Assembly (NCBI GenBank): GCA_902810075.1
Contig: LR778135.1
Coordinates: 2,542,001-2,606,000 of the forward strand
DNA length: 64,000 nucleotides
Source of the DNA: Ruminococcaceae bacterium BL-6
GTDB lineage: Bacteria; Bacillota; Clostridia; Oscillospirales; Acutalibacteraceae
Direction of reading: 5' to 3'
Position numbers and translations under genes: made by a program. The notes beneath the pieces are model-generated. The model was not told where the DNA came from. It searched no databases and was given only the letters and a program-made list of their open reading frames with translations. Below are positions 1-64,000 of this stretch, in pieces (position 1 is the stretch's first letter; each line of letters starts with the position of its first letter).

Positions 1-131
1 ACGGGTTTTGTCCCGATCGGATCAATCGCGGTCGAAACGCCGTTTTCCTCCAGCGCCTTCGCGACCTCGGATAAAGCGGTGTAAGTACAGCCTTTTTCAT
101 GAGGGCTTCCGTTTACCAATAAGACATTCAT
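1..131 (-). CDS. Flavodoxin/NADPH-dependent FMN reductase family protein (N-terminus only)
   Basis: Reading leftwards from an ATG at 131, the first 43 residues begin MNVLLVNGSPHEKGCT. This is the beta-strand plus phosphate-binding loop (G-S-P/R-x-x-G-x-T) of the flavodoxin-like fold seen in iron-sulfur flavoproteins and FMN reductases. A Shine-Dalgarno AGGAAG lies about 7 bases upstream and a good promoter lies at 193-221. The gene runs off the left edge, so FMN binding is inferred only from the loop, and an Fe-S binding region cannot be checked. Confidence 0.8.
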   Translation of the reverse strand, partial: MNVLLVNGSPHEKGCTYTALSEVAKALEENGVSTAIDPIGTKP

Positions 132-192
132 ATTCTGATCTTCCTTTCTTTCGCTGTAAAATACGGCTTCATCATTCTGTTTTCTCAAGCCC

Positions 193-221
193 ATTATAGC
201 TGCTGCTTCCCAATTTTTCAA
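193..221 (-). promoter_or_regulatory. Sigma-A promoter of the flavoprotein gene
   Basis: On the minus strand TTGAAA (216-221) and TATAAT (193-198) are separated by exactly 17 bp, about 60 bp upstream of the ATG at 131. Confidence 0.65.
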
Positions 222-268
222 TTTAAAGTTGATGTTTTCCTTACCGCTTTACCACTGCCGGTTCGGAA

Positions 269-628
269 TTATTTTTCCCGCATCTGACGCCCGATCCACG
301 CCATCAGCAGGTTCACGATCTTTTCCTGCTGCCGCTCGCTCAGCGCAACGCCTTTCGGCACACGGTACCACTTGCTGAGGCATCCCCGGCAGCAGCAGGC
401 GCACGCGTGCTGCGCGAGGAACACCGGATGGCCGCGCATCGGCGTCTGCTTTCCGTCGTTCGGGATGACGGCCGGGGCCAGCCGCTGCCGGACGAAATCC
501 TGCGCGTGGCGGCGGATGGTGTCCATGCCCTTTTCCCGGACATAAGCCTTATCCTTTTCCGTCAGAGAAAAGCCGGCCCGAAATTTTGAAGTTTTCAGCC
601 TGTCAAGGGCTTCATCGATTGTCTGCAT
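269..628 (-). CDS. DUF4186 family protein
   Basis: This 119-residue protein matches DUF4186 as I know it: a basic helical N-terminus, then NDGKQTPMRGHPVFLAQH, a cysteine-rich stretch (ACACCCRGC) and a tryptophan-rich C-terminus ending in WIGRQMREK. The His and clustered Cys suggest metal binding, but no biochemical function is established for the family. I chose the ATG at 628 because the family normally begins with this M-x-T-I/L-D-E motif. An in-frame GTG at 655 would add nine residues. It stands alone, with no convincing ribosome site for either start. Confidence 0.75.
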   Translation of the reverse strand: MQTIDEALDRLKTSKFRAGFSLTEKDKAYVREKGMDTIRRHAQDFVRQRLAPAVIPNDGKQTPMRGHPVFLAQHACACCCRGCLSKWYRVPKGVALSERQQEKIVNLLMAWIGRQMREK

Positions 629-701
629 CCTGATTTTCTTCGCTCTTTCCCGCACTGTTTCCCATTATTATTTTATCACTCAATTCTGTATTCCCGGAAT
701 C

Positions 702-1397
702 TTATGCCGCGAGGTATTTCTGGAGAAGGATATGGCAGAGATACAATCCCAGAACCAACAGGCCCGCGGCAAGGATATTGACCGTGAAGATCGTTTGCCC
801 GCCAAGCCGCCAGGTGAGGAGAAAGACGGCCATTACCCCTCCGCCGACAGATCCGCCGATCAGGAAATTCCTCCCTTTCCTTTGATTTTGCTCTTTTTCC
901 TTCCGGAAGGAATTTTTGCAGATAAAGCGGACGATCAGGAAAGAAGCCGTCAAGATGATAAAATAGATCAGCAGGCTGCCGATCGAAATGGAAATCCGAA
1001 AATTCAGCGGCTGTCCTGTCACGGCGTTGCGAATGAATTCGATCGTCTCTTTTGAAAAGACAATGCCGATCGCTCCGAGAATGGAAGTGCACAAAAGGAG
1101 CGTATCGATAAAATCCAAAATCCGCTCTTTAAAGCTTTTCGGCGGCAATGCGGCGATCACCTCGTCACAGAAGGATCGATAATCGCCGCCGATCACCGTT
1201 TCAATATTTTCTCCGCGTTCCTGTGCGGACAGAACCATCTGCAGCAAATCGTGCCTGACGAGCTCCTGATTGTAATCCGAGATGTTTGCCACGCGCAGGT
1301 AACACACCATATCCGTCATGGCGTCGTTGTTTCCTTTGTTTAACCGCCGGTCCAGTTCATTGTTTTTTCGATTCAAAGCTTTGGTCTTCGTGTTCAT
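702..1397 (-). CDS. DUF1129/DUF1048-like membrane protein, PadR partner
   Basis: This protein of about 231 residues has a soluble N-terminal half (about 1-85, with charged helices), then four hydrophobic segments at about 88-110, 125-150, 175-195 and 200-225, with a basic RKEKEQNQRKGR loop between the second and third. This layout is typical of small membrane proteins encoded directly after PadR regulators. The ATG at 1397 has a strong site (GGAGGAAAAACGGG) and lies 41 bp inside the upstream padR-like gene, so the two are translationally coupled. Function is unknown; a stress-sensing or transport role under PadR control is inference. Confidence 0.65.
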   Translation of the reverse strand: MNTKTKALNRKNNELDRRLNKGNNDAMTDMVCYLRVANISDYNQELVRHDLLQMVLSAQERGENIETVIGGDYRSFCDEVIAALPPKSFKERILDFIDTLLLCTSILGAIGIVFSKETIEFIRNAVTGQPLNFRISISIGSLLIYFIILTASFLIVRFICKNSFRKEKEQNQRKGRNFLIGGSVGGGVMAVFLLTWRLGGQTIFTVNILAAGLLVLGLYLCHILLQKYLAA

Positions 1398-1725
1398 CCC
1401 GTTTTTCCTCCATACAGAACAGCCGGTCGATCGCATGCTCCAGCTCTTTCCAGTTCCCGACAAAGGCTTCCAGCTCTTTTCCCCCTGCCGGTGTCATCGT
1501 AAAATACTTGCGTTTCGGCCCAAGGGCCGATTCCCGATACTCCGCCTTTATGAAACCGTTTTTTTCCAGCCTCAGCAGAAGAGGGTAAATGGTTCCCTCC
1601 GAAATATTGGAAAAACCGTATTTTTGCAATTGCTGCGAAATTTCATATCCGTAAGTTTCCTTGCCGCTGATGATCTTTAAGATACAACCCGTCAAAGTCC
1701 CTTTCAGCATCTGCGACGGTATCAA
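1357..1725 (-). CDS. PadR family transcriptional regulator
   Basis: A winged-helix repressor of about 122 residues. The sequence shows the family core: MLKGTLTGCILKII, then ETYGYEISQQL, then the recognition region SEGTIYPLLLRLEKNGFI and wing residues GPKRKYFTMTPAGG, followed by a C-terminal dimerisation helix. PadR proteins usually repress their own operon and are relieved by small molecules. A TTG at 1725, preceded by AAGGGGGG about 10 bases upstream, is the likelier start. The ATG at 1758 lies only about 13 nt after the predicted transcription start and has no ribosome site. It overlaps the downstream membrane-protein gene. Confidence 0.85.
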   Translation of the reverse strand: MIPSQMLKGTLTGCILKIISGKETYGYEISQQLQKYGFSNISEGTIYPLLLRLEKNGFIKAEYRESALGPKRKYFTMTPAGGKELEAFVGNWKELEHAIDRLFCMEEKRDEHEDQSFESKKQ

Positions 1726-1751
1726 GGATGCCGCGCCCCCCTTCATGGTAT

Positions 1752-1806
1752 CTTGCATAGCAATATACCATATCTATATGGTAATGCAAGATAGTTGAAT
1801 TGTCAA
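1752..1806 (-). promoter_or_regulatory. padR promoter with overlapping operator dyads
   Basis: On the minus strand TTGACA (1801-1806) is 17 bp from a -10 element TACCAT (1778-1783). The -10 is one arm of a perfect dyad TACCATAT-CT-ATATGGTA (1766-1783), and a second pair of arms CTTGCAT (1752-1758) and ATGCAAG (1784-1790) surrounds it. This placement would block RNA polymerase, as expected for PadR autorepression. Confidence 0.65.
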
Positions 1807-1963
1807 TGCCCTTCCGAAAAAAAGTTTCAACCAATGACAGAAGCATTCGGAAGCACGCGGAGCACGGATAAGACGATGAAATAAGCGATTAATATTCATA
1901 GGCCGCGCAGGGATCAGGCCGCCGTTAGTCCAAAGCGGTGGAAAAATAATCTCAAAACGCCTA

Positions 1964-2000
1964 TTGACTCTCCCATTATGGTATCCTTTATACTGATACC
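1964..2000 (+). promoter_or_regulatory. MerR-type promoter with 19-bp spacer and dyad
   Basis: TTGACT (1964-1969) and TATACT (1989-1994) are separated by 19 bp, the lengthened spacer typical of MerR-activated promoters. A dyad GGTATC (1980-1985) / GATACC (1995-2000) brackets the -10 element. It lies just upstream of the MerR gene, so autoregulation is likely. Confidence 0.65.
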
Positions 2001-2033
2001 GAGCTCAAAACACATGCATGTGAGGAAAAACAG

Positions 2034-2852
2034 ATGTTAAAAATCGGAGACTTTTCAAAACTGTCGAGAATCAGCATCCGTATGCTCCGCCATTACGATG
2101 GAATCGGCCTGCTTGTTCCGGAAAGCGTCGATGAATTTACGGGATACCGGTATTACACGGAGGCGCAGCTGCCCCTTGCCGACCGAATCCGCTCTTTAAA
2201 GGCGATGGGCTTCAGTTTGTCCGCCGTTTCGGAAATCCTGAAAGCTTACAGGGATCCCCGGGCGCTGAGGGAATACCTTCTCATCAGGCGGGAGGAGCTG
2301 AAAGATCAAGCGGAGAAAACAGCGATACAGCTGCGGATTCTTGAAACGACCATCAACCGGCTTGGAAAGGACGAGAATGTTATGGAGTACAGCGTAGTCT
2401 TAAAAGAAATCCCACAAAGGGAGGTTGCGAGCCTTCGGGGAATCATCCCTTCCTATGAAAAGGAGGGCATCCTGTGGGAACGGATGATGCAGGAAATCGC
2501 ACCGCAAAAGGTACAGTATGCCAATCCATGCTATTCCATCGCGGTCTTTCACGACAAGGAGCACAAGGAACAGGACCCGGATGTTGAAATCCAGCTTTCC
2601 GTTCAGGGAAATTACCGAAACACGGAACATGTTGTTTTTAAACAGGTTCCCGCCGTGCAGGTTGCTTCCGCAACCTTCAAAGGCAGCTACGACCAGATTT
2701 CAGTTGTAAACCAGGCTGTCGCCAATTGGGTCAGGGACAACCGCTACGACTTTGACGGCGCCATGTTCACGATCTATCATGTGAGCCCGGCTCAAACACG
2801 AAATCCGGACGAACTGGTGACAGAGATTTGCTTCCCGGTGAGGAAAAAGTAA
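2034..2852 (+). CDS. MerR family regulator with GyrI-like effector-binding domain
   Basis: A 272-residue protein. Residues 1-70 form the MerR winged helix (MLKIGDFSKLSRISIRMLRHYD, then TGYRYYTEAQL). Residues 75-110 form the dimerisation coiled coil. Residues about 120-270 resemble the GyrI/AraC effector-binding domain (BmrR-like), which binds amphipathic or cationic drugs. The ATG follows GTGAGGAAAAACAG. Members of this class activate multidrug exporters, but none is adjacent here, so the target is unknown. A strong terminator follows at once. Confidence 0.88.
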   Translation: MLKIGDFSKLSRISIRMLRHYDGIGLLVPESVDEFTGYRYYTEAQLPLADRIRSLKAMGFSLSAVSEILKAYRDPRALREYLLIRREELKDQAEKTAIQLRILETTINRLGKDENVMEYSVVLKEIPQREVASLRGIIPSYEKEGILWERMMQEIAPQKVQYANPCYSIAVFHDKEHKEQDPDVEIQLSVQGNYRNTEHVVFKQVPAVQVASATFKGSYDQISVVNQAVANWVRDNRYDFDGAMFTIYHVSPAQTRNPDELVTEICFPVRKK

Positions 2853-2863
2853 ATGATCAGCCA

Positions 2864-2898
2864 AAATACCGCCTGCTTGAAAAAGCAGGCGGTATTTT
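2864..2898 (+). terminator. Intrinsic terminator after the MerR gene
   Basis: Thirteen-base stem ATACCGCCTGCTT / AAGCAGGCGGTAT with a GAAA-type loop, then TTTTG. It begins 12 bp after the merR-like stop. Confidence 0.85.
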
Positions 2899-2983
2899 GA
2901 TGCCCATTTCAAGGATGCACTTTCTTTTCCTTCCAAAACCGGCTTCTATCAACGACGGCTTTCCCAAGCCGTAAGATGCTTTT

Positions 2984-4645
2984 CTACAGCGTGATCTCGC
3001 GTTTCCCGCTGATAAAAAAGAACAGGATCAGGGACAGAACGGACGTGACCGTCAGGATTGCGGAATAGACGCCGGCGAGGCCGTAATTCTGGGAGGTGAT
3101 CCCCGTATAGACCAGGATCGGGAGGGTCTTCGTGTCGGCCGTATAGATGATAATCGTGGTGGCAAGCTCACAGATCACGGTGATCCAGCTCAGCACCGCG
3201 CCGGGCAGGATGCCGGGCAGCATCATGGGCGCCGTGACGCGGAAAAAGGTGGTCGCATCCGACGCGCCCAGGCTGACCGCCGCTTCCTCCACACTGGGGC
3301 TGATCTGCGAAAGGATCGCGTTGCTGGAGCGGATGGTGTAAGGCATCCTCCGGACGATCATCGCGATGATGATAATGGCGCCCGTTCCCGCCATATAAAT
3401 CGGCGGCGTATTGTAGGTATATAAATAAGCGATGCCGAGAACGGTGCCGGGGATAATAAACGGAACCATCGTCACGGCGTCAAGCGCCTTGCTGACGGCC
3501 GACGGTTTTCTCGCGGCCATATATGCCACGACCACGCCGATCCCCACAATGAAGAGGATGGAGATCAAGCCGTAGAGATAGGTGTGGAGAACCGCAGGAT
3601 GATCTTTCGAAAGAAACACCTGCCGGTAGTTATCCAGCGAAAAATTGCCCGTATACATGATTCCCCCTTTTACTTCCAGAAAAGAGGTAAAAAACACGGT
3701 CGCCTGCGGAATGAGGAACAGCAGAACCCAGAAATAGGAAAAGGCGTGGGCGAGAATGGACTGGATTCCCTTTCCCTTTCTGGGCTCAAGCGGCTTGAGC
3801 ACGTTCATCGGATGGGAACAGGCCGCTGCCAGTTTCTGCTCCGCAAACATGATCACGATAATAAACACGATATTCATGACGCTGAGCGCCGACGCGAAAT
3901 GGTTATCCGTCGATACTTCCCCCATAAACTGATTATACAAAAGGCTCGGGAACGTATCGTACCCCTCCCCGATGATCATCGGGGTGGCGAAATCGGTAAA
4001 GGCATAGATGAAAACGATCAGCGCGCTGGCCAGAAGCGTCGGCATGATCAGGGGGACCACGATCCTCGTCATCCGCCTGAACGGGGAGCAGCCGAGGCTT
4101 TCCGCCGCTTCCATCAGGGAGCTGTCCATATTTTTCAGCGCGCCGCTCACATAGAGAAAAACCAGGGGTGTCGCCTGCATGGAAAAGACGAGAACGATCC
4201 CCGGAAAGCCGTAAATTCCGGGAAACTGCAGATGCAGGAAGGATCCGAGAAATCTCGTGACAAATCCGTTCCGGCCCAAAAGCTGAATCCACGAGTAGGC
4301 CCCGATCATCGGCGGCGAAACGTAAGAAATGATGATGAGGATCTGCAGGATCTTTTCCCCCCTGATCTGAACGCTTTTCATCACAAGCGCCAGCGGCAGG
4401 CCGATCATCATGCAGACAGCCGTGCAGACCAGAGTCACCTCTATGCTGTTGACGAGCCCCCTCACATACAGCTTTCTGCTGAAGAACCGGGCAAAGTATT
4501 CAAACGTGAACGCACCGTCGGTGTTTACAACGCTTTTATAAAGAAGCGAGCACATCGGATACACGATGAACACAAGCGAGAGGGCCAGCAGAATCAGCCC
4601 GCAGACTTTCCACCCGTTTATTTTACCGAATTTGGTGGATTCCAT
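2984..4645 (-). CDS. Double-domain ABC permease, Fe(III)/2-aminoethylphosphonate type
   Basis: This 553-residue membrane protein contains two copies of the binding-protein-dependent permease domain: about 12 hydrophobic segments and two EAA loops (MEAAESLGCSPFRRM near 180 and VEEAAVSLGASDATTF near 450). This is the fused arrangement of FbpB/AfuB permeases and of the PhnU-type permeases in some phosphonate loci. It follows the ATPase gene by one base and belongs to the same operon. Given the phn genes upstream, uptake of a phosphonate or phosphodiester is more likely than iron, but residues alone do not decide this. Confidence 0.85.
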   Translation of the reverse strand: MESTKFGKINGWKVCGLILLALSLVFIVYPMCSLLYKSVVNTDGAFTFEYFARFFSRKLYVRGLVNSIEVTLVCTAVCMMIGLPLALVMKSVQIRGEKILQILIIISYVSPPMIGAYSWIQLLGRNGFVTRFLGSFLHLQFPGIYGFPGIVLVFSMQATPLVFLYVSGALKNMDSSLMEAAESLGCSPFRRMTRIVVPLIMPTLLASALIVFIYAFTDFATPMIIGEGYDTFPSLLYNQFMGEVSTDNHFASALSVMNIVFIIVIMFAEQKLAAACSHPMNVLKPLEPRKGKGIQSILAHAFSYFWVLLFLIPQATVFFTSFLEVKGGIMYTGNFSLDNYRQVFLSKDHPAVLHTYLYGLISILFIVGIGVVVAYMAARKPSAVSKALDAVTMVPFIIPGTVLGIAYLYTYNTPPIYMAGTGAIIIIAMIVRRMPYTIRSSNAILSQISPSVEEAAVSLGASDATTFFRVTAPMMLPGILPGAVLSWITVICELATTIIIYTADTKTLPILVYTGITSQNYGLAGVYSAILTVTSVLSLILFFFISGKREITL

Positions 4646-4646
4646 A

Positions 4647-5744
<1,098 letters not shown>

Positions 5745-5820
5745 TTCAACACCTCACGCGCAAATATGATCGAAAAGACAGACATGCCGGAACAGGCCGG
5801 CCCGGGCGGCTTCTGAAAAA

Positions 5821-5856
5821 GAAAGCCTTACAAAGGATTCCTTTGTAAAGCTTTCC
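5821..5856 (-). terminator. Intra-operon hairpin between binding protein and ATPase genes
   Basis: On the minus strand an inverted repeat CTTTACAAAGGA / TCCTTTGTAAGG is followed by GCTTTCTTTTTC. It can act as a partial terminator or as a 3' stabiliser of the binding-protein mRNA, a common arrangement in importer operons. Confidence 0.6.
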
Positions 5857-5878
5857 AGAACCGCTTCGCCCCGGCCTG

Positions 5879-6952
5879 TCAGTGCTTTTCCCTGTGCTCG
5901 ACAAAGGTGTCCGTGACCAGCTTCTTGTTCTTCGTCACCCAGTCCTGATTATAGGTTTTGGAAAGGACGATCTGGTCGGTGGGAACCATATAATCGCCCA
6001 GGGAGACGCCCTTGCGGAGCGGCCTCGCGTTCAGGTGCGTCCCGACATAGCTCTGCGCTTCCTCGCTCAGCATATAATCCACAAACTTTTTGGCGCTCTC
6101 CGGATGCGGGCATTTGTTGATGATCTGAACGGATTCCGCTGGGAAAATGGAGCCTTCCTTCGGGAACACCAGCTCGACTTTTCCCCCGTTGCGGATATAG
6201 TTCACGACGGGGTCTTCCCAGGTGAGCCCCACGGCGTACTCCCCTTCGGCGACGCTCTGCGCCACATCGGTCGTGATGAACTTGCCCTCGGTGTTGTCCA
6301 GGAACTGATCCACAAATTTCCACGATTTCTCCGACATGGGGTCGCCGTTGTCGCTTGCGCCGTACAGCATGGCGAGCAGGCACTGATAGGAAGAGCTGGA
6401 TACGGAAGGATCCAGCCAGGAAATCTTCCCTTTCAGCTTCGGATTCAGAAGGTCCTGAAAGCTCTCGACTTTAATGTCCCCGATCAGGCTCTTATTCACG
6501 ATGATCGCCGTCGGGTCGGCGAAAGCCGGCGAAAAATAGCCGGTCGTGTTTTTAAAGCCGTCCAGCATGTTCTCATCTTCCGGAGAAACATATTTCATAA
6601 ACAGGCTGCTGTATTCGGAGAGCATGGTTTTGTCCGCCGCCCACAAAATATCGCCCTGCGGGTTGCTCGCTTCCGTCTGCACTCTTTTTAAGCATTCCCC
6701 GGTGTTTCCGGAAATGACGTCGACATGGATCCCGGTTTTCTTTTCAAAAGCGGGAATAATCGCGTCGTTCAACTGATCGCTTCTCGCCGTGTAGACAACC
6801 AGCGTATTGTCTCCCTTCCCGCTTTCCGTGCCCGCCGCGGCGGAAGACGTGGCCGGCTGGCTTTCCGCCTGTCCGCTGCCGCACCCGGCCAGGGAAGCGA
6901 GGCAGACTGCGGCGGCAAGGGCTAAAAATCTGAACCGAATTTTCCGTTTCAT
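5879..6952 (-). CDS. Extracellular substrate-binding lipoprotein, AfuA/PhnS-like
   Basis: A 357-residue protein. MKRKIRFRFLALAAAVCLAS leads into the lipobox LAGC, with the lipidated Cys at 24. A low-complexity linker follows, then a class II periplasmic-binding fold starting NTLVVYTARSDQLNDAIIPA, the usual opening of Fe(III)- and 2-aminoethylphosphonate-binding proteins. The ATG at 6952 has a strong site (GGAGGATCACT). It sits downstream of GDPD and PHP hydrolase genes and upstream of the matching ATPase and permease. A phosphonate or phosphate-ester ligand is inferred from context; iron cannot be excluded. Confidence 0.85.
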   Translation of the reverse strand: MKRKIRFRFLALAAAVCLASLAGCGSGQAESQPATSSAAAGTESGKGDNTLVVYTARSDQLNDAIIPAFEKKTGIHVDVISGNTGECLKRVQTEASNPQGDILWAADKTMLSEYSSLFMKYVSPEDENMLDGFKNTTGYFSPAFADPTAIIVNKSLIGDIKVESFQDLLNPKLKGKISWLDPSVSSSSYQCLLAMLYGASDNGDPMSEKSWKFVDQFLDNTEGKFITTDVAQSVAEGEYAVGLTWEDPVVNYIRNGGKVELVFPKEGSIFPAESVQIINKCPHPESAKKFVDYMLSEEAQSYVGTHLNARPLRKGVSLGDYMVPTDQIVLSKTYNQDWVTKNKKLVTDTFVEHREKH

Positions 6953-7076
6953 AGTGATCCTCCAATTTTGATCTTCATTTGTTTGCATCATCCTGCGTCT
7001 GATTGATTTATATTAAACTGCGCGCGGGCTGATCAGAAAGCCTCCGCACAGCGACTGCCAAACAGTAGAGCCGATT

Positions 7077-7742
7077 TCATCCATGCCGCGCCTCCTCCAT
7101 AATGCGCCCCGCGAGGTCCGGGCGGTTCGTCGTGATCATGTCCGCCCCGCAGGCGATCACCCGCCTGATCTCATCGGGGCTGTCCACCGTCCAAGCCGAC
7201 AGCTTCAAGCCCTGCGCATGCAGGCTTTCGGCCAGCTGCGCAGTCACCGCCGGATAAAAGAGCCCGATCCCGGCGGCTCCGCCTTCGTCCGCTTTCCGCG
7301 CAAATTCATCCAGCTCGGCGCGCCCCGCCTTTGAAAGCATCCGCGGGTCTCCGTTTGGATAATACGGGACCCCGGCGCATCCTTTCCGCATCGTTTCCAT
7401 ATCCCCGATCAGGTTTCCGGCATAGAGATTCCGTTCCAGCATGTTGTACCGCCGCTGCAGTCTTTCAAGCTCCGGCAGATTCGACCATTCCTTCAGATCG
7501 ATCACCATCCCGATCTCCCGCCGCGGCGCGAGAAACCGCAGCGCCTCCTCAAAAAAGAGGCAGGAGCATCCCGGCCCGGCCGGATTGTGGGTCAGAACGG
7601 GAGTGCCGTCCGGCAGAAAACGCACGTCTATTTCGATTTTGTCCGCGTTCCATTCCAGCGCCTTCTCCATCGATTCCAGGCTGTTCATCGGTGTCGCCAT
7701 GCAGCCCGCGTGCGCGACCAGAACCATTTTTCTATGTTGCAT
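7077..7742 (-). CDS. Glycerophosphodiester phosphodiesterase (GDPD) family protein
   Basis: A protein of about 221 residues with the TIM-barrel GDPD signature: VAHAGCMATPMNSLESM, then ADKIEIDVRFLPDGTPVLTHN, which supplies the metal-binding Glu/Asp and the catalytic His. The usual HRG-ENT motif is degenerate (HAG, NS). The family hydrolyses glycerophosphodiesters to glycerol-3-phosphate and an alcohol. The ATG at 7742 overlaps the stop of the upstream PHP gene by 11 bp, so it belongs to the phn-associated operon and may release a substrate for the system. It is short for the family (about 240-250). Confidence 0.82.
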   Translation of the reverse strand: MQHRKMVLVAHAGCMATPMNSLESMEKALEWNADKIEIDVRFLPDGTPVLTHNPAGPGCSCLFFEEALRFLAPRREIGMVIDLKEWSNLPELERLQRRYNMLERNLYAGNLIGDMETMRKGCAGVPYYPNGDPRMLSKAGRAELDEFARKADEGGAAGIGLFYPAVTAQLAESLHAQGLKLSAWTVDSPDEIRRVIACGADMITTNRPDLAGRIMEEARHG

Positions 7743-9192
7743 CGCCCGGTTCCTCCGCTTCCCGATAGATGGCATTGGTGAAGGCGAGCAGCCCGCCAGA
7801 TTTGTCATAAAGCGCAAGCCTGACCCAGCGGACGCCGGAAATATCGAGCGGAACGGACGCCGTCCCGTCGGGGCATTCCCCCCGCCAAAGCGCGCCGCGG
7901 CTGCTTTCCAGCACCAGGAAATCCCCGGCCTGCGGCGTGCGGTGCGCGCCGAATATAGAGCCCTCCCGCACTCCGACCCTCGCCTGAACCTTCGTCGGGC
8001 CGCCCGGCATCCGGCCACCGATTCCATAATCCGCGCCCGCCGCCGGGTCGTGCAGCTCCAGAAGCGGAACCGGCCCCATCGACACGGCCGCGCGTCCGGC
8101 GCGAAGGCCCGCAAGGTAGGCCCGCGGGCTGCGCTCCCCTTCGGGCGCGCAGAGATAGGTTGCCGAAAGCCCGCTTTCCCCCACAAGGGGAACATGCCAG
8201 TCGCCCCCCGCGACCGCCGTTATCCTGCGCCCTTCGTCGAGCAGCCGCGTCCACAGCCGATAGGCGGCCTCATTGACTTTTTGATTGCCCTTATAAGTCT
8301 GGGACCACACTTCCAGATAATCGATCAGCGTCCAGTCCCTGAGCTCAAATTCAAACCCGCATCCGGCGCAGCCGATCGAGCCCGTGCTGAACGGGTGCGC
8401 GATCCCGACGATCATCTCCGGATGCCGCTCCCGGATCCGCCGCAGGGTTTCCGTGAAATTCTTCAGGGTGAGCCCGCGCCAGTCGAGGTAATCCGAGCAG
8501 TTCAGGAAAAGAAGGTGCCCATGGAAGGTGGTCCATTCCATCCCGCCGATCCGGACAAGCTCCGGCGCGGCGCAGGACCATTCGCGCTGCCCGGAAACGG
8601 TGTTGTGGTCGGTCAGCGCCAGCCCGCCGTAGCCGAGCGCCAGCGCCTGCCCCTCGAGCTCCCGCACCGTCTGCGACCCGTCGCTGTGCACGGTGTGGCT
8701 GTGCAGCTCGAACGGCCGCCATTCCAGCCCTTCGATCGGCTCGCCGTACACCTCCAGCGTATAGGAGCAGCCTTTCCCCCAGACCGAGAAGGCGCTGATG
8801 GTGACGCGCAGGGGGCCTTTCGGCACCATGCCCGGCCGAAAGCCCTCGGTGGTCAGGCCGCCGACGCCGATGCGATGGACCTGCTCGGCCCGGTGCATAT
8901 GGGTCATCCCCCGGATGCCGCCGGAGTCATCCACCGAAATCATGAGCACGTTGCGGTATTCGGTCTCTCCGGGCGCTTCCGCGCGCCAATCGGGATCTTC
9001 CCCGAGGCTCCATTTCGGGAAGACCGCCGGCCGCTGAGCCGGGGAAATCTCCTTTTCCTCGGCCCGCCATGGCTCATAGCGGAACCGGATCTCCACCATG
9101 CGGAAATCCCGCCGCAGTTCCACCTCGTGCCGGATCTGCGTCCGGTTGTTTTCAAATGTCAGTCTGCCTTCCACCCGTTTCAGAAGTTCCAT
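7732..9192 (-). CDS. CehA/McbA family PHP-type metallohydrolase
   Basis: A 486-residue protein. Residues 1-160 are a beta-rich region of unclear family. Residues about 165-370 carry PHP metal-site motifs: ELHSHTVHSDGSQ, ALTDHNT, GIAHPF and GGDWH. A C-terminal beta domain follows. CehA/McbA proteins hydrolyse esters, including carbamates, but most members are uncharacterised. It overlaps the GDPD gene downstream and sits among phn genes, so a phosphodiester or phosphonate-ester substrate is plausible. It has no signal peptide and is probably cytoplasmic. Confidence 0.8.
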   Translation of the reverse strand: MELLKRVEGRLTFENNRTQIRHEVELRRDFRMVEIRFRYEPWRAEEKEISPAQRPAVFPKWSLGEDPDWRAEAPGETEYRNVLMISVDDSGGIRGMTHMHRAEQVHRIGVGGLTTEGFRPGMVPKGPLRVTISAFSVWGKGCSYTLEVYGEPIEGLEWRPFELHSHTVHSDGSQTVRELEGQALALGYGGLALTDHNTVSGQREWSCAAPELVRIGGMEWTTFHGHLLFLNCSDYLDWRGLTLKNFTETLRRIRERHPEMIVGIAHPFSTGSIGCAGCGFEFELRDWTLIDYLEVWSQTYKGNQKVNEAAYRLWTRLLDEGRRITAVAGGDWHVPLVGESGLSATYLCAPEGERSPRAYLAGLRAGRAAVSMGPVPLLELHDPAAGADYGIGGRMPGGPTKVQARVGVREGSIFGAHRTPQAGDFLVLESSRGALWRGECPDGTASVPLDISGVRWVRLALYDKSGGLLAFTNAIYREAEEPGDAT

Positions 9193-9381
9193 TCAGGTAT
9201 CGCCTCACTTTTCCCATCCGCCGGCACCCGCCGGCGGAAAAGCCCTCCGTTTCAGGCCGCGGTTTCTTTCTGCTCTCTTTCCTTTCATTCGTTTTCAAGC
9301 TTTCCGATCCCGCAAACGCGGCATCCGCCGGCCTCGCCCGAAAGCGGGGCGGAGCCGATCATCGGAATGATTCCCCGGCCG

Positions 9382-9987
9382 CTAGCCGCCGTATTTCCGG
9401 CAGAAAGCGTCGATATCCCTGAAATCGCCGAGGCGCTCCTTTAATTCCTCGTGCGTCCAGTCCCACCAGCGGCTGTTCCGTATTTTCCGAATGATATCAG
9501 GCGGAAAACGGTATTTCAGATGGCGGGCGGGAATGCCGGCGACGATCTCATAGGGCTCGACATCCTTCGTCACAACGGCCATGGAACCGATTACGGCGCC
9601 ATCCCCGACCGTCACGCCGCCCATGATCACCGCGTTGTAGCCGATCCACACATCGTTCCCGATGGCGACCCGCTTCTGCCGCCGCCAGTTAAAAAACTCC
9701 TCGTCGTCCTCGCCGAGGCCATACTGCGCGCAGCGGTACGTGAAATGGCTCTGCGCCACCCTGATGTAAGTGGGGTGCTGCCCCGGGTTGATTCTGGCGC
9801 TGGTGGCGATGGAAACGAATTTCCCGATATCGGTGTAGATGATCTCATTGTGGCGTCCGCAATAGGAATAGTCCCCGATTTTGCTTTCGGTGATGACGCA
9901 TCCTCTGCCGATCTGCACATAGCGCCCGATTTCCGTTTGGACGACCTTCGCGTCGGGGCGGATGTCCGGCTCTATTCCAAGCTGCAT
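9382..9987 (-). CDS. Phosphonate-metabolism hexapeptide-repeat acyltransferase
   Basis: A 201-residue left-handed beta-helix transferase. Hexapeptide turns run from about 15 to 60 (IGRYVQIGRGCVI, IGDYSYCGRHNEI, IGKFVSIATSARI) and again from 108 (IGNDVWIGYNAVIMGGV). A catalytic-type His lies in NPGQHPTYIR, and the end is charged and helical. It closely fits the phn-associated hexapeptide family that I know as TIGR03308 and resembles xenobiotic acetyltransferases. It probably acetylates an aminophosphonate or a pathway intermediate, in the role played by PhnO elsewhere. No ribosome site is close to AGGAGG, but AAAGGAGAAAAAC precedes the ATG. Confidence 0.85.
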   Translation of the reverse strand: MQLGIEPDIRPDAKVVQTEIGRYVQIGRGCVITESKIGDYSYCGRHNEIIYTDIGKFVSIATSARINPGQHPTYIRVAQSHFTYRCAQYGLGEDDEEFFNWRRQKRVAIGNDVWIGYNAVIMGGVTVGDGAVIGSMAVVTKDVEPYEIVAGIPARHLKYRFPPDIIRKIRNSRWWDWTHEELKERLGDFRDIDAFCRKYGG

Positions 9988-10059
9988 GTTTTTCTCCTTT
10001 CCGGCGGGGCCTCCGCGGCGTCTCCGCGTGACGTTTCCCCGCTTTTCGCAGGTTTTCTT

Positions 10060-11004
10060 TCAAAAAATATTTGACATTTTATATATAATATTATATAATG
10101 AAGTTTTATAGTTACAATTAAGCGCAGGTAAAACCTTGATTAAATCAAACGTTTTCCAGCCTGTCCAGCCAATCGAGAGGGGAAAGCCGGCAGCCAGGCA
10201 TTCCGCTTTCCCGAACGCGCCGTGGTAATCGCTGCCCCCCGTCAGAAAAAGATGATACCGGTCCGCCAGCCTTCGGATACGCTCCAGATCGTCCGGCGTA
10301 TGATCCGGATGATTCAGCTCCAGGCCGTCCAGGCCATCCGGCACAAGCTCGGGAATCAGATCGAAGGAATCGAGCTGCCCCGGATGCGCGAGCACCGCGA
10401 GCCCGCCGTCCGCCTTGACCGCCCGGACCGCGTCGTGCGCATCGCAATACTCGATATCGCCGGCGGCGATGCCGACGCCTTTGAAAAGCCGCCGGTACAG
10501 CGACTGGTATTCCGCGGACCCGAACGGCCGGTCGGTGATGGCCGCCATGATGAACTGCTTGTACAGGACGCCGCCGTCCTTCGTCAGGCGCTCGAGAACG
10601 CCGTCGGAAACCCGGATGCCCGCGGCCTTGATCCGCTCGAGCTGCCAGTGGGAACGGGCGTCCCGCTTTTCGAGCGTTTTCACGCACAAACGATCGATGT
10701 GATCCGCGGGCAGCCTGTAGCCGTAGCCCAGCACATGCGCCTTCCGGTTTCTTCTGTAATCGTAGGCGGATATTTCGATTCCCGGCACCAGAAAGATCCC
10801 GTTCCTTTCGGCCGCCTCTTTTGCCGCCAAGTAGGTTTTGGTCGTATCGTGATCCACAAAGGACAGATGCGTGATCCCGAGCCTTGACGCCATGCGGCAC
10901 AGCTCCGAAACAGTGTGGGAGCCATCCGAATAAGTGCTGTGAACGTGCGCGTCCATCTTCCCGCCGGGCGCGGCCCTTGTGCCGCACGGGTTGAAATCAT
11001 TCAT
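10060..11004 (-). CDS. PHP domain phosphodiesterase, PhnPP-like
   Basis: A 314-residue PHP protein: DAHVHSTYSDGSHTVSEL, FVDHDTTKTY, PGIEISAYD, LAHPGQ and GGSDYHG supply the His and Asp metal ligands. A protein of this type in Eggerthella lenta (PhnPP) hydrolyses 5-phosphoribosyl 1,2-cyclic phosphate in two steps to ribose-1,5-bisphosphate or its products. The position directly after phnL, and the absence of phnP and phnN, fits this role. The ATG at 11004 has AAGGAGG upstream. About the last 20 residues (after TFDLIKVLP) are encoded by an unusually AT-rich tract and look like an added tail. Confidence 0.85.
   Translation of the reverse strand: MNDFNPCGTRAAPGGKMDAHVHSTYSDGSHTVSELCRMASRLGITHLSFVDHDTTKTYLAAKEAAERNGIFLVPGIEISAYDYRRNRKAHVLGYGYRLPADHIDRLCVKTLEKRDARSHWQLERIKAAGIRVSDGVLERLTKDGGVLYKQFIMAAITDRPFGSAEYQSLYRRLFKGVGIAAGDIEYCDAHDAVRAVKADGGLAVLAHPGQLDSFDLIPELVPDGLDGLELNHPDHTPDDLERIRRLADRYHLFLTGGSDYHGAFGKAECLAAGFPLSIGWTGWKTFDLIKVLPALNCNYKTSLYNIIYKMSNIF
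10071..10099 (+). promoter_or_regulatory. Perfect-consensus promoter antisense to the PhnPP-like gene
   Basis: TTGACA (10071-10076), 17-bp spacer, TATAAT (10094-10099), both hexamers exact, reading rightwards into the 3' end of the minus-strand gene. The opposite strand carries TTGTAA-16-TATAAT, so the tract may fire in both directions and drive the acyltransferase gene as well. Confidence 0.6.
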
Positions 11005-11030
11005 GGGATTTCCCTCCTTCGGTTCCGCGC

Positions 11031-11744
11031 TCACTTCATGGCCGCGTGCGGCTGCTCCATCTGATACACCTGGTCGCACAGCCCTTCCATAAAAGCCAGG
11101 TCGTGGAAAATGCCGATCATGGTCGTTCCGTTCTGCTTGAGCTTTTCGATGGACTCGCGCACCTTGTATTTGGAGATATCGTCAAGGCTCGCCGTCGGCT
11201 CGTCCAGGAGCAGAAGGCGCGGCCGTTTGACGACGGCCCTCGCGATGTTCAGCCGAAGCTTTTCGCCGCCGGAAAAGGTAAGGGGGTAATTGTCCCAAAG
11301 CTCTTCGGGCAGGTCGAAATGGCGCAGGGTGTCCTTTGCGATGCGGCTCGCCTCCTCCCCTTTGACGTCCATTTCCCACAGCGCCTTTTCCACCAGCTCC
11401 AGGGAAGTGCGGCGCGGCATGATGTTCAGAAACTGAGAAACGTATCCGATCTCATTTTTGCGCAGGTAGATCACTTTCTGCACGTCGGCCCGCGCCAGAT
11501 CGATCCTTCCGAACGCGACGGAACGGTACCAGATGTGGCCCGACTGGGGCAGATAAGTGCGGTAGATGCTTTTCAGGATGGTGGATTTTCCGCTGCCGCT
11601 TCTCCCCACAATCCCGAGGAACTCGCCTGCCTTCACTTTGAAGCTGACGCCGGACAGGGCCCCGATCGTCCGTTTCAGGTGATGGATGTAAAAGCTCTTT
11701 TCCAGATTTTCTATTTGAATCAAAGGGCACACCTTTCTTTCCAT
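11031..11744 (-). CDS. phnL: PhnL, C-P lyase system ATP-binding subunit
   Basis: A 237-residue ABC-type protein with Walker A GRSGSGKST, LTFSGGEKLRLNIARA, Walker B LLLLDEPTASLD and the PhnL-specific IGIFHDLAFM ending. Family length is about 226-235. The ATG at 11744 has only a weak GGAAA. A TTG at 11723, with AAAGGTG five bases upstream, starts the protein at the residue where E. coli PhnL starts and may be the true start. PhnL takes part with PhnG-H-I in attaching ribose-5-triphosphate to the phosphonate. The start region lies against repeat copy A. Confidence 0.92.
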   Translation of the reverse strand: MERKVCPLIQIENLEKSFYIHHLKRTIGALSGVSFKVKAGEFLGIVGRSGSGKSTILKSIYRTYLPQSGHIWYRSVAFGRIDLARADVQKVIYLRKNEIGYVSQFLNIMPRRTSLELVEKALWEMDVKGEEASRIAKDTLRHFDLPEELWDNYPLTFSGGEKLRLNIARAVVKRPRLLLLDEPTASLDDISKYKVRESIEKLKQNGTTMIGIFHDLAFMEGLCDQVYQMEQPHAAMK

Positions 11745-11750
11745 AGCGTT

Positions 11751-11843
11751 TCCAGCTAAGACGCAGAATTGATGTTTGTTCCCTCCCCCTCCGGCGGGGG
11801 AGGAGCAAACCCGGGTTCGCAATCATAAGCGGAGTTGCTGCAG
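11751..11843 (-). repeat. Dispersed palindromic repeat, copy A (phnM 3' end)
   Basis: About 93 bp starting TTTCCAGCTAAG at the plus-strand left end, with a central palindrome (TTTGTTCCCTCCCCC / GGGGGAGGAGCAAA) and a right end CCGGGTTCGCAATCATAAGC. It matches copy B (35521-35616) over its whole length and copy C (47341-47387) over one half in the opposite orientation. It overlaps the last codons of phnM and the phnM-phnL junction. Confidence 0.75.
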
Positions 11844-13015
11844 CGGTACATGCTTTGAAATATGACGTTTCCGTCGATGATGCTGCTTGCGACGTAAGGG
11901 ACGGAACCGATTTTTCTGACGATCAGGATATCCGCCTTTTTCCCCGGGGCGATCGAGCCGATCTCGCGGTCCGCCCCGACCGCTTTCGCCGGGTTCAGGG
12001 TCGCCATCGCGACCATGTCCGCAAGCGGGATGCCGTACCGGCCGGCCATCTGAAACACACTCAGCAGCATCGCCGCCGGATAATAGTCGCTGCACAGGAC
12101 GTCAATGGCGTTTTCAAGGATCGCCTGTGTCACGCTGAGGTTCCCCGAATGAGACTTTCCGAGCAGGATGTTGGGGCTGCCCCCCACGGTGATAAGGCCC
12201 ATCTCCTTCGCTTTTTTCGCCACCTGCAGCGTGATGGGGAACTCGCTGATGCCGATCCCCAGGTCGTGGATCAGCCGGATCTTCTCGGGGGAATCGTCGT
12301 CGTGGGAAGCCACCGCGACCCCCATGCTCTGCGCGAGCTTTGTCAGCTCGCGGATGGTGTCCCAGGTCAAAAGCTCCTTGTGCATATTGTTCCGGATCAG
12401 CCGGTCCGCCTGTGCCGCCGAAATGTTTTTGTAGCCCTGGATGGTTTTGCGGTAGGTTTCCAGATTGCGGTACTGCCCCTGCCCCGGGGTGTGATCCATG
12501 AAGGAAAGCAGGTCGACATCCCCGTTTTGCAGGTAGCGCCGCAGCTCCTCCACCTTATCGATGTTGTCGATTTCAAAACGCAGGTGGAGCCTGTTCCGGA
12601 TCAGGTGATCCTTCTTCCGCGCCCGGATGATCTCCCCGATCATCCGGGCGACGTTATCCTGGTTTCGGACCGGCTTTGCGGAAAACATGTCCGCCTTGAG
12701 CAGGGACAGGCTGTGATACATTGTCGTGATCCCGTGGACCATCAGCATCCGCTCCGTCTCGCAGACGCTGATCCCGAAATCCATCAGAGCCGTCGGCCGC
12801 GGGGACGCGACGCTCTCCAGGTAGTCCGAATGGATGTCCACAAAGCCCGGCATGACATAGCCGCCCGATGCGTCAAGCCTTGTGTCGCCCCCGTGGACGC
12901 GGCAGGGCCGCCCGTTGGGGACGAGCTCCGCGATCCTGTCTTTATCAATGAGGACAGAGCAGTTCTCCAGCACTTCGCTTTCCGTCACAACCCTGCCGTT
13001 TTCAATCACCGTCAT
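11756..13015 (-). CDS. phnM: PhnM, ribose 1-methylphosphonate 5-triphosphate diphosphatase
   Basis: A 419-residue amidohydrolase-fold enzyme. N-terminal IENGRVVTESEVL, metal motif PGFVDIHSDYLES, central SFMDHTPGQGQY, ASHDDDS and the C-terminal barrel SPNILLGKSHSGNLS are PhnM hallmarks. It removes pyrophosphate from the alkylphosphonate ribose triphosphate, giving the PhnJ substrate. About the last 22 residues (from AYDCEPGF to the stop) are encoded by repeat copy A and have no family counterpart that I recall; the natural end is probably near VIFQSMYR. Confidence 0.93.
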   Translation of the reverse strand: MTVIENGRVVTESEVLENCSVLIDKDRIAELVPNGRPCRVHGGDTRLDASGGYVMPGFVDIHSDYLESVASPRPTALMDFGISVCETERMLMVHGITTMYHSLSLLKADMFSAKPVRNQDNVARMIGEIIRARKKDHLIRNRLHLRFEIDNIDKVEELRRYLQNGDVDLLSFMDHTPGQGQYRNLETYRKTIQGYKNISAAQADRLIRNNMHKELLTWDTIRELTKLAQSMGVAVASHDDDSPEKIRLIHDLGIGISEFPITLQVAKKAKEMGLITVGGSPNILLGKSHSGNLSVTQAILENAIDVLCSDYYPAAMLLSVFQMAGRYGIPLADMVAMATLNPAKAVGADREIGSIAPGKKADILIVRKIGSVPYVASSIIDGNVIFQSMYRCSNSAYDCEPGFAPPPPEGEGTNINSAS

Positions 13016-13082
13016 TTGAATACTCCTCTTTTTCGGAAAAACACGGAGCCCGGAACAGGGTCCCGTGCGGGCTGACCGTTCC

Positions 13083-13925
13083 CTACAGCAGGGAATAGAC
13101 CAGCTGCTGCGTATAGGGATGCTGCGGGTCCTCCAGGATCTGATCGGTCAGGCCTTCTTCGATGATCCTTCCGTTCAGCATAACGACCGTGCGGTCGGCC
13201 AACATCCGGATGACGGACAGGTCGTGGGAAACAACCAGAACGCTGTTCTGACGCTCCCGCTGAATTTCCTGGATCAGCTCCAGCACATCTGCCTGAACCG
13301 ACAGGTCGAGGCCCGTCGTGACCTCGTCCAGCAGCAGAACGGGCGGCTCGTTGGCCAGCGCCTTGGCGATCTGCACCCTCTGCTGCATTCCGCCGGAAAA
13401 ATTGCAGGGGCTGTCCTTTCTTCTGGCAGGCGGGATATGCACCTGATCCAGCAAAACGTCGCTCCGGGCGACCATCGAATGCACGTTCCGGTTCCCCGCC
13501 GCGATCATCTTTTCAGCGATGTTGCTGCGCGCGGAAAAATCCATTTTCAGCCCCATCGTCGGATTCTGGTACACCATGCCCAGAAGCATGTTCCGCACCC
13601 ACTTCTGCTGCCGGCGGGAGGAAGAGAAAAGGTTTTCCTTCCCATTTTGATAAGCTTCGAGATGATATTCGCCGCTTGTCGCCGCGTTGTCGAAATAAAG
13701 CGCCTGCATCAGAGTGGATTTTCCGCTGCCGCTTTCGCCGACGATCCCGACGATCTCCCCGCGGTACAGGGAAAGGGAGATGTCCTGGCACGCATAGACC
13801 GTATGGCATTTCGGGCAGTAGCCGTTTTTCCGGTTCTCCGGTTTTTCCAGGCAGTACGGGCATCCCGGGCCGAAAAATTTGTTGAAATGCTTCAGGGTCA
13901 AGACCGGCTGCTCCTGTTCCTTCAT
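13083..13925 (-). CDS. phnK: PhnK, C-P lyase ATPase subunit with Cys-rich insertion
   Basis: A 280-residue ABC-type protein with Walker A GESGSGKST, signature NFSGGMQQRVQIAKA, Walker B LLLDEVTTGLD and the H-loop VVSHDLSV. PhnK docks on PhnJ in the E. coli complex. Compared with E. coli PhnK it has an insertion at about 20-48 holding CPYC, CPKC and a further Cys (VYAC), a zinc-ribbon-like spacing. The start overlaps the phnJ stop by 4 bp. The Walker B glutamate is kept only in the shifted form DEVTTG, as I recall for other Firmicutes PhnK. Confidence 0.92.
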   Translation of the reverse strand: MKEQEQPVLTLKHFNKFFGPGCPYCLEKPENRKNGYCPKCHTVYACQDISLSLYRGEIVGIVGESGSGKSTLMQALYFDNAATSGEYHLEAYQNGKENLFSSSRRQQKWVRNMLLGMVYQNPTMGLKMDFSARSNIAEKMIAAGNRNVHSMVARSDVLLDQVHIPPARRKDSPCNFSGGMQQRVQIAKALANEPPVLLLDEVTTGLDLSVQADVLELIQEIQRERQNSVLVVSHDLSVIRMLADRTVVMLNGRIIEEGLTDQILEDPQHPYTQQLVYSLL

Positions 13926-14776
13926 TCGGTTTCGCCCTCCTTTTCCCGGTTCAGATATTCCAGCAGATAACTCGAATCGTTGGTCTGGTAATAGACCTCG
14001 CCGGTTTTTTCATCCGTCAGCTCATCCAGATAGACATTTGTCAGCCCGGTCAGGCGGCATTTTTTGCCTGCGAAACGTTCTCTCTGAAACGGATAGTCGT
14101 CGAACGCGAGGGAAACCACTTTGGTATACGGCGGGACCGCATAGATCTTCTTTTCCCTGCCCGCGCCGAACAGCATCAGCGCGGGGCTGCCGTTCATTTT
14201 CGGGTTGTCGAAGCGCGGGATCGGGCTGGGGGCCATGACATATCTGCCGTTCACGCAGACCGGGTGGTCCGCGTCGGTCGCGACCTGGCCGTACCGCATG
14301 ATGTCTTCGAACATTTTCAGCCAGACCCCGCTGTAGTCAGCCTCGCCGTGCAGCTTTTTCGTTTTGTACTCGCTCGGCTCCACATTGCGCAGCGGTTCCG
14401 GCAGCGGCACCTGCAAAACCAGGATCTGCCCTTCCTTCAAGGGCCGCTCCGGGATGCGGTGCCTGGTCTGGATCAGCGTGGCCTGCGCCGTATGGATCGT
14501 CGAGGAGACGCCCGTCGTCTCCTGGATCAGGCTTCTCAGGCTGACCGCGTTGACGGATTCGTCGGAGCCCTGATCGATCACCTTGATCGTGTCGTTCTTT
14601 CCGACAAGGGACAAGGTAATCTGCAGCCCCCCGGTCCCCCATCCCCTTGCGATGGGCAGCTCGCGCGATGCGAACGGGACCTGATACCCCGGAATCGCCA
14701 CCGCCTTCAAGAGGGCCCTTCGGATTTCCCTTTTGGAGTTCTCATCCAAAAAGGCAAAATGTTTTTCCCTAATCAT
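13922..14776 (-). CDS. phnJ: PhnJ, C-P lyase catalytic subunit lacking three of four key cysteines
   Basis: A 284-residue protein aligning to E. coli PhnJ from LDENSKREIRRA onwards, including LKAVAIPGYQVPF with the active-site glycine (Gly30, Gly32 in E. coli), ATLIQTRHRIPE and FGAGREKKIYAVPP. The C-terminal region aligns without gaps (GKKCRLTGLTNVYLDEL against EPCAICGSTHSYLDEV). Only the first Cys (240) is kept; positions equivalent to C244, C266 and C272 are Thr243, Thr265 and Leu271. No frameshift or stop is present, and the gene overlaps both neighbours. Ordinary radical-SAM C-P bond cleavage should therefore be impossible or depend on another cluster. Confidence 0.93.
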   Translation of the reverse strand: MIREKHFAFLDENSKREIRRALLKAVAIPGYQVPFASRELPIARGWGTGGLQITLSLVGKNDTIKVIDQGSDESVNAVSLRSLIQETTGVSSTIHTAQATLIQTRHRIPERPLKEGQILVLQVPLPEPLRNVEPSEYKTKKLHGEADYSGVWLKMFEDIMRYGQVATDADHPVCVNGRYVMAPSPIPRFDNPKMNGSPALMLFGAGREKKIYAVPPYTKVVSLAFDDYPFQRERFAGKKCRLTGLTNVYLDELTDEKTGEVYYQTNDSSYLLEYLNREKEGETE

Positions 14777-15890
14777 GGCTGTTTTCCTTTCGAATATTCC
14801 GAATCCGGTCCAGCTTCGACTGGAAGGTCACATAATGCGGCAGCTTCAAATGGGAGATGAACCCGGCGGACTCCACCGCGTCGATATGCAGCAGCACAAA
14901 CTCTTCGTCGGATGTGGGGTCCCTGGGATCCGGGTGCTCCATGGAATACTCCAGGACGCTCATCGCGATGGCTTTCGCTTCGTTCTGTCCGAAGCAGAGG
15001 CCGTACCCCAGCCCGATGCCGAGAACGCTTTTTTCGTTTTCCTCCTGCTGCTCCTCCATCATAAAGATTTCCACTTCCGTCGCCTCGACTTCGCCGATGT
15101 AGTATTCCTCCCGCGTGCCGGAGAGGTCCGAAGCAATACGCAGCGGAAGTGACCCGACGCGCAGCTCCCCGATATTAGGATGATGGCTGATCCCGAAACC
15201 ACGGATCTTGGCATACCCCAGCGCGGTGACGGCGCCCGTCATCCCCCTGGTCAGAATCTGAAGACGGATGCTCCGCGTCGAGGGGAAAACGAGGGGCTCG
15301 GTCGTGATATCGTGCGGCGCCTCGTCGGAGAGAACCGGCTCCGGGATCAGGTTCTGGGACCGCAGGTAATCGACGACGCGCGGCAGACGGCCGGCCTTCC
15401 CGGTCTGTTTCTCCTTTTTCTCCCCGATCTCCCTCAAAATCACCTCTTCATACTGTTTCTGAAACGCCCGGGCGTCCCCGCAGGTCTCCTCATACAGGTC
15501 GTAATCCAGCAGGCGGTGCTGGAAATCCGGAGAAGCCCCCAGAATCTGTCCGCCCGGGATATCCTTGAAGCTGGAGGAAATCCTTCTTTCAACCTGCATC
15601 CCGGACGTGTCGGTGACGGTTGTGACATACAGCCTCGGCAGAGTGGAGCGGTGCGCCCGCAGGATAAACACCGCCTCGGCCGGGTCCCCCTGCGCCTGCT
15701 TGATCGCGAGCGCGGCCAGCTCCGGGCTGTACAGGCTGCTTTCCGACATCACGCAGTCCACCAGCTTTTTCAAGTTCCCGCAGATATCGTCCACGCAGAC
15801 CGAGCGTCCGCCGCGGCATCTTTGATACTTTTCCAGAAGATTCGACTCCCGGATCGCTTCGGCTCCCCCTTTGACCGCTACATATCCCAT
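14769..15890 (-). CDS. phnI: PhnI, C-P lyase core subunit
   Basis: A 373-residue protein with the conserved start MGYVAVKGGAEAI, the central LLEKY...RAHRSTLPRL region, and the C-terminal ISHLKLPHYVTFQSKL. The two His of the HLKLPH motif correspond to the Zn-binding His328 and His333 of E. coli PhnI at the PhnI-PhnJ active site, so that site is intact. PhnI with G, H and L transfers the phosphonate to the ribose of ATP. The end overlaps phnJ by 8 bp and the start abuts phnH. Confidence 0.95.
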   Translation of the reverse strand: MGYVAVKGGAEAIRESNLLEKYQRCRGGRSVCVDDICGNLKKLVDCVMSESSLYSPELAALAIKQAQGDPAEAVFILRAHRSTLPRLYVTTVTDTSGMQVERRISSSFKDIPGGQILGASPDFQHRLLDYDLYEETCGDARAFQKQYEEVILREIGEKKEKQTGKAGRLPRVVDYLRSQNLIPEPVLSDEAPHDITTEPLVFPSTRSIRLQILTRGMTGAVTALGYAKIRGFGISHHPNIGELRVGSLPLRIASDLSGTREEYYIGEVEATEVEIFMMEEQQEENEKSVLGIGLGYGLCFGQNEAKAIAMSVLEYSMEHPDPRDPTSDEEFVLLHIDAVESAGFISHLKLPHYVTFQSKLDRIRNIRKENSHD

Positions 15891-16492
15891 CAGAAAGCCT
15901 CCTTTTCGGCCTTCGCCTCAACTTTTGTGGTTCTGGGAAGGGAAAGGATGTTTCCCTCCCGGTCGACAAAAATGCAGTCGATCCCAAGCGGAAACTCCCT
16001 GTTTTTCTTTCTGCGGATCTCCTCCCAGCCCCAGGAGCAGCAGACGGCGATATCGGCCGCCCCGGCGATTCCGGGGCCCGTGCAGCGGTACGCGGTTCCC
16101 TGCCGGACGGAACGGCATTCGATCAGCACGGTTGCCGAGCGCTGTGGATCGTAAATCGTCCCTGTCTTAGCCTGTTCCACCCACTGTGCCGCATCCTCCG
16201 GGGCATCCGCCGGAATCACGAGGAAATCCGCCGCCGCGGCCGCCGCCCTGTGGGCCGAGGTCTGGATCTGGATCTCCCGGACCGTCTTTTCATCCCCGGT
16301 GCCGCAGAAAAACCCCATGCCGCCGTCGAGCAACGTTTTCAGGATTTCCATCATGGCCGGGGAAATCCGGCTGTTGGGGTAGGACGAGACCATTTCTTCG
16401 GGGATTCGGACGTTTCTGCCCACATAGGCCATGGACTGCAAAAGCAGCCTGAAAATCCGCTGCGTTCTGTACACATCATTTCTGTTATCCAC
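15890..16492 (-). CDS. phnH: PhnH, C-P lyase core subunit
   Basis: A 200-residue protein with PhnH-type features: the N-terminal YRTQRIFRLLLQSMAYVGR, the acidic linker EDAAQWVEQAKTGTIYDPQRSATVLIECR, the CTGPGI loop and the closing FPLGIDCIFVDREGNILSLPRTTKV. PhnH forms a dimer within the G2H2I2J2 core. It overlaps the start of phnI by one base and follows phnG by about 36 bp. Confidence 0.93.
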   Translation of the reverse strand: MDNRNDVYRTQRIFRLLLQSMAYVGRNVRIPEEMVSSYPNSRISPAMMEILKTLLDGGMGFFCGTGDEKTVREIQIQTSAHRAAAAAADFLVIPADAPEDAAQWVEQAKTGTIYDPQRSATVLIECRSVRQGTAYRCTGPGIAGAADIAVCCSWGWEEIRRKKNREFPLGIDCIFVDREGNILSLPRTTKVEAKAEKEAF

Positions 16493-16528
16493 GATTTTTT
16501 TCTCCTTTACCGATCCGCCGGCGCTTTT

Positions 16529-16951
16529 TCAATCCTTCATCGTGCGGAAATCCACCTTTGTCCTTTCGCGGATCTTATTCCGGATCTTCTTCTGGATGCT
16601 TTCCTTTTCCCGGATTTTTTCCCAGTATGTTTCCCAATGCCCGGTTTCGGGCAAGCCGGCGCGGCAGGCGGCGTCCACGACGGCCAGGGCTTCGCATAGC
16701 CCGGGGCGGCTGCCCGTGACGACGCCCAGGCCGATCGCCCCGCCGACCCTGGCCTTTGCTTCGGTGATCAGCACTTCCCCCAGGTAAAACAGGGTCTGCT
16801 TTGCCGTTTCCCTGACTTTGATCATCGTCAGGCCTTCCTGCGGCCGGGAAATCCATTCGACGGGATATTTTCCCTTTATTTCATCTGCCATCTGCAGCAA
16901 TTCTTCGTTTCCATAACAAATCAGCAGCCGCGTGCGTTCTTCACAATCCAT
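16529..16951 (-). CDS. phnG: PhnG, C-P lyase core subunit
   Basis: A protein of about 140 residues with the PhnG core: RPQEGLTMIKVRETAKQTLFYLGEVL, ARVGGAIGLGVVTGSRPGLCEALAVVDA, and an ending RTKVDFRTMKD that mirrors the RVDFFTM end of E. coli PhnG. It is the first gene of the phn operon. I chose the ATG at 16951 because the ATG at 16978 lies only about 5 nt from the predicted transcription start and has no ribosome site; AGGGGG lies about 12 nt before the chosen start. Confidence 0.88.
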   Translation of the reverse strand: MDCEERTRLLICYGNEELLQMADEIKGKYPVEWISRPQEGLTMIKVRETAKQTLFYLGEVLITEAKARVGGAIGLGVVTGSRPGLCEALAVVDAACRAGLPETGHWETYWEKIREKESIQKKIRNKIRERTKVDFRTMKD

Positions 16952-16988
16952 GTCTTTTTCTGTCCCCCTTTGTTTCATTTGCGAGGCC

Positions 16989-17017
16989 AGTATATCTTGT
17001 CGCCAAGTTGCTGACCA
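16989..17017 (-). promoter_or_regulatory. phnG: Candidate promoter of the phn operon
   Basis: TGGTCA (17012-17017), 17-bp spacer, TATACT (16989-16994) on the minus strand, directly before phnG. The -35 matches only four of six positions, as expected for a regulated promoter next to a divergent repressor gene. The 366-bp divergent region holds no other gene that I can see. Confidence 0.5.
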
Positions 17018-17215
17018 TTAAATCCATGTAAAAATCCGATGAAGTTTCTGATAAACGCTGCCGGAATCCGGAATCTTCCCTTCAAAAGCGCGGCTTCTCT
17101 GCTTTTTCTACAAAAGATTTCCCCTTTCCGGCGCGTTTTCATCCCCTTCGTGGAATGCTCCGCGCAGCGCGGAATTTTTTGTGGCATCGGCTCGCCCGCC
17201 CTGTTCCGGGCTTTC

Positions 17216-17244
17216 TTGACACGATTCCCGTTTTCGTGCATAAT
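17216..17244 (+). promoter_or_regulatory. Promoter of the GntR-family gene
   Basis: TTGACA (17216-17221), 17-bp spacer, CATAAT (17239-17244), about 75 bp upstream of the ATG at 17318. Confidence 0.7.
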
Positions 17245-17317
17245 GAAACCATCAGATCGGATTCCAGCAAAAACATTGCCGGCAAATCGCCGCCGCAATT
17301 CCGGAAGGGAGCCTCTC

Positions 17318-18037
17318 ATGCCGAAAGATTATCAGAAGGAATTAGCAATTCGGGAAGATTTGGCATACCAGATTCAGCATCACCGGTTTGCCGAGGGGGA
17401 AAAGCTTCCCAGCGAATATGAGCTTGCAGAAAAATACGATGTAACGCGGATCACGGTCCGCAACGTTTATCTCACCCTGCAGGAGATGGGCTTCATTTAT
17501 TCCAAGCAGGGAGTCGGCCACTTCGTCCAGAAAAAAATCGGGAACATCGAGCTGCTGCTGAAAAGCGGCTCCAGCTTCAGCGAAAAAATGCGCCGGCAAA
17601 ACATCCCCTGCGAAACCGTGAATCTTTTCTGCAGGCGGATCTCTTACTCGAAGGCCCTGTTCGAACGGCTGGAAGCATCGGAAAACGAAGAGGTTTTCTG
17701 TATCGCGCGCCTGCGGATCCTTTACCATTTTCCGGCCGCCATCCATTTTTCTTACCTGCTGAAATCCAGATTTCCGACGATCGACCGCGACGGCCCCTCG
17801 ATCACTTCCATCTTCGATTATTACCGCAGGCTGGGCCACCGGAACCTTCTGGCTTCCCCGGCGACCCTGAGCGCCGGATTTCCTTCCCGGCAGGAAAAGA
17901 AGTGGCTGCAGTGCGGCGCGCTGGTGCCGCTTCTGGTGCTGGAACACGACTGCGTCGATGCGGACAGCGGCGAAACGCTGGAAAAAACAAGGAGCATCTA
18001 CCGGAGCGATATCTTCCAGCACAGGGTAAAGTTTTAA
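17318..18037 (+). CDS. GntR/HutC family regulator, probable phn repressor
   Basis: A 239-residue protein. Residues 1-75 are a GntR winged helix (LAYQIQHHRFAEGEKLPSEYELAEKYDVTRITVRNVYLTL, then GFIYSKQGVGHFV). Residues 85-235 form the UTRA ligand domain of the HutC subfamily, the same class as PhnF. The ATG at 17318 follows GGAAGGGAG. It is divergent from phnG with a shared 366-bp control region, so it probably represses the phn operon and responds to a phosphonate or phosphate-linked ligand. The C-terminal half diverges from PhnF proteins that I know. Confidence 0.85.
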   Translation: MPKDYQKELAIREDLAYQIQHHRFAEGEKLPSEYELAEKYDVTRITVRNVYLTLQEMGFIYSKQGVGHFVQKKIGNIELLLKSGSSFSEKMRRQNIPCETVNLFCRRISYSKALFERLEASENEEVFCIARLRILYHFPAAIHFSYLLKSRFPTIDRDGPSITSIFDYYRRLGHRNLLASPATLSAGFPSRQEKKWLQCGALVPLLVLEHDCVDADSGETLEKTRSIYRSDIFQHRVKF

Positions 18038-18086
18038 AGACCCGATCCGGGCGGCGGTCAAACGGCCCTGACGGAAAACGAAGCAT

Positions 18087-18135
18087 AAAAATGCGTCCTG
18101 ACGTGGCTTTTAAAGCCGCTTCAAGACGCATTTTT
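18087..18135. terminator. Bidirectional terminator between convergent genes
   Basis: Stem AAAAATGCGTC (18087-18097) / GACGCATTTTT (18125-18135) with an internal secondary stem. It has T-runs on both strands and so serves the GntR-family gene and the metal-binding lipoprotein gene. Confidence 0.85.
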
Positions 18136-18227
18136 GGTTGATAAACACAATTCCTTTTTGTAAGCTGCCGCCGCAAATTCATTGCGCGGCAGCCCCCATG
18201 ATTTCCGGATTCAGCAGGAAGGCCCGG

Positions 18228-19196
18228 TCAGGCCCCGCCCCCCAGGCTTTCATAGATCTTGCTCAGATTGCTTTCCATCCTCTCCAAATAGGGCTTCCCA
18301 TCCTCTGTGCTTTCAAGAGTATAAATCGTTTCGGTCTTTGCCCCGACTTCCTTCGCCAATGTCTTTGAAATCTCCGGGCTTGCCATCTGTTCTACAAAAA
18401 CGGTTGTGACTTTATTCGTCTTGCAGTATTTTACAAGCTCGGCCAACTGCTGAGCACTGGGCTCCCCTTCGGCGTAGACATCCTCCACACTGTTCTGTTC
18501 CAGCCCAAAATCGCGGCACAGATAGCCGAATGCGGCATGTCCCGTTACAAAGCTCTTTTTTGACACGGACTTGAATTTTTTATCATATTCCGCATAAAGG
18601 CTTTCCAGCTTGGAAACGAAATCGCCGCAGTTCTTTTCGTAATACTCCCGATTGGACGGGTCCGCTTTCACCAGGCCGTCTTTGATGTTTTTGGCTTCGA
18701 TTTCAGCGCCTTTTAAGCTCATCCATAAATGAGGGTTCTCCTGTCCGTGTTCTTCGATTTCTCCCGGATCGGTGTTCTTGATTGCCTGCGCCCCTTTCGA
18801 GGCTTCTACGGCGGCCAGATTCGGATTATTTGCCGATTGAACCGCTTCCTTTGCCCAGGACTCCATCCCAAGGCCGTTATACACAAAGATTTTTGCCGTG
18901 CTCAGGCTGATAAGGTCCTGCGCTTTCGGCTCAAAATCGGCGGCGCAGCCCTCCACACCGGGGTTGATGACAGTGATTTCGACTTTGTCTTTTCCGACGG
19001 CCTCCGTCAATTCTTTCATGGCGTCGAACGATACGGATGCCTTCAATTTCTCATCTGAAGTCCCGCTTTCCTCCGAAACCTCACTGACAGGCTGGGAAGC
19101 AGCCCCCGAATTCATCATTTTTTCTCCGCCGCATGCCGAAAAGCCTACGCTTATCACCGCTGCACAGAGCAGAAACGCCGCATACCGTTTTAACAT
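18228..19196 (-). CDS. Metal-binding lipoprotein, ZnuA/TroA-like (cluster 9)
   Basis: A 322-residue lipoprotein: hydrophobic signal then FSACGG (Cys22), a Ser/Glu linker, then the TroA fold. Of the four usual metal ligands, His is present in ENPHLWMS and in VTGHAAFGY. The first His (normally in a DPHxFEP motif) is replaced (CAADFEP), and the last Asp appears as Glu (YTLES). No permease or ATPase gene is nearby, so it is an orphan binding protein. A palindrome in its leader (19224-19240) suggests metal-responsive control. The substrate could be Zn or Mn. Confidence 0.85.
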   Translation of the reverse strand: MLKRYAAFLLCAAVISVGFSACGGEKMMNSGAASQPVSEVSEESGTSDEKLKASVSFDAMKELTEAVGKDKVEITVINPGVEGCAADFEPKAQDLISLSTAKIFVYNGLGMESWAKEAVQSANNPNLAAVEASKGAQAIKNTDPGEIEEHGQENPHLWMSLKGAEIEAKNIKDGLVKADPSNREYYEKNCGDFVSKLESLYAEYDKKFKSVSKKSFVTGHAAFGYLCRDFGLEQNSVEDVYAEGEPSAQQLAELVKYCKTNKVTTVFVEQMASPEISKTLAKEVGAKTETIYTLESTEDGKPYLERMESNLSKIYESLGGGA

Positions 19197-19223
19197 TTGA
19201 TAACCTCCTGAAAATTATACTTG

Positions 19224-19240
19224 CAAATGCGACGCATTTG
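19224..19240 (-). promoter_or_regulatory. Palindromic operator in the metal-lipoprotein leader
   Basis: Perfect 17-bp dyad CAAATGCG-A-CGCATTTG lying 12-28 bp downstream of the predicted -10 element and just before the ribosome site AGGAGG. A Fur/Zur- or DtxR-type repressor is the likely binder, but the sequence is not a textbook box for either. Confidence 0.5.
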
Positions 19241-19251
19241 TATTTATAATT

Positions 19252-19280
19252 AGTGTAGTGCGCTGGATTTTATTTGTCAA
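19252..19280 (-). promoter_or_regulatory. Promoter of the metal-lipoprotein gene
   Basis: TTGACA (19275-19280), 17-bp spacer, TACACT (19252-19257) on the minus strand. Confidence 0.6.
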
Positions 19281-19410
19281 GCGCGATTTCGACGGATGTG
19301 GAAACCGCTTTTCATGATTACGGTAAAAAAGGAGGGGGTGCGATCCTTCACAGGCCAATGCCCGATCAAAGCGTTCAGCCGAAAATCTATTTTGAAAAGA
19401 AGAATGTGAA

Positions 19411-20598
19411 ATGAAAAATAAAATCATATTGATCACGACCATTCTGGCATCCGTCCTGTTCCTTTTTTGGGGAAACAAAATTGCGGCAAAGGATTTTCCC
19501 GACCCGACGAACGGGCAGGGAATGGAAAGCCAGGAGGCTGTCGTGACCGAAATCACCGGCCGCAGCTCGGAAAAAATCGATATGGAAGGGAGCTCCCCGC
19601 AGGAGGCTTCCACGATTTCCTTCCATGCAAAGCTTTTGACCGGCGGTCAAAAAGGGAAAACGGTTACGGCGACGCAGAGCTTCCAGCCCGGTATCTCCTC
19701 TCAGATGAAAGAGGTGGAGGCGGGGGATAAATTGATCCTGATCAAATCGGAAAACGAAGGGAGCGAATCCCAATGGGTGGCGGGGGATTACGTCAGAACC
19801 GACGCCCTTATGGTGCTGGGGGGCCTTTTTGCCCTTTCCCTTCTGTTTTTTGGCAGGAGCAAGGGGCTGCACACGATCATTTCGCTGGTGTTTACGTGTC
19901 TGGCCGTATTCGCGGTTTTCATCCCGGCCATTCTTTCCGGAAAGAACATTTACTTCTGGGCGATTCTGACCAGCTCTTTTATTATTGTCATGAGCTATCT
20001 GATTGTAAATGACGCCAATAAAAAGACGCTGGCCGCCGGGCTCGGCTGTCTGGGGGGAATTCTGGTTTCGGGTGCGATAACCGCCGTCATGAGTCCTGCC
20101 CTCAAACTGACCGGCGTTTTGGATGAGGATTCCATGTACCTGCTTTACATCAATGAAAAACGCCCCATCGATTTAAAAGCCATCATCTTCGCGGCGATTC
20201 TGATCGGGGCGATCGGGGCGATTATGGATGTCTCCATGTCGATCTCCTCTTCCCTTTCTGAAATCAGCCGGAAAAACCGCTCCGCTTCCTTCCACGATAT
20301 TTTCCGGTCGGGAATGGAGATCGGGAGAGACGTTATGGGGACCATGACAAACACACTGATCCTCGCCTACATCGGCGGCTCCCTTTCCGTCGTCCTTCTG
20401 CTGATGGCCTACAATACCTCCCTGCTGCAGGTGCTGAACCGGGAAATGGTCGTGGTAGACATTTTACAGGCTCTTGTCGGCAGCTTCGGGATTTTATTCG
20501 CCATCCCCTTCACCTCTTTCGTCTGCGCGGCCTTTTATTCGAAAAATCAAAACGACGGCGGACATCCGAAGGCCCGGCCTTCGTCAAACGGAACTTAA
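19411..20598 (+). CDS. YibE/F family membrane protein
   Basis: A 395-residue protein: an N-terminal hydrophobic anchor, an extracytoplasmic region (about 25-130), then about seven hydrophobic segments (about 133-380) with the family stretch LIGAIGAIMDVSMSISSSLSEI and the following MEIGRDVMGTMTNTLILAYIGGSL. YibE/F proteins are conserved in Firmicutes and have no established biochemical role; an exporter function has been suggested. The ATG lacks a strong ribosome site. It is followed after 20 bp by the disrupted M23 peptidase gene and may share its transcript. Confidence 0.85.
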   Translation: MKNKIILITTILASVLFLFWGNKIAAKDFPDPTNGQGMESQEAVVTEITGRSSEKIDMEGSSPQEASTISFHAKLLTGGQKGKTVTATQSFQPGISSQMKEVEAGDKLILIKSENEGSESQWVAGDYVRTDALMVLGGLFALSLLFFGRSKGLHTIISLVFTCLAVFAVFIPAILSGKNIYFWAILTSSFIIVMSYLIVNDANKKTLAAGLGCLGGILVSGAITAVMSPALKLTGVLDEDSMYLLYINEKRPIDLKAIIFAAILIGAIGAIMDVSMSISSSLSEISRKNRSASFHDIFRSGMEIGRDVMGTMTNTLILAYIGGSLSVVLLLMAYNTSLLQVLNREMVVVDILQALVGSFGILFAIPFTSFVCAAFYSKNQNDGGHPKARPSSNGT

Positions 20599-20618
20599 AA
20601 TAAATTTATTTTTAACAG

Positions 20619-21836
20619 ATGGAAAGAAGGAAAACAATATTGACCGTTCAAAAGCTGAAACGCGCGGCCGTTTGCTTTTTGCTGACAGCCGCAATTCTGT
20701 TCATTCCAAACGCGCGGCCGGCTTCCGCAGCCAGCATCGCTTCGCTGCAGAAGCAGCAGGCCGCGCTGACGGAAAAGGAAAAAGCAAACGCGGCAAAGCT
20801 GAAATCACTGAAAGCCGACAAAGCAAAAAAAGAGGAATACAAAAGCACACTGGAAGCATAGATCGACACGGTGCAGAGCCAAATCGATGTCCTGAATAAG
20901 CAGGTCCGCGCCCTGGATGAAAATATCGCCGACAAGGAATCGCAGGTCGCGGCAAAGCAGGCGGAAATCGATTCCGACTACGATCAATTGAAAAAAAGGC
21001 TTCATGCGATTTACCTGACCGGCGAAGCCTCCACCCTCGAGATTATTTTCCATTCAAAGAACATCATGGACCTGTCCGACAAAATCGAGGTGATCCGGGC
21101 CATTTCCACGCATGACGCCAATCTGATCAACTCGCTGAAATCCGAGCTTCAAAGCGTTCAGTCCCAAAAGGCAGAAATCGAAGCAAACCGGAAAAACATC
21201 TCGCAGGACAGGGCCGCGCTTGACACGAAAAAGAGCGAAGTGAATTCTCTGCTGAGCGAAACGAATACGGTCATCGCCGAGCTGGCCAAAGACGAGGCGT
21301 CGGCGGAGGATGAAGGGGAGAAAATAGCCGCGGAGCGCAGCAAAATCAACGCGGCGATCGATCAGTGGTACGAAGATTATTATTCTTCCGGCAAAAGCAC
21401 GGGCGGCAGCGGCGGCTATGTCAGCAAAGGCGATTTCACATGGCCGGTGCCGGGGGTCTACAACATTACCAGCGGCTACGGCTGGCGGAACATTGGATAT
21501 GGGAACGAGTTCCACAAGGGAATCGATATCGCATCCGCCGGCGTCTTCGGCAAGCCGATTGTCGCCGCCGATTCCGGAAGGGTCATCATGGCAGGCTACG
21601 GAAATTACGGAACAGGTTACGGAGGATACGGCAACGTAGTCGTAATCGACCATGGAGGCGGATTCTCGACGCTTTACGGTCATTGCAGCAAAGTGGCCGT
21701 CCGCGCCGGAACGAATGTGAAAAAGGGACAGGTCATCGCATATGTCGGCTCATCCGGTCAGGCGACCGGGCCGCACCTGCATTTTGAGATCCGGGTGAAC
21801 GGCGCTGCCAAGGACCCGATGAACTGGTTCAAATAG
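20619..21836 (+). pseudogene. M23 peptidase with coiled coil (PcsB/EnvC-like), split by in-frame TAG
   Basis: The reading frame encodes a signal peptide, two coiled-coil blocks (about 40-250, with repeated K/E/A/L heptads) and a C-terminal LytM/M23 domain with the zinc motifs FHKGIDIA, HGGGFSTLYGH and GPHLHFEI. At 20859-20861 a TAG interrupts the frame after KSTLEA; the same frame resumes at once with IDTVQSQIDVLN. CAG-to-TAG would be a single change, giving a nonsense mutation, a sequencing error or rare read-through. The intact form would be a divisome or spore peptidoglycan hydrolase. A TTG at 20640, after AGAAGG, may be the original start. Confidence 0.75.
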
Positions 21837-21986
21837 CGATACGGCTTCACGGGACCGGCCGCCGCCGCATGCTGAATTTTTGTGCAGGTGAAGAACGGAA
21901 GGAAATTGACGCAAAACAGGCCGTCGGCATCTGCCGGCGGCCTGTTGTTATTTTCTGCGGGGCAAAATGGAAGCCCCCGGATGAAA

Positions 21987-22640
21987 TTACTGGTTTCCCC
22001 GGATTTTCTTTCCGAAAGCCACAAGGGACAAGGCTTTTTCCTTCAGCTCACCTGCCGCCCGCCGGGGATCCGGCGCCTTCATGATGGCGGAAACCACCGA
22101 GATCCCCGCGATGGGGACCCCCTTTAAAACGCCGCAGTTTTCCGCGTTCAGCCCGCCGATGGCCACGGCGGGGACCGAGACGGAGCGGCAGATGTCCCCC
22201 AACGTGGAGACCGGCGTCAGGACGGTCTTCACCTTTGTGGCGGTGGGATAAATCGCGCCCACGCCCAGGTAATCCGCGCCTTCCCGCTCCGCCCGCAAAG
22301 CCTGGGGCACCGTTTTGGCCGTGGCGCCCACGATTTTTCCGCGCCCAAGCTGGGCGCGGGCGGCAAATACCGGAAGATCGCTCTGCCCCAGGTGGACCCC
22401 GGCGGCATCCACCGCCGCAGCGACGTCCGCCCGGTCGTCGATCAGAAGAGGGATGCCGTACCGGTCGCTGATCCTCTTGACCTTTTTGGCAAGCTCATAG
22501 TATTCCCGCCCGGATTTTTCCTTTTCCCGCAGCTGCAGCAGGGTGATCCCCCCGCGGCACGCCTGCTCCACAATGTCCAGAAACGCCGTTTCCTCAAGGC
22601 CGGCGCTGTTCGTCACCAGATAAAGCGTCAGGTCAGGCAT
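21987..22640 (-). CDS. thiE: Thiamine-phosphate synthase
   Basis: A 217-residue TIM-barrel enzyme joining HMP-pyrophosphate and thiazole phosphate. Visible motifs are VTLLQLREK-like (GITLLQLREK), IPLLIDDRADVAAAVDAAGVHLGQSD, the pyrophosphate-binding VGATAKT, and DYLGVGAIYPTATK, then AIGGLNAENC. The start lies 13 bp inside thiM. It is the last gene of the riboswitch-controlled thiW-thiM-thiE operon. Confidence 0.95.
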   Translation of the reverse strand: MPDLTLYLVTNSAGLEETAFLDIVEQACRGGITLLQLREKEKSGREYYELAKKVKRISDRYGIPLLIDDRADVAAAVDAAGVHLGQSDLPVFAARAQLGRGKIVGATAKTVPQALRAEREGADYLGVGAIYPTATKVKTVLTPVSTLGDICRSVSVPAVAIGGLNAENCGVLKGVPIAGISVVSAIMKAPDPRRAAGELKEKALSLVAFGKKIRGNQ

Positions 22641-23494
22641 GTTTCCATTCCCCTTTCATACCGGCCGCACCGGAGCCGCTCCCGCAGCTGATCGTCCGTT
22701 ACCCGGTAAAGCAGGTCCATCAGCTCCGTGTGGAAGCTGGCGGGGCCCTTTTCCGTGCGGGCCAGTTCCCCGCAGACGCCCAGATAGCCGAACGCCAGCA
22801 GGGTGCCGCCCAGAAGGTCCCCGCCCGAAAAAAAGCCCGCGGTCAGCGCGCCGAGCACGCATCCGGTCCCCGTGATTCTGGAAAGCATCGGGCAGCCGTT
22901 GTGCAGCGCATAGGCGTCTTTTCCATCCGCCACCAGATCGATGGCCCCGGTAGCGGCAACGACCGCCCCCGTTTCTTCCGCGAGCCGCCCCAGAAACGCG
23001 GCGTTTTCCGCCAGCGTCCGCTCCGTCGTCCGGTCCTCATCCCCGGCGTCCACGCCCCGGGCGTGGCTGGGCAGCCCGCCGAAAGCACGCAGCTCCGAAG
23101 CGTTCCCCTTGATCACGCCGGGGCGGCACTCCCGCACAAAGTCCCGGGCAAAGTCCAGCCTGGGCGGGCTGCACGCGACGCCCACCAGATCGATGACGCA
23201 GGGGATCCCCCTTTCCCGGGCCGTTTTGCCGGAAAGCACCATCGCCCGCATCCGGGCGGCGCTGATGTTGCCCAGATTCACGCACAGGGCGTCGGAACCG
23301 GCAGTGATCGTGGAGACCTCCGGCGGGTATTCCGCCATGATGGGCCGGGCAAAAACGGCCAGCAGCGCGTTGGCGCAGTCCCCTATGGAAATGTGGTTCG
23401 TGATGCAGTGGATCACCGGCTGTTTTTCCCGCACCCTGTGCCGGATCGCCAGCAGGTCATCGATTCTGCGCCGCTTTTTTGCCGGATCTGTCAT
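22628..23494 (-). CDS. thiM: Hydroxyethylthiazole kinase
   Basis: A 288-residue ribokinase-fold enzyme that phosphorylates salvaged hydroxyethylthiazole. Seen: PVIHCITNHISIGDCANALLA, RPIMAEYPPEV, LVGVACSPPRLDF, the GVIKGNASE loop and RITGTGCVLGALTAGF with the catalytic Cys/GTGC anion hole. The ATG at 23494 lies 38 bp inside thiW. With thiW and thiE, and without thiG, thiS or thiC here, the operon looks like a salvage pathway. Confidence 0.95.
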   Translation of the reverse strand: MTDPAKKRRRIDDLLAIRHRVREKQPVIHCITNHISIGDCANALLAVFARPIMAEYPPEVSTITAGSDALCVNLGNISAARMRAMVLSGKTARERGIPCVIDLVGVACSPPRLDFARDFVRECRPGVIKGNASELRAFGGLPSHARGVDAGDEDRTTERTLAENAAFLGRLAEETGAVVAATGAIDLVADGKDAYALHNGCPMLSRITGTGCVLGALTAGFFSGGDLLGGTLLAFGYLGVCGELARTEKGPASFHTELMDLLYRVTDDQLRERLRCGRYERGMETCLT

Positions 23495-24008
23495 ATACCT
23501 TCGCTCCCAACTGTTTCTGAATGGACGTGACAATGCCCGTTCTGGCAAGGGCGGTCAAAAAAACGAACGCAATGCTTCCGCCGATGAGGGTGCCCCCCAA
23601 AAACAGCGGGATGTAGAAGGTCCAGCCGATCCCGGTTTTCCCCACCAGAAGGGTCATCACCGGATAGGACACCAGCGCGCCGATGATGCCGGTGCCGATG
23701 ATCTCGCCCAGCACCGCAAAGATCAACCTTCCGCCGGAGAGCCGGTAAAACAGGCCGGACAGCACTGCCCCGAACACTGCACCGGTCAGCGCCAGCGGCG
23801 GAATTCCCATCAGCGTCATGCGCAGGACGCCGATGGTCGCGGCGCAAAGGAGCGCGTACCAGGGGCCAAGGAACACGGCGCACACGATATTGATCAGATG
23901 CGCCATGGGGCACATCCCCTCGATGCGCAGGATGGGCGAAATGACGACCCCGATCGCCACCATCATGGCAAGCATCACCAATTTTAAAAACTGCGGACTC
24001 TGATTCAT
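23457..24008 (-). CDS. thiW: ThiW, energy-coupling-factor S component for a thiamine precursor
   Basis: A 183-residue protein with about five or six hydrophobic segments and the ThiW signature IGVVISPILRIEGMCPMAHLINI. S components bind the substrate (probably hydroxyethylthiazole) and use a shared ECF A/T module, which is not encoded here. The ATG at 24008 follows GAGGAGAATGTCAG. It is the first gene after the TPP riboswitch, about 270 nt downstream of its terminator. Confidence 0.9.
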   Translation of the reverse strand: MNQSPQFLKLVMLAMMVAIGVVISPILRIEGMCPMAHLINIVCAVFLGPWYALLCAATIGVLRMTLMGIPPLALTGAVFGAVLSGLFYRLSGGRLIFAVLGEIIGTGIIGALVSYPVMTLLVGKTGIGWTFYIPLFLGGTLIGGSIAFVFLTALARTGIVTSIQKQLGAKVYDRSGKKAAQNR

Positions 24009-24280
24009 CTGACATTCTCCTCAACAGATTATTTTAAGCGGATTTTCCGCTTAATGGCAAAAAGGCTGTTGATTGGAACGGTCAAACAGGTCCGCAGTTT
24101 TTTCTTTTCCGATTTTACAATGAAACAGCGGGCCCGCCCGGCGCGCGCCAAGCACAGGGCGGTCGAAGCTCGAAAGCTTCCTCTCATCCCGAAACACGGG
24201 CTCCCTCGCTATTTCATTGTTGTGTTTCCGGCGCAGGGCGCTCCCCCTCCGCCGGCGGCCCGGCCGGATCCCGCGCCCTG

Positions 24281-24320
24281 CAAAAAACAAAACAGGCGGC
24301 GCCAAGGAAGGCGCCGCCTG
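24281..24320 (-). terminator. Riboswitch-controlled terminator of the thi operon
   Basis: On the minus strand CAGGCGGCGCC / GGCGCCGCCTG with a TTCCTT loop, then TTTTGTTTTTT, 26 nt downstream of the TPP aptamer. Ligand binding should favour this hairpin. About 270 bp with no convincing gene separate it from thiW. Confidence 0.88.
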
Positions 24321-24345
24321 AAACACATCGTTCTGTGCAAGTCTA

Positions 24346-24430
24346 ACTCCCTACGTTGGCATGATCCAAATCAGGTCAAGGGTCAAAGTTCGATTACTTT
24401 TTCTCAGCCCGCTCCACAGGCTCCCCTGTT
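24346..24430 (-). promoter_or_regulatory. TPP riboswitch (THI element)
   Basis: Reading leftwards the aptamer shows the conserved blocks GGGGAGC, GGGCTGAGA, GACCCTTGACCTGAT, GGATCATGCCAACG and TAGGGA in order. It lies between a consensus promoter and the terminator, ahead of thiW-thiM-thiE. Confidence 0.95.
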
Positions 24431-24440
24431 ATTTGCTTTT

Positions 24441-24469
24441 AGTATAATACGCGCCCGCCCTTTTGTCAA
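24441..24469 (-). promoter_or_regulatory. Promoter of the thi operon
   Basis: TTGACA (24464-24469), 17-bp spacer, TATACT (24441-24446), directly upstream of the TPP aptamer. Confidence 0.85.
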
Positions 24470-24571
24470 ATGCTTTTCCGCCGGATAAGGATATCGTTTT
24501 CCCTGCCTTTCCTGAATAAAATCCGCGCGGGGCGGCAAATAAAAAAAGCGGAATATGATTTTATTTTTTGA

Positions 24572-24620
24572 TTGAATCCCAAGCAAATGGATGATAGAAT
24601 ATGAGTTAGATTAAACTAAC
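24572..24620 (+). promoter_or_regulatory. Promoter plus GTTAG-N6-CTAAC operator
   Basis: TTGAAT (24572-24577), 17-bp spacer, TAGAAT (24595-24600), then four bases and the dyad GTTAGATTAAACTAAC (24605-24620). The same 16-bp GTTAG-N6-CTAAC dyad occurs at 27323-27338 upstream of the convergent reductase gene. Confidence 0.6.
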
Positions 24621-24725
24621 ATTATCTTCGGAAAGCGAGTGTATGGTATTGGGAAAATTTTCTTTCAGGATATGGCCTTGCGCAGCCGCACAGAAACCAT
24701 TTCAATCCGATCGGAGGGATTTATC

Positions 24726-25523
24726 ATGAAAACGCAGGAAAGGCCCGATTACGCGAACTGGATACCGGTGAAGCTGCTGACCGCCTCGGGAATCGCCGGA
24801 GGCGCGCTGGCGCTGTTGTTCGGGCTCAGCTTTCTGATCCGCGGCGGGCCGGCGCTGGTCGTTCTGCGCGTGCTTCTGGCGGCAGCGGCCATACTGATTC
24901 TCTGCTTCTTCGCCTATATGAGCCGCGCCCGCCGCCTGCTCTCTTATGAAGGCGGCGGCGTACAGGGAAAGATTCTGGACAACGTGCTGAACTATCTGCA
25001 TTGGGACGGAACCGGCGTTTTGCTGGATATCGGCTGCGGCAGCGGCGCGCTGACCGTCAAGGCGGCAAAAAAATACCCGTCCGCGAAGGCGGTCGGGATG
25101 GATTACTGGGGCGAGCTCTGGGACTACGCGCAGAGCCAGTGCGAAAGGAACGCACGGCTGGAAGGCGTCGGGGAGCGTGTTTCCTTCCAGAAAGGGGATG
25201 CGGCAAGGCTCGGTTTCCCCGACGGGCAGTTCGACGCGGCCGTCAGCAATTTCGTGTTCCACGAGGTGAAAAGCCAGCCGGACAAGCTCGCGCTGATCCG
25301 GGAGGCTCTGCGGGTGCTCAAACCCGGCGCGCCGTTTGCGTTTGAGGACGTCTTTTTCTCAAAATCGTATTACCCCGACCTGAACGCCCTGCTGGCCGAG
25401 CTTTCCCGCGACGCGGCGGAGCTTCACTTTGCGGATACCCGCAAGAACGGCTTTGTGCCCCGATTTTTAAGGACCCCGCTCGTGGCCGGGCAGATGGGTC
25501 TGATCTACGGAAGGAAGGCCTGA
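24726..25523 (+). CDS. Class I SAM-dependent methyltransferase with N-terminal membrane hairpin
   Basis: A 265-residue protein. Residues 18-65 form two hydrophobic segments. The methyltransferase domain follows with motif I LLDIGCGSGALTVKAAKKYP, motif II VGMDYWGELW, and the post-motif AVSNFVFHEVKS. It is related to UbiE/Methyltransf_11 enzymes; the substrate is unknown. The ATG at 24726 follows CGGAGGGATTTATC. It is followed after 7 bp by an alpha/beta hydrolase gene and is probably controlled by the operator at 24605. Confidence 0.83.
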   Translation: MKTQERPDYANWIPVKLLTASGIAGGALALLFGLSFLIRGGPALVVLRVLLAAAAILILCFFAYMSRARRLLSYEGGGVQGKILDNVLNYLHWDGTGVLLDIGCGSGALTVKAAKKYPSAKAVGMDYWGELWDYAQSQCERNARLEGVGERVSFQKGDAARLGFPDGQFDAAVSNFVFHEVKSQPDKLALIREALRVLKPGAPFAFEDVFFSKSYYPDLNALLAELSRDAAELHFADTRKNGFVPRFLRTPLVAGQMGLIYGRKA

Positions 25524-25530
25524 GAAAAAG

Positions 25531-26274
25531 ATGACATTTCAAATAAACGGAGAGCCCGATCGGCCTAAAATTTTGCTGGTGCACGCCATGTATACGGACA
25601 GCAGATGTTTTGAAAAGCTTGCGGACGAGCTCGCGGGGGATTTTTACGTGATTCGGCCCACCTTAAACGGACATGGAACGGACCATACCGTTTTCCACTC
25701 GATTCAGGAAGAGGCGGACCAGATTCTCGCCTTCCTTCAGGAAAACGGGATCCGTGAGCTGGAACTGATCGCCGGCCTGTCGCTGGGCGGCCTGATCGCC
25801 TTTGAGGTGTTCCGCCGCAGGCAAATCAAAATCAGGCACCTGTTCACAGACGGAGCGCCGTTTATTCTGTGGCCGAAATACCGGCGCAGGGCAATGGAGT
25901 TCATCTTGAAAGGGACCGCTCATTCCATCCAAAGGAATCCGCAGAAAAAGGGAATCATCGACCGGAAATTTCCCGGAGCCGCCGGCATGATGAAAGAGGT
26001 CTGCCGCCGCATGACCGACGAGAGCATCCGGAATCTTTCGGAAGCCTGTTACACCTACCGTCTTCCGGAAGCCCTCGACCTGCACGGCGAGACGGCCACC
26101 TTTCTGTACGGCACCGCGGAAAAGGCCGCCGCGTGCATCCCCGCGCTCCGAAACTATCAAAACACCCGGATCATCCTGAAAGAAGGATATCGTCACGGCC
26201 AGTTCCTGAGCGAATCCCCGAACGAATATGCGGAGCTGCTGCGGAAGATTATTGACGGGACCCCGGTGAAATGA
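25531..26274 (+). CDS. Alpha/beta hydrolase
   Basis: A 247-residue hydrolase. KILLVHAMYTDSRCFEKLADEL gives the oxyanion strand, and GLSLGG holds the nucleophile Ser. A lid-like insert follows (about 105-170), then GYRHGQF near the C-terminus with the catalytic His; the acid is not obvious. The substrate is unknown. It forms a two-gene operon with the methyltransferase, and its last 26 bp overlap the 3' end of the convergent reductase gene. Confidence 0.83.
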   Translation: MTFQINGEPDRPKILLVHAMYTDSRCFEKLADELAGDFYVIRPTLNGHGTDHTVFHSIQEEADQILAFLQENGIRELELIAGLSLGGLIAFEVFRRRQIKIRHLFTDGAPFILWPKYRRRAMEFILKGTAHSIQRNPQKKGIIDRKFPGAAGMMKEVCRRMTDESIRNLSEACYTYRLPEALDLHGETATFLYGTAEKAAACIPALRNYQNTRIILKEGYRHGQFLSESPNEYAELLRKIIDGTPVK

Positions 26275-27259
26275 TTCCCGCCGCACCGGGCGCATACCGG
26301 CGCACAACGGTATCCCATCCCGGCATACGGGCGCGCAGCGCGTCCCAATGCGGCATCGGGAAATCCGGCCTCCGGCTCCGCAGAGCGAGGAACGCCTCAT
26401 CCAGCGCCCGCATCTCCGCTGCCGCGCCGCGGCAGTGGTCGCTGGCCGCGAGCCTTCCCAACGCGGTCTTCGCCATGACCAGGAACAGCGCGGACATCAC
26501 CGCCCGCTTCGGCCCGGGCACGAAGTACCGCTCATCCCCCCGCGGCAGAATCGGAATCCCCTGAGCCTGAAGCAGCCCGTGCCCTTCGCGGACGGCGTCC
26601 AGGATCTGAAGCCGCAGGGCGCGGCCCGCCCGCGTCAGATCGCAGTCCAGCGCATAGCAAGCATAGGCGATCGGCAGGATCAGCACCAGATGGCACTGGT
26701 ACCAGGCGTTCATGTCCGGCTGAAAAGACGGCTTGTACCCGGTGCCCTGAAAAATCCGTTTCAAAACGGCTTTCGTCTGTTCATCCGGAAAGGAATGGAG
26801 CAAACCGCAGTACAGGACGCCCGCTCCCGCCCTGACGCAAACGACTTCGCCGTTTTCCCGCCGTCCGCCCGTGGGCTGAAAGCCGAACAGAACCGTTTTG
26901 GGCGCAGGGGTGCGGGCCCGTATGAGCTTCTCCGCCTCCGGAGCGGACGGGTTGTTCCCCACGAGCACCACCAGCGGACTGTCCGCGTTTGCCAGATCGT
27001 TCAGAATTCCCTTCGCCTGCTGATATTGCACGACAGAAAAGACGGCGTCGTACCGCGCGTCCCGATCCAGGGCTCCGACGACACGCGGATGATCGACCGT
27101 CGTTTTTCTCTGGATGTAATGGCGGATGACGAGGCCGTTTTCCTCCAGCTCCGTCTTCCGTTTCCCGCGCGCCAGCACGGACACGTCGTGTCCCGCCGCG
27201 CACAGCACATGGGCGAGGTAGCTTCCCAGAACGCCCGCGCCGTAAACGAGCAGCTTCAT
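26249..27259 (-). CDS. Ketopantoate reductase (ApbA/PanE) family protein
   Basis: A 336-residue NAD(P)-binding protein starting MKLLVYGAGVLGSYLAHVLC (Rossmann GxGxxG), with ARGKRKTELEENGLVI matching the cofactor specificity turn and VGNNPSAPEAEKL near the domain border. The C-terminal half diverges from true PanE, so the substrate is uncertain; many such relatives reduce other 2-oxo acids. The ATG at 27259 follows AAAGGGGAAAAGAAAA. It is convergent with and overlaps the hydrolase gene, and both units carry the same operator motif. Confidence 0.82.
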   Translation of the reverse strand: MKLLVYGAGVLGSYLAHVLCAAGHDVSVLARGKRKTELEENGLVIRHYIQRKTTVDHPRVVGALDRDARYDAVFSVVQYQQAKGILNDLANADSPLVVLVGNNPSAPEAEKLIRARTPAPKTVLFGFQPTGGRRENGEVVCVRAGAGVLYCGLLHSFPDEQTKAVLKRIFQGTGYKPSFQPDMNAWYQCHLVLILPIAYACYALDCDLTRAGRALRLQILDAVREGHGLLQAQGIPILPRGDERYFVPGPKRAVMSALFLVMAKTALGRLAASDHCRGAAAEMRALDEAFLALRSRRPDFPMPHWDALRARMPGWDTVVRRYAPGAAGIISPGSRQ

Positions 27260-27322
27260 TTTTCTTTTCCCCTTTGTTTTCCGGCTTTCCAGCCCTATGG
27301 CTGCCGGCCTTCTCAAAGATCA

Positions 27323-27338
27323 GTTAGAAGTGTCTAAC
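27323..27338. promoter_or_regulatory. GTTAG-N6-CTAAC operator upstream of the reductase gene
   Basis: GTTAGA-AGTG-TCTAAC, a perfect 6+6 dyad 64 bp upstream of the reductase start. A TAGAAT hexamer lies 10 bp further upstream on the minus strand. It matches the dyad at 24605-24620 in arm sequence and total length. Confidence 0.55.
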
Positions 27339-27490
27339 GTCTATGCCCATTCTACTCCTTTTCAGCCTGAAAGAAAAGGGGAAATCAAACGGCTTCGATA
27401 CGGTGACGGCGACCGGCAAAAGCTGCGAAAATCTTTTCCGGCGGTGCGCGTCGGGGCTTTCATCGTCCGATGCTGCGGACGAAACCGCCG

Positions 27491-28915
27491 TCAGTCCTTT
27501 TTCCTGTCCGGCGGGGGCTGCTCCAGCGAGATTTCGGACTGCACGCCCCGCAGCCTTCGGGCCGAGGCGAGCCGTCCGGCGCTTTTTCCGCGCAGAAAAA
27601 TGGGACGGAGCACCCAATAGCAAAGCATGTAAAAAGCAACCGTCACCGCGCCGGCGGCGAGCCCCGCCCCCTGCCCCGGGACGAACGGCATACTCAGAAT
27701 CGCCGCGATCAGCGCGGCGAGGGTAAAGTAAGAGGTGTAGGGGAACCCGGCCATCTGGCATTTACCATCCGGCGGGCATCCGTTCTTCCGGCGGAACCGG
27801 ATATGGGTCGCCATGACCGCCGCATAAGTAAACAGCATCGCAAATCCCCCGGAGCTGATCAGGAACAGATATGCCCGGGGAAACAAAAGCCCCAGCGCCA
27901 GCCCCGCCAGCATGGCGAAGCCGGAAAACAGGATCCCCCGGCGCGGAACGTCGCCGCCGTCCCGGAGCCAGGCCGGGGCGAGGCCGTCTTCCGCAAGGGA
28001 GCGCATCATGCGCCCCAGCCCGAACATGGCCGCCAGCATGGTGGAGAGGATGGCGGTGATCAGGACCAGGTTCAGGACATCCCCAGCCCAGCCGAACCCG
28101 TGCCGGTTCAGCGCGGTTACCATGAATCCGGAATTTTCGTCGATCTGGTCCGTGGGGATCAGCGGAAGAAGCACCACGGTGGAAAGGATATACAGGCCGG
28201 TGAGGCCGAGCACGGTATAACGGATCGCCCTGGGAACCGTTTCCTTCGGATTTTCCGTTTCCGAGGCCGCAAGGCCGATGATCTCGAACCCGGCATAGGC
28301 GAACACCACGATCAGCATGCTCCCCGCTACGCCCCGCAGGCCGCCCGGCGCGAACGCTTCCCCGGGCAGGGCGCCCAGCCCCACCGGCGCCCTGCCCGGA
28401 ACCAGCCCGAAGATCAGGATCGCCGCAAACAGGATAAACACCGCGACGGCCGCAATTTTGATCGCCGCAAGGCCGCTTTCCAGCCGGCTCAGGCGGTTCG
28501 CCCCCATCAGGTTGAGCAGCGTGACGGCGGAGATCATCACGCTGCCGAAAAGCGGGACGTTCAGGCCCGGAATCCACTGGCGCACCAGGACGGAAACAGC
28601 CGTGGCTTCGCTCGACATGGCAAGCACCATGCCGGTCCAGTAAACCCAGCCGACGACGAATCCGGCCCCCTGCCCGAAAATCTGCGACGCAAAGGTGCGG
28701 AACGAGCCGGAATCGGGATTCGCGACCGTCATTTCGGAAAGCGCGGTCAGAATAAAATAGACCAGCACCCCACCGAGCACATAGGAAAGAAGGATCGCCG
28801 GCCCGGCGGCGTGGACGGCGACCGAGGAACCCAGAAAAAAAGAGCCCCCGATCACCGTGCCCAGCGCCATCATGGCGAGCCTGCCCGCAGACAGCCCCCG
28901 TTCCCCTTTTTTCAT
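27491..28915 (-). CDS. APC family amino-acid permease
   Basis: A 474-residue membrane protein with about 12 hydrophobic segments and the APC opening GRLAMMALGTVIGGSFFLGS (the unwound TM1 G-S/T-I-G-x-G). VFAYAGFEIIGLAASETENP matches the TM6 binding region of the AAT (amino-acid transporter) group. It probably imports or exchanges an amino acid with protons. The ATG at 28915 has a strong site (GGGAGGGGATCCGGA). It is a single-gene unit. Confidence 0.88.
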   Translation of the reverse strand: MKKGERGLSAGRLAMMALGTVIGGSFFLGSSVAVHAAGPAILLSYVLGGVLVYFILTALSEMTVANPDSGSFRTFASQIFGQGAGFVVGWVYWTGMVLAMSSEATAVSVLVRQWIPGLNVPLFGSVMISAVTLLNLMGANRLSRLESGLAAIKIAAVAVFILFAAILIFGLVPGRAPVGLGALPGEAFAPGGLRGVAGSMLIVVFAYAGFEIIGLAASETENPKETVPRAIRYTVLGLTGLYILSTVVLLPLIPTDQIDENSGFMVTALNRHGFGWAGDVLNLVLITAILSTMLAAMFGLGRMMRSLAEDGLAPAWLRDGGDVPRRGILFSGFAMLAGLALGLLFPRAYLFLISSGGFAMLFTYAAVMATHIRFRRKNGCPPDGKCQMAGFPYTSYFTLAALIAAILSMPFVPGQGAGLAAGAVTVAFYMLCYWVLRPIFLRGKSAGRLASARRLRGVQSEISLEQPPPDRKKD

Positions 28916-29069
28916 TCCGGATCCCCTCCCGCTTTTCGCCGTGTTTTTCTTTTTCGGTAGTATTTCCGCAATTTCCGCAATCCATTCCGTCAAACCCGGC
29001 CGGTGCCTGCTCTAATTTTTGTTTTTCCCGCATACTCTTTAACAGGTAAAACAAAAGGAGGCAGTACCC

Positions 29070-29615
29070 ATGGAAAACAACAGCAACAGGCCGGAACCCC
29101 TATCTTACCGGGTCAACCTTCCCTATCCCAAGGTTGAGATCACGAAGCCGGACCGGCGATATGCCATCCTCATTTCCGACGGCTACGCGGGCCGGGGTTC
29201 CGAGCTGACAGCCATTGCCCAATACACGGCCCACCGCTTCTTCCTGGAAAAATATCCGAAGATCCACGCGGCTTATCTCGGAATCTCCCAAGTGGAAATG
29301 ATCCATCTGGATCTGCTGGGCAGGCTGATCCGTGACCTGGGGATGAACCCTTTCTTTGTGTCATGCGTTTCCAACCAGTACTGGAGCGGCAGCTTCCCGG
29401 ATTATCACTGCGACCTGGTTCCGATTTTAAAGGCCGATATCAAAGGGGAAAAAGATGCGATCGCCCATTACAAGATGATGATCGGCCGTATCGACAACGA
29501 CAGCATCGACAGCCTGTTCCGCCGGATCATTCTGGACGAGGAGCGCCATATCGAAATTCTGACCGGTTTTCTGGGGGAGCTGGAGCCGCCCGGCAATGCA
29601 GCGCACAAAAAATAA
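29070..29615 (+). CDS. Ferritin-like domain protein
   Basis: A 181-residue helical protein with a manganese-catalase/CotJC-like diiron pattern: EL near 46, SQVEMIHLDLLGRLI (ExxH), KDAIAHYKMMI and IILDEERHIEILTGFL (ExxH). Two ExxH pairs plus single Glu residues fit a diiron carboxylate site. AGGAGGCAGTACCC precedes the ATG. Relatives occur in Clostridia near coat and stress genes; an oxidative-stress or iron role is inferred. Confidence 0.8.
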   Translation: MENNSNRPEPLSYRVNLPYPKVEITKPDRRYAILISDGYAGRGSELTAIAQYTAHRFFLEKYPKIHAAYLGISQVEMIHLDLLGRLIRDLGMNPFFVSCVSNQYWSGSFPDYHCDLVPILKADIKGEKDAIAHYKMMIGRIDNDSIDSLFRRIILDEERHIEILTGFLGELEPPGNAAHKK

Positions 29616-29620
29616 AACAA

Positions 29621-29701
29621 CCTGCGGCACAGCCGCAGGTTTCCCCATGACAGCAAAATAGCGCAGGACACAGGTTTTCACCTGCGCCCTGCGCTATTTG
29701 C
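29621..29701. terminator. Pair of terminator hairpins between ferritin-like and cold-shock genes
   Basis: CCTGCGG-CACA-GCCGCAGG (29621-29639) followed by TTT serves the plus-strand gene. A longer stem GCAAAATAGCGCAGG / CCTGCGCTATTTGC (29653-29701) serves the convergent cold-shock gene. Confidence 0.75.
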
Positions 29702-29716
29702 TTTTGCAGACCGCTA

Positions 29717-29926
29717 TCAGGCGGGCTTTACATTGGCAGCCTTCAGCTTGCCGTTGCGGGGGTCGGTTTCCACGTCAAAGGTTACCTTCTGGCCTTCCGT
29801 CAGGCTTTTGTAGCCGTCGGCCACAATCGCCGAGAAATGAACGAAAACGTCGTCTCCGCCGTTATCATTTGCGATAAAGCCATATCCTTTATCTGCGTTA
29901 AACCATTTTACTGTCCCTGTCTCCAT
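29717..29926 (-). CDS. Cold-shock protein (CspA family)
   Basis: A 69-residue OB-fold protein, [18 protein letters not shown] then DVFVHFSAI, giving RNP1 (KGYGFI) and RNP2 (VFVHF). It binds single-stranded RNA and DNA as an RNA chaperone. The ATG at 29926 follows GGAGGTGCTCTCA. Transcription from the promoter at 30051-30079 gives a leader of about 115 nt that contains a terminator-like hairpin, suggesting post-initiation control. Confidence 0.95.
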
Positions 29927-29966
29927 TGAGAGCACCTCCAAAAATATTATATCCAATTTGTTAAAT

Positions 29967-30019
29967 AAAAAAACGCATCCCGTAAATCATAAAAGAACTA
30001 TGACTTACATAAAGATGCG
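29967..30019 (-). promoter_or_regulatory. Terminator-like hairpin in the cold-shock mRNA leader
   Basis: On the minus strand CGCATC...GATGCG closes an inner stem GTAA-GTCATA / TATGA-TTTAC, followed directly by seven T residues (29967-29973). It lies about 25 nt after the predicted start and about 40 nt before the ribosome site. It would act as an attenuator unless refolded. Confidence 0.65.
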
Positions 30020-30050
30020 AGTCCATTTAGTACATTTAGAATACGGTTAT

Positions 30051-30079
30051 AGTATAGCACGCCATCCCTGCTCTGTCAA
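30051..30079 (-). promoter_or_regulatory. Promoter of the cold-shock gene
   Basis: TTGACA (30074-30079), 17-bp spacer, TATACT (30051-30056) on the minus strand. Confidence 0.85.
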
Positions 30080-30225
30080 ATGGTTTTTTCAATTTTTTTT
30101 ATTTTTTCCCTAAAGGCGCCGCAAGAAGGACGGGTGGATCTGAAAGTAAAGCCTCTTTTCGTATTGATGTAGCGTTGTCTAACGTATGAAGCAGTCAGAA
30201 CGATACATATGAGTCTTGATAATTT

Positions 30226-30405
30226 TCACTTTTTATCTACACCCGTGGTCTGATCGCCTTCTGCTGGGAGTGAAATAATCTTGGGCCCCTGTGACGAATT
30301 TACAGTATAAAGTTCCTCGCATTCTTGTTGTGCAGCAAGGATCACATCAAGAGCCCTTTCCGAAGCCCGGAACATTTTCAAATACATCTCTTTATAATCA
30401 GGCAT
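30226..30405 (-). CDS. Small hypothetical protein (59 aa)
   Basis: ATG at 30405 with GGAGGAAAAGAT upstream opens a 59-codon frame starting MPDYKEMYLKMFRASERALD, continuing ILAAQQECEELYTV, and ending in a polar tail. The pattern (YKxMYxxMFR...AxxILxxAQxxCEELY) resembles short helical proteins commonly found in clostridial phage and integrative elements; I know of no assigned function. It is AT-rich relative to most neighbours and stands opposite the Arc-like gene, suggesting an acquired segment. Confidence 0.7.
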   Translation of the reverse strand: MPDYKEMYLKMFRASERALDVILAAQQECEELYTVNSSQGPKIISLPAEGDQTTGVDKK

Positions 30406-30530
30406 ATCTTTTCCTCCCTATATTCTATTCACCATATTTATGCTATTTTACCACCATTTCTGCTGTAATTCAAGCAATTCACTATAATTAAATCATAATG
30501 ACATCAATTTGGCGAAAGGAAGGAGAATCT

Positions 30531-30707
30531 ATGGAAGACAAGCTGCTGAGATATACCCTGCGGGTGGACCGGGTGTATTTCCGGAAATTCCGTTATATCG
30601 CGGCGTCGGAAGGCCGTTCCGCCAACAAGGAGATCGAGCAGTACATCAAAAGGCGTGTTTCCGAATTTGAAGCCGCCCACGGCAAAATCGAGATAAACGG
30701 AGAATGA
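30531..30707 (+). CDS. Arc/ribbon-helix-helix-like small DNA-binding protein
   Basis: A 58-residue protein, LLRYTLRVDRVYFRKFRYIA then SANKEIEQYIKRRVSEFE, which fits the Arc-type ribbon-helix-helix fold (beta strand, helix, helix). AAGGAAGGAGAATCT precedes the ATG. It may be an autonomous regulator or an antitoxin without a partner; no toxin is adjacent. A terminator follows about 50 bp downstream. Confidence 0.75.
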   Translation: MEDKLLRYTLRVDRVYFRKFRYIAASEGRSANKEIEQYIKRRVSEFEAAHGKIEINGE

Positions 30708-30755
30708 GGGAACCCAGCCCGCGTTTCCGTTTAGGCAGGCGGTCACAGGGCAGCA

Positions 30756-30790
30756 AACGGCGGCACAGGATTCGTCCCGTGCCGCCGTTT
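30756..30790. terminator. Intrinsic terminator after the Arc-like gene
   Basis: AACGGCGGCAC / GTGCCGCCGTT stem with loop AGGATTCGTCCC, then TTCG. It could also terminate the convergent lysozyme gene. Confidence 0.75.
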
Positions 30791-30856
30791 TCGCCGTAGG
30801 AAACCTCTCCTGCGTCCTGATTTTATTTGCTTTCTACAGCTTTCTTAACGGAACGA

Positions 30857-33715
30857 TCACTGTTCATACTGTTTCGCGTTGTCCGGATAAATAAAGCCGT
30901 AGGTATTGTGTTTATAGAGCGCGCTGGAAGGCGAAGCTTCCGCATAATTCCCGAAGGTCAGCACTTTGGCTTCCCCCAGCCTGCGGTACACGAGACCCGC
31001 GTACACGTCCCCGCCCGCCCGGTTCCAGCGGAGCCATTCGGAGCCGATCGCGACGGAGTCCATATAATTCAGGTCGCGGACCATCGAGGAGGAATTCTGG
31101 AACTGTATGTAGCCGGCACGGCCCCATCCGGTCACCCCGCTCGCGGTTCTCACCTGATACCAGCAGGATCTGGTCTGGGAGTCGAACGTCGTCTGAAGCA
31201 CCTGAAGGCTGGCATCCATGGATACCTCCGTCAGCTTCGCGGCGGAGGCGCTGGGCGAGGCGTACAGGTCGAAGTTCAGGGAAGCCGTCGCCGGCAGGCT
31301 CTGGCCCGAGCTGACGGTGGGCGGCACGACCGAATTGAGCATGATCGTACGGATATCGAACTGGCTGCTGCCGTTCCAGTATCCGGTCCCGATATTGTAG
31401 GAAAAGCTGATCATGGCGTCGAACTGGTGCTGATTCACCCGCAGGTGGTTGCCGGAAATAAAGGAATTCACCGGCCCTGTGTAGGAGTCGTTGACGGAAT
31501 TCAGCAGAAGCGCCCACGCCTGTGTCTTTGTCAGGTTATTGTAGAAGACCGCGCCGTCGGACATGGTCTGTCCGTAGCCGATGGTCGGGATGTTGTGGGC
31601 GAGCGTATCGGGATAAACGGCGGCTCTGTACCCTTCCCATTGCCCGATCAGGCTCAGCATTTCGTCGCTGATACGGCGGCTTTCCGTGGTGGAGGTATTT
31701 TTGTCCTGAGAAGAAACGATAAAACTGCTCGTTTTCACACCGGTGCTGCTCCAGGATGCTGATGAGCCCGTTTTGGAATAAGCCGTCACGGAATAGGTCC
31801 CCGCCGAGGTGAAGCTGACGTTCGTCTTCCAGACTCTCGTATTATTGCTTGCAAGGCCCTCGGCGGAAGCGTTTTCCGCGGTGTAGCTGCCAACGTCAAA
31901 GTTCTTGGTCGTCCCGTTCATGTTGATGGCAAAGCGGACGCCCGCGCGCGTGTTGTCGGTTACGGCAACCAGCGTGACGCTCTGGCCCACGCCCGCGATG
32001 TTCGGCGTGGTGTAGGCGGCTTTCACAGGCTCCGCCTTCGTGACCGTGACGGAGCAGGATGCGCTGTTCTTTCCGGAGGCATCCGTCGCGGTGATGGTGG
32101 CGCTGCCGGGCGCCGCCCCGTAAATAAACCCGTTGCTGACCGTCGCGACGCTGCTGTTGCTGGATTTCCAGACCACGTCGCCGCCGGAAGGCTGCGTGGA
32201 CGCCGTGATATAGAAGGTCTTCCCCGCCGGGATCGTCCCCGAACTGTGGGAAAGCTTGACCGCGGCCGACTGCGACCCGTCGGAGAACTGGAGGTACTCG
32301 GTGCAGACGTATCCGACGACACCGCCGGAAGTCTTTACTTTCGTCCACTCGCTGCTGGAGGTATCCAGGACGGACAGGGTCGTCCCCGTGTACAGGAGCG
32401 CCAGCTTGTCATACTGCGTGCCGGGGCCGCTCCTCAAATTGACATCCGTCGTCGTCTTGGCGGTGGAGCCGACGGGGTCTGAAGAGGAAACCGTAACCGA
32501 CATCTGCGCGGAGGAACCGCCCAGGCTCACCGTGATCGTCGCGGAGCCCGCCGAGACCGAACGGATCTCGTACAGATAGCCGCGCGGGTCGTTTGCATTT
32601 TTCAGGGAGACGCTCACCACGCCCGGGTTCGAAGAAGCCGCCGTCGGGCTGCTTCCCTTTGCGATGCCCTTTGCGAGGAACTGATACACCGCCCCCGTCC
32701 CGCTGAACTGGTAGCTCTTGGTGTCCAGCGTGATCGGGGACGACGTCCCCGCGGCCACCGTGACCGGCAGCTGTGCGGAAACGCCGCCCAGGCTCACCGT
32801 GATCGTCGCGGAGCCCGCCGAGACCGAACGGATCTCGTACAGATAACCGCGTGAGTCGTTCGCATTTTTCAGGGAGACGCTCACCACGCCCGGATTCGAA
32901 GAAGTTGCCGTCGGGCTGCTCCCCTTCGCGATGCCCTTCGCGAGGAACTGATACGCCTTCCCTGTCCCGTTAAACTGATAGCTCTTGGTGTCCAGCGTGA
33001 TCGGGGACGACGTCCCGCCCGCAACCGTGACCGGCAGCTGTGCGGAAACGCCGCCCAGGCTCACCGTGATCGTCGCGGAGCCCGCCGAGACCGAACGGAT
33101 CTCGTACAGATAGCCGCGTGAGTCGTTCGCATTTTTCAGGGAGACGCTCACCACGCCCGGATTCGAAGAAGTCACCGTCGGGCTGCTCCCCTTCGCGATG
33201 CCTTTCGCAAGGAACTGGTACGCTTTCCCCGTCCCGCTGAACTGATAGCTCTTGGTGTCCAGCGTGATCGCCGACGGATCCGTATCGTACCCGATGATGG
33301 AGACCGAGCGGGCGGCGACGCCGCCCTTTTGGACGCCCTTCTGAACCGTCACCTTGATCGACGCATGCACGCCGCTGATTTCCGCAATCACATAGCAGAC
33401 GCCTTCGCGCAAGCCGGTGATCCGGTATTTGTCCGTCCCGGAAACACGCGCCACCCGGGCGATTCCGTCACGGGAGGATGAGACCTTGACATCCTCCTGC
33501 CTCAGGCCCTCGCCATCCACTTTGGCGCGGAAATCGTAGATATTGCCGGGCGCCATCGTATAGCTTTGTGTATCCATCGTCAGCGTCCTCACCGGGCGCT
33601 CATCCGTGGCCGCCAGAACCGGCGGCACGGAATTTGCCAGGACGGACGCCGTCATGGCCGTTGCCAGCATGGCCGAAAAAATCCGTTTGGTTAAATCCTT
33701 CCCATCAGCATTCAT
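30857..33715 (-). CDS. Secreted multidomain GH24 lysozyme with Ig-like repeats and SH3b domains
   Basis: A 952-residue protein. Residues 1-37 are a signal peptide; about 43-128 an Ig/BIG-like domain shared with the MltG-type neighbour; about 150-416 three near-identical 89-residue Ig-like repeats; about 425-490 an SH3b domain (TTDVNLRSGPGTQYDKLALL); then another BIG2 domain and an Ig-like stretch. A GH24 phage-type lysozyme domain follows (GQWEGYRAAVYPDTLAHNIP then TIGYGQT, giving the Glu-Asp-Thr triad), with a second SH3b and a C-terminal tail. It should bind and cleave peptidoglycan outside the cell. The ATG at 33715 follows AAGGAAATAAAA; another at 33730 lacks a site. Confidence 0.88.
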   Translation of the reverse strand: MNADGKDLTKRIFSAMLATAMTASVLANSVPPVLAATDERPVRTLTMDTQSYTMAPGNIYDFRAKVDGEGLRQEDVKVSSSRDGIARVARVSGTDKYRITGLREGVCYVIAEISGVHASIKVTVQKGVQKGGVAARSVSIIGYDTDPSAITLDTKSYQFSGTGKAYQFLAKGIAKGSSPTVTSSNPGVVSVSLKNANDSRGYLYEIRSVSAGSATITVSLGGVSAQLPVTVAGGTSSPITLDTKSYQFNGTGKAYQFLAKGIAKGSSPTATSSNPGVVSVSLKNANDSRGYLYEIRSVSAGSATITVSLGGVSAQLPVTVAAGTSSPITLDTKSYQFSGTGAVYQFLAKGIAKGSSPTAASSNPGVVSVSLKNANDPRGYLYEIRSVSAGSATITVSLGGSSAQMSVTVSSSDPVGSTAKTTTDVNLRSGPGTQYDKLALLYTGTTLSVLDTSSSEWTKVKTSGGVVGYVCTEYLQFSDGSQSAAVKLSHSSGTIPAGKTFYITASTQPSGGDVVWKSSNSSVATVSNGFIYGAAPGSATITATDASGKNSASCSVTVTKAEPVKAAYTTPNIAGVGQSVTLVAVTDNTRAGVRFAINMNGTTKNFDVGSYTAENASAEGLASNNTRVWKTNVSFTSAGTYSVTAYSKTGSSASWSSTGVKTSSFIVSSQDKNTSTTESRRISDEMLSLIGQWEGYRAAVYPDTLAHNIPTIGYGQTMSDGAVFYNNLTKTQAWALLLNSVNDSYTGPVNSFISGNHLRVNQHQFDAMISFSYNIGTGYWNGSSQFDIRTIMLNSVVPPTVSSGQSLPATASLNFDLYASPSASAAKLTEVSMDASLQVLQTTFDSQTRSCWYQVRTASGVTGWGRAGYIQFQNSSSMVRDLNYMDSVAIGSEWLRWNRAGGDVYAGLVYRRLGEAKVLTFGNYAEASPSSALYKHNTYGFIYPDNAKQYEQ
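32468..33268 (-). repeat. Three tandem 267-bp coding repeats in the lysozyme gene
   Basis: Each 89-residue unit starts ITLDTKSYQF and ends SAQLPVTVAxGTSSP. The three units are nearly identical in both protein and DNA, differing at a few positions, so the array is recent or kept uniform by recombination. Confidence 0.9.
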
Positions 33716-34078
33716 TTTTATTTCCTTCATTCTTTCGCCAGCTTTCTCCTTTTTCGTCTTTCATCTCTGCTCCTTCAGGCCCGGTTGAAAAATCAAGGGA
33801 TTTATCCCGGCTGAAACTGCGCCGCTCAGCATCAGAAATACCCGGAACGCAGAAAGGATTCCTGCACTTTTTTCCCAGTACGGCACAATTTCATCCCGAA
33901 AACCCATCGCCTGATCGATCAAATAAGGCCTGAATCTAAGCCATTCCAAATTCGAATGGAAAAGTGATCGTATCTCTTCCCCGCCTGCGGCGGGAGGGAT
34001 ACCGTTCGCCATGCAGTCTTAAAATAGGATGCCATCTGTAGGAATGTATAAAATTTCTACATTTAACATTTACTAGAA
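33716..34078 (-). other. Long leader of the lysozyme gene
   Basis: From the promoter at 34079-34107 to the lysozyme ATG the leader is about 350 nt. It holds a GC-rich hairpin (CCCTCCCGCC / GGCGGG, near 33980-34000) and an 83-codon open frame (33761-34012) without a ribosome site. I could not match it to a known riboswitch; it lacks the conserved cores of the cyclic-di-AMP and cyclic-di-GMP classes. Confidence 0.4.
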
Positions 34079-34107
34079 ATTATACCTTATGATGTTCCAT
34101 TAATCAA
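34079..34107 (-). promoter_or_regulatory. Promoter of the lysozyme gene
   Basis: TTGATT (34102-34107), 17-bp spacer, TATAAT (34079-34084) on the minus strand. A second TATAAT-like element lies further upstream. Confidence 0.65.
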
Positions 34108-34197
34108 CCGAAAAGCCTATTTGTTAACAATTATACCAAAAATCGGAAATAAAAAAACGACTGTTTTCTACAAACAGAGGAGGCTCCGAAAGCACGC

Positions 34198-34243
34198 AAA
34201 ACGACGCGGAATCCCCGGCAAAGGGATTTCGCGCCGCGTTTTA
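34198..34243 (-). terminator. Terminator after the MltG-type gene
   Basis: AAAACGACGCGGAATCCC / GGGATTTCGCGCCGCGTTTT stem downstream of the stop at 34260, with T residues on the minus strand. Confidence 0.75.
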
Positions 34244-34259
34244 TGATGATTCCGTTTTG

Positions 34260-35372
34260 TTATTTCAGGCCCGCCAGGACCAGATTCTGTTCATGCTCCG
34301 CCAAGGTGGAAGCATAGTAGGGAACTCCGGAAGCGGAGTGGCAGAAATAGTAGTAACTGGTGCTGTTCGGGTGCAGGGCCGCCTGAATGGCGTCGCTGCC
34401 GGGATTGCAGATCGGCCCCGCCGGAAGGCCGGTGATCTTGTAGGTGTTGTACGTGCTGGAGAATCCTGCCGGAGCCTGCGAAGCGGAAGCGTAGGGGTAA
34501 TAGACGGTGGAATCGAACTGGAGCATCGGCGTTCCGTGGGCAGCGCCGTCGCGCAGGCGGTTGTGCAGCACGGAGGAAACGTTGTACATGTCGCTCTTGC
34601 CCGCCGCCTCGGCCTGGATCAGGGAAGCCATCGTCAGCACCTGGTCGGCTGTCATCCCCTGTGTGGCGGCCTCGCTTTTGATCGACGCCATCTTGTTCTT
34701 CATATTGTCCAGCAGTCTCTTCAGCGCGTTGGACGCGCTGTCGTTTTTATAGAAGTTGTACGTATCCGGGAAAAGATATCCTTCCAGCTTATAATACCGC
34801 GCGGACGGATTGGAGATGGCGGCGATGAAATCATAGCTGTCGAACGCGCTGCCCTTCGCGGCGGAGAGCACATCCGCAGCGCTGCAGACCTTGTTTTTCT
34901 CCAGAAGCTGCGCGGCCTCCTGCAGGTTGGAACCCTCCGGGAACGTGACGTTCACTGTGCTGGACAGGTCGGCCTGATGGATCAGCGAAGTCGTCCAGTT
35001 GGTGACGCCGTGCGGTTTCGCCCCGTTTTCGACCGTCACCTTGATGGACGCGTGGACGCCCTTGATTTCGGAGATCACATAGGTCACGCCCGCCTTGACC
35101 CCCGTGATGCGGTATTTCCCCGTCCCGGCCACGCGGGACACCCTTGCGATTCCGTCGCGGGAGGACCAGACCTTGACGTCCTCCTGCTTCAAAACGGAGC
35201 CGCCGACCGTGGCCTTGAAGTCGTAAATTCCTTTCGGGGGCATCACATAGCTTCTGGTGTCCATCGAGAGCGTGCCGACTACATCCGTATCCGCCGCGTA
35301 CCCTGCGGCAGGCGCTACGAGAAGCGAAACCGCAAGCAGAGACGCCACCGCCTTTTTCCATGATTTTATCAT
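34260..35372 (-). CDS. Secreted endolytic murein transglycosylase, MltG/YceG type, with N-terminal Ig-like domain
   Basis: A 370-residue protein: signal peptide (1-27), an Ig-like domain (about 33-115) that is a close paralogue of the lysozyme N-terminal domain, then a YceG/MltG domain. NVTFPEGSNLQEAAQLLEKN opens the LysM-like part; LTMASLIQAEAAG holds the catalytic Glu (counterpart of Glu218 in E. coli MltG), followed by LQFDSTVYYPY and TYNTYKITGLPAGPICNPG. Usual MltG is a membrane-anchored enzyme setting glycan length; this form appears released. The ATG follows AAAGGAACG. Confidence 0.87.
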   Translation of the reverse strand: MIKSWKKAVASLLAVSLLVAPAAGYAADTDVVGTLSMDTRSYVMPPKGIYDFKATVGGSVLKQEDVKVWSSRDGIARVSRVAGTGKYRITGVKAGVTYVISEIKGVHASIKVTVENGAKPHGVTNWTTSLIHQADLSSTVNVTFPEGSNLQEAAQLLEKNKVCSAADVLSAAKGSAFDSYDFIAAISNPSARYYKLEGYLFPDTYNFYKNDSASNALKRLLDNMKNKMASIKSEAATQGMTADQVLTMASLIQAEAAGKSDMYNVSSVLHNRLRDGAAHGTPMLQFDSTVYYPYASASQAPAGFSSTYNTYKITGLPAGPICNPGSDAIQAALHPNSTSYYYFCHSASGVPYYASTLAEHEQNLVLAGLK

Positions 35373-35404
35373 ATGAAAACGTTCCTTTCTTTCCAGTTTT
35401 TTTC

Positions 35405-35433
35405 ATTATACAGCACCCTTTTTCTTTTTGCAA
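35405..35433 (-). promoter_or_regulatory. Promoter of the MltG-type gene
   Basis: TTGCAA (35428-35433), 17-bp spacer, TATAAT (35405-35410) on the minus strand, 33 bp upstream of the ATG. Confidence 0.65.
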
Positions 35434-35470
35434 CCGCCCGCACATCCATAAGATGTGCTCCGGATTTCCC

Positions 35471-35499
35471 GTATGAATTGGAAAAATCCAGTCATACTA
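35471..35499 (+). promoter_or_regulatory. Forespore (sigma-G/F-type) promoter of the germination operon
   Basis: CATACTA (35493-35499) is an exact sigma-G -10 element, with GTATGA (35471-35476) at a 16-bp spacing as the -35. Ger receptor operons are expressed in the forespore by sigma-G, which supports the call. Confidence 0.6.
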
Positions 35500-35520
35500 A
35501 AACGGAAAGATTCTATCGTA

Positions 35521-35616
35521 TTTCCAGCTGAGGTGCGAAATTTGTTTCTGTTGTTCCCCCACCGAAGGCGGGGGAACAACAGAGCCGGGTCTGCAGATCA
35601 CAAATGGAACCACCGT
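35521..35616 (+). repeat. Dispersed palindromic repeat, copy B (gerA leader)
   Basis: Begins TTTCCAGCTGAG, with central stem CTGTTGTTCCCCC / GGGGGAACAACAG, and ends CCGGGTCTGCAGATCACAAA. It is full-length and colinear with copy A (11751-11843). It lies between the forespore promoter and the gerA ribosome site. Confidence 0.75.
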
Positions 35617-35636
35617 AAAAAAGGGAGGAAAAAACA

Positions 35637-37271
35637 ATGATGTGGAGCCTGCTGATACGGAAAATCGGATTCTGGAAGCAGCTTCGCCGGGACCGGAAAA
35701 AAGAGGATGAAAAAGGGCCGGAGCAGCCGGAAAATCAACAGCCGGCCGACCGGAAGGTATCGGAAAAGCTTTCCGATAATCTTGATTTTATCAAAAGCCA
35801 GCTCGGCGACAGCGGAGACGTGAAGGTTCACGAATTCCGATTTGGGGAAAATTACGAATTCGGCGGCGCGCTGATCTTTATCGACGGGCTCGTCAACATG
35901 GATTATATCACTCAGGGCATCATGAGACCGATCATCTCTTTTCCCTATTCCAAAACGCCCCTGAAAAAAGGCCCCGGGCACGGGATCGACCAGATCAGCA
36001 AAACCGTGCTCTGCTCCGGCGACATTGAGACGAAGCAGTATCTCGGGGAGCTGATCTCCGGGATTCTCGCCGGCGACACCATCTTTTTGGCGGACAGCTT
36101 CCAGCAGGGGCTGGTGATCAGCACCAAAGGATGGGACAAAAGAGGCGTGACGGAGCCGGAAACCGAATCGGTGGTGCGCGGGCCGAGAGAAGGGTTCACC
36201 GAGAACTTCCGGACGAACACGGCGCTGATCCGCCGCAAGATCAAAAGCCCGAAGCTGCGCATGGAACACATGACGATCGGCCGGAAAACGCAGACAAGCG
36301 TGTGCATCGCTTATCTGGACGGCATCGCGAACGACCGGGTGACGCAGCAGGTAAGGTCGCGCCTGAAGCAGCTCGACATCGATTCCGTCCTGGATTCCGG
36401 CTATCTGGAGGAGTACATCGAAGACGCCCCCTTTTCCATTTTCGCAACGGTCGGGTACAGTGAAAAACCGGACGTGATCGCCTCCAAGATTCTGGAGGGA
36501 CGCACCGCCATCCTCGTGGACGGAAGTCCTTTTGTCCTGACCGTCCCCTTTCTGTTCGTCGAGGCGTTCCAGACGGCGGAGGACTATTATGTGCGCTCGA
36601 TCTATTCCAGCATCATGCGCCTTCTGCGGTTCTTCTCGTACCTGATCGCGATCTTCGCCCCGGCCATCTATATTGCGCTGACCACCTTTCACCAGGAGCT
36701 GATCCCGACCACCCTGCTGATGACGATCGCGAGCGCGAGGGAAGGCACGCCGTTCCCCGCCTTTGTGGAAGCGTTCGTCATGGTGCTCTCGTTCGAGATT
36801 CTGCGGGAAGCGGGCCTGCGCCTGCCGAGGCCGGTCGGCCAGGCGGTCAGCATCGTCGGCGCCCTGGTCATGGGCGACGCCGCGGTCTCCGCCGGAATCG
36901 TGGGCGCGCCCATGGTCATCACCGTCGCCATCACCGCGGTCGCCGGCTTCATCATCCCGGAGCAGAACGACACCATCTCCATCCTGCGCCTGATCATGAT
37001 GATCCTTTCCGCGGCCCTGGGCGGCTACGGGATCGCCATGGGATTTCTGGGGATCCTGATCCACCTGGGTTCGCTGCAGTCGTTCGGGATCGCCTATTTC
37101 AACGCGTTCTTCCCCACACGCGACATGGAGGACACCTTTATCCGCATGCCGCTGTGGGCCATGGTAAAGCGTCCGACCAGAATAGCGGCGGGCGACGTCG
37201 TCAGAAGGCATTTCTTCGTTCCCCCGCCGAAAAAGGGGCAGGCCGATTCTCAATCAAAGGGGCAGTCATGA
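35637..37271 (+). CDS. Spore germination receptor subunit, GerA family
   Basis: A 544-residue protein: a basic N-terminus, a large soluble domain (about 30-285, with NLDFIKSQLGDSGDVKVHEF and TRTAILVDGSPFV-like GRTAILVDGSPFVLTVP), then about five hydrophobic segments (about 310-500) with RLLRFFSYLIAIFAPAIYIALTTFH and PRPVGQAVSIVGALVMGDAAV, all GerA hallmarks. It is an inner-membrane nutrient receptor subunit that starts germination. GGGAGGAAAAAACA precedes the ATG. It overlaps the GerC gene by ATGA. Confidence 0.95.
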   Translation: MMWSLLIRKIGFWKQLRRDRKKEDEKGPEQPENQQPADRKVSEKLSDNLDFIKSQLGDSGDVKVHEFRFGENYEFGGALIFIDGLVNMDYITQGIMRPIISFPYSKTPLKKGPGHGIDQISKTVLCSGDIETKQYLGELISGILAGDTIFLADSFQQGLVISTKGWDKRGVTEPETESVVRGPREGFTENFRTNTALIRRKIKSPKLRMEHMTIGRKTQTSVCIAYLDGIANDRVTQQVRSRLKQLDIDSVLDSGYLEEYIEDAPFSIFATVGYSEKPDVIASKILEGRTAILVDGSPFVLTVPFLFVEAFQTAEDYYVRSIYSSIMRLLRFFSYLIAIFAPAIYIALTTFHQELIPTTLLMTIASAREGTPFPAFVEAFVMVLSFEILREAGLRLPRPVGQAVSIVGALVMGDAAVSAGIVGAPMVITVAITAVAGFIIPEQNDTISILRLIMMILSAALGGYGIAMGFLGILIHLGSLQSFGIAYFNAFFPTRDMEDTFIRMPLWAMVKRPTRIAAGDVVRRHFFVPPPKKGQADSQSKGQS

Positions 37272-38440
37272 ACAGGCATCTGAAAAAAACCGTGCGGGCG
37301 CTCGTCTGCTTTCTGCTTCTCTTCGGCCTGACAGGCTGCTGGGACAGCCGGGAACTGGACACGCTCTCCATCGTGACCGGCGTAGGAATCGACGCAAGCC
37401 GCAAGGCCGACCAGCTCGACCTTACGTTTCAGGTCGGCAAAACGGAAAAAGAGCCGGGAAAGGAAGAGTCCGGGGGCACCGGAAGTGCCTTTCTTTTAAT
37501 GGAAGCGAGCGATCCGAACCTTCTTTCGGGGATGGAGACTTTGAAATTTCAAAACAGCCGCACCCTTTTTCTGCATCACAACCAGGTGATCATCTTCGGC
37601 AAAGATCTTGCGGAAAAGGGGATCAAATCTTATCTCGATATCTTCATGAGGAGCCATGAAACGCGCATGGAAGTATGGCTGCTCGTCGCGGATGGCGACG
37701 CCAGGAGCATCCTGAAGACGGAAACACAGCAGGACAAGATCTCCGCCGTTTCCATCACGCGCATGATCCTAAACCAGCGGAAAGTCTCACAGCAGACGGG
37801 CGTCAATCTTTTGAACTTCACGTCGAAGCTGATGGATAAGACCATATCGCCGACGGCCCTCATGATCCGGAACATCGATCAGGACGGCGAAAAGAAGCTC
37901 GCCCTGTGCGGGCTGGCCGTCTTTAAGGACGACGTCATGGTGGGGCAGCTGGATAATTATCTGACCGAAGGCTTTATCTTCGGCGCGGGGGATGTGACGG
38001 GCGGCATCGTCAACGTCACCGCAGAAAAAGGAACCGCCAGCCTGAACGTCATCAAATCCCAGTGCAAGCTGACGCCCATCCTTTCCGGGGACGGAAGCAT
38101 CACGGCGGACATGAAGATCAAAACGCAGCTCGACATCGGGGAAATCCACGGCTTTCAGGATATGAATCTGATGCAGGTGGAGCCGGTCCTGAAGGATTAC
38201 GCCACGCGTGACATCGAGATGAAGGTTCAGTCCTGCTTTGCGGAAACGCAGCGCCTGAACGCCGACATCTACGGAATCGGAGCCGCCGTGCACCGAAGCG
38301 ATCAGAAGGAATGGAAATCCATGGAAGATATCTGGCACCAGATCTACCCCAAGATCAAGCTTTCCCTCGACGTGCAGGTCGAGATCAGGGGAACCGGAAA
38401 AATTTCGGATTCCCTTACCATGAAAGAAGGGCAGTCATGA
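37268..38440 (+). CDS. Spore germination lipoprotein, GerC family
   Basis: A 390-residue lipoprotein with lipobox LTGC (Cys24) and the GerC signature CWDSRELDTLSIVTGVGID. RTLFLHHNQVIIFGKDLAEKG and the C-terminal three-domain region follow. It partners with GerA and GerB in the receptor complex on the outer face of the spore inner membrane. Start and stop overlap both neighbours by 4 bp, so the operon is translationally coupled. Confidence 0.95.
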   Translation: MNRHLKKTVRALVCFLLLFGLTGCWDSRELDTLSIVTGVGIDASRKADQLDLTFQVGKTEKEPGKEESGGTGSAFLLMEASDPNLLSGMETLKFQNSRTLFLHHNQVIIFGKDLAEKGIKSYLDIFMRSHETRMEVWLLVADGDARSILKTETQQDKISAVSITRMILNQRKVSQQTGVNLLNFTSKLMDKTISPTALMIRNIDQDGEKKLALCGLAVFKDDVMVGQLDNYLTEGFIFGAGDVTGGIVNVTAEKGTASLNVIKSQCKLTPILSGDGSITADMKIKTQLDIGEIHGFQDMNLMQVEPVLKDYATRDIEMKVQSCFAETQRLNADIYGIGAAVHRSDQKEWKSMEDIWHQIYPKIKLSLDVQVEIRGTGKISDSLTMKEGQS

Positions 38441-39588
38441 AAATTGAAAAGGGAAAAATATCCGGCCTGCACCTGATGTTCTCCGTTTCGTGCTTTCTTC
38501 AGGCCTCTACCCTGCTCACCTCTTTTTTCGTGTCGATTTCCAAGCGGGATTCCTGGATCGCCGTGCTGATTGCGTGCGTGGCGTTTCTTCCGGTCCTATG
38601 GGTGTATCTTCGCCTGATGGAAAGCCATCCCGGAAAAAACCTGTTTGAAATCAACGACGCGGTCTTCGGGCGCATCGCGGGAAGAATCATCTCGGCGATT
38701 TACACGAGCTTTTTCCTCACGCTCACCTCGCTGAACCTGAGGGACATGGGTGACTTTGTCAAACAGACCATCATGAACCAGACCCCTTATGTCGTTTTGA
38801 TCGGGATCTGCATGGTCATGTCCGCATGGGACGTTCACAGCGGCGGCCTGCGCCAGATTACAAAATTCGGCTTCGCCTTTACGGTGACCAGCCTGTTTAT
38901 CGTCATTTTCACAACCGTGCAGACCGCGGGACAGATGGACCTGAACAATTTTCTGCCCATGTTTGACATGCCTCTTGAAACGTACGTCCATTCCGCGAAT
39001 ATCATTCTGACGATCCCTTTTGCGGAGCTCATCGTTTTTCTGCCGATCTTCTGCAATATGGAAAACCCGAAGCAAAAGCTGAGGAAATATGTGTTCGGCG
39101 GCTTCGCGATCGGCGGCGCCACCCTGCTTCTGGTGACTTTGCGGGACACGGCGGTGCTGGGGAACACGATGGATTTCTTCGCGATGCCGGCGTTCGAGAC
39201 CCTTCGCATGGTCAGCCTGACGCAGACCCTGAGCCGCATGGAGATCCTGTTCGCCTTTATCCTGATCACCCTGCTGTTTTTCAAAATCACCTGGCTGTAC
39301 TACATCACCGTCATCAGCACCGCCCAGGTGCTGAATTTCCGGGACTACCGGCAGCTGGTGCTGCCGGTCGGGATGATCGTCACGGTGTATTCCTTCATCC
39401 TTTACCCGAACGTGCTGGCGCACGTCGCCTCGGGCCGCGAGATCGCCCCGCTGCTCTGGCTGGTCTGTGAAGTGTTCCTGCCCGCCGTGACGCTGCTCGT
39501 CGGAAAAATCAAAAAGGCCATCCGGTCCGCCCGGCCTTCCGGCGGCGGCACGGCCGCCCCCGCGAGCAACAACGATCCTTCTTTTTAA
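38437..39588 (+). CDS. Spore germination permease-like subunit, GerB family
   Basis: A 383-residue protein with about ten hydrophobic segments, related to APC transporters (the endospore germination permease family). MKIEKGKISGLHLMFSVSCF and SALVSKRDSWIAVL-like SISKRDSWIAVLIACVAFLP are typical. It is thought to bind the germinant. A 4-bp ATGA overlap with gerC. Operon order here is A-C-B. Confidence 0.93.
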   Translation: MKIEKGKISGLHLMFSVSCFLQASTLLTSFFVSISKRDSWIAVLIACVAFLPVLWVYLRLMESHPGKNLFEINDAVFGRIAGRIISAIYTSFFLTLTSLNLRDMGDFVKQTIMNQTPYVVLIGICMVMSAWDVHSGGLRQITKFGFAFTVTSLFIVIFTTVQTAGQMDLNNFLPMFDMPLETYVHSANIILTIPFAELIVFLPIFCNMENPKQKLRKYVFGGFAIGGATLLLVTLRDTAVLGNTMDFFAMPAFETLRMVSLTQTLSRMEILFAFILITLLFFKITWLYYITVISTAQVLNFRDYRQLVLPVGMIVTVYSFILYPNVLAHVASGREIAPLLWLVCEVFLPAVTLLVGKIKKAIRSARPSGGGTAAPASNNDPSF

Positions 39589-39602
39589 GGGGAATTGCCG
39601 AA

Positions 39603-39812
39603 ATGATATTTTTGATCTTCATTTTCCTCGCCATTCTGGGGATTGACCTGCCCCCCCTGATCCGAAGCCGAAACCGGCGCGAAATCGTCGTTTATTCCCT
39701 GGTCTACCTTTTCGCGCTCGTGATCTGCTTCCTGTACGCGGCGGGGGTCGAGATCCCCAGCCCCGTGATGGTTCTGGGCGACATGATGAAAAGCGTCGGG
39801 ATCAGTTATTGA
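39603..39812 (+). CDS. Small two-helix membrane protein of the germination operon (69 aa)
   Basis: Residues 1-18 and 30-50 are hydrophobic, separated by the basic loop RSRNRREIV. It starts 15 bp after gerB, with AAGGGGAATTG about 10 bases upstream of the ATG. Similar small proteins accompany ger operons and in B. subtilis act as small GerD-like accessory subunits; no firm family match is claimed. Confidence 0.7.
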   Translation: MIFLIFIFLAILGIDLPPLIRSRNRREIVVYSLVYLFALVICFLYAAGVEIPSPVMVLGDMMKSVGISY

Positions 39813-39903
39813 CCCGGCGCTTTTCTTCCGGGCGGAAATGGAATATAATAATATTATCATGTCGTCTGCAAACGTCATGAGAATCCCGCGGGGAGGCGTA
39901 TGT

Positions 39904-41235
39904 ATGAAATTATCGATTCCGGAGCCGGTCCGGGAGCTGCTGCAGAGATTTTCCCAGAGCGGATTCGAGGCCGTGGTGGTGGGCGGGTGCGTGCGCGACA
40001 GCCTTCTGGGACAGGCCCCGCACGACTGGGATATCGCGACATCCGCGCGGCCGGAGCAGATCGGGGAAGCGCTCAGCGGCTTCCGGCTGCTGGAAACGGG
40101 GCTGAAGCACGGAACCGTCACCGCCCTTTCCGGCGGCATGGCGGTGGAAATCACAACCTATCGGGTGGACGGAACGTACTCCGACAGCCGCCATCCGGAC
40201 AGCGTCACCTTTACCGGCAGCCTGAAGGCGGATCTGGCGCGGCGCGACTTCACCGTGAACGCGATCGCCTACAGCGAAAAGACGGGGCTTGCGGACTGCT
40301 TCGGCGGGCGGCGCGATCTGGAGCAGAATATCCTGCGCTGCGTGGGGGAGCCGGCCCGCCGGTTCGAGGAGGATGCCCTGCGGATTCTGCGCGGCCTGCG
40401 GTTTGCGGCGGTGCTCGGTTTTTCCGTGGAGCCGGAAACGGCCCGGAGCATGCGGGAGCTGAAATTCCTGCTCGACCGCATCGCAAAGGAACGCATCAGC
40501 GCGGAGCTGACAAAGCTTTTGTGCGGGAAGGACGCCCCGGCCGTGCTGCGGGAATTTCCCGACGTCATCGGCCAGGTTCTGCCGGAAATCCTGCCGATGG
40601 TCGGCTTCGACCAGCACAACCCGCACCATATCTACGATGTATGGGAACATACGCTGCACGCGCTCGGCGCGATCGAGCCCTTCCCCATCCCCCGCCTGAC
40701 GATGCTGCTGCACGACAGCGGAAAGCCGCACACCTACACGCAGGACGAAAAGGGCGTCGGGCACTTTTACGGGCACGGAAAAATCAGCCTGCAGCTTGCC
40801 GAAACCGCCCTGAAACGCCTGCGGTTCGACGGCGTCACCATCCGCACGGTCTGCCTGCTGATCCGTCTGCACGACACCCCGATGATTGAGGATGAAAAAT
40901 GGGTGCGGCGCCAGCTCGGCCGCATCGGCGAAGAGAACTTCCGCACGCTGATCTCCGTGCACCGGGCGGACTGCCTGGCCCAGAATCCGGAATATCGGGA
41001 CAGGCTGGAAAGCTACCGGCGGGTGGGCCGCATCCTCGATAAAGTGCTTTCGGAGCAGCAGTGCTTCCGCCTGCGCGACCTTGCCGTGAACGGCCGGGAT
41101 CTGCTGGCGCTCGGCTTTTCCCCCGACAAAAGGCTCGGGGAAACGCTGGACGAGCTGCTGAACGCGGTGATCGACGGAAAATGCCCCAACGAGAAGGAGG
41201 CCCTGCTGCGCCTTGCGGCGCGGAAAATGAAATGA
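39904..41235 (+). CDS. cca: CCA tRNA nucleotidyltransferase
   Basis: A 443-residue class II nucleotidyltransferase: FEAVVVGGCVRDSLLGQAPHDWDIATSA gives the GG and DxD motifs, RRDFTVNAIAYSE follows, then the RRFEEDALRILRGLRFAA helix, and a C-terminal HD domain (LLHDSGKP, HDTPM). It adds or repairs the 3' CCA of tRNA; the HD domain suggests phosphohydrolase activity. The ATG at 39904 follows GGGGAGGCGTATGT. It overlaps the glycosylase gene by 4 bp. Confidence 0.94.
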   Translation: MKLSIPEPVRELLQRFSQSGFEAVVVGGCVRDSLLGQAPHDWDIATSARPEQIGEALSGFRLLETGLKHGTVTALSGGMAVEITTYRVDGTYSDSRHPDSVTFTGSLKADLARRDFTVNAIAYSEKTGLADCFGGRRDLEQNILRCVGEPARRFEEDALRILRGLRFAAVLGFSVEPETARSMRELKFLLDRIAKERISAELTKLLCGKDAPAVLREFPDVIGQVLPEILPMVGFDQHNPHHIYDVWEHTLHALGAIEPFPIPRLTMLLHDSGKPHTYTQDEKGVGHFYGHGKISLQLAETALKRLRFDGVTIRTVCLLIRLHDTPMIEDEKWVRRQLGRIGEENFRTLISVHRADCLAQNPEYRDRLESYRRVGRILDKVLSEQQCFRLRDLAVNGRDLLALGFSPDKRLGETLDELLNAVIDGKCPNEKEALLRLAARKMK

Positions 41236-41732
41236 ACGACAGAATCGAACATACCATTCCCCCCGTTTACGATGCGGGCTCCCGGATTTTGATCCTCGGG
41301 ACAATGCCCTCGCCAAAATCCCGGGAGCTCGGCTTTTATTACGCCCACCCGCAGAACCGGTTCTGGCCGGTGATGGCGGCGCTGTTCGGCAGGCCGCAGC
41401 CGCGGGGCAGGGAGGAAAAAACAAAGTTTCTGCAGGAAACCCGCATCGCGCTTTGGGACGTGCTGGAAAGCTGCACGATCGACGGCGCGGATGACAGCAG
41501 CATCAAAGACCCGGCGGTCAACGATTTTTCCCCGATCTTTCAAAAGGCGGACATCCGGCGGGTCTTCACCACCGGGAAAAAGGCGACCGACCTCTACCGC
41601 GAATACTGCCTGCCGAAAACGGGCCGCCCGTCGGTTTACCTGCCCTCCACCAGCCCGGCGAACCGGGGGCGCTACCCGCTGGAGGCACTGATCCGGGCCT
41701 ATGCGGTGATCTTGAACGACCTGAAGCCATGA
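41232..41732 (+). CDS. DNA-deoxyinosine glycosylase (uracil-DNA glycosylase superfamily)
   Basis: A 166-residue protein: RILILGTMPSPKSRELGFYY (motif I), HPQNRFWPVMAALFG, and a C-terminal LPSTSPANRG (motif II, TSPAN). It removes deaminated adenine (hypoxanthine) or related bases from DNA. Coupled to cca by ATGA and followed by a strong terminator. Confidence 0.9.
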   Translation: MNDRIEHTIPPVYDAGSRILILGTMPSPKSRELGFYYAHPQNRFWPVMAALFGRPQPRGREEKTKFLQETRIALWDVLESCTIDGADDSSIKDPAVNDFSPIFQKADIRRVFTTGKKATDLYREYCLPKTGRPSVYLPSTSPANRGRYPLEALIRAYAVILNDLKP

Positions 41733-41740
41733 TTTCCCGC

Positions 41741-41791
41741 CCGTAAAAAAGAGGAAGCCCTTTCCGAAAAAAGGCTTTCTCTTTTTTACGG
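41741..41791. terminator. Bidirectional terminator between the glycosylase and sigE genes
   Basis: CCGTAAAAAAGAGGAAGCC / GGCTTTCTCTTTTTTACGG stem with T-runs on both strands. Confidence 0.92.
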
Positions 41792-41794
41792 CTT

Positions 41795-42523
41795 TTACCC
41801 CACGCGTTCCAGATCCTTCTTCAGCCGCTCGATGATTCTTTTTTCCAGCCGGGATATGTAGGACTGCGAAATGCCGAGCGTGTCGGCGACCTCCTTCTGC
41901 GTGTGCTCCTTGCTGTTGTTCAGGCCGAACCGAAGCTGCATGATCTTTCTCTCCCGCGGCGACAGATGGGACACCGCGTCGAGCAGCAGGTCCTTTTCCA
42001 CCTCCTTCTCGATCCCCTTGTTGACGGCGTCCTGTTCGCTGCCGAGGACATCCGAAAGCAGAAGCTCGTTTCCATCCCAGTCCACATTCAGCGGGTCGTC
42101 GATGGAAACCTCGTTCTTCAGCTGCGAGCTTTTGCGCAGGTACATCAGGATCTCGTTTTCGATGCACCGCGACGCATAAGTCGCGAGCTTGATGTTCCGC
42201 TCCGGACAGAACGTGTTGACCGCCTTGATCAGCCCGATGGTTCCGATGGAGATCAGGTCTTCCACCCCGGCGGAGCTGGACTCGAACTTTTTGGCGATGT
42301 AGACCACCAGGCGCAGGTTGTGTGTGATCAGCGGCTCGCGCGCGTTCTTTCCGCCCTCCCGGACATTTTTCATGACATCCGCCTCTTGTTCCGGAGTCAG
42401 CGGCGGCGGCAGGGTCTCGGGCCCGTTGATATAAAAAATCTCCCTGTCTCCCCGAAGCTTCCAGAACTTTTCCAGAATCCAATTTCTGACGGCGGAAATC
42501 ATTTTTTCCATTCCCCTATTCAC
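41795..42523 (-). CDS. sigE: Sporulation sigma factor SigE
   Basis: A 242-residue sigma-70 factor: region 2 ([34 protein letters not shown]), the SigE-specific [18 protein letters not shown] linker, and region 4 ([14 protein letters not shown] then [20 protein letters not shown]). It controls the mother-cell programme. The hydrophobic/basic N-terminus ([17 protein letters not shown]) is the pro-sequence removed by SpoIIGA. The GTG at 42523 follows AAGGAG and overlaps the spoIIGA stop by 4 bp. sigG, which follows sigE in many genomes, is absent here. Confidence 0.94.
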
Positions 42524-43422
42524 AGCCTTTTCTCCTTTCTGGCAGTCTGTCTGCCCTGTGTCAGCAATTGAGGGTTCAGCAGCGCGCCGAATCCAGAGGC
42601 ACATAATTTTTTTTCAGTGACGGCGAGGTAGACCTCATTCACCGTAATTTTTTCCCGCGCCGTCGAAATCACCATCAGGTCGGGCTGAAACGCGGGGAGG
42701 ATTCCCCCGCCGCCCACAGCGTGGAACGGCACCAGCCGCAGGCCCGCGCTCCGCGCGGCCCCGTCGGCCTCCCCGGCCGCTGCGAAAAGCTGCCGCCGGA
42801 CGCCGTCCGGAACGATCCGCTCCACGCATCCGTATTCCGCCACGACGACGGGAAACCCGGAAAACGGCTCGGTCAGGGTGTTGCCCGTATCCACCTTAGC
42901 CGTGAAATCCGCGGTTTTCCCGCCGGCCTGTACCGTAACGCTGCAGAAAAGCTCCTTCGGCTGCCAGCGCCCTGCCACGCGGCTGAGCAGGCGGACCGCC
43001 CCGTAGCACACGACGGTAAGCGCGAACAGCATCAGCGGGGAAATATCAAAATAAACGACGGAATTCTTCATCAGCATCCCCTGCGGCGCGACAAAATACC
43101 ACACGGCCAGCATAAAACCCGCGAACGCGAAGCCGGTCAGATAAAAACAGGCCGCCGTCCGCAGGAAAAAGCGGAGCGACGGCGCGCCGAAGGCCGCCAG
43201 TACGATCGTCGCCGACATGAGAAGCTTCACAAAAAGGGAAGCGGCGGGGCCGATGGGGGGCAGGAGGATGATCAGGGAATACACGGCGCCGAGAGCCGCC
43301 CCGCCGATCAGCCGGACACGCGCCGCCCGGATCCTGAGGAACGCCGCGACGGCCAGAAGAAGAAAATAATTGATAAAAAGATTGACTGCGATCAGCACGT
43401 CAAGGTAGATAACCCGCTTCAT
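42520..43422 (-). CDS. spoIIGA: SpoIIGA, pro-sigma-E processing aspartic protease
   Basis: A 300-residue protein: five hydrophobic segments (1-150), then a retropepsin-like domain with the catalytic AKVDTGNTL (Asp-Thr-Gly) and [18 protein letters not shown]. It cleaves pro-SigE after forespore signalling. The ATG at 43422 follows GGGGGGAGCGG. It is encoded directly upstream of sigE as expected. Confidence 0.92.
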
Positions 43423-43452
43423 CCGCTCCCCCCTTTCCGGTGTCACAAAATT

Positions 43453-43485
43453 ATTATAACGGCGGGACACGGCTGTTTCTGTCAT
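43453..43485 (-). promoter_or_regulatory. Probable Spo0A-dependent promoter of spoIIGA-sigE
   Basis: ATGACA (43480-43485) and TATAAT (43453-43458) are separated by 21 bp on the minus strand. The B. subtilis spoIIG promoter has the same unusual lengthening (22 bp) and needs Spo0A. I do not see a perfect TGTCGAA box. Confidence 0.5.
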
Positions 43486-43577
43486 AAAATGTTCCACCGG
43501 ACAGAAATAGTTTTTTCGTCCGGAGCCCCTCATTTCCCGGGAAAACCGGGAGGACATCCCTCCCCCGGAAAAGAAAC

Positions 43578-43614
43578 GATCCCCGCCGCTGGAATCGTTT
43601 TCAGCGGCGGGGAT
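43578..43614 (-). terminator. Terminator downstream of the amidase unit
   Basis: ATCCCCGCCGCTG / CAGCGGCGGGGAT stem with an AATCG-type loop and a T-rich tail (TTTCTTTTCC on the minus strand). Confidence 0.75.
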
Positions 43615-43680
43615 TTTCTGTTAAATCAGAACCAGTTCCATAATTAAGCCTTGAAAAACAGGGGCTCCCCTAGTTATCGC

Positions 43681-44007
43681 TCAAAGGTGATTCAAGGAGT
43701 CATAATTAACGGTAACCGGAAGCCACGTTGGGCCCATCAATAAGCCACATATCTCCCCTTTCTCATTTTCATAAATAATACCATATGCACCGTACGGCCC
43801 ATTAAATTCAAAACTCCCTTTTTTATAGTGAAAATCTTTATCGGGATAATTTTTTGAGACATAAACAGCGGACGACCCCCTGACGAGAAGGTAGGGCAAA
43901 GCCCCGGAAAATCCCAGAACGAGAAGCAGCGCAACGATTCCGGCGCAAACGATCGCGGCTATTTTCCTTTTTTTATGTTTTTTCACTGTGTTTGCCTGAT
44001 TTTCCAT
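43681..44007 (-). CDS. Hypothetical single-pass membrane protein (108 aa)
   Basis: A basic N-terminus (KKHKKRK), one hydrophobic segment (about 16-45) and a short extracytoplasmic domain. AAGGGAGGGCCGT precedes the ATG. No family is recognised. It starts 25 bp after the stop of the upstream amidase gene and is probably co-transcribed with it. The pair is more AT-rich than the surrounding genes. Confidence 0.65.
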   Translation of the reverse strand: MENQANTVKKHKKRKIAAIVCAGIVALLLVLGFSGALPYLLVRGSSAVYVSKNYPDKDFHYKKGSFEFNGPYGAYGIIYENEKGEICGLLMGPTWLPVTVNYDSLNHL

Positions 44008-44032
44008 ACGGCCCTCCCTTTCTATTCTAAAA

Positions 44033-45115
44033 TTACATCTCACCGAATCTGCTAAAATGAAAGAACTTAAAGGAATAATAATCATTGGAATCTTTAAAGA
44101 TTCTTAACAGAGGGTGATCCCGTCTATCCGTTGTATGACCAGACAGAAGATAATCCTTACTTTCATTATCCAATCCTGTTGCAATCATGACATGTGCGGG
44201 TTTTTCAAAGATGAATAGTTCTTTTTTATAAAGGACTAGTCCATCTCCTCTAATGGCAAGATGCCTATTAAATAAGTCTGCATGATTGCTTACATAATCA
44301 CTTGCTGTTTTATAATCTACGATTACGCCCCTGCCTTCCCAAAATGTGGGAAATTCCTCTGCGCTTATCCAAGGGCTGGGGTCTGCTAAATCCCAGCTAT
44401 CATTTAATTGATCTATGTTTTCAGGAACTAAATATTTACTGTTCTTTTTATAACAATACCATGTGCGCTGCCTGCTAGCGTGCCCGCCTACAAATAAAGC
44501 TTGTGACACAAAATTTGTACAATCATTAAAGTTCCCCTTAGTTAACTTGGGAAAATCGGTGCTATAAATGTTCCAATGTGCGAAGGCCCAATTTGCAGCT
44601 GCTACCGTGTCGAAATTGGAAGCTTTCATTTTAGCTGTACTTAATTTTTCCGCACGTTCACGCAAAAAATTTACTGTTTCTTTATCATCAACAGCATATG
44701 CGTATCGGCTCATAAAAACAGCCAGCTCTTCTTGTTCATCCCTATCGCTTATTTGCCCATAAATTTTTCTTGCTATACTCATCGCTTCAATCTTATCTTC
44801 TGCATTGACAGATAAAAATTTTTCAGCAGTATCAGAGTCCATCTTATAGTATTTCTTAACAATTTCTACAACATGTTGATCTTTTCGATAATAATCATCT
44901 AAGAAGTCGACCGTATCTTGTTCTTCATATGAGAGATTCAGACTATTTAGATTTTTTTCCTGAAGGTATAGGCTTGAATAAGAAGGAGGAAGATTTTTCA
45001 AAGGACCATCTGCATTATTTTCTTCCGCAATGGCTTTAGCGGGAATAGAAGAAACTAATAGCGCAAAAACTAAAATCAGACCAACTTGTACACTTCTTAT
45101 TTTGTTCTTTTTCAC
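44033..45115 (-). CDS. Secreted amidase-domain protein (Amidase_6)
   Basis: A protein of about 360 residues: signal peptide (about 1-30), a helical charged region (about 45-165), then ANWAFAHWN, FNDCTNFVSQALFVGGH and a C-terminal PAHVMIATG, HTTDRRDH and DYYSFKFFHFSRFG. The C-x-N-F-V-S-Q and H motifs are those of the Amidase_6 family, likely cysteine hydrolases acting on cell-wall or peptide amides. A GTG at 45115 with AAGGAG eight bases upstream is the likely start. Low GC suggests acquisition. Confidence 0.82.
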   Translation of the reverse strand: MKKNKIRSVQVGLILVFALLVSSIPAKAIAEENNADGPLKNLPPSYSSLYLQEKNLNSLNLSYEEQDTVDFLDDYYRKDQHVVEIVKKYYKMDSDTAEKFLSVNAEDKIEAMSIARKIYGQISDRDEQEELAVFMSRYAYAVDDKETVNFLRERAEKLSTAKMKASNFDTVAAANWAFAHWNIYSTDFPKLTKGNFNDCTNFVSQALFVGGHASRQRTWYCYKKNSKYLVPENIDQLNDSWDLADPSPWISAEEFPTFWEGRGVIVDYKTASDYVSNHADLFNRHLAIRGDGLVLYKKELFIFEKPAHVMIATGLDNESKDYLLSGHTTDRRDHPLLRIFKDSNDYYSFKFFHFSRFGEM

Positions 45116-45209
45116 TACAAGCACTCCTTTTTGTTAATTATTAATAAATATATTCTATGACATTATATTATGCAACCAAAATGGAAAAGTCAATAGCTAA
45201 ATAAGAAAT

Positions 45210-45233
45210 CCCCGGACAACATGTTGTCCGGGG
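45210..45233 (-). terminator. Terminator after the coat-protein genes
   Basis: Perfect palindrome CCCCGGACAAC / GTTGTCCGGGG just downstream of the CotF-like stop at 45255. Confidence 0.8.
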
Positions 45234-45254
45234 AAAATAAAAAAAAGGAAATCT

Positions 45255-45515
45255 TTACTGCGAGCCTGTCTTCTGATATTTCTGTTTGGCCTGGTCAATC
45301 ATCTGCTGTTCCGCCGGCGGCGTGGGATACCAGCCGCGTTTGTGCATTTCATCGAAAACCTGCGCCTGTATGGTGTGCTCTTCGTTCAGGATATTTAAGA
45401 ATTCATTTCGGATCTCCGGGCTCGCACATTCATTGACAAAGTTGTTGTAGGTGCCGGTAATCGCTTTCTGGGAGGAAAGAACGTCTTCCATCATTTCTTT
45501 TTCCTGCATCGGCAT
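45255..45515 (-). CDS. CotF family spore coat protein
   Basis: An 86-residue helical protein: EKEMMEDVLSSQKAITGTYN then CASPEIRNEFLNILNEEHTIQAQVFDEMHKRGWY, which is the ferritin-like CotF repeat. It is expected in the spore coat. AAGGAG lies before two possible starts (45515 or 45509). It forms a two-gene set with the related 60-residue protein upstream. Confidence 0.88.
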   Translation of the reverse strand: MPMQEKEMMEDVLSSQKAITGTYNNFVNECASPEIRNEFLNILNEEHTIQAQVFDEMHKRGWYPTPPAEQQMIDQAKQKYQKTGSQ

Positions 45516-45531
45516 TCCTTTTCCGCTCCTT

Positions 45532-45714
45532 TCAGTTTAAAAAGCTGAGCAGCTTGTCGTAATGCTTCTGATGCTGCTGGGCGATCGACTCGCACTGGCC
45601 TTTCAGCACGGGGTCGGTGCAGCTCTGGGAATAAGCGCGGAGCTTTGTGACCAAAAGCTGCTCCCCGCTCAGCTGATCCTCGATCGCCGATAATTCCTTG
45701 GATGTCAACGTCAT
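45532..45714 (-). CDS. Small CotF-like coat-associated protein (60 aa)
   Basis: MTLTSKELSAIEDQLSGEQL then VTKLRAYSQSCTDPVLKGQC and HQKHYDKLLSFLN. This resembles the N-terminal helical pair of CotF-type proteins, as found in Clostridia before a full CotF gene. AAAGGAAAAGGAGAAAG precedes the ATG, and it ends 16 bp before the CotF gene. Confidence 0.8.
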   Translation of the reverse strand: MTLTSKELSAIEDQLSGEQLLVTKLRAYSQSCTDPVLKGQCESIAQQHQKHYDKLLSFLN

Positions 45715-45782
45715 GATGACTTTCTCCTTTTCCTTTCTTTTTTCCGCAAACCCAACGATAAGGGAATCGGTTCAGGCTTTCC

Positions 45783-46154
45783 CTATGTAGCCTGCCTGAT
45801 CTCCACTTCGGAATCCAGCCCAAAGCTGATAGACAAAGCCTGATCGATCTGCGACATCGACGCGTGGTCAAGACGCCCCATGCGTTCCTTCAGTCTGTGC
45901 TTATCTATGGTGCGGATCTGCTCCAGAAGGACAATCGAGTCTCTCGCAAGGCCCGTTGTCTCCGCATTCAGCATGATGTGAGTGGGCAGATGCGCCTTCG
46001 CCCGCTGGCTGGTGATTGCGGCCGCGATCACCGTGGGGCTGAAGCGGTTGCCGACATCGTTCTGAACGATCAGCACCGGCCTCACTCCGCCTTGCTCGGA
46101 ACCCACGACTGGGCTGAGGTCGGCATAAAAGATATCGCCTCTTCTGACATTCAC
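45783..46154 (-). CDS. ndoA: EndoA (MazF/PemK family) mRNA interferase
   Basis: A 123-residue toxin: NVRRGDIFYADLSPVVGSEQGGVRPVLIVQND, then NRFSPTVIAAAIT, the loop with conserved Arg/Thr, and LLEQIRTIDKHRL. It cleaves mRNA at specific sequences. The GTG at 46154, with GGAG 10 bases upstream, matches the family start; the GTG at 46163 is too close to the ribosome site. The usual antitoxin gene (EndoAI, ribbon-helix-helix) and alr are not upstream, so the antitoxin must be elsewhere or lost. Confidence 0.92.
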   Translation of the reverse strand: MNVRRGDIFYADLSPVVGSEQGGVRPVLIVQNDVGNRFSPTVIAAAITSQRAKAHLPTHIMLNAETTGLARDSIVLLEQIRTIDKHRLKERMGRLDHASMSQIDQALSISFGLDSEVEIRQAT

Positions 46155-46347
46155 TTTTTTCACGCTCCGAATAATTTATGGATTTAGGCCCAACCCTATT
46201 TTTGCCATGATTCCTCAATTTCATTCACAGGTGAAAAATTTTTATCCGCTTGATCCGGCCTTCCGGGTTTTGAGCCCTATTACATAATATTAGCGCTGCG
46301 GAGTGTTGACAGTGCGATCGCCCGAATTTTGGGACAAATGAGGGAAT

Positions 46348-46392
46348 AAAAAAATCTGCGGGGAAATTGCACCCTGCAATTTCTTCGCAGAT
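46348..46392 (-). terminator. Terminator after motB
   Basis: ATCTGCGAAGAAATTGCA / TGCAATTTCCCCGCAGAT stem followed by seven T residues on the minus strand, just downstream of the motB stop. Confidence 0.9.
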
Positions 46393-46419
46393 GGAAAAAC
46401 GAAATCAGCCGGATCGGAT

Positions 46420-47316
46420 TTAATGACTGGATACGGCCGGAGAGGATTCCTGAGCGGGAGCCGAGGACCCGCCGGCGGATGCCTGTGACCCGGAGGAAGA
46501 AGCCTGCGATCCGGCAGAGGAAGCCTGCGACCCCGGGGAGGATTCTTTTGCCGGGACCGACGAAAGGACCGGCGGATTTTTATAAATGGTGATCTCGACG
46601 CGCCTGTTTTTCGCGCGCCCTTCTTCATTATTGTTGTTTGCGACGGGGGAAAAATGCGCGTACCCTTCGATCGAAACCTTGTCCTGCGGCAGCCCGTAGC
46701 CGATCATCTCATTCAGGACCGTCACGGCGCGGTCGGTGGAAAGCCGCCACGAAACCTGGTCCGCGGCGGGCGTGTGGGGCCCCACATCCGCCGTGTGCCC
46801 GCTGAAGGTGATATGGTCCACGCGGTCGTACACCTTGGCGATGGCCCCCTCCACCTCTTTGACCACCGGCTCGCTTTCCGGCAGCATGCGGGAGCTGTCC
46901 GCCACGAACATCAGCTTATCCTTCAAATGGATCTTGACATAGGTGTTCGTGTTGACCAGGCCGATCTGGTCTTCCAGATGGTTCTGCTCGACATAGGCGC
47001 TCAGAATGCCGTACACCTCGTCCAGCGCATCCACCTGGGTGCCGAGTTTTCCGCTGGCCGTGCCCTTTCCGGTTCCGGCGGCCCCGCCGGCCCCCGTGCC
47101 CGCGCCGTTTCCGGTGCCGGTCCCCTGGCCCGTGCCGAGGTTATAGCTGGCGCTCTCCGCTATTTTGGCGAACTTTTTGGCATCGATCGTGCTCATGGAA
47201 TAAAGGATCATAAAGAGCGCCAGAAGCAGTGTGATCATGTCGGAATAGGTGAGAAGCCATCTCCCGCTGTCTTCGGGCGTCCCCGTCTCCTGTCTTTTTT
47301 TTCTTCTAACCATCAT
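46420..47316 (-). CDS. motB: MotB, flagellar motor stator subunit
   Basis: A 298-residue protein: a basic N-terminus, the single transmembrane helix LLTYSDMITLLLALFMILYS with the proton-carrying Asp, a Gly/Thr/Ala-rich linker of about 30 residues, and an OmpA-like peptidoglycan-binding domain (about 110-240; ITFSGHTADVG, LSTDRAVTVLNEM, NRRVEITI). The low-complexity Ser/Ala/Gly tail with GSQASS repeats (about 255-298) is unusual. It lies 71 bp after motA, with repeat copy C in between. Confidence 0.92.
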   Translation of the reverse strand: MMVRRKKRQETGTPEDSGRWLLTYSDMITLLLALFMILYSMSTIDAKKFAKIAESASYNLGTGQGTGTGNGAGTGAGGAAGTGKGTASGKLGTQVDALDEVYGILSAYVEQNHLEDQIGLVNTNTYVKIHLKDKLMFVADSSRMLPESEPVVKEVEGAIAKVYDRVDHITFSGHTADVGPHTPAADQVSWRLSTDRAVTVLNEMIGYGLPQDKVSIEGYAHFSPVANNNNEEGRAKNRRVEITIYKNPPVLSSVPAKESSPGSQASSAGSQASSSGSQASAGGSSAPAQESSPAVSSH

Positions 47317-47340
47317 TCACTTCTCCGAATCCAAAAGATT

Positions 47341-47387
47341 ACAGCAATTCCACTTATAATTGCGAACCCGGGGTTGTCCCTCCCCTC
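47341..47387 (-). repeat. Dispersed palindromic repeat, copy C (partial, motA-motB gap)
   Basis: Plus-strand ACAGCAATTCCACTTATAAT, TTGCGAACCCGGGG, TTGTCCCTCCCC matches half of copy A in reverse orientation. The central palindrome and the other half are missing. Confidence 0.7.
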
Positions 47388-48191
47388 TTAATTGTTTACG
47401 CCTTCCTTGTACTTTTTGCTGCCCTGAGGGAAAACGTGGTAATAGAGGGAAAGCTGGTTTTCCACGTCGCGCGCGGATTTGCCGCTCGCGATCAGGCAGA
47501 TCCCCTCGATCATCATCTCGCGGAATACCTGCTGCCGTTTCAGGTCGGCCTTCATGCGGTTCGCCGCCGGGAAATAAATCAGGTTTGCGAAAAGGATACC
47601 GTAAAGGGTGGCGATAAACGCCGAGGCGATCGAAGCCATCAGCGCGGCCGCGTCGGTCATATGCGAAAGCACCTGAACCAGGCCCATGACCGTGCCGATG
47701 ATCCCCAGTGTGGGGGAAAATCCGCCGGCCGACTGAAAGACCTCGACTTCCATCTGTTTTTTCAGCATATAGGTCTGCAAGTCGGATTCCATCGCCGTCA
47801 CGATCTCTTCGGCGGGCTTCATGTCAAGCGTCAGGATCATCCCTTCCTTCAGCGGCAGATAGCTGTCGTCGCTGAATTCCGAATCGTTCAGCATATTCTG
47901 AAGCTTCAGCAGCCCTTCCTTGCGGCAGGCGTCGGCCATTTCGCCCATTTTCTTGATCAGCTTTTCGGGCTTCGGCGCATTCTTGGTGAACATGGTAGAC
48001 GCCCAGAATTTCACTGCGTTGGCGATTTCCCCAAAGCCGAAAGACACGATCACCGCGCCCCAAGTCCCCCCGAATACAATCAGAAACGGGCTGACGAGAA
48101 ACAGGGAGTTCAGAACCCCGTGTTCCAGAAGATAGCCCGCGATAACCGAACCGAAGGCAATCAGTATTCCTACAATCGATGAAATATCCAC
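47388..48191 (-). CDS. motA: MotA, flagellar motor stator subunit
   Basis: A 267-residue protein with four hydrophobic segments: DISSIVGILIAFGSVIAGYLLEHG, SLFLVSPFLIVFGGTWGAVIV, a cytoplasmic loop (about 60-150) with charged residues, then SPTLGIIGTVMGLVQVL and ASAFIATLYGILFANLIYFPAA. The GTG at 48191 follows AAGGAGGAAACAAT. It forms the stator with MotB. No other flagellar genes lie in the window. Confidence 0.92.
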   Translation of the reverse strand: MDISSIVGILIAFGSVIAGYLLEHGVLNSLFLVSPFLIVFGGTWGAVIVSFGFGEIANAVKFWASTMFTKNAPKPEKLIKKMGEMADACRKEGLLKLQNMLNDSEFSDDSYLPLKEGMILTLDMKPAEEIVTAMESDLQTYMLKKQMEVEVFQSAGGFSPTLGIIGTVMGLVQVLSHMTDAAALMASIASAFIATLYGILFANLIYFPAANRMKADLKRQQVFREMMIEGICLIASGKSARDVENQLSLYYHVFPQGSKKYKEGVNN

Positions 48192-48258
48192 ATTGTTTCC
48201 TCCTTGAGTTTGACAATTGCCGCAAACAGAATAAGGGTGCATCCAGCATCTAAATCTT

Positions 48259-48266
48259 ATATCGGC
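48259..48266 (-). promoter_or_regulatory. Candidate sigma-D -10 element for motAB
   Basis: GCCGATAT on the minus strand matches seven of eight positions of the sigma-D -10 (GCCGATAA). No TAAA -35 is found at the right distance, so the call is tentative. Confidence 0.35.
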
Positions 48267-48426
48267 AGATCAGAAAAATATATTGGCCTATTTTGGAAAA
48301 ATTGCAATTTTTTTCGTACTTTTTGTAAAATCGCGCGTGATCTAACCGAAATTTTTCCAAATTAGAATTTTGTTTCGGAATATTCTCCGCCCTGTGACAA
48401 AAACTGAATTTTTTTGCAGGAAGGGC

Positions 48427-48455
48427 TTGCTTTTTTTTGTAAGATACGCTATAAT
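48427..48455 (+). promoter_or_regulatory. Promoter of the tRNA-Val gene
   Basis: TTGCTT (48427-48432), 17-bp spacer, TATAAT (48450-48455), about 30 bp before the tRNA. Confidence 0.55.
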
Positions 48456-48487
48456 AACAAAGCGTTTTAAAAAAAGCGCCCAAAAAT

Positions 48488-48564
48488 GGACGATTAGCTC
48501 AGCTGGCTAGAGCATTCGCTTGACGTGCGAAGGGTCACAGGTTCGAGTCCTGTACCGTCCACCA
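48488..48564 (+). tRNA. tRNA-Val (GAC)
   Basis: A 77-nt cloverleaf: acceptor GGACGAT with a closing ACCGTCC, D-arm TTAGCTCAGCTGGCTAGAGC, anticodon stem TTCGC / GCGAA with loop TTGACGT (anticodon GAC), T-arm ACAGGTTCGAGTCCTGT, and an encoded CCA. One A-C mismatch is seen in the acceptor stem. The 3' end is duplicated at 48718-48740. Confidence 0.9.
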
Positions 48565-48603
48565 AGATAAAAGGGACTGCCCATGGGCAGTCCCTTTTAT
48601 CTT
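48565..48603 (+). terminator. Terminator after tRNA-Val
   Basis: AGATAAAAGGGACTGCCC / GGGCAGTCCCTTTTATCT stem directly after the CCA end. Confidence 0.85.
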
Positions 48604-48717
48604 AGCGACAGATATGTGGCGAGAGCCTGTCAGCCCAAGTCGGGAGAGAAAGCGCGGTTCCTGTTTTGCAAAAAAGCAGGGAGGGACTCGCGGAACGCGG
48701 GCTGTAGCTACACTACC

Positions 48718-48740
48718 TTCGAGTCCTGTACCGTCCACCA
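48718..48740 (+). repeat. Duplicate of the tRNA-Val 3' end (probable attachment site)
   Basis: The 23 bp from TTCGAGTCC to CCGTCCACCA are identical to 48542-48564. Such copies mark the end of elements integrated at tRNA 3' ends. No integrase gene is visible in the window. Confidence 0.65.
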
Positions 48741-49184
48741 GCCCGGAACCCGCATGAACGCTGAATTTTTTCAGTGTTCAATGCGTGATTTTTATTGCTT
48801 AAAAATAATTAAAATCGAATTTGCGCCATTTGTGTGCCAATCAATTGGCAGAAATAAAAAATGCGCCGTTCAGGCGCATACATATATCATCAATATCATA
48901 GAAAAGGGAATCACTTATCGTGACTCCCTTTGTAATATTCATGCCTTCCGTTACGGGGCCTTGCCTTTTCCCTAATAACTGCTGGTCAATGAATATTACT
49001 ATAAATTCCCACTGAGTGGGTCACTCCTGGAAAACCAAGAGGTAATATGTCTTGCATTGATGTCGCTGATATCATAATAACATCATTGCAGATCAACGTC
49101 AATCCTTTTTTATATTAGAACTTAACGATGCAAAGCGTCATACAAAACGCCATGCTTTTTGTATAGCGCTCTCTTAAATAAAGT
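48741..49184. other. AT-rich non-coding stretch at the left of the element remnant
   Basis: No gene is supported here. Two terminator-like hairpins occur: TGCGCC / GGCGCA near 48862-48880 and GGGAATCAC / GTGACTCCC near 48908-48932. It may hold remains of an integrase region. Confidence 0.4.
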
Positions 49185-49380
49185 TCATGGTTCCTTTTTA
49201 TCCGCACGCCCCAGCAAATAGTCGGCGGACACGTGAAATGCGTCGCAGAGCTTTATGATATGGCTGGCTCGTTTTCATACCTTCGTACTGCTCTCTTTTG
49301 ATCCCTGTTTTTTCTGCCGCCGCTTGCTGGGTAAGCCCTGATTCTTTCCGCAGTTCTTTTAATCGTTGGGTGTAATACAT
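49185..49380 (-). pseudogene. XRE-family regulator, frameshifted
   Basis: The frame starts MYYTQRLKELRKESGLTQQA then EKTGIKREQYEG. The expected continuation RASHIIKLCDAFHVSADYLLGRADKKEP is present in another frame and ends at a TGA at 49185-49187. A small indel near 49275-49285 has joined the wrong frame, giving a nonsense tail. The intact gene would encode a Cro/CI-type repressor of about 64 residues. Confidence 0.7.
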
Positions 49381-49393
49381 GAAATTCCTTTCA

Positions 49394-49600
49394 TCATTTT
49401 TTGCTTGAAAGCTCTAATATATAGTCTGAGGTTACATTGTAATATTTCGCCAAGGCGATGATTTGTTCAATGGGAATTTTTCGTACTCCCGTTTCATACA
49501 AGCTGTATTGTTGTTGTGTTATCCCTAAATATTCCGCAATTTCTTTTTGTCCTTTGTCAGCATCTTCTCTTAATTCCTTTAGTCTTTTTAAATAATACAG
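49394..49600 (-). CDS. XRE-family (Cro/CI) regulator, 68 aa, probable CTG start
   Basis: The frame reads LYYLKRLKELREDADKGQKE, then IAEYLGITQQQYSLYETG and PIEQIIALAKYYNVTSDYI, a complete helix-turn-helix protein with both helices and the SDYIL end. No ATG, GTG or TTG precedes the conserved YYLKRLKEL, and an in-frame TGA lies two codons before the CTG at 49600. GGGGAGTG sits seven bases before that CTG. It lies 13 bp upstream of the broken XRE gene. Confidence 0.75.
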   Translation of the reverse strand: MYYLKRLKELREDADKGQKEIAEYLGITQQQYSLYETGVRKIPIEQIIALAKYYNVTSDYILELSSKK

Positions 49601-49848
49601 ATTGTATCACTCCCCTTTGGATAATAAATATTTTATAACACATTCAAGTAAATGTCTTGGCTTTACATTCAATCATATGTAAGATAAGGTAGGTATATCT
49701 ATACAAATGTATCGGCCTTTCAGCGATTTTTCTTTAAAAGCTTAATGTTTGATTTCAAAAGACTTGGCGGAACGGCTTTTTTCTGGAAAATTTTTCTTGA
49801 AAAGCTGCTAATCAAGCGGTAATATGGCAGTATAAAGGAGGTGCCATT

Positions 49849-49989
49849 CTGAACGAGAATCGGTTGAATTTCAAAATTTCCGAAAAGCTCTATGGAAATC
49901 TGAAAACCGAAAGCGAGGAAAAGGGAATCTCTCTGGCGGCTTTGGTTCGGGTCATCCTCTCGGAATATTTTGAAAAAAAGCAAAAATAA
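49849..49989 (+). CDS. Small ribbon-helix-helix-like protein (46 aa), cassette unit 1
   Basis: Starts at a CTG (49849) seven bases after AAAGGAGG and reads NENRLNFKISEKLYGNLKTE, then EKGISLAALVRVILSEYFEKKQK. A beta strand then two helices fit the Arc/CopG fold. The promoter-like TTGAAA-17-TAATAT lies upstream. It is followed by a 105-bp repeat that also follows unit 2. Confidence 0.65.
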   Translation: MNENRLNFKISEKLYGNLKTESEEKGISLAALVRVILSEYFEKKQK

Positions 49990-49992
49990 ACG

Positions 49993-50096
49993 GCTGTTGG
50001 CACCCCCGTCAAAGCGCACCAACAGCCACCCACGCGCACAGGCCGAAGCCTGTACGGCAACTTTATTATACCGTATCGTCTTCCTTTCTGCAAGCG
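49993..50096 (+). repeat. Intergenic repeat after cassette unit 1
   Basis: Begins GCTGTTGGC...CGCACCAACAGCC (a hairpin that can terminate unit 1), then CACGCGCACAGGCCGAAGCC and TTATTATACCGTATCGTC, ending TTTCTGCAAGCG. It is nearly identical to 50316-50421. Confidence 0.8.
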
Positions 50097-50126
50097 TGCA
50101 ACAGCTTTCCCTCTGGAAAATTTTTC

Positions 50127-50155
50127 TTGACATTTTTGTAGAAATATAGTAATGT
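50127..50155 (+). promoter_or_regulatory. Promoter of cassette unit 2
   Basis: TTGACA (50127-50132), 17-bp spacer, TAATGT (50150-50155). The preceding CTCTGGAAAATTTTTCTTGA is also found before unit 1. Confidence 0.5.
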
Positions 50156-50179
50156 AGTAACCAGGAAGGAGGTTACAGC

Positions 50180-50314
50180 TTGGATAAAGCGATCAACTTT
50201 AAGGTCGATGAAAAACTTTACCGCAGAATAAAGATCAAGATTGCTACAGAAGGAATTACTCTGAAAGATTATGTTCTTGGTTTGATTTTAAAAGACCTTA
50301 AGGAAGAAAAGTAA
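50180..50314 (+). CDS. Small ribbon-helix-helix-like protein (44 aa), cassette unit 2
   Basis: TTG start at 50180 with AGGAAGGAGGTTACAGC upstream. It reads DKAINFKVDEKLYRRIKIKI, then ATEGITLKDYVLGLILKDL. It is a paralogue of the protein at 49849 (INFKV/LNFKI, DEKLYRRI/SEKLYGNL, GITLKDYV/GISLAALV). It is probably DNA-binding; the partner is unknown. Confidence 0.7.
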   Translation: MDKAINFKVDEKLYRRIKIKIATEGITLKDYVLGLILKDLKEEK

Positions 50315-50315
50315 A

Positions 50316-50421
50316 GCTGTTGGCGCCTCCGATCAAGAACGCACCAACAGCCACCCACGCGCACAGACCGAAGCCTGTACGGCAACTTTATTATACCGTA
50401 TCGTCTTCCTTTCTGCAAGCG
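50316..50421 (+). repeat. Intergenic repeat after cassette unit 2
   Basis: Second copy of the 105-bp block at 49993-50096, with a few substitutions in the hairpin loop (GCGCCTCCGATCAAGAACGC). Confidence 0.8.
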
Positions 50422-50452
50422 GGGGAACGAAAAAAAGAAAGGAAGCATTGTT

Positions 50453-50740
50453 ATGATCGTTCGGCAGTTAAATCCCCGTCAATTTGAGGATTTTCACAAA
50501 GCCTTAATGGAAAAAGCGCATGCGGAGCCTTTGAACGCGAGCTATACCGTGGACATGAATATCAACGGCATTGAATATGAAATCAAGGTACAGCCGGAAA
50601 GCCACTGCAAAATGGCGGTTTTACAGGCCCTGCGGATCGGTCGCGGCAGGGGCGGCCCGGATTTTGAACTGATCACCGGCGGCAGTCTGCTGTCCTCATT
50701 CCTTGAAATTCTCATCTATCAGGATGGGATTAAGTCTTAA
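50453..50740 (+). CDS. Hypothetical protein of the element remnant (95 aa)
   Basis: MIVRQLNPRQFEDFHKALME, then a beta-rich middle (YTVDMNINGIEYEIKVQPES) and GGPDFELITGGSLLSSFLEI. AAAGAAAGGAAGCATTGTT precedes the ATG. No family is recognised. The context (RHH and XRE genes) points to an integrative element. Confidence 0.7.
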   Translation: MIVRQLNPRQFEDFHKALMEKAHAEPLNASYTVDMNINGIEYEIKVQPESHCKMAVLQALRIGRGRGGPDFELITGGSLLSSFLEILIYQDGIKS

Positions 50741-50757
50741 ATAAAGGAGAGAGCCCT

Positions 50758-50853
50758 ATGAAATTGACGGTTAACGGAGATGCCTGTCAGTTCAAAACCC
50801 TGAGCGAGTTCAAAAGCAGTATGTCAAGGGGCGGCGACGTGGAGTTTGAGTGA
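50758..50853 (+). CDS. Truncated small protein at the element border (31 aa)
   Basis: ATG at 50758 after AAAGGAGAGAGCCCT opens MKLTVNGDACQFKTLSEFKS and ends GGDVEFE at a TGA (50851-50853). The start resembles a longer clostridial protein with a G-x-V-E-F-E-W motif, so the frame is probably cut at the right end of the acquired segment, where GC content returns to the chromosomal level. Confidence 0.5.
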   Translation: MKLTVNGDACQFKTLSEFKSSMSRGGDVEFE

Positions 50854-50947
50854 CCCTGCCTGGTTGCCGCGCATCCTTCGTGCCCGCAGCTTTGCGGGAT
50901 ACATTTGTTTTTCGCGCCCGCATAGCGCCGTTGCATCTAAATCAGGC

Positions 50948-50991
50948 AAAAGGGAGGCGGGCCCGTTTTAAAACGGGCCCGCCTCCCTTTT
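50948..50991. terminator. Strong palindromic terminator downstream of prmA
   Basis: AAAAGGGAGGCGGGCCCGTTTT and its exact reverse complement, with T-runs on both strands. Confidence 0.85.
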
Positions 50992-51026
50992 CCGCTCCGC
51001 TTCAGCCCTTTTACAGGCGCTCCCTT

Positions 51027-51974
51027 TTAAGCGCTTTTGCGTTCTTCACGCCCCGGCGGAAGCGGGCGGAGGGCCATGGCGACCCAGCCTTTTTCTTCCT
51101 TCCGTTCAACTACGGAAAACCGGTTTTTAATGGCGGAAAGCACATCCTGCTCCCGGCCGTCTATGATCCCGCTGACGAGGAACACCGCCCCGGGGTTCAG
51201 GAACCGGCCGACGTCCGCCGAAAGCTCGATGACGACGTCGGCGACGATGTTGGCCGCGACGAGATCGAACGTGCCGGTCACCCGATCGGTCAGGCTCCCG
51301 CGGATCGCCGTGAACCGGTCGGAAAAGCCGTTGATCCGCGCGTTTTCCGCCGCGGTCTTCACGCCAAGCTCGTCGATGTCCACCCCGACGGCGGAACCCG
51401 CACCGAGCAGGAGCGCCGCGACGGAGAGGATGCCGCTCCCGCACCCGACATCCAGCATGGCGCAGCCGGGCGCGACGTATTGCTCCAGCAGCTCCAGGCA
51501 CATCCGCGTCGTTTCATGCGTCCCCGTGCCGAACGCGACGCCCGGCTCCAGATGGAGGACCCTGCGGTCCCCGGCCTCGTACTCGTCCTCCCAGGTCGGG
51601 CGGATGAGAAGCTTTTTCCCCACAGGCATCGGCTTGAAATATTTTTTCCAGTTGTTGATCCAGTCCTCCTCGGCGCAGTCCGAAGTGGAAATGACGTGCG
51701 CGATCCCCGCCGCGCGGTACCGCTCGCGCAGGAACGCGACGGCCTCCGCCGGGTTTTCCCCGGGCTCGAGATAAAGGTGGACCCACGCCTTCGTGCGGTC
51801 CTTTTTCAAAAGCTCCCCGTCGATCAGGTCGATATGCGCGATCTCCCGCGCCTCCTGCTCCAGGTGCGAATAATCCTCGATATAAATCCCGTGCGGCGCC
51901 GCCATCTGCGCGATGTCACCGGCGGGGCCGGCGTTTTCCGCCGCGACTTCAACCGTTACTTCCGTCCAGTCCAT
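51027..51974 (-). CDS. prmA: Ribosomal protein L11 methyltransferase
   Basis: A 315-residue protein: N-terminal L11-recognition domain (1-120, with EDYSHLEQEAREIAHIDLID), DWINNWKKYFKPMPVGKKLLIRPTWE, and the methyltransferase domain with GVAFGTGTHETTRMCLELLE, MLDVGCGSGILSVAALLLGA and VAANIVADVV (the N-I-x-A/V active loop). It trimethylates L11. The ATG at 51974 follows GAAGGAACGGT. Confidence 0.95.
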   Translation of the reverse strand: MDWTEVTVEVAAENAGPAGDIAQMAAPHGIYIEDYSHLEQEAREIAHIDLIDGELLKKDRTKAWVHLYLEPGENPAEAVAFLRERYRAAGIAHVISTSDCAEEDWINNWKKYFKPMPVGKKLLIRPTWEDEYEAGDRRVLHLEPGVAFGTGTHETTRMCLELLEQYVAPGCAMLDVGCGSGILSVAALLLGAGSAVGVDIDELGVKTAAENARINGFSDRFTAIRGSLTDRVTGTFDLVAANIVADVVIELSADVGRFLNPGAVFLVSGIIDGREQDVLSAIKNRFSVVERKEEKGWVAMALRPLPPGREERKSA

Positions 51975-52106
51975 ACCGTTCCTTCTTTCTTCTGCATTCC
52001 TGTCCATTGTACACGACGAAAAAGGAATTGTACATATTTTTCCCAAGGACCCGAATACATTTAACTGACCGCCCACGCTGATCGACAGAAAAAGGTGTTT
52101 GGTTTG

Positions 52107-53687
52107 ATGAAAAAAAGGGTCTTTGTAATAAACGCCGTTATCCTGACCGCAAGCTCCCTGCTGATGCGCATGACGAACATCGGCTACCGGGTCTTTATCA
52201 CGGAAAAAATCGGCGCGGCTGGCATGGGGCTTTATCAGCTCATCCTCTCCGTGTTCATTCTGGCCGTCACCGTCTGCACGTCGGGGATCAGCCTTGCCGT
52301 CACGCGCCTGGTGGCGGAGGCGACGGGCCGGAACGACCCCGGCTACGCCAAAAACGCGGTGAAAAAATGCGTCGCCTGTGCCCTGACGCTCAGCCTGCTA
52401 GCGGGAACTGCCCTGTTCTTTTTTGCCCCCCTGATCGCCGGGCGGCTGCTGGAAAACCCGCAGGCCGCGCTCCCGCTCCGGATTCTGGCGCCGGGGCTGC
52501 CCTTCATGGCCGTCTCCGCGTGCCTGCGCGGCTACTTCATCGCGATGCGCAGCGCCCTCCGCCCCGCCGCCGCGGACCTTCTGGAGCAGTTCAGCACCGT
52601 CGGCATCGTCGCGGCCCTCTTTTTCCGGTTCGCGCCCCAGACGCTGGAAGGCGCCTGCTGCGCCATCATGCTCGGCTCCACGGCCGGGGAGATCGCATCC
52701 TTCCTTTTTTATTTTCTGCTGTACCGGCATGACACCCGCGCGTTCCGCTCCCGCCATCCGCACGGCAAAGGCGTGCTGCGCCAGATCGTGCACATCGGCC
52801 TGCCCGCGATGACCGGCTATACGGCGCGGACCATTCTCAGCGCGATCGAAAACATCCTGATCCCCGTGGGGCTGAAAAAAAACGGGGCGAACGAGCAGAA
52901 CGCGCTGGCACAGTACGGCATCATCCAGGGCATGGTGATGCCGGTGCTGTTTTTCCCCTCGGCTTTTCTCACGGCGCTGTGCTCCCTGCTGATCCCGGAA
53001 ATGGCCGAGGCGAACGCCGCCGGAAAGAGCCGGGCGATCGAGCGCACGGCCTGCCGCGCCATGCAGATGACGCTGCTGTTCTCCTTTTTCGTCACGGGCG
53101 TCTTTTTTGCCTTTTCCCCCGACATCGGCCTGGCGTTTTACCGCAACGAACAGACCGGGACCGTCCTGCGGATCCTGGCCCCGCTCGTGCCGCTGATGTA
53201 CCTGGACAATGTGGTGGACAGCATTTTGAAGGGCCTGGATCAGCAGCTCAGCTCGCTGAAATACAATTTTTCCGATTCCGTCCTGCGCGTTCTGCTCATC
53301 TACACCCTGATCCCCGTTTACGGCCTGAAAGGATATATCGGCGTCCTGTTTTTCAGCACGATCTTCAACGCTTCCCTGAGCATCCACCGGCTGATCAAGG
53401 TGGCGAAGCTTCAGGTGGCGCCCGTGAACTGGGTGGTGAAGCCGGCGCTGTGCGCGGCGCTTTCCGTGCTTCTGGCGGCGCTTCTTTTTCACGCCCCGCT
53501 GTTCGCCGGTTTTTCCGCGATGCAGCGCGCGGCGGTTCAGGTATTGATCTCCTCGGTTTTCTATTACGCCCTTCTGCGGGCCTGCGGCAGCCTGGGCGCC
53601 GAGGATGTCCGCTGGCTCAAAAGCCTTGTGGGCCGGGATGCCCCCGCCCGGAACGGAACGATTGACAAACGCCGCCGGACTGTCTAA
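52107..53687 (+). CDS. Polysaccharide/lipid II flippase family protein (SpoVB-like)
   Basis: A 526-residue protein with about 14 hydrophobic segments of the MOP/MATE-like flippase superfamily. MKKRVFVINAVILTASSLLM, GYRVFITEKIGAAGMGLYQL and GISLAVTRLVAE are typical of SpoVB/YtgP. It probably flips an undecaprenyl-linked cell-wall or cortex precursor. It is preceded by AAAGGTG about 10 bp from the ATG; a GTG at 52095 is an alternative start. A promoter for the next gene lies at its 3' end. Confidence 0.9.
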   Translation: MKKRVFVINAVILTASSLLMRMTNIGYRVFITEKIGAAGMGLYQLILSVFILAVTVCTSGISLAVTRLVAEATGRNDPGYAKNAVKKCVACALTLSLLAGTALFFFAPLIAGRLLENPQAALPLRILAPGLPFMAVSACLRGYFIAMRSALRPAAADLLEQFSTVGIVAALFFRFAPQTLEGACCAIMLGSTAGEIASFLFYFLLYRHDTRAFRSRHPHGKGVLRQIVHIGLPAMTGYTARTILSAIENILIPVGLKKNGANEQNALAQYGIIQGMVMPVLFFPSAFLTALCSLLIPEMAEANAAGKSRAIERTACRAMQMTLLFSFFVTGVFFAFSPDIGLAFYRNEQTGTVLRILAPLVPLMYLDNVVDSILKGLDQQLSSLKYNFSDSVLRVLLIYTLIPVYGLKGYIGVLFFSTIFNASLSIHRLIKVAKLQVAPVNWVVKPALCAALSVLLAALLFHAPLFAGFSAMQRAAVQVLISSVFYYALLRACGSLGAEDVRWLKSLVGRDAPARNGTIDKRRRTV

Positions 53688-53690
53688 ACT
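53662..53690 (+). promoter_or_regulatory. Promoter overlapping the flippase 3' end
   Basis: TTGACA (53662-53667), 17-bp spacer, TAAACT (53685-53690), 39 bp before the CmpB-type gene. Confidence 0.65.
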
Positions 53691-53728
53691 TAATAGAAAA
53701 AGCAAATCAATTCAGGGGATTTTTCAGT

Positions 53729-54688
53729 ATGGAGACGTTTATCAGTCTGGTTCTTTTATTTACCATGTACAGCTTTCTGGGATGGCTGTGCGAAAGCATC
53801 TACTGTTCCATTCCGGAAAAACGGTTTATCAACCGCGGGTTCCTCAACGGCCCTTTCTGCCCGGTATACGGGTTCGGAGCCCTTCTGAACATCACGGCGC
53901 TGCTGCCGGCTTCGGGGAAGCTGCCGTTCCCGTGGGACTTTGCGTTCCTGTTTCTGGGCGGCATGATCCTGACCTCGGCGCTGGAATACGCCACCGGCTA
54001 TCTGCTGGAAAAGCTGTTCCACGCCACGTGGTGGGATTATTCCAAGCACAGATTCAACCTTCACGGGCGCATCTGCCTTCACAACTCGCTTCTGTTCGGG
54101 CTGATGTCGGTGCTCCTGATCAAAGTGATCCATCCGCTGGCCGCCGCCGCGACAGCCGCCCTTCCGTACCCGGCGGCGCCCGTGCTCGCGGGCGGGCTGA
54201 CCGTTTACTACTTCGCCGACGGCATCATCACCGTAACCAACATCCTGCAGCTCGGCGGCAAGACGCGGCAGCTTCAGCTCGTGCTCGACGAGATCCGGGA
54301 AAAGACGGCCGGCGTGAAAGACCTGAGCCTGTACACGATGGAGCAGACCCTGGACGAGCTGAGCAGCCGTGCCCAGGAGCTGAAATCGGACAGCCTGCAG
54401 AATTTCAGCCGGATGATGGACGTCCTGAAGGAAAAGGCGGATGCCACCAGGCTGGAAAGCGCGGAGAGCCTGAAGGAGTTTATCCAGAACCTGATCAACG
54501 CCGAGATCCGCGCGCGGATTTCCCTGCTGCGCAGCCGGCAGGCATATCTGGAAAAGATTCCGCACATCCACCGCCGTATCCTGAACGCGTTCCCCCAGAT
54601 GAGCTCCATCCGCTCGCCGGAATCCTTCGCGCGGCTGAAAACCGCCGCGAAAGCCGCGCGGGAAAAGGTGAAAAAGCAGGACAGATAG
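53729..54688 (+). CDS. Putative ABC transporter permease of the CmpB family
   Basis: A 319-residue protein with five hydrophobic segments (about 1-170) and the signature FLGWLCESIYCSI, KRFINRGFLNGPFCPVYGFGA, MILTSALEYATGYLLEKLFH and WWDYSKHRFNLHGRICL. A long charged helical tail (about 180-319) with coiled-coil character follows. The family is annotated as ABC permease, but no ATPase is adjacent and the function is uncertain. Confidence 0.85.
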   Translation: METFISLVLLFTMYSFLGWLCESIYCSIPEKRFINRGFLNGPFCPVYGFGALLNITALLPASGKLPFPWDFAFLFLGGMILTSALEYATGYLLEKLFHATWWDYSKHRFNLHGRICLHNSLLFGLMSVLLIKVIHPLAAAATAALPYPAAPVLAGGLTVYYFADGIITVTNILQLGGKTRQLQLVLDEIREKTAGVKDLSLYTMEQTLDELSSRAQELKSDSLQNFSRMMDVLKEKADATRLESAESLKEFIQNLINAEIRARISLLRSRQAYLEKIPHIHRRILNAFPQMSSIRSPESFARLKTAAKAAREKVKKQDR

Positions 54689-54858
54689 CTCCGCCGCGCG
54701 GCGGGGACGCCCCCCGCCTGTGCAGTCCGTCTTTTGGCATCCTTGGCTTTTCCGCCGGGATTTTTTAAACTGGGCTTGGGCCTTATTGGGAACCAATCAA
54801 AAACGAGGAACGGGGCCATCCGGCCCTTCCATAAAAATCAGCAGAAAGAGTGGAACAA

Positions 54859-56145
54859 ATGAACAGAGAAAAAAGGAAATGGAAATTTGAGACCCTTCAG
54901 CTCCATGCGGGGCAGGAAACGCCGGACCCGGCGACGGATGCCCGCGCGGTGCCGATTTACCAGACCACCTCGTATGTTTTCAGGGATTCCGAGCAGGCCG
55001 CCGCGCGGTTCGGGCTGAAGGAAAACGGCAACATTTACGGCCGCCTGACCAACCCCACCCAGAACGTCTTTGAGGAGCGCATGGCCGCGCTGGAAGGCGG
55101 CGTGGCGGCGCTCGCGACTGCTTCCGGCGCCGCGGCCGTCACCTACGCCATCCTGAACATCGCGGGGGCCGGCGACCATATCGTTTCCGCCACGACCATT
55201 TACGGCGGCACGTACAACCTGTTCGCGCACACCCTGCCCGAATACGGCATCACCGCCACCTTTGTCGACCCGGACAAAGCGGACGGCTTTGAAGAGGCGA
55301 TCCGGGACAACACCAAGGCCGTTTTCATCGAAAGCGTCGGCAACCCCAATTCCAACCTGATCGACATCGACGCCGTGGCAAAGGCCGCGCACAGCCACGG
55401 GATCCCGCTGATCGTGGACAGCACCTTCGCCACCCCGTACCTGCTGCGCCCGATCGAGCACGGCGCGGATGTGGTGGTTCATTCCGCCACCAAGTTCATC
55501 GGCGGCCACGGCACGACCCTGGGCGGCGTGATCGTGGATTCCGGAAAATTCGACTGGGCGTCTTCCGGAAAGTTCCCGAAGCTGACCGAACCGAACCCCA
55601 GCTACCACGGCATCAGCTTCACCCGCGACGTCGGCGCGGCCGCCTATGCGGCGAGAGCCCGGGCGATCCTGCTGCGCGACACCGGCGCCACGATCAGCCC
55701 GTTCAACGCGTTTCTGCTGCTTCAGGGGCTGGAAACCCTGTCCCTGCGCGTGGAGCGCCATGTGCAGAACACCCTGAAGATCGTCGACTTCCTGCACAGG
55801 CATCCCAAGGTGGAAAGGGTCAACCATCCGTCTCTGCCGGACAGCCCCTACCACAAGCTGTACGAAAAATACTTTCCGAACGGCGGCTGCTCCATTTTCA
55901 CGTTTGAAATCAAGGGCGGGGCGAAGGAAGCGACCGATTTTATCGACAGGCTCCAGATTTTCTCGCTGCTCGCAAATGTGGCGGATGTCAAATCCCTGGT
56001 GATCCATCCGGCCAGCACCACCCATTCGCAGATGAACGAAAAGGAGCTTCTGGAAAGCGGCATCAAGCCCAACACCATACGGCTTTCCATCGGGACCGAG
56101 CACGCGGACGACCTGATTTACGACCTGTCCCAGGCGCTGGAATAA
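54859..56145 (+). CDS. O-acetylhomoserine sulfhydrylase / PLP-dependent Cys/Met enzyme
   Basis: A 428-residue enzyme: [46 protein letters not shown], then a PLP Lys in [20 protein letters not shown] and [20 protein letters not shown]. These fit MetY (O-acetylhomoserine plus sulfide or methanethiol). The 170-bp upstream region has no SAM riboswitch that I can see. A strong terminator follows. The start is weakly supported (AAAGAGTGGAACAA). Confidence 0.92.
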
Positions 56146-56163
56146 GAAAACGTTCCTTACAAA

Positions 56164-56203
56164 CACAAAGGGCCCTGTTTTCATGAAAACAGGGCCCTTT
56201 GTG
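56164..56203. terminator. Palindromic bidirectional terminator
   Basis: CACAAAGGGCCCTGTTTTCA and its reverse complement, between the convergent metY-like and cobS genes. Confidence 0.9.
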
Positions 56204-56213
56204 ATATAAAATT

Positions 56214-56984
56214 TTATTGCGGAAGCTTTTGCGCCGCCGTGACGCCCAGAAGCATCAGGAATTCACAGACCTGAAGGAACCATCCGGCCAGGTCGCCCGT
56301 CGTGCCGCCGAACCCATGGTAAGAGACCCGGCGGTAGACGCAGAAAGCCGCCTCCGCGGCCAGAAGCGCCGCCCCGCCCAGAAGCGGCTGTACGAAAAGC
56401 AGGCCCGCGGCGCAGAGCGCAAGGTAACAGACGAGGACAAGACGGACCTGCCGCTTTGCCGCCGCATCGGAAAAAGCTGCCACCAGCCCGCTGCTTTTCG
56501 CACAGCGGAACGTCACCACCGAAAGGCCGCTCAGCGCGCGGGACAGGACAAAGCCGATCCCCAGCACGCACACGGCCTCTTTTGTCAGCCGAAGCTCCGT
56601 CCAAAGCCCGAAGGAGAGAAGGAAATAAAGCGTGCAGCCGATGACGGCGAACGCCCCTGCGTGGGAGTCCTTCAGGATCTCCAGCTTTTTTTCCGCGGGC
56701 CGGCGGGAGCAGAGCGCGTCCATCGTGTCGCAGAAGCCATCCATATGGATGCCGCCCGACACAAGCACCGGAAGAAAGACGCATACCGCCGACCTGAGAA
56801 AAACGCCGAGGCCCCAGACGACCGAAAGCTGTACCCACAAAAAGAAAAAAAGGCCGACAGCAACGCCGACCAGGGGAAAAAAGCACATGGCATATTTCAT
56901 GCTCTTGGGGCCCCATTCCGCTTTGGGAACGGGAAGGATGGAATACATGGAGAAAGCGGTGAAAAACGCCGCCAGCAGATTCAT
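56214..56984 (-). CDS. cobS: Adenosylcobinamide-GDP ribazoletransferase
   Basis: A 256-residue membrane enzyme: MNLLAAFFTAFSMYSILPVP, CFFPLVGVAVGL, the catalytic GGIHMDGFCDTMDAL then RPAEKKLEILKDSHAGAFAV, and YHGFGGTTGDLAGW near the end. It joins alpha-ribazole to adenosylcobinamide-GDP to finish the cobamide nucleotide loop. It is isolated from other cob genes, and there is no cobalamin riboswitch upstream. Confidence 0.93.
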   Translation of the reverse strand: MNLLAAFFTAFSMYSILPVPKAEWGPKSMKYAMCFFPLVGVAVGLFFFLWVQLSVVWGLGVFLRSAVCVFLPVLVSGGIHMDGFCDTMDALCSRRPAEKKLEILKDSHAGAFAVIGCTLYFLLSFGLWTELRLTKEAVCVLGIGFVLSRALSGLSVVTFRCAKSSGLVAAFSDAAAKRQVRLVLVCYLALCAAGLLFVQPLLGGAALLAAEAAFCVYRRVSYHGFGGTTGDLAGWFLQVCEFLMLLGVTAAQKLPQ

Positions 56985-57042
56985 GATCCGCGCCCCTTTC
57001 TCTCCCCCGGCGGGAAGCCGGCCTTTTCATTTTGTTCCGGTT

Positions 57043-57573
57043 TTACCGGCAAAAATGCTCCACAAAGCTGTCCATCGCGCCCTGGATGACCTCGACCGCC
57101 TCATCCGCTCCGCCGGTTTCCTTGACGGCGGTCTCTTTCTTTTCGAGCTCTTTGTAAACCTTGAAGAAATGGGACATCTCTTCAAGAATATGGCCCGGCA
57201 GCTCGCTGATGTCGGTGTACTGGTTGAAGGTAGGGTCGCTGAACGGGATGGAAATGATCTTCTGATCGTTGCGGCCGCTGTCCAGCATCGAAATCATGCC
57301 GATCGGGAAGCACCGCACCATCGTGCCCGGATCCAGCGGCTCCGAGCAGAGCACCAGAACATCCAGCGGGTCCAGGTCGTCGCCGTAGGTTCTCGGGATA
57401 AATCCGTAGTTGGCCGGGTAGTGGGTCGAAGTATAAAGGATGCGGTCCAGAATCAGCAGGCCCGTCTCCTTGTCCATTTCATACTTTTTCTTGCTCCCCT
57501 TCGGGATCTCGATGACCGCGATAAAATCTTTCGGGTTGATCCTCTTTGGGGAAATGTCACGCCAAATATTCAT
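57043..57573 (-). CDS. Inorganic pyrophosphatase, family I
   Basis: A 176-residue enzyme: FIAVIEIPKGSKKKYEMDK, LYTSTHYPANYGFIPRTYGDDLDPLDVLVL (the D-x-D-P-x-D-x-L motif, full match) and HFFKVYKELEKKE. The ATG at 57573 follows CAGGAG and overlaps the pyrI stop by 4 bp. It is the last gene of the pyrB-pyrI operon. Confidence 0.95.
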   Translation of the reverse strand: MNIWRDISPKRINPKDFIAVIEIPKGSKKKYEMDKETGLLILDRILYTSTHYPANYGFIPRTYGDDLDPLDVLVLCSEPLDPGTMVRCFPIGMISMLDSGRNDQKIISIPFSDPTFNQYTDISELPGHILEEMSHFFKVYKELEKKETAVKETGGADEAVEVIQGAMDSFVEHFCR

Positions 57574-57992
57574 GATTGAAACTCCTGTTCGCAATAAATA
57601 CAGCGGTAACGCTGCGTCTCGTCGTCGCAAAGCTGAAAAATGTGGTCGATGTTTTTTTCCACGCTGGTGATGCAGCGCGGATTTTTGCATTTGATGACAT
57701 TCTTCACGATCTTCGGCAGAACGGGACTCCGTTTTTCAACGATTTTTCCTTGGTCGATTACGTTGATAGTAATATTATGGTCGATAAAGCCGAGAATGTC
57801 AAGGTTCAGGTCGGTTTTGCCGTCGATCTTGATGATGTCCTTTTTCCCGTACTTGCTGCTGCGCGCGTTTTTGATGACGGCGACGCAGCAGTCGAGCGCG
57901 TCGAGCCCCAGCAGATTGTAGAGCTTCAGGGCCGTTCCGGCCTTGATATGGTCGATCACGATGCCTTTTTCCAGGCTGTCGATGTTCAGCAT
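57570..57992 (-). CDS. pyrI: Aspartate carbamoyltransferase regulatory chain
   Basis: A 140-residue protein: [20 protein letters not shown] then the nucleotide-binding domain ([18 protein letters not shown]), and a zinc domain with CKNPRC...CIYC. It confers CTP/ATP control on PyrB. The start lies 7 bp inside pyrB. Confidence 0.95.
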
Positions 57993-58906
57993 GCTTTCAC
58001 CCCCAGAAGCTTCATCATCAGCGCCATACGGACATACATACCGTTCTGCACCTGTTCGAAATAGGCCGCGCGCGGGTCGTCGTCGACCTCCGCCGAAATC
58101 TCGTTCACGCGGGGCAGCGGATGAAGCACCGCGAGATCGGGCTTGGCCGTCTTCATCTTCTCGGCGGTCAGGATACAGCTGTCTTTCAGCCGGATATAAT
58201 CCTCTTCGTTGAAAAAGCGCTCCTTCTGAATGCGGGTCATATAGAGGATGTCCAGCTCCGGCATGACCTCCTCCAGATTTTCCACCACGCGGCAGGGCGT
58301 GCCGCGCGACGTGACGACATCCTGCATGATATAATCGGGGACGCGCAGCTCTTCCGGGGAGATCAGCACGAACCGGATATCCCCGAACCGCACCAGCGAC
58401 TTCATCAGGGAATGCACGGTCCTGCCGAATTTCAGGTCTCCGCACAGTCCGATGGTCAGGCCGCTCAGCCTTTTCTTTTTGGAACGGATCGTCATCAGGT
58501 CGGTCAGCGTCTGAGTCGGGTGCTGATGCCCGCCGTCGCCCGCGTTGATGACCGGGATTCTGGAATACTTCGCCGCCACCCGCGGCGCGCCCTCTTTCGG
58601 GTGGCGCATGGCGCAGATATCCGCATAGCAGGAAACCACTCGGATGGTATCCGCCACGCTCTCCCCCTTGGATACCGAACTGCTGGCGGCCGAGGAGAAC
58701 CCCAGCACACTGCCGCCCATATGGAGCATGGCCCCTTCGAAGCTGAGCCTCGTTCGCGTGCTCGGCTCGTAAAACAGGGTGGCCAGGACCTTGCCGTCGC
58801 AGGCGTGGGCATAGGCCGCGCGGTTCTCCGCGATCCGGTCCGCAAGGTCGAGAAGCTCCACCGTCTCTTCCACGGAAAAGTCGAGCGGGTCAATCAGGTG
58901 CTTCAT
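57986..58906 (-). CDS. pyrB: Aspartate carbamoyltransferase catalytic chain
   Basis: A 306-residue enzyme catalysing the first committed step of pyrimidine synthesis. [61 protein letters not shown] and [11 protein letters not shown] are all present. The ATG at 58906 follows GGAGGAATTT. Transcription passes an attenuator hairpin at 58945-58976. Confidence 0.97.
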
Positions 58907-58944
58907 AAATTCCTCCTAACATATGCTGTCCGGGCTTAAAACAA

Positions 58945-58976
58945 GCACACTTTGAAACAGCTTTTTCAAAGTGTGC
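58945..58976 (-). terminator. Attenuator hairpin in the pyrB leader
   Basis: GCACACTTTGAAA / TTTCAAAGTGTGC stem followed by TTGTTTT on the minus strand, between the promoter and pyrB. It would end transcription early when pyrimidines are plentiful. No PyrR-binding loop is obvious. Confidence 0.75.
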
Positions 58977-59006
58977 CGCAATGAAACAATTTTTTACTTG
59001 GTGAAT

Positions 59007-59035
59007 ATTATACATCCATTTCCGTCACATGTCCA
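59007..59035 (-). promoter_or_regulatory. Promoter of pyrB-pyrI-ppa
   Basis: TGGACA (59030-59035), 17-bp spacer, TATAAT (59007-59012) on the minus strand. Confidence 0.75.
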
Positions 59036-59145
59036 CGAATTTTTTCAAATTCGAAAATTTTTACGGGTTGTCGGAATTTCATAAAAGAAGCGCCCGGTTT
59101 TTGTGAAGCGTCACAAATCGTTCCGCGGGAAGCGGAACGCTCTTT

Positions 59146-59988
59146 TCAGGCGTGCTCCACCGCGTCGGCGGCGGCGGAGAGCCATTCGCCGGAAACCTTC
59201 TCCGCTTCCCCCCTGTCGCAGGCCCGCGCCGCCTCCGGGTCGATCGGAAGGCGCGAAAGGACTTTCAGGCCGTACTTTTCGGCGACCGAATCGGCGTGGC
59301 TTTCCCCGAAAACGGAAATTTTCCTTCCGCATCCGGGGCACCGGACCCAGCTCATGTTCTCCACGATGCCGAGGATCGGCACGCTCATCATCTCCGCCAT
59401 GCCGACCGCCTTGGAAACGATCATGGAGACAAGCTCCTGCGGCGACGTGACGACGACGATCCCGTCGACCGGGATGGACTGGAACACCGTGAGCGGAACG
59501 TCGCCCGTGCCGGGCGGCATGTCCACAAACAGAAAGTCGACATCCTTCCAGACGACATCCGTCCAGAACTGCCGGACTGCTCCCGCAATCAGGGGCCCGC
59601 GCCACACGACCGGCGCGCTTTCCTCATCCAGAAGGAGATTGATGGACATCACGTCGATCCCGGTGCCGGTGGAAACGGGACAGAGGCCTTTCTCGTCCCC
59701 CGTCGCCTTCTCATGGATCCCGAACATTTTCGGAATCGACGGGCCGGTGATATCCGCGTCGAGCACGGCGGTATGATACCCCCTGCGGTTCAGGAGGACG
59801 GCCAGCATACCGGCGACAAACGATTTTCCGACGCCGCCCTTTCCGCTGACCACCCCGATCACCTTCTTCACGCTGCTCGCGGGATTCGGCTTTTCCCGCA
59901 TTGACCCCGGCCCGGCCTTTCTCGACGCGCAGTCCGCCGAACACGAACCGCAGTTTCCGTTACAGGTCTCAGGAGCCTGACTCATCAT
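59146..59988 (-). CDS. Mrp/NBP35 family Fe-S cluster carrier ATPase
   Basis: A 280-residue P-loop ATPase: an N-terminal Cys cluster (CNGNCGSCSADC, as in NBP35), a deviant Walker A VVSGKGGVGKS, DADITGPSIPKMFG, DMPPGTGDVPL and a C-terminal CPGC motif for the bridging cluster. It assembles or delivers Fe-S clusters. AAGGAATG precedes the ATG. A GC-rich stem (59119-59139) follows the stop. Confidence 0.93.
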   Translation of the reverse strand: MMSQAPETCNGNCGSCSADCASRKAGPGSMREKPNPASSVKKVIGVVSGKGGVGKSFVAGMLAVLLNRRGYHTAVLDADITGPSIPKMFGIHEKATGDEKGLCPVSTGTGIDVMSINLLLDEESAPVVWRGPLIAGAVRQFWTDVVWKDVDFLFVDMPPGTGDVPLTVFQSIPVDGIVVVTSPQELVSMIVSKAVGMAEMMSVPILGIVENMSWVRCPGCGRKISVFGESHADSVAEKYGLKVLSRLPIDPEAARACDRGEAEKVSGEWLSAAADAVEHA

Positions 59989-60137
59989 AAAAACATTCCT
60001 TCCCGCGGGAAACGGCGTACGGCCGTTTCCCTTTTTATTCTTTATAATTCTTTTAATTTTTCTTTCATCGAACCGCAGAATGATGTTCTTTCAGCCGCCC
60101 GCGGCGGGAAGAAAAGCATCAAACAAGAAGCCCGCCG

Positions 60138-61097
60138 TCAGAATTCCTTCTTCAGGCTGCGCAGGAACAGGTCCGACAGCACCCGGTCGGCCTTCTGGCC
60201 GCCGGTGATGACCGAATCCACCGCGCGGCAGATGGGAAGCTCCACGCCGCAGCGGTCCGACAGCAGCAAAAGCGCCGACGTCGTCGCCACGCCCTCGGCC
60301 AGCTTTTCGTACGGCGCGCCGCGCACAAACTGCTCGCCGAACGCGCGGTTATGGCTGAACGGCGAGAACACCGTGGCCTGATAGTCGCCCAAATGGGCCA
60401 GCCCGTACGCCGAGATCTCTTTTCCGCCCATCGCCCCGATCAGCCGGGCGATCTCCCGCGTGCCGCGCGACATCAGCGCGCCCTTGAGCGCCGTTTTGTT
60501 CAGGCCGTCCAGCATGCCGGCGGCGATGCCGATCACGTTTTTCGACGCGGCGCCGATCTCGTTGCCGATCAGGTCCCTCCCGTAGTAAAAGCGGATGAGG
60601 CTGCTCGAAAACGCGCCGACCAGCCTGGTTTTCGTCTCCTCGTCCTTGCTGTCGATCACCATGCAGTTCGGGATACCCGCGAGGAAATCCTGCACGTGGC
60701 CGGGGCCGACCCAGACGGCCACCGGCGTTTCGGGGGAAACGAATTCCTCCGTCACCTGGGTCAGGCGCTTCCCCGTTTTCGCCTCGATCCCCTTCATGCA
60801 CAGCACGATGGTCTTCCCGGCGAGCGGATATTTCGAGAGCCCGGCCATCAGCGCGCGCAAATTCTGGGAAGAGATCGAGATCACGATCATCTCCGCGCCG
60901 CTCACCGCCTCTTCCAGGGAATCGGTGAGGGCGACGCCGTCCTCCAAAGTCACAAGCCCGTTCGTACGGGTCTGCCGAAACTGCGCAAGGTGCGCGGAGC
61001 CCGGCCTGCCGTAAAGCATGACCGCGTGTCCGAGCCTGCACAGATACCACGCGATAAAGCTGCCCCATCTTCCGCAGCCGATCACCGTTATTTTCAT
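60138..61097 (-). CDS. gpsA: Glycerol-3-phosphate dehydrogenase [NAD(P)+] family
   Basis: A 319-residue protein starting MKITVIGCGRWGSFIAWYLC, with KTIVLCMKGIEA (the GlpD-like active region), VWVGPGHVQDFL, and the C-terminal helix NEIGAASKNVIGIAAGMLDG carrying the catalytic Lys. It supplies sn-glycerol-3-phosphate for lipids. Some motifs differ from typical GpsA (GPGHVQDF instead of GPS.A.E), so it may be a second paralogue. The ATG at 61097 follows AAAGGACCTGGAGCG. Confidence 0.85.
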   Translation of the reverse strand: MKITVIGCGRWGSFIAWYLCRLGHAVMLYGRPGSAHLAQFRQTRTNGLVTLEDGVALTDSLEEAVSGAEMIVISISSQNLRALMAGLSKYPLAGKTIVLCMKGIEAKTGKRLTQVTEEFVSPETPVAVWVGPGHVQDFLAGIPNCMVIDSKDEETKTRLVGAFSSSLIRFYYGRDLIGNEIGAASKNVIGIAAGMLDGLNKTALKGALMSRGTREIARLIGAMGGKEISAYGLAHLGDYQATVFSPFSHNRAFGEQFVRGAPYEKLAEGVATTSALLLLSDRCGVELPICRAVDSVITGGQKADRVLSDLFLRSLKKEF

Positions 61098-61234
61098 CGC
61101 TCCAGGTCCTTTCGGATGGATTTTCCCTTTGCAGCGTCTTCCATGGAACAGCAGAGCTCGTCGATGCATGGAAGACGGAAATCTGCCGCGGGACTTCTTT
61201 CATCATAAGTTTTTTATCCGGGCTTGTCAATGAC

Positions 61235-61263
61235 AAAAGGACAGGGGGTGCCCCTCTGTCCTT
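61235..61263. terminator. Terminator downstream of the ABC importer
   Basis: AAAGGACAGGGG-GTG-CCCCTCTGTCCTTT stem between gpsA and the importer operon. Confidence 0.75.
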
Positions 61264-61326
61264 TCCGTTCCAGAAGTGCCGGATCCATTCCGTCCCGGCC
61301 GTCGTGATTTTATGCGCGGCGGACCG

Positions 61327-62127
61327 TCAGTTTCCGGCCTCCAGGCTGATCTCGTTGAATTTTCCGAGCAGATCGTTTGTATCGAGCGCCGCCTTCTGCT
61401 CATCCGCCGCGTCGATGACGCACCGGCCCTGGTGCATCATCAGCAGCCGGTCGCCGTACCGGATGGAGAACTTCAGGTTGTGCGTCACCATCAGCGTCGT
61501 CAGCTTCTTTTCGCGGACGAGGCGCTCCGTCAGCTCCATGACGTTCTCGGAGGAACGCGGGTCGAGCGCGGCGGTGTGCTCATCCAGAATCAGCAGCTCC
61601 AGCGGCGTCATCGTGGCGATCAGAAGGGCCAGCGCCTGCCGCTGACCGCCGGAAAGGCTGCCCACCGGCAGATCCAGCTTGTCTTCCAAGCCGAGCTTCA
61701 GCAGCTCGAGCTGAGTGCGGTACCGGTCGATGCGGCGCTTGTTGACGCCGGAGGTAAGGCCGAAAAACGAGCCCTTGTGATCGGCGAGGGCCATGTTTTC
61801 CAGAATCGTCAGCTCCGGGCAGGTCCCTTTCGCGGGGTCCTGAAACACCCGGCCGATGTATTTCGCGCGCTGGAATTCCTTCATGTGGTTCAGGTTTTTC
61901 CCGTTGAGCAGGATCGTTCCGCAGTCGGGCGCGACGCTTCCGCAGATCAGGTTCAGGAGGGTCGTCTTGCCCGAGCCATTGCTGCCGACCACCGAAACGA
62001 ACTGCCCCTTGCGGATCTCCAGGCTGAAATCGGAAAAAAGCACCATTTCGCTGACGGAATCGGGGGAGAAGGTCTTGTCGATGTGGCGCATGCTGACCAT
62101 GCTGTCAGATTTGAGTGGGGTTGACAT
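61327..62127 (-). CDS. ABC transporter ATPase, TrpZ-like
   Basis: A 266-residue ATPase: Walker A GSNGSGKTT, Q-loop VFQDP, signature SLSGGQRQALALLIA, Walker B LLILDEHTAALD, and an H-loop VTHNLK. It matches the ATPase of substrate-binding PF04392-type importers, including tryptophan/tyrosine TrpXYZ in streptococci. It overlaps the permease gene by 23 bp. Confidence 0.88.
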   Translation of the reverse strand: MSTPLKSDSMVSMRHIDKTFSPDSVSEMVLFSDFSLEIRKGQFVSVVGSNGSGKTTLLNLICGSVAPDCGTILLNGKNLNHMKEFQRAKYIGRVFQDPAKGTCPELTILENMALADHKGSFFGLTSGVNKRRIDRYRTQLELLKLGLEDKLDLPVGSLSGGQRQALALLIATMTPLELLILDEHTAALDPRSSENVMELTERLVREKKLTTLMVTHNLKFSIRYGDRLLMMHQGRCVIDAADEQKAALDTNDLLGKFNEISLEAGN

Positions 62128-63019
62128 GCGGATGCTTCCTCCTTCCCGATACCATGCGGTTGCTCACCAGAGCGACGGTGAACAGGACCGCCATCAGCAG
62201 CTTGAGGAAATTGGTCGGCAGGCCGAGCTGCATGGCGATGGCGAGGCAGGCCTTGTAAACGATCGCGCCCAGCACCACCATGACGGTCGGCTTCAAAAAC
62301 CGGAGCCGGCCGAAGATGCTGGTCCCGATGATCACCGAGGCCAGCGCCATGACCACCATGCCGGTGCCGCTGTAAATGTTGGCGGAGCCGCTCTGCTGCG
62401 CCAAAATGGAGCCCGCGAGCGCGGTGCAGCCGTTCCCGATCGCAAGCCCAAGGATTTTCATGCGCCCGGGGTCCTGCCCCAGCGAGATGACGTACTGCGG
62501 GTTGTTGCCCGCGGCGCGCAGCAGGAGCCCGGATTTCGTCTTCAGATACAGGTCGAGCAGGATCTTGACCAGCGCGGCCGCAACCAGCGCCACCAGCACC
62601 ACCTGAACATCCGACGCGCCGGCCGGCAGAAGCGCCGCCGGGCCGGAATTGAAAATGGTCGGCCGATTGTAGAACGGAAGCACTGCGCTCCCGGAGGTGA
62701 TGACGAGGTTGACGCTCCAAAGTCCGGTCATCACGAGGATCCCCGAAAGAAGGTCCGTGATCTTCAGCCTGACGTGCAGGAAGCCGGTAACGCACCCGGC
62801 AAGCGCGCCGAACACGAACGCCGCGGCGCAGGCCGCCCACGGGGACCCGCCCGCAACGATGACGGCCCCCGTGACGCAGGCGCCCAGCGGGAAGGTGCCG
62901 TCCACCGAAAGGTCCGGGAAATCCAGCACCTGATAGGTGATGTACACCCCCATCGCCATCACGCCATAAATCAAGCCCTCCTCCAGCACGTTCAGGAGAA
63001 GCCCCGTTAAAATGTCCAT
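62105..63019 (-). CDS. ABC transporter permease, TrpY-like
   Basis: A 304-residue protein with about nine hydrophobic segments: YGVMAMGVYITYQVLDFPDL, SVDGTFPLGACVTGAVIVAG, and MKILGLAIGNGCTALAGSIL then ASVIIGTSIFG. These are typical of branched-chain-amino-acid-like (LivH-type) permeases of the PF04392 importer group. It lies between the binding-protein and ATPase genes. Confidence 0.88.
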   Translation of the reverse strand: MDILTGLLLNVLEEGLIYGVMAMGVYITYQVLDFPDLSVDGTFPLGACVTGAVIVAGGSPWAACAAAFVFGALAGCVTGFLHVRLKITDLLSGILVMTGLWSVNLVITSGSAVLPFYNRPTIFNSGPAALLPAGASDVQVVLVALVAAALVKILLDLYLKTKSGLLLRAAGNNPQYVISLGQDPGRMKILGLAIGNGCTALAGSILAQQSGSANIYSGTGMVVMALASVIIGTSIFGRLRFLKPTVMVVLGAIVYKACLAIAMQLGLPTNFLKLLMAVLFTVALVSNRMVSGRRKHPHVNPTQI

Positions 63020-63059
63020 GTTTCGTTCCCTGCTTTCCCAGATTGCAACAGTCTTTTTA

Positions 63060-64000
63060 TTATTTTACCTCAGCGGCGTTCTCATAATCCTTCGGCAGCG
63101 AAAGGCCGAGGGAATCCAGCACGGTTTTATTGTAGACCGGTGAAAAATCCTTGACCAGGAACACCGGGAGATCCGCCGCCTTCTTCTCCCCTTTCAGGAT
63201 AGAGGCGGCCATCTTCCCGGTCTGGGCGCCCAGCGCGACGTAATCGATCCCCTGCGAAGCCAGGCACCCGTTTTTCACCTGTTCCACTTCGGAGCCGAAC
63301 ACGGGGATCTTCTTTTTGTTCGCTGCCTGAAGGACGGAGGAAAGGTTGTTCACGACGTTGTTGTCGGTGAAGTTGTTCAGGCAGTCCACCCCTTTCGCGA
63401 CGGTGGAAGCCGCGGCGGTCGCGACTTCGGAAGCGTTCGTCACGCCGGTCTCGACGATCTCGAAGCCGTAATTCCCCGCGATCTTCTTCAGGGAAGCGAG
63501 CTGGCTGACGGAGTTCGGCTCGCTGGTGGTGTAAAGCACCCCGATCTTTTTCGCCTGCGGCAGGAACGCGCGGATCATTTTCACCTGCTCCTCCAGCGGA
63601 AGCACGTCGGATGTTCCCGTGCAGTTCGTGCCCGGCTTCTCGAGGGATTTGACGATCCCGGCGGAAACGGGATCGGAGACCGCCGTGAACACGACCGGAA
63701 TGTCCGTCCCCTTGGCGGCGCTGTACGCCGACATGGCCGCCGGGGTCGCGATGCCCATGATCATGTCGTATTTCTTGGAAACCATATTTTTCGCGATCAG
63801 GTCGCCGTTCGCAGCGTCGCCCTGCGCGTTCTGAAGGTCGATCGTCACGTTCTGCCCGTTTTTGTATCCCGCTTCCTCAAGCCCCTGCAGGAACCCCTTG
63901 TAGCAGTTGTCGAGCGACGGATGCGGCGCGAACTGAATGACGCCGATCTGAAGCTTCTTCCCCGAAGGCTGCCCGGATGCGGCCTGGGAAGAGGATGAGC
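63060..64000 (-). CDS. ABC substrate-binding protein, TrpX-like (N-terminus beyond the window)
   Basis: 313 codons are visible, opening with SSSSQAASGQPSGKK and then LQIGVIQFAPHPSLDNCYKG, where the mature domain starts. PVVFTAVSDPVSAGIVKSLE, GTSDVLPLEEQVKMIRAFLP and IPVFGSEVEQVKNGCLASQG are typical of PF04392. The lipobox lies off the right edge. The ligand is probably an aromatic amino acid by analogy with streptococcal TrpX. Confidence 0.87.
   Translation of the reverse strand, partial: SSSSQAASGQPSGKKLQIGVIQFAPHPSLDNCYKGFLQGLEEAGYKNGQNVTIDLQNAQGDAANGDLIAKNMVSKKYDMIMGIATPAAMSAYSAAKGTDIPVVFTAVSDPVSAGIVKSLEKPGTNCTGTSDVLPLEEQVKMIRAFLPQAKKIGVLYTTSEPNSVSQLASLKKIAGNYGFEIVETGVTNASEVATAAASTVAKGVDCLNNFTDNNVVNNLSSVLQAANKKKIPVFGSEVEQVKNGCLASQGIDYVALGAQTGKMAASILKGEKKAADLPVFLVKDFSPVYNKTVLDSLGLSLPKDYENAAEVK

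What the first reader, a model, noticed from the sequence alone, without database searches (positions are those of the whole stretch)
13922..14776. PhnJ without the radical-SAM cysteines
From the E. coli sequence as I recall it, Cys241, 244 and 266 bind the [4Fe-4S] cluster and Cys272 forms the thiyl radical. The ungapped alignment here gives Cys240, Thr243, Thr265 and Leu271. Everything else is conserved: Gly30 (Gly32), FGAGREK, IPRFDNPKM. The protein has only two Cys in total. The gene is intact, overlaps both neighbours, and has a normal operon promoter, so it is not a decayed pseudogene. The complex may break a different bond, use another cofactor, or work only as a ribose-transfer complex.
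Basis: partly seen in the sequence, partly recalled or inferred. Interest (0 to 1): 0.9.

Follow-up and report, generated by a model that had tools for sequence, protein, structure and literature searches.

The report
C-P lyase PhnJ lacking Fe-S cysteines
Some bacteria carry a complete phosphonate-degrading enzyme complex whose key subunit lacks three of the four cysteines thought to hold its iron-sulfur cluster and start the radical reaction, yet natural selection keeps the gene intact, so either these complexes do other chemistry or the accepted mechanism is incomplete.

Summary
The window's PhnJ (13922-14776, minus strand) has Cys, Thr, Thr, Leu where E. coli has Cys241, 244, 266, 272. It is the only PhnJ found in a one-contig genome. 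Two metagenome-assembled genomes carry 86%-identical genes with the same loss, under strong purifying selection, so it is neither a sequencing error nor a wreck. Of 123 PhnJ rows readable at all four columns, 107 are CCCC, 16 are C-[T/S]-x-x, none is intermediate. The 16 form two groups: A (window, L004, L005) and B (Thermus thermophilus plasmids including HB8 pVV8, three genomes of the phylum of L005's genome, Alphaproteobacteria). One common origin is rejected on PhnI+J+K (AU p 0.0065), not on PhnJ alone (p 0.094). Gly32, PhnJ His108 and the PhnI metal-site histidines are kept in all Cys-less cases read. My reading: a cluster-free C-P-lyase-type complex that still forms ribose cyclic phosphate at the PhnI/PhnJ His-Zn site, probably on substrates with a better leaving group. 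The mechanism is inferred; no activity is known. Ten paper searches showed no report of this variant.

The parts
13922..14776 (-). phnJ, Cys-less: Cys240 kept; Thr243, Thr265, Leu271 replace E. coli Cys244, Cys266, Cys272; Gly30 and His106 (E. coli Gly32, His108) kept
14769..15890 (-). phnI; the three metal-site histidines (E. coli His219, His328, His333 = window His237, His347, His352) intact
15890..16492 (-). phnH
16529..16978 (-). phnG
   Evidence: PF06754, 95.5 bits
13083..13925 (-). phnK, with an N-terminal CxxC...CxxC insert that group B lacks
   Evidence: best NCBI model TIGR02323 PhnK, 198 bits, cut-off 303 not reached
11756..13015 (-). phnM, ribosyl-triphosphate diphosphatase
   Evidence: NF011990 and TIGR02318 over cut-off
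11031..11822 (-). phnL, ABC ATPase (start codon uncertain)
   Evidence: ABC_tran; named phnL from its place in the operon
10060..11079 (-). PHP hydrolase closest to phosphoribosyl 1,2-cyclic phosphate 1,2-diphosphodiesterase (start codon uncertain)
   Evidence: NF041661, 293 bits; cut-off 500 not reached
9382..9987 (-). hexapeptide-repeat acetyltransferase of phn operons
   Evidence: TIGR03308 over cut-off
7732..9192 (-). CehA/McbA-family PHP metallohydrolase, same strand, probably same gene set
   Evidence: NF038032 over cut-off
7077..7745 (-). GDPD-family phosphodiesterase (start inferred)
   Evidence: PF03009
2984..6991 (-). ABC importer: binding protein 5879-6991, ATPase 4647-5744, permease 2984-4645
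17318..18037 (+). GntR/UTRA regulator, PhnF-like, divergent (start inferred)
   Evidence: PF00392, PF07702

Best explanation
A working C-P-lyase-type complex whose PhnJ has lost the [4Fe-4S]/SAM radical site. SHOWN by sequence: the three cysteines are gone in two groups, the genes are under purifying selection, and the rest of the machine (PhnGHIJKLM, PhnI metal-site histidines, PhnJ His108, Gly32) is kept. INFERRED: PhnI with PhnG, H and L still couples a phosphorus compound to the ribose of ATP; PhnM trims it to the 5-phosphate; and the bond to phosphorus is then broken without a radical at the PhnI/PhnJ His-Zn site, by attack of the ribose 2-OH on phosphorus, which expels the organic group and gives the same 1,2-cyclic phosphate that E. 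coli makes. This needs a substrate with a tolerable leaving group (an activated phosphonate such as an acyl-, carboxy- or carbonyl-stabilised one, or a phosphate or phosphonate ester) rather than methylphosphonate. Downstream enzymes (PHP dihydrolase, or PhnN with the TIGR03223 protein) recover the phosphorus as usual.
For: Cluster cannot bind as in E. coli: only Cys241 of the four remains, in all 16 Cys-less rows; L064, L072 and L091 have one Cys in the whole reading frame. No decay: window against L004 dN/dS 0.060, C-terminal pN 0.070 equal to body pN 0.070; eight of eight group B pairs tested show body dN/dS 0.05-0.16. Selection keeps the other site: PhnI His237/347/352 in 3 of 3 group A and 12 of 12 group B; PhnJ His106 in 16 of 16. 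In E. coli that site holds Zn and a density modelled as the cyclic-phosphate product, and its PhnI histidines are essential for growth on phosphonate (PMC9947105, passages). With a filter for columns over 85% alike in canonical PhnJ, the columns at which a group uses letters rare in canonical PhnJ were 5 and 6 at the N-terminal tip and the three cysteines. Two probable losses of the same three residues with the fourth kept point to a coordinated functional switch. Context: phosphonate importers PhnCDE or PhnCD beside Thermus, Sinorhizobium B11 and L005 operons and product-processing genes.
Against: I found no measured activity, metal content or product for any Cys-less form. E. coli PhnJ uses the cysteines in the published mechanism. 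Gly32, the proposed radical site, is kept in 16 of 16, which a non-radical enzyme would not obviously require. The His-Zn site may be that of PhnI's ribosyl transfer rather than of bond cleavage, so its conservation fits ribose transfer alone as well. The PHP protein does not reach NCBI's cut-off for the dihydrolase and also occurs in a canonical operon (L006), so it marks the shared product at best. Thermus HB8 lists no PhnN or PhnP in the stretch read, in an incomplete gene table. The C-terminal part of PhnJ is looser than the body in seven of eight group B pairs. No structure could be computed.
Confidence: 0.42

Rival explanations
1. Radical chemistry is kept but the radical comes from elsewhere: another protein (an activase or another cluster subunit) makes the glycyl radical at Gly32, and Cys241, the one Cys never lost, takes the part of the thiyl.
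For: Gly32 conserved in 16 of 16 and Cys241 in 16 of 16 Cys-less and 107 of 107 canonical rows. Three alphaproteobacterial Cys-less forms have a Cys right beside Gly32. Group A PhnK carries a CxxC...CxxC insert. Three alphaproteobacterial genomes or plasmids also carry canonical PhnJ copies.
Against: No extra enzyme is shared by all ten Cys-less loci compared. Group B PhnK lacks the Cys insert in 12 of 12. No other PhnJ was found in the genomes of the window, L004, L005 or three further group B genomes, most of them possibly incomplete.
Confidence: 0.2
2. Ribose-transfer complex only: it couples phosphonates to ribose (for detoxification, capping or storage) and never breaks the bond to phosphorus.
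Against: Genes that fit cyclic-phosphate processing sit in group A and Mesorhizobium operons. Whole operons with importers suggest phosphorus supply.
Confidence: 0.17
3. The four-Cys site is mainly a structural metal site in the whole family, and Cys-less forms replaced it by other packing, as C- forms of ribosomal proteins did (analogy recalled, not from a call). All PhnJ would then share one cluster-independent mechanism.
For: Replacement residues are Thr/Ser, then Thr/Ile/Val/Leu, then Leu/Met/Gly/Ala/Val. [quoted passage not shown]
Against: PMC7916636 describes cluster- and SAM-dependent cleavage with Cys272 as the attacking radical, resting on biochemical work that I did not read. A zinc-ribbon swap does not explain keeping one Cys in every case.
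Confidence: 0.12
4. Sequencing error, gene decay or a silent remnant.
For: None found.
Against: Same loss in three assemblies, purifying selection, intact overlapping operon, single copy.
Confidence: 0.03

Closest known systems
E. [quoted passage not shown]
   Same: Same family over query residues 6-272 (342 bits); Gly32, His108 and PhnI His219/328/333 kept; same operon genes GHIJKLM.
   Different: Cys244, Cys266 and Cys272 absent; a PHP hydrolase in the operon, and no phnN or phnP among the window genes that I annotated (not searched for separately).
ThiC and other non-canonical radical SAM enzymes with C-terminal cluster cysteines
   Same: Canonical PhnJ has been likened to ThiC by its C-terminal cluster cysteines (PMC7916636, passage).
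   Different: The Cys-less forms lack the cluster ligands that define the likeness.
Thermus thermophilus HB8 pVV8 PhnJ (NC_017767.1, WP_014677597.1)
   Same: Same loss pattern (C-T-V-M), complete phnCDE-GHIJKLM gene set.
   Different: Group B, separate origin on the PhnI+J+K tree; no PhnK Cys insert; PhnI positions 271, 272, 297 and 310 changed, which group A keeps.

Membership tests
PhnJ (PF06007) | Sequence profile over the full domain | tested here: met
   453.5 bits, cut-off 25, profile positions 3-271 of 275
PhnJ (PF06007) | Cluster/thiyl cysteines 241, 244, 266, 272 | tested here: not met
   Only Cys241 kept
PhnJ (PF06007) | Gly32 (proposed glycyl radical) and His108 (ligand contact) | tested here: met
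   Gly30 and His106; 16 of 16 Cys-less rows
C-P lyase core complex | PhnG, H, I, J with PhnK, L, M in one operon | tested here: met
   PhnK and PhnL named from ABC profile, best model and place, not from a passed cut-off of their own models
C-P lyase core complex | PhnI metal-site histidines His219, His328, His333 | tested here: met
   window His237, His347, His352; 15 of 15 Cys-less operons read
C-P lyase core complex | Cleaves the C-P bond of phosphonates | not testable with these tools
   Needs assay of the purified complex or of growth
Radical SAM enzyme | Three cysteines ligating a SAM-binding [4Fe-4S] cluster | tested here: not met
   Two of the three ligands absent
Phosphoribosyl cyclic phosphate dihydrolase (NF041661) | Curated score cut-off of the equivalog model | tested here: not met
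   290-298 bits, cut-off 500; still the best-scoring model for the window, L004 and L005 proteins

The most novel reading that the evidence does not exclude
A naturally cluster-free C-P lyase: the PhnGHIJKLM machine breaks carbon-phosphorus bonds without an iron-sulfur cluster or SAM radical, at the PhnI/PhnJ His-Zn site, a switch that evolved at least twice from the radical form. It would mean that the ribosyl-phosphonate trick, not the radical, is the heart of the machine.
Probability: 0.3. Interest if true: 0.95.

Novelty: new variant of a known kind. Interest (0 to 1): 0.8.

Why it matters
How and where C-P lyase breaks its bond is unsettled: the cluster site lies 30 A from Gly32, and product-like density sits at another site (PMC9947105, passages). 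Here nature has, probably twice, removed the cluster site and kept the rest, which is a ready-made separation of functions. It makes the question testable, with one case on a plasmid of a standard laboratory thermophile. It also warns against reading phnJ in metagenomes as methane potential: PF06007 passes these genes with high scores and public records name them C-P lyase. PMC6852614 links phnJ abundance to iron through the cluster (passage), and PMC11978286 treats the four cysteines as conserved marks of PhnJ (passages).

Tried and rejected
Sequencing error and decay: rejected. A second normal PhnJ in the same genome: none found. A replacement enzyme shared by the Cys-less operons: neighbours of 20 loci (10 Cys-less, 10 canonical) were clustered. 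No family was found in all ten Cys-less loci and in no canonical one. Four clusters were confined to Cys-less loci: two of importer permeases (window, L004, L064; and L004, L064), one of frames opposite phnH (L004, L005), and one of xylose-isomerase-like TIM-barrel proteins (L064 and L127; PF01261), which is a lead I did not follow. PhnK's CxxC...CxxC insert as a substitute cluster site: present in group A (3 of 3) and in 49 of 98 canonical operons by motif, absent in group B (0 of 12), so not a general answer; column counts gave about 62 canonical rows for the same insert. Single origin of the Cys-less state: PhnJ body alone does not reject it (AU p 0.094); PhnI+J+K does (p 0.0065). Both are quick trees, with the group named after the first tree was seen, and the bootstrap had not settled. 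In the table one row labelled Cys-less, L062, is a truncated contig; without it two changes remain. Prior report of the variant: none seen in ten searches (others were about an organism or the plasmid); the library holds open-licence papers only, and I saw listings and, for ten papers, passages. The Ohtani 2012 paper on pVV8 and the 2015 structure paper are not held; whether growth on phosphonate was tested with pVV8 I do not know. Structure prediction: queue full three times, job taken and not finished, so no fold evidence is used. Rows dropped: one search left out L034 and L035 as gappy and 11 near-copies; one search also left out L062, four long rows and most alphaproteobacterial canonical rows; one search left out near-copies, L034, L035, L062, five long rows and four fifths of those alphaproteobacterial rows; the census leaves out L034 and L062. 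Sampling is not random: many loci are best hits to Cys-less queries. In one search, 55 places matched, 30 came as loci and 2 more were read otherwise, so 23 were not read. Of 215 plasmid records I read 18; the chromosomes of those strains were not seen.

Full report
OBSERVATION. The ORF at 13922-14776 (-) encodes 284 residues that match PhnJ (PF06007) at 453.5 bits over profile positions 3-271 of 275. Against the PhnJ chain of the E. coli structures (7z15_D) the alignment puts Cys240, Thr243, Thr265 and Leu271 under Cys241, Cys244, Cys266 and Cys272. The gene overlaps phnI by 8 bases and phnK by 4 and lies in the order phnG-H-I-J-K-M-L, PHP hydrolase, hexapeptide acetyltransferase. The genome is one contig of 3.4 Mb with a single PhnJ match.

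WHAT THE CYSTEINES DO IN E. COLI. PMC7916636 (passages) states that Cys241, 244 and 266 bind the cluster and Cys272 makes the radical attack. PMC9947105 (passages) names the same four as the putative cluster site. It reports 30 A between that site and Gly32, and a Zn site at the PhnI/PhnJ interface held by two PhnI histidines (His328, His333) that are essential for growth on phosphonate, with PhnJ His108 touching a ligand modelled as the product, 5-phosphoribosyl 1,2-cyclic phosphate. His219 of PhnI joins the Zn in the open state.

GROUP A. A scan of one genome per species confirmed seven relatives. Two, at 86% identity, lie in a Clostridiales Family XIII MAG (L004) and in a MAG labelled Anaerolineaceae (L005) and read CTIL and CTTL; the other five (L006-L010) have all four Cys. 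The genomes of L004 and L005 have one PhnJ match each. In the family of L005's genome it is the only PhnJ match among 147 genomes, so it probably arrived by transfer. Group A is rare: among the window's relatives 2 of 148 genomes have a PhnJ, its own included, and the other, in the same family, is CCCC; in its class 8 of 391, the seven others CCCC; in its phylum 21 of 398, the other 20 genomes CCCC where readable, one of them with an extra truncated copy; in the order of L004's genome 15 of 148, only L004's own Cys-less (one gene there is split between contigs).

GROUP B. Plasmid records gave Thermus thermophilus PhnJ with CTIM (strain SNM1-7) and, by further search with that protein, CTVM (HB8 pVV8, NC_017767.1). 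The same search and one with the Mesorhizobium protein led to Mesorhizobium AR07, Nitratireductor OM-1, Haematobacter, Microvirga VF16, Sinorhizobium B11 and Rhizobium AB2/73, all C-S-x-x. The HB8 protein as query found three genomes of the phylum of L005's genome (CTLA, CTLA, CTIV), and the Mesorhizobium protein one genome of the class of Neorhizobium L007 (CSVG). In the phylum-of-L005 sample, 16 of 221 genomes have a PhnJ and 4 of those 16 are Cys-less: three of group B, and L005's own genome, which is in the sample as its centre. By identity, 8 Thermus and 8 alphaproteobacterial plasmid records of 215 belong to group B; I read 8 of these 16.

CENSUS. 125 rows were aligned, two of them incomplete. 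Of 123, 107 are CCCC (104 distinct) and 16 are C-[T/S]-[T/I/V/L]-[L/M/G/A/V] (16 distinct); nothing in between. Cys241 is present in all 123. Gly30 (Gly32) and His106 (His108) are kept in 16 of 16 Cys-less rows. With a filter for columns over 85% alike in canonical PhnJ, a group used letters rare in canonical PhnJ only at columns 5 and 6 and the three cysteines (98 canonical, 3 and 12 Cys-less rows). Group B also varies at other conserved columns, such as 62, 204 and 230. Three Cys-less proteins have no Cys but Cys241 in the whole reading frame.

SELECTION. Window against L004: dN/dS 0.060, and pN is 0.070 in both the body and residues 237-273. Synonymous sites of the other two group A pairs are saturated over the body. 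Eight group B pairs give body dN/dS 0.05-0.16; the C-terminal part has the higher pN in seven of the eight pairs, with ratios up to 0.24 and one saturated pair. These are not decaying genes.

HOW MANY ORIGINS. On PhnJ residues 4-236 (cysteine region left out) groups A and B fall in separate, starred places, A beside canonical sequences mostly from the window's class and phylum. Forcing one clade is not rejected on PhnJ alone (AU p 0.094) but is on PhnI+J+K, 833 columns (p 0.0065). The letters around the lost cysteines in group A resemble its canonical neighbours. I take two losses as likely, not proven.

THE REST OF THE MACHINE. PhnI His237, His347 and His352 (E. coli His219, His328, His333) are kept in 3 of 3 group A and 12 of 12 group B. 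Three simple PhnK motif patterns were sought in 15 Cys-less loci; three single misses (L004, L040, L066) were not followed up. Importers of the phosphonate type stand beside the two Thermus operons, Sinorhizobium B11 and L005; the window and L004 have a binding protein of the SBP_bac_8 type. A PHP protein whose best NCBI model is the phosphoribosyl cyclic phosphate dihydrolase is in all three group A operons at 290-298 bits, below the cut-off of 500, and at 228 bits in the canonical operon of L006. Mesorhizobium AR07 has PhnN and a TIGR03223 protein over their cut-offs. No family was shared by all ten Cys-less loci and absent from all ten canonical ones; the exceptions confined to two or three loci are listed under Tried and rejected.

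READING. Selection has removed the cluster site and kept the metal site, the ribosyl-transfer apparatus and, in several operons, genes that fit the usual product. The simplest account is a complex that still yields ribose cyclic phosphate but without a radical, by 2-OH attack on phosphorus with loss of the organic group; this favours substrates with a stabilised leaving group. That chemistry is my inference. Kept Gly32 argues for caution: either Gly32 is structural, or a radical arrives from elsewhere. Haematobacter and Microvirga plasmids and genome G1305 carry canonical PhnJ as well, which suggests a division of labour there; in the window's genome only the Cys-less form was found.

NOVELTY. 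Ten searches of an open-licence library showed no mention of PhnJ without these cysteines; passages in PMC11978286 and PMC12413358 treat the four as features of PhnJ. The genes themselves are in public records and named C-P lyase. I call it a new variant of a known kind.

Noticed in passing
L069 record NZ_CP069355.1 (Microvirga sp. VF16 plasmid, 1.4 Mb): Nine PhnJ genes on one plasmid, two of them Cys-less and seven with all four Cys.
   Followed up: partly
window 13083-13925 and PhnK of other loci: PhnK carries an N-terminal CxxC...CxxC insert in group A and in 49 of 98 canonical operons by motif, absent in group B; a possible extra metal site in an ABC ATPase.
   Followed up: partly
L036 6001-6756 (Proteus mirabilis plasmid NZ_CP098448.1) and L037 (Martelella plasmid): Very divergent PhnGHIJ operons whose PhnJ keeps four Cys but has Gln in place of His108; the Proteus one stands beside an ABC importer with a permease annotated as iron type.
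   Followed up: no
L066, L067, L094 PhnJ: Cys directly after Gly32 (PGCQMPY) in three alphaproteobacterial Cys-less PhnJ.
   Followed up: no
group B PhnI (12 loci): Positions 271, 272, 297 and 310 (window numbering), nearly invariant in canonical PhnI, are changed in group B but not in group A.
   Followed up: no
L064 18598-19362 and L127 1483-2418: Xylose-isomerase-like TIM-barrel proteins near two group B operons (Thermus HB8 and G1305), clustered together and in no canonical locus of the 20 compared.
   Followed up: no
window 2984-9192: CehA/McbA-type hydrolase, GDPD phosphodiesterase and an SBP_bac_8-type importer follow the phn genes on the same strand, hinting at esterified phosphonates or glycerophosphodiester-like substrates.
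   Followed up: partly
window 18228-19196: ZnuA-like zinc-binding lipoprotein beside the regulator of the phn genes.
   Followed up: no
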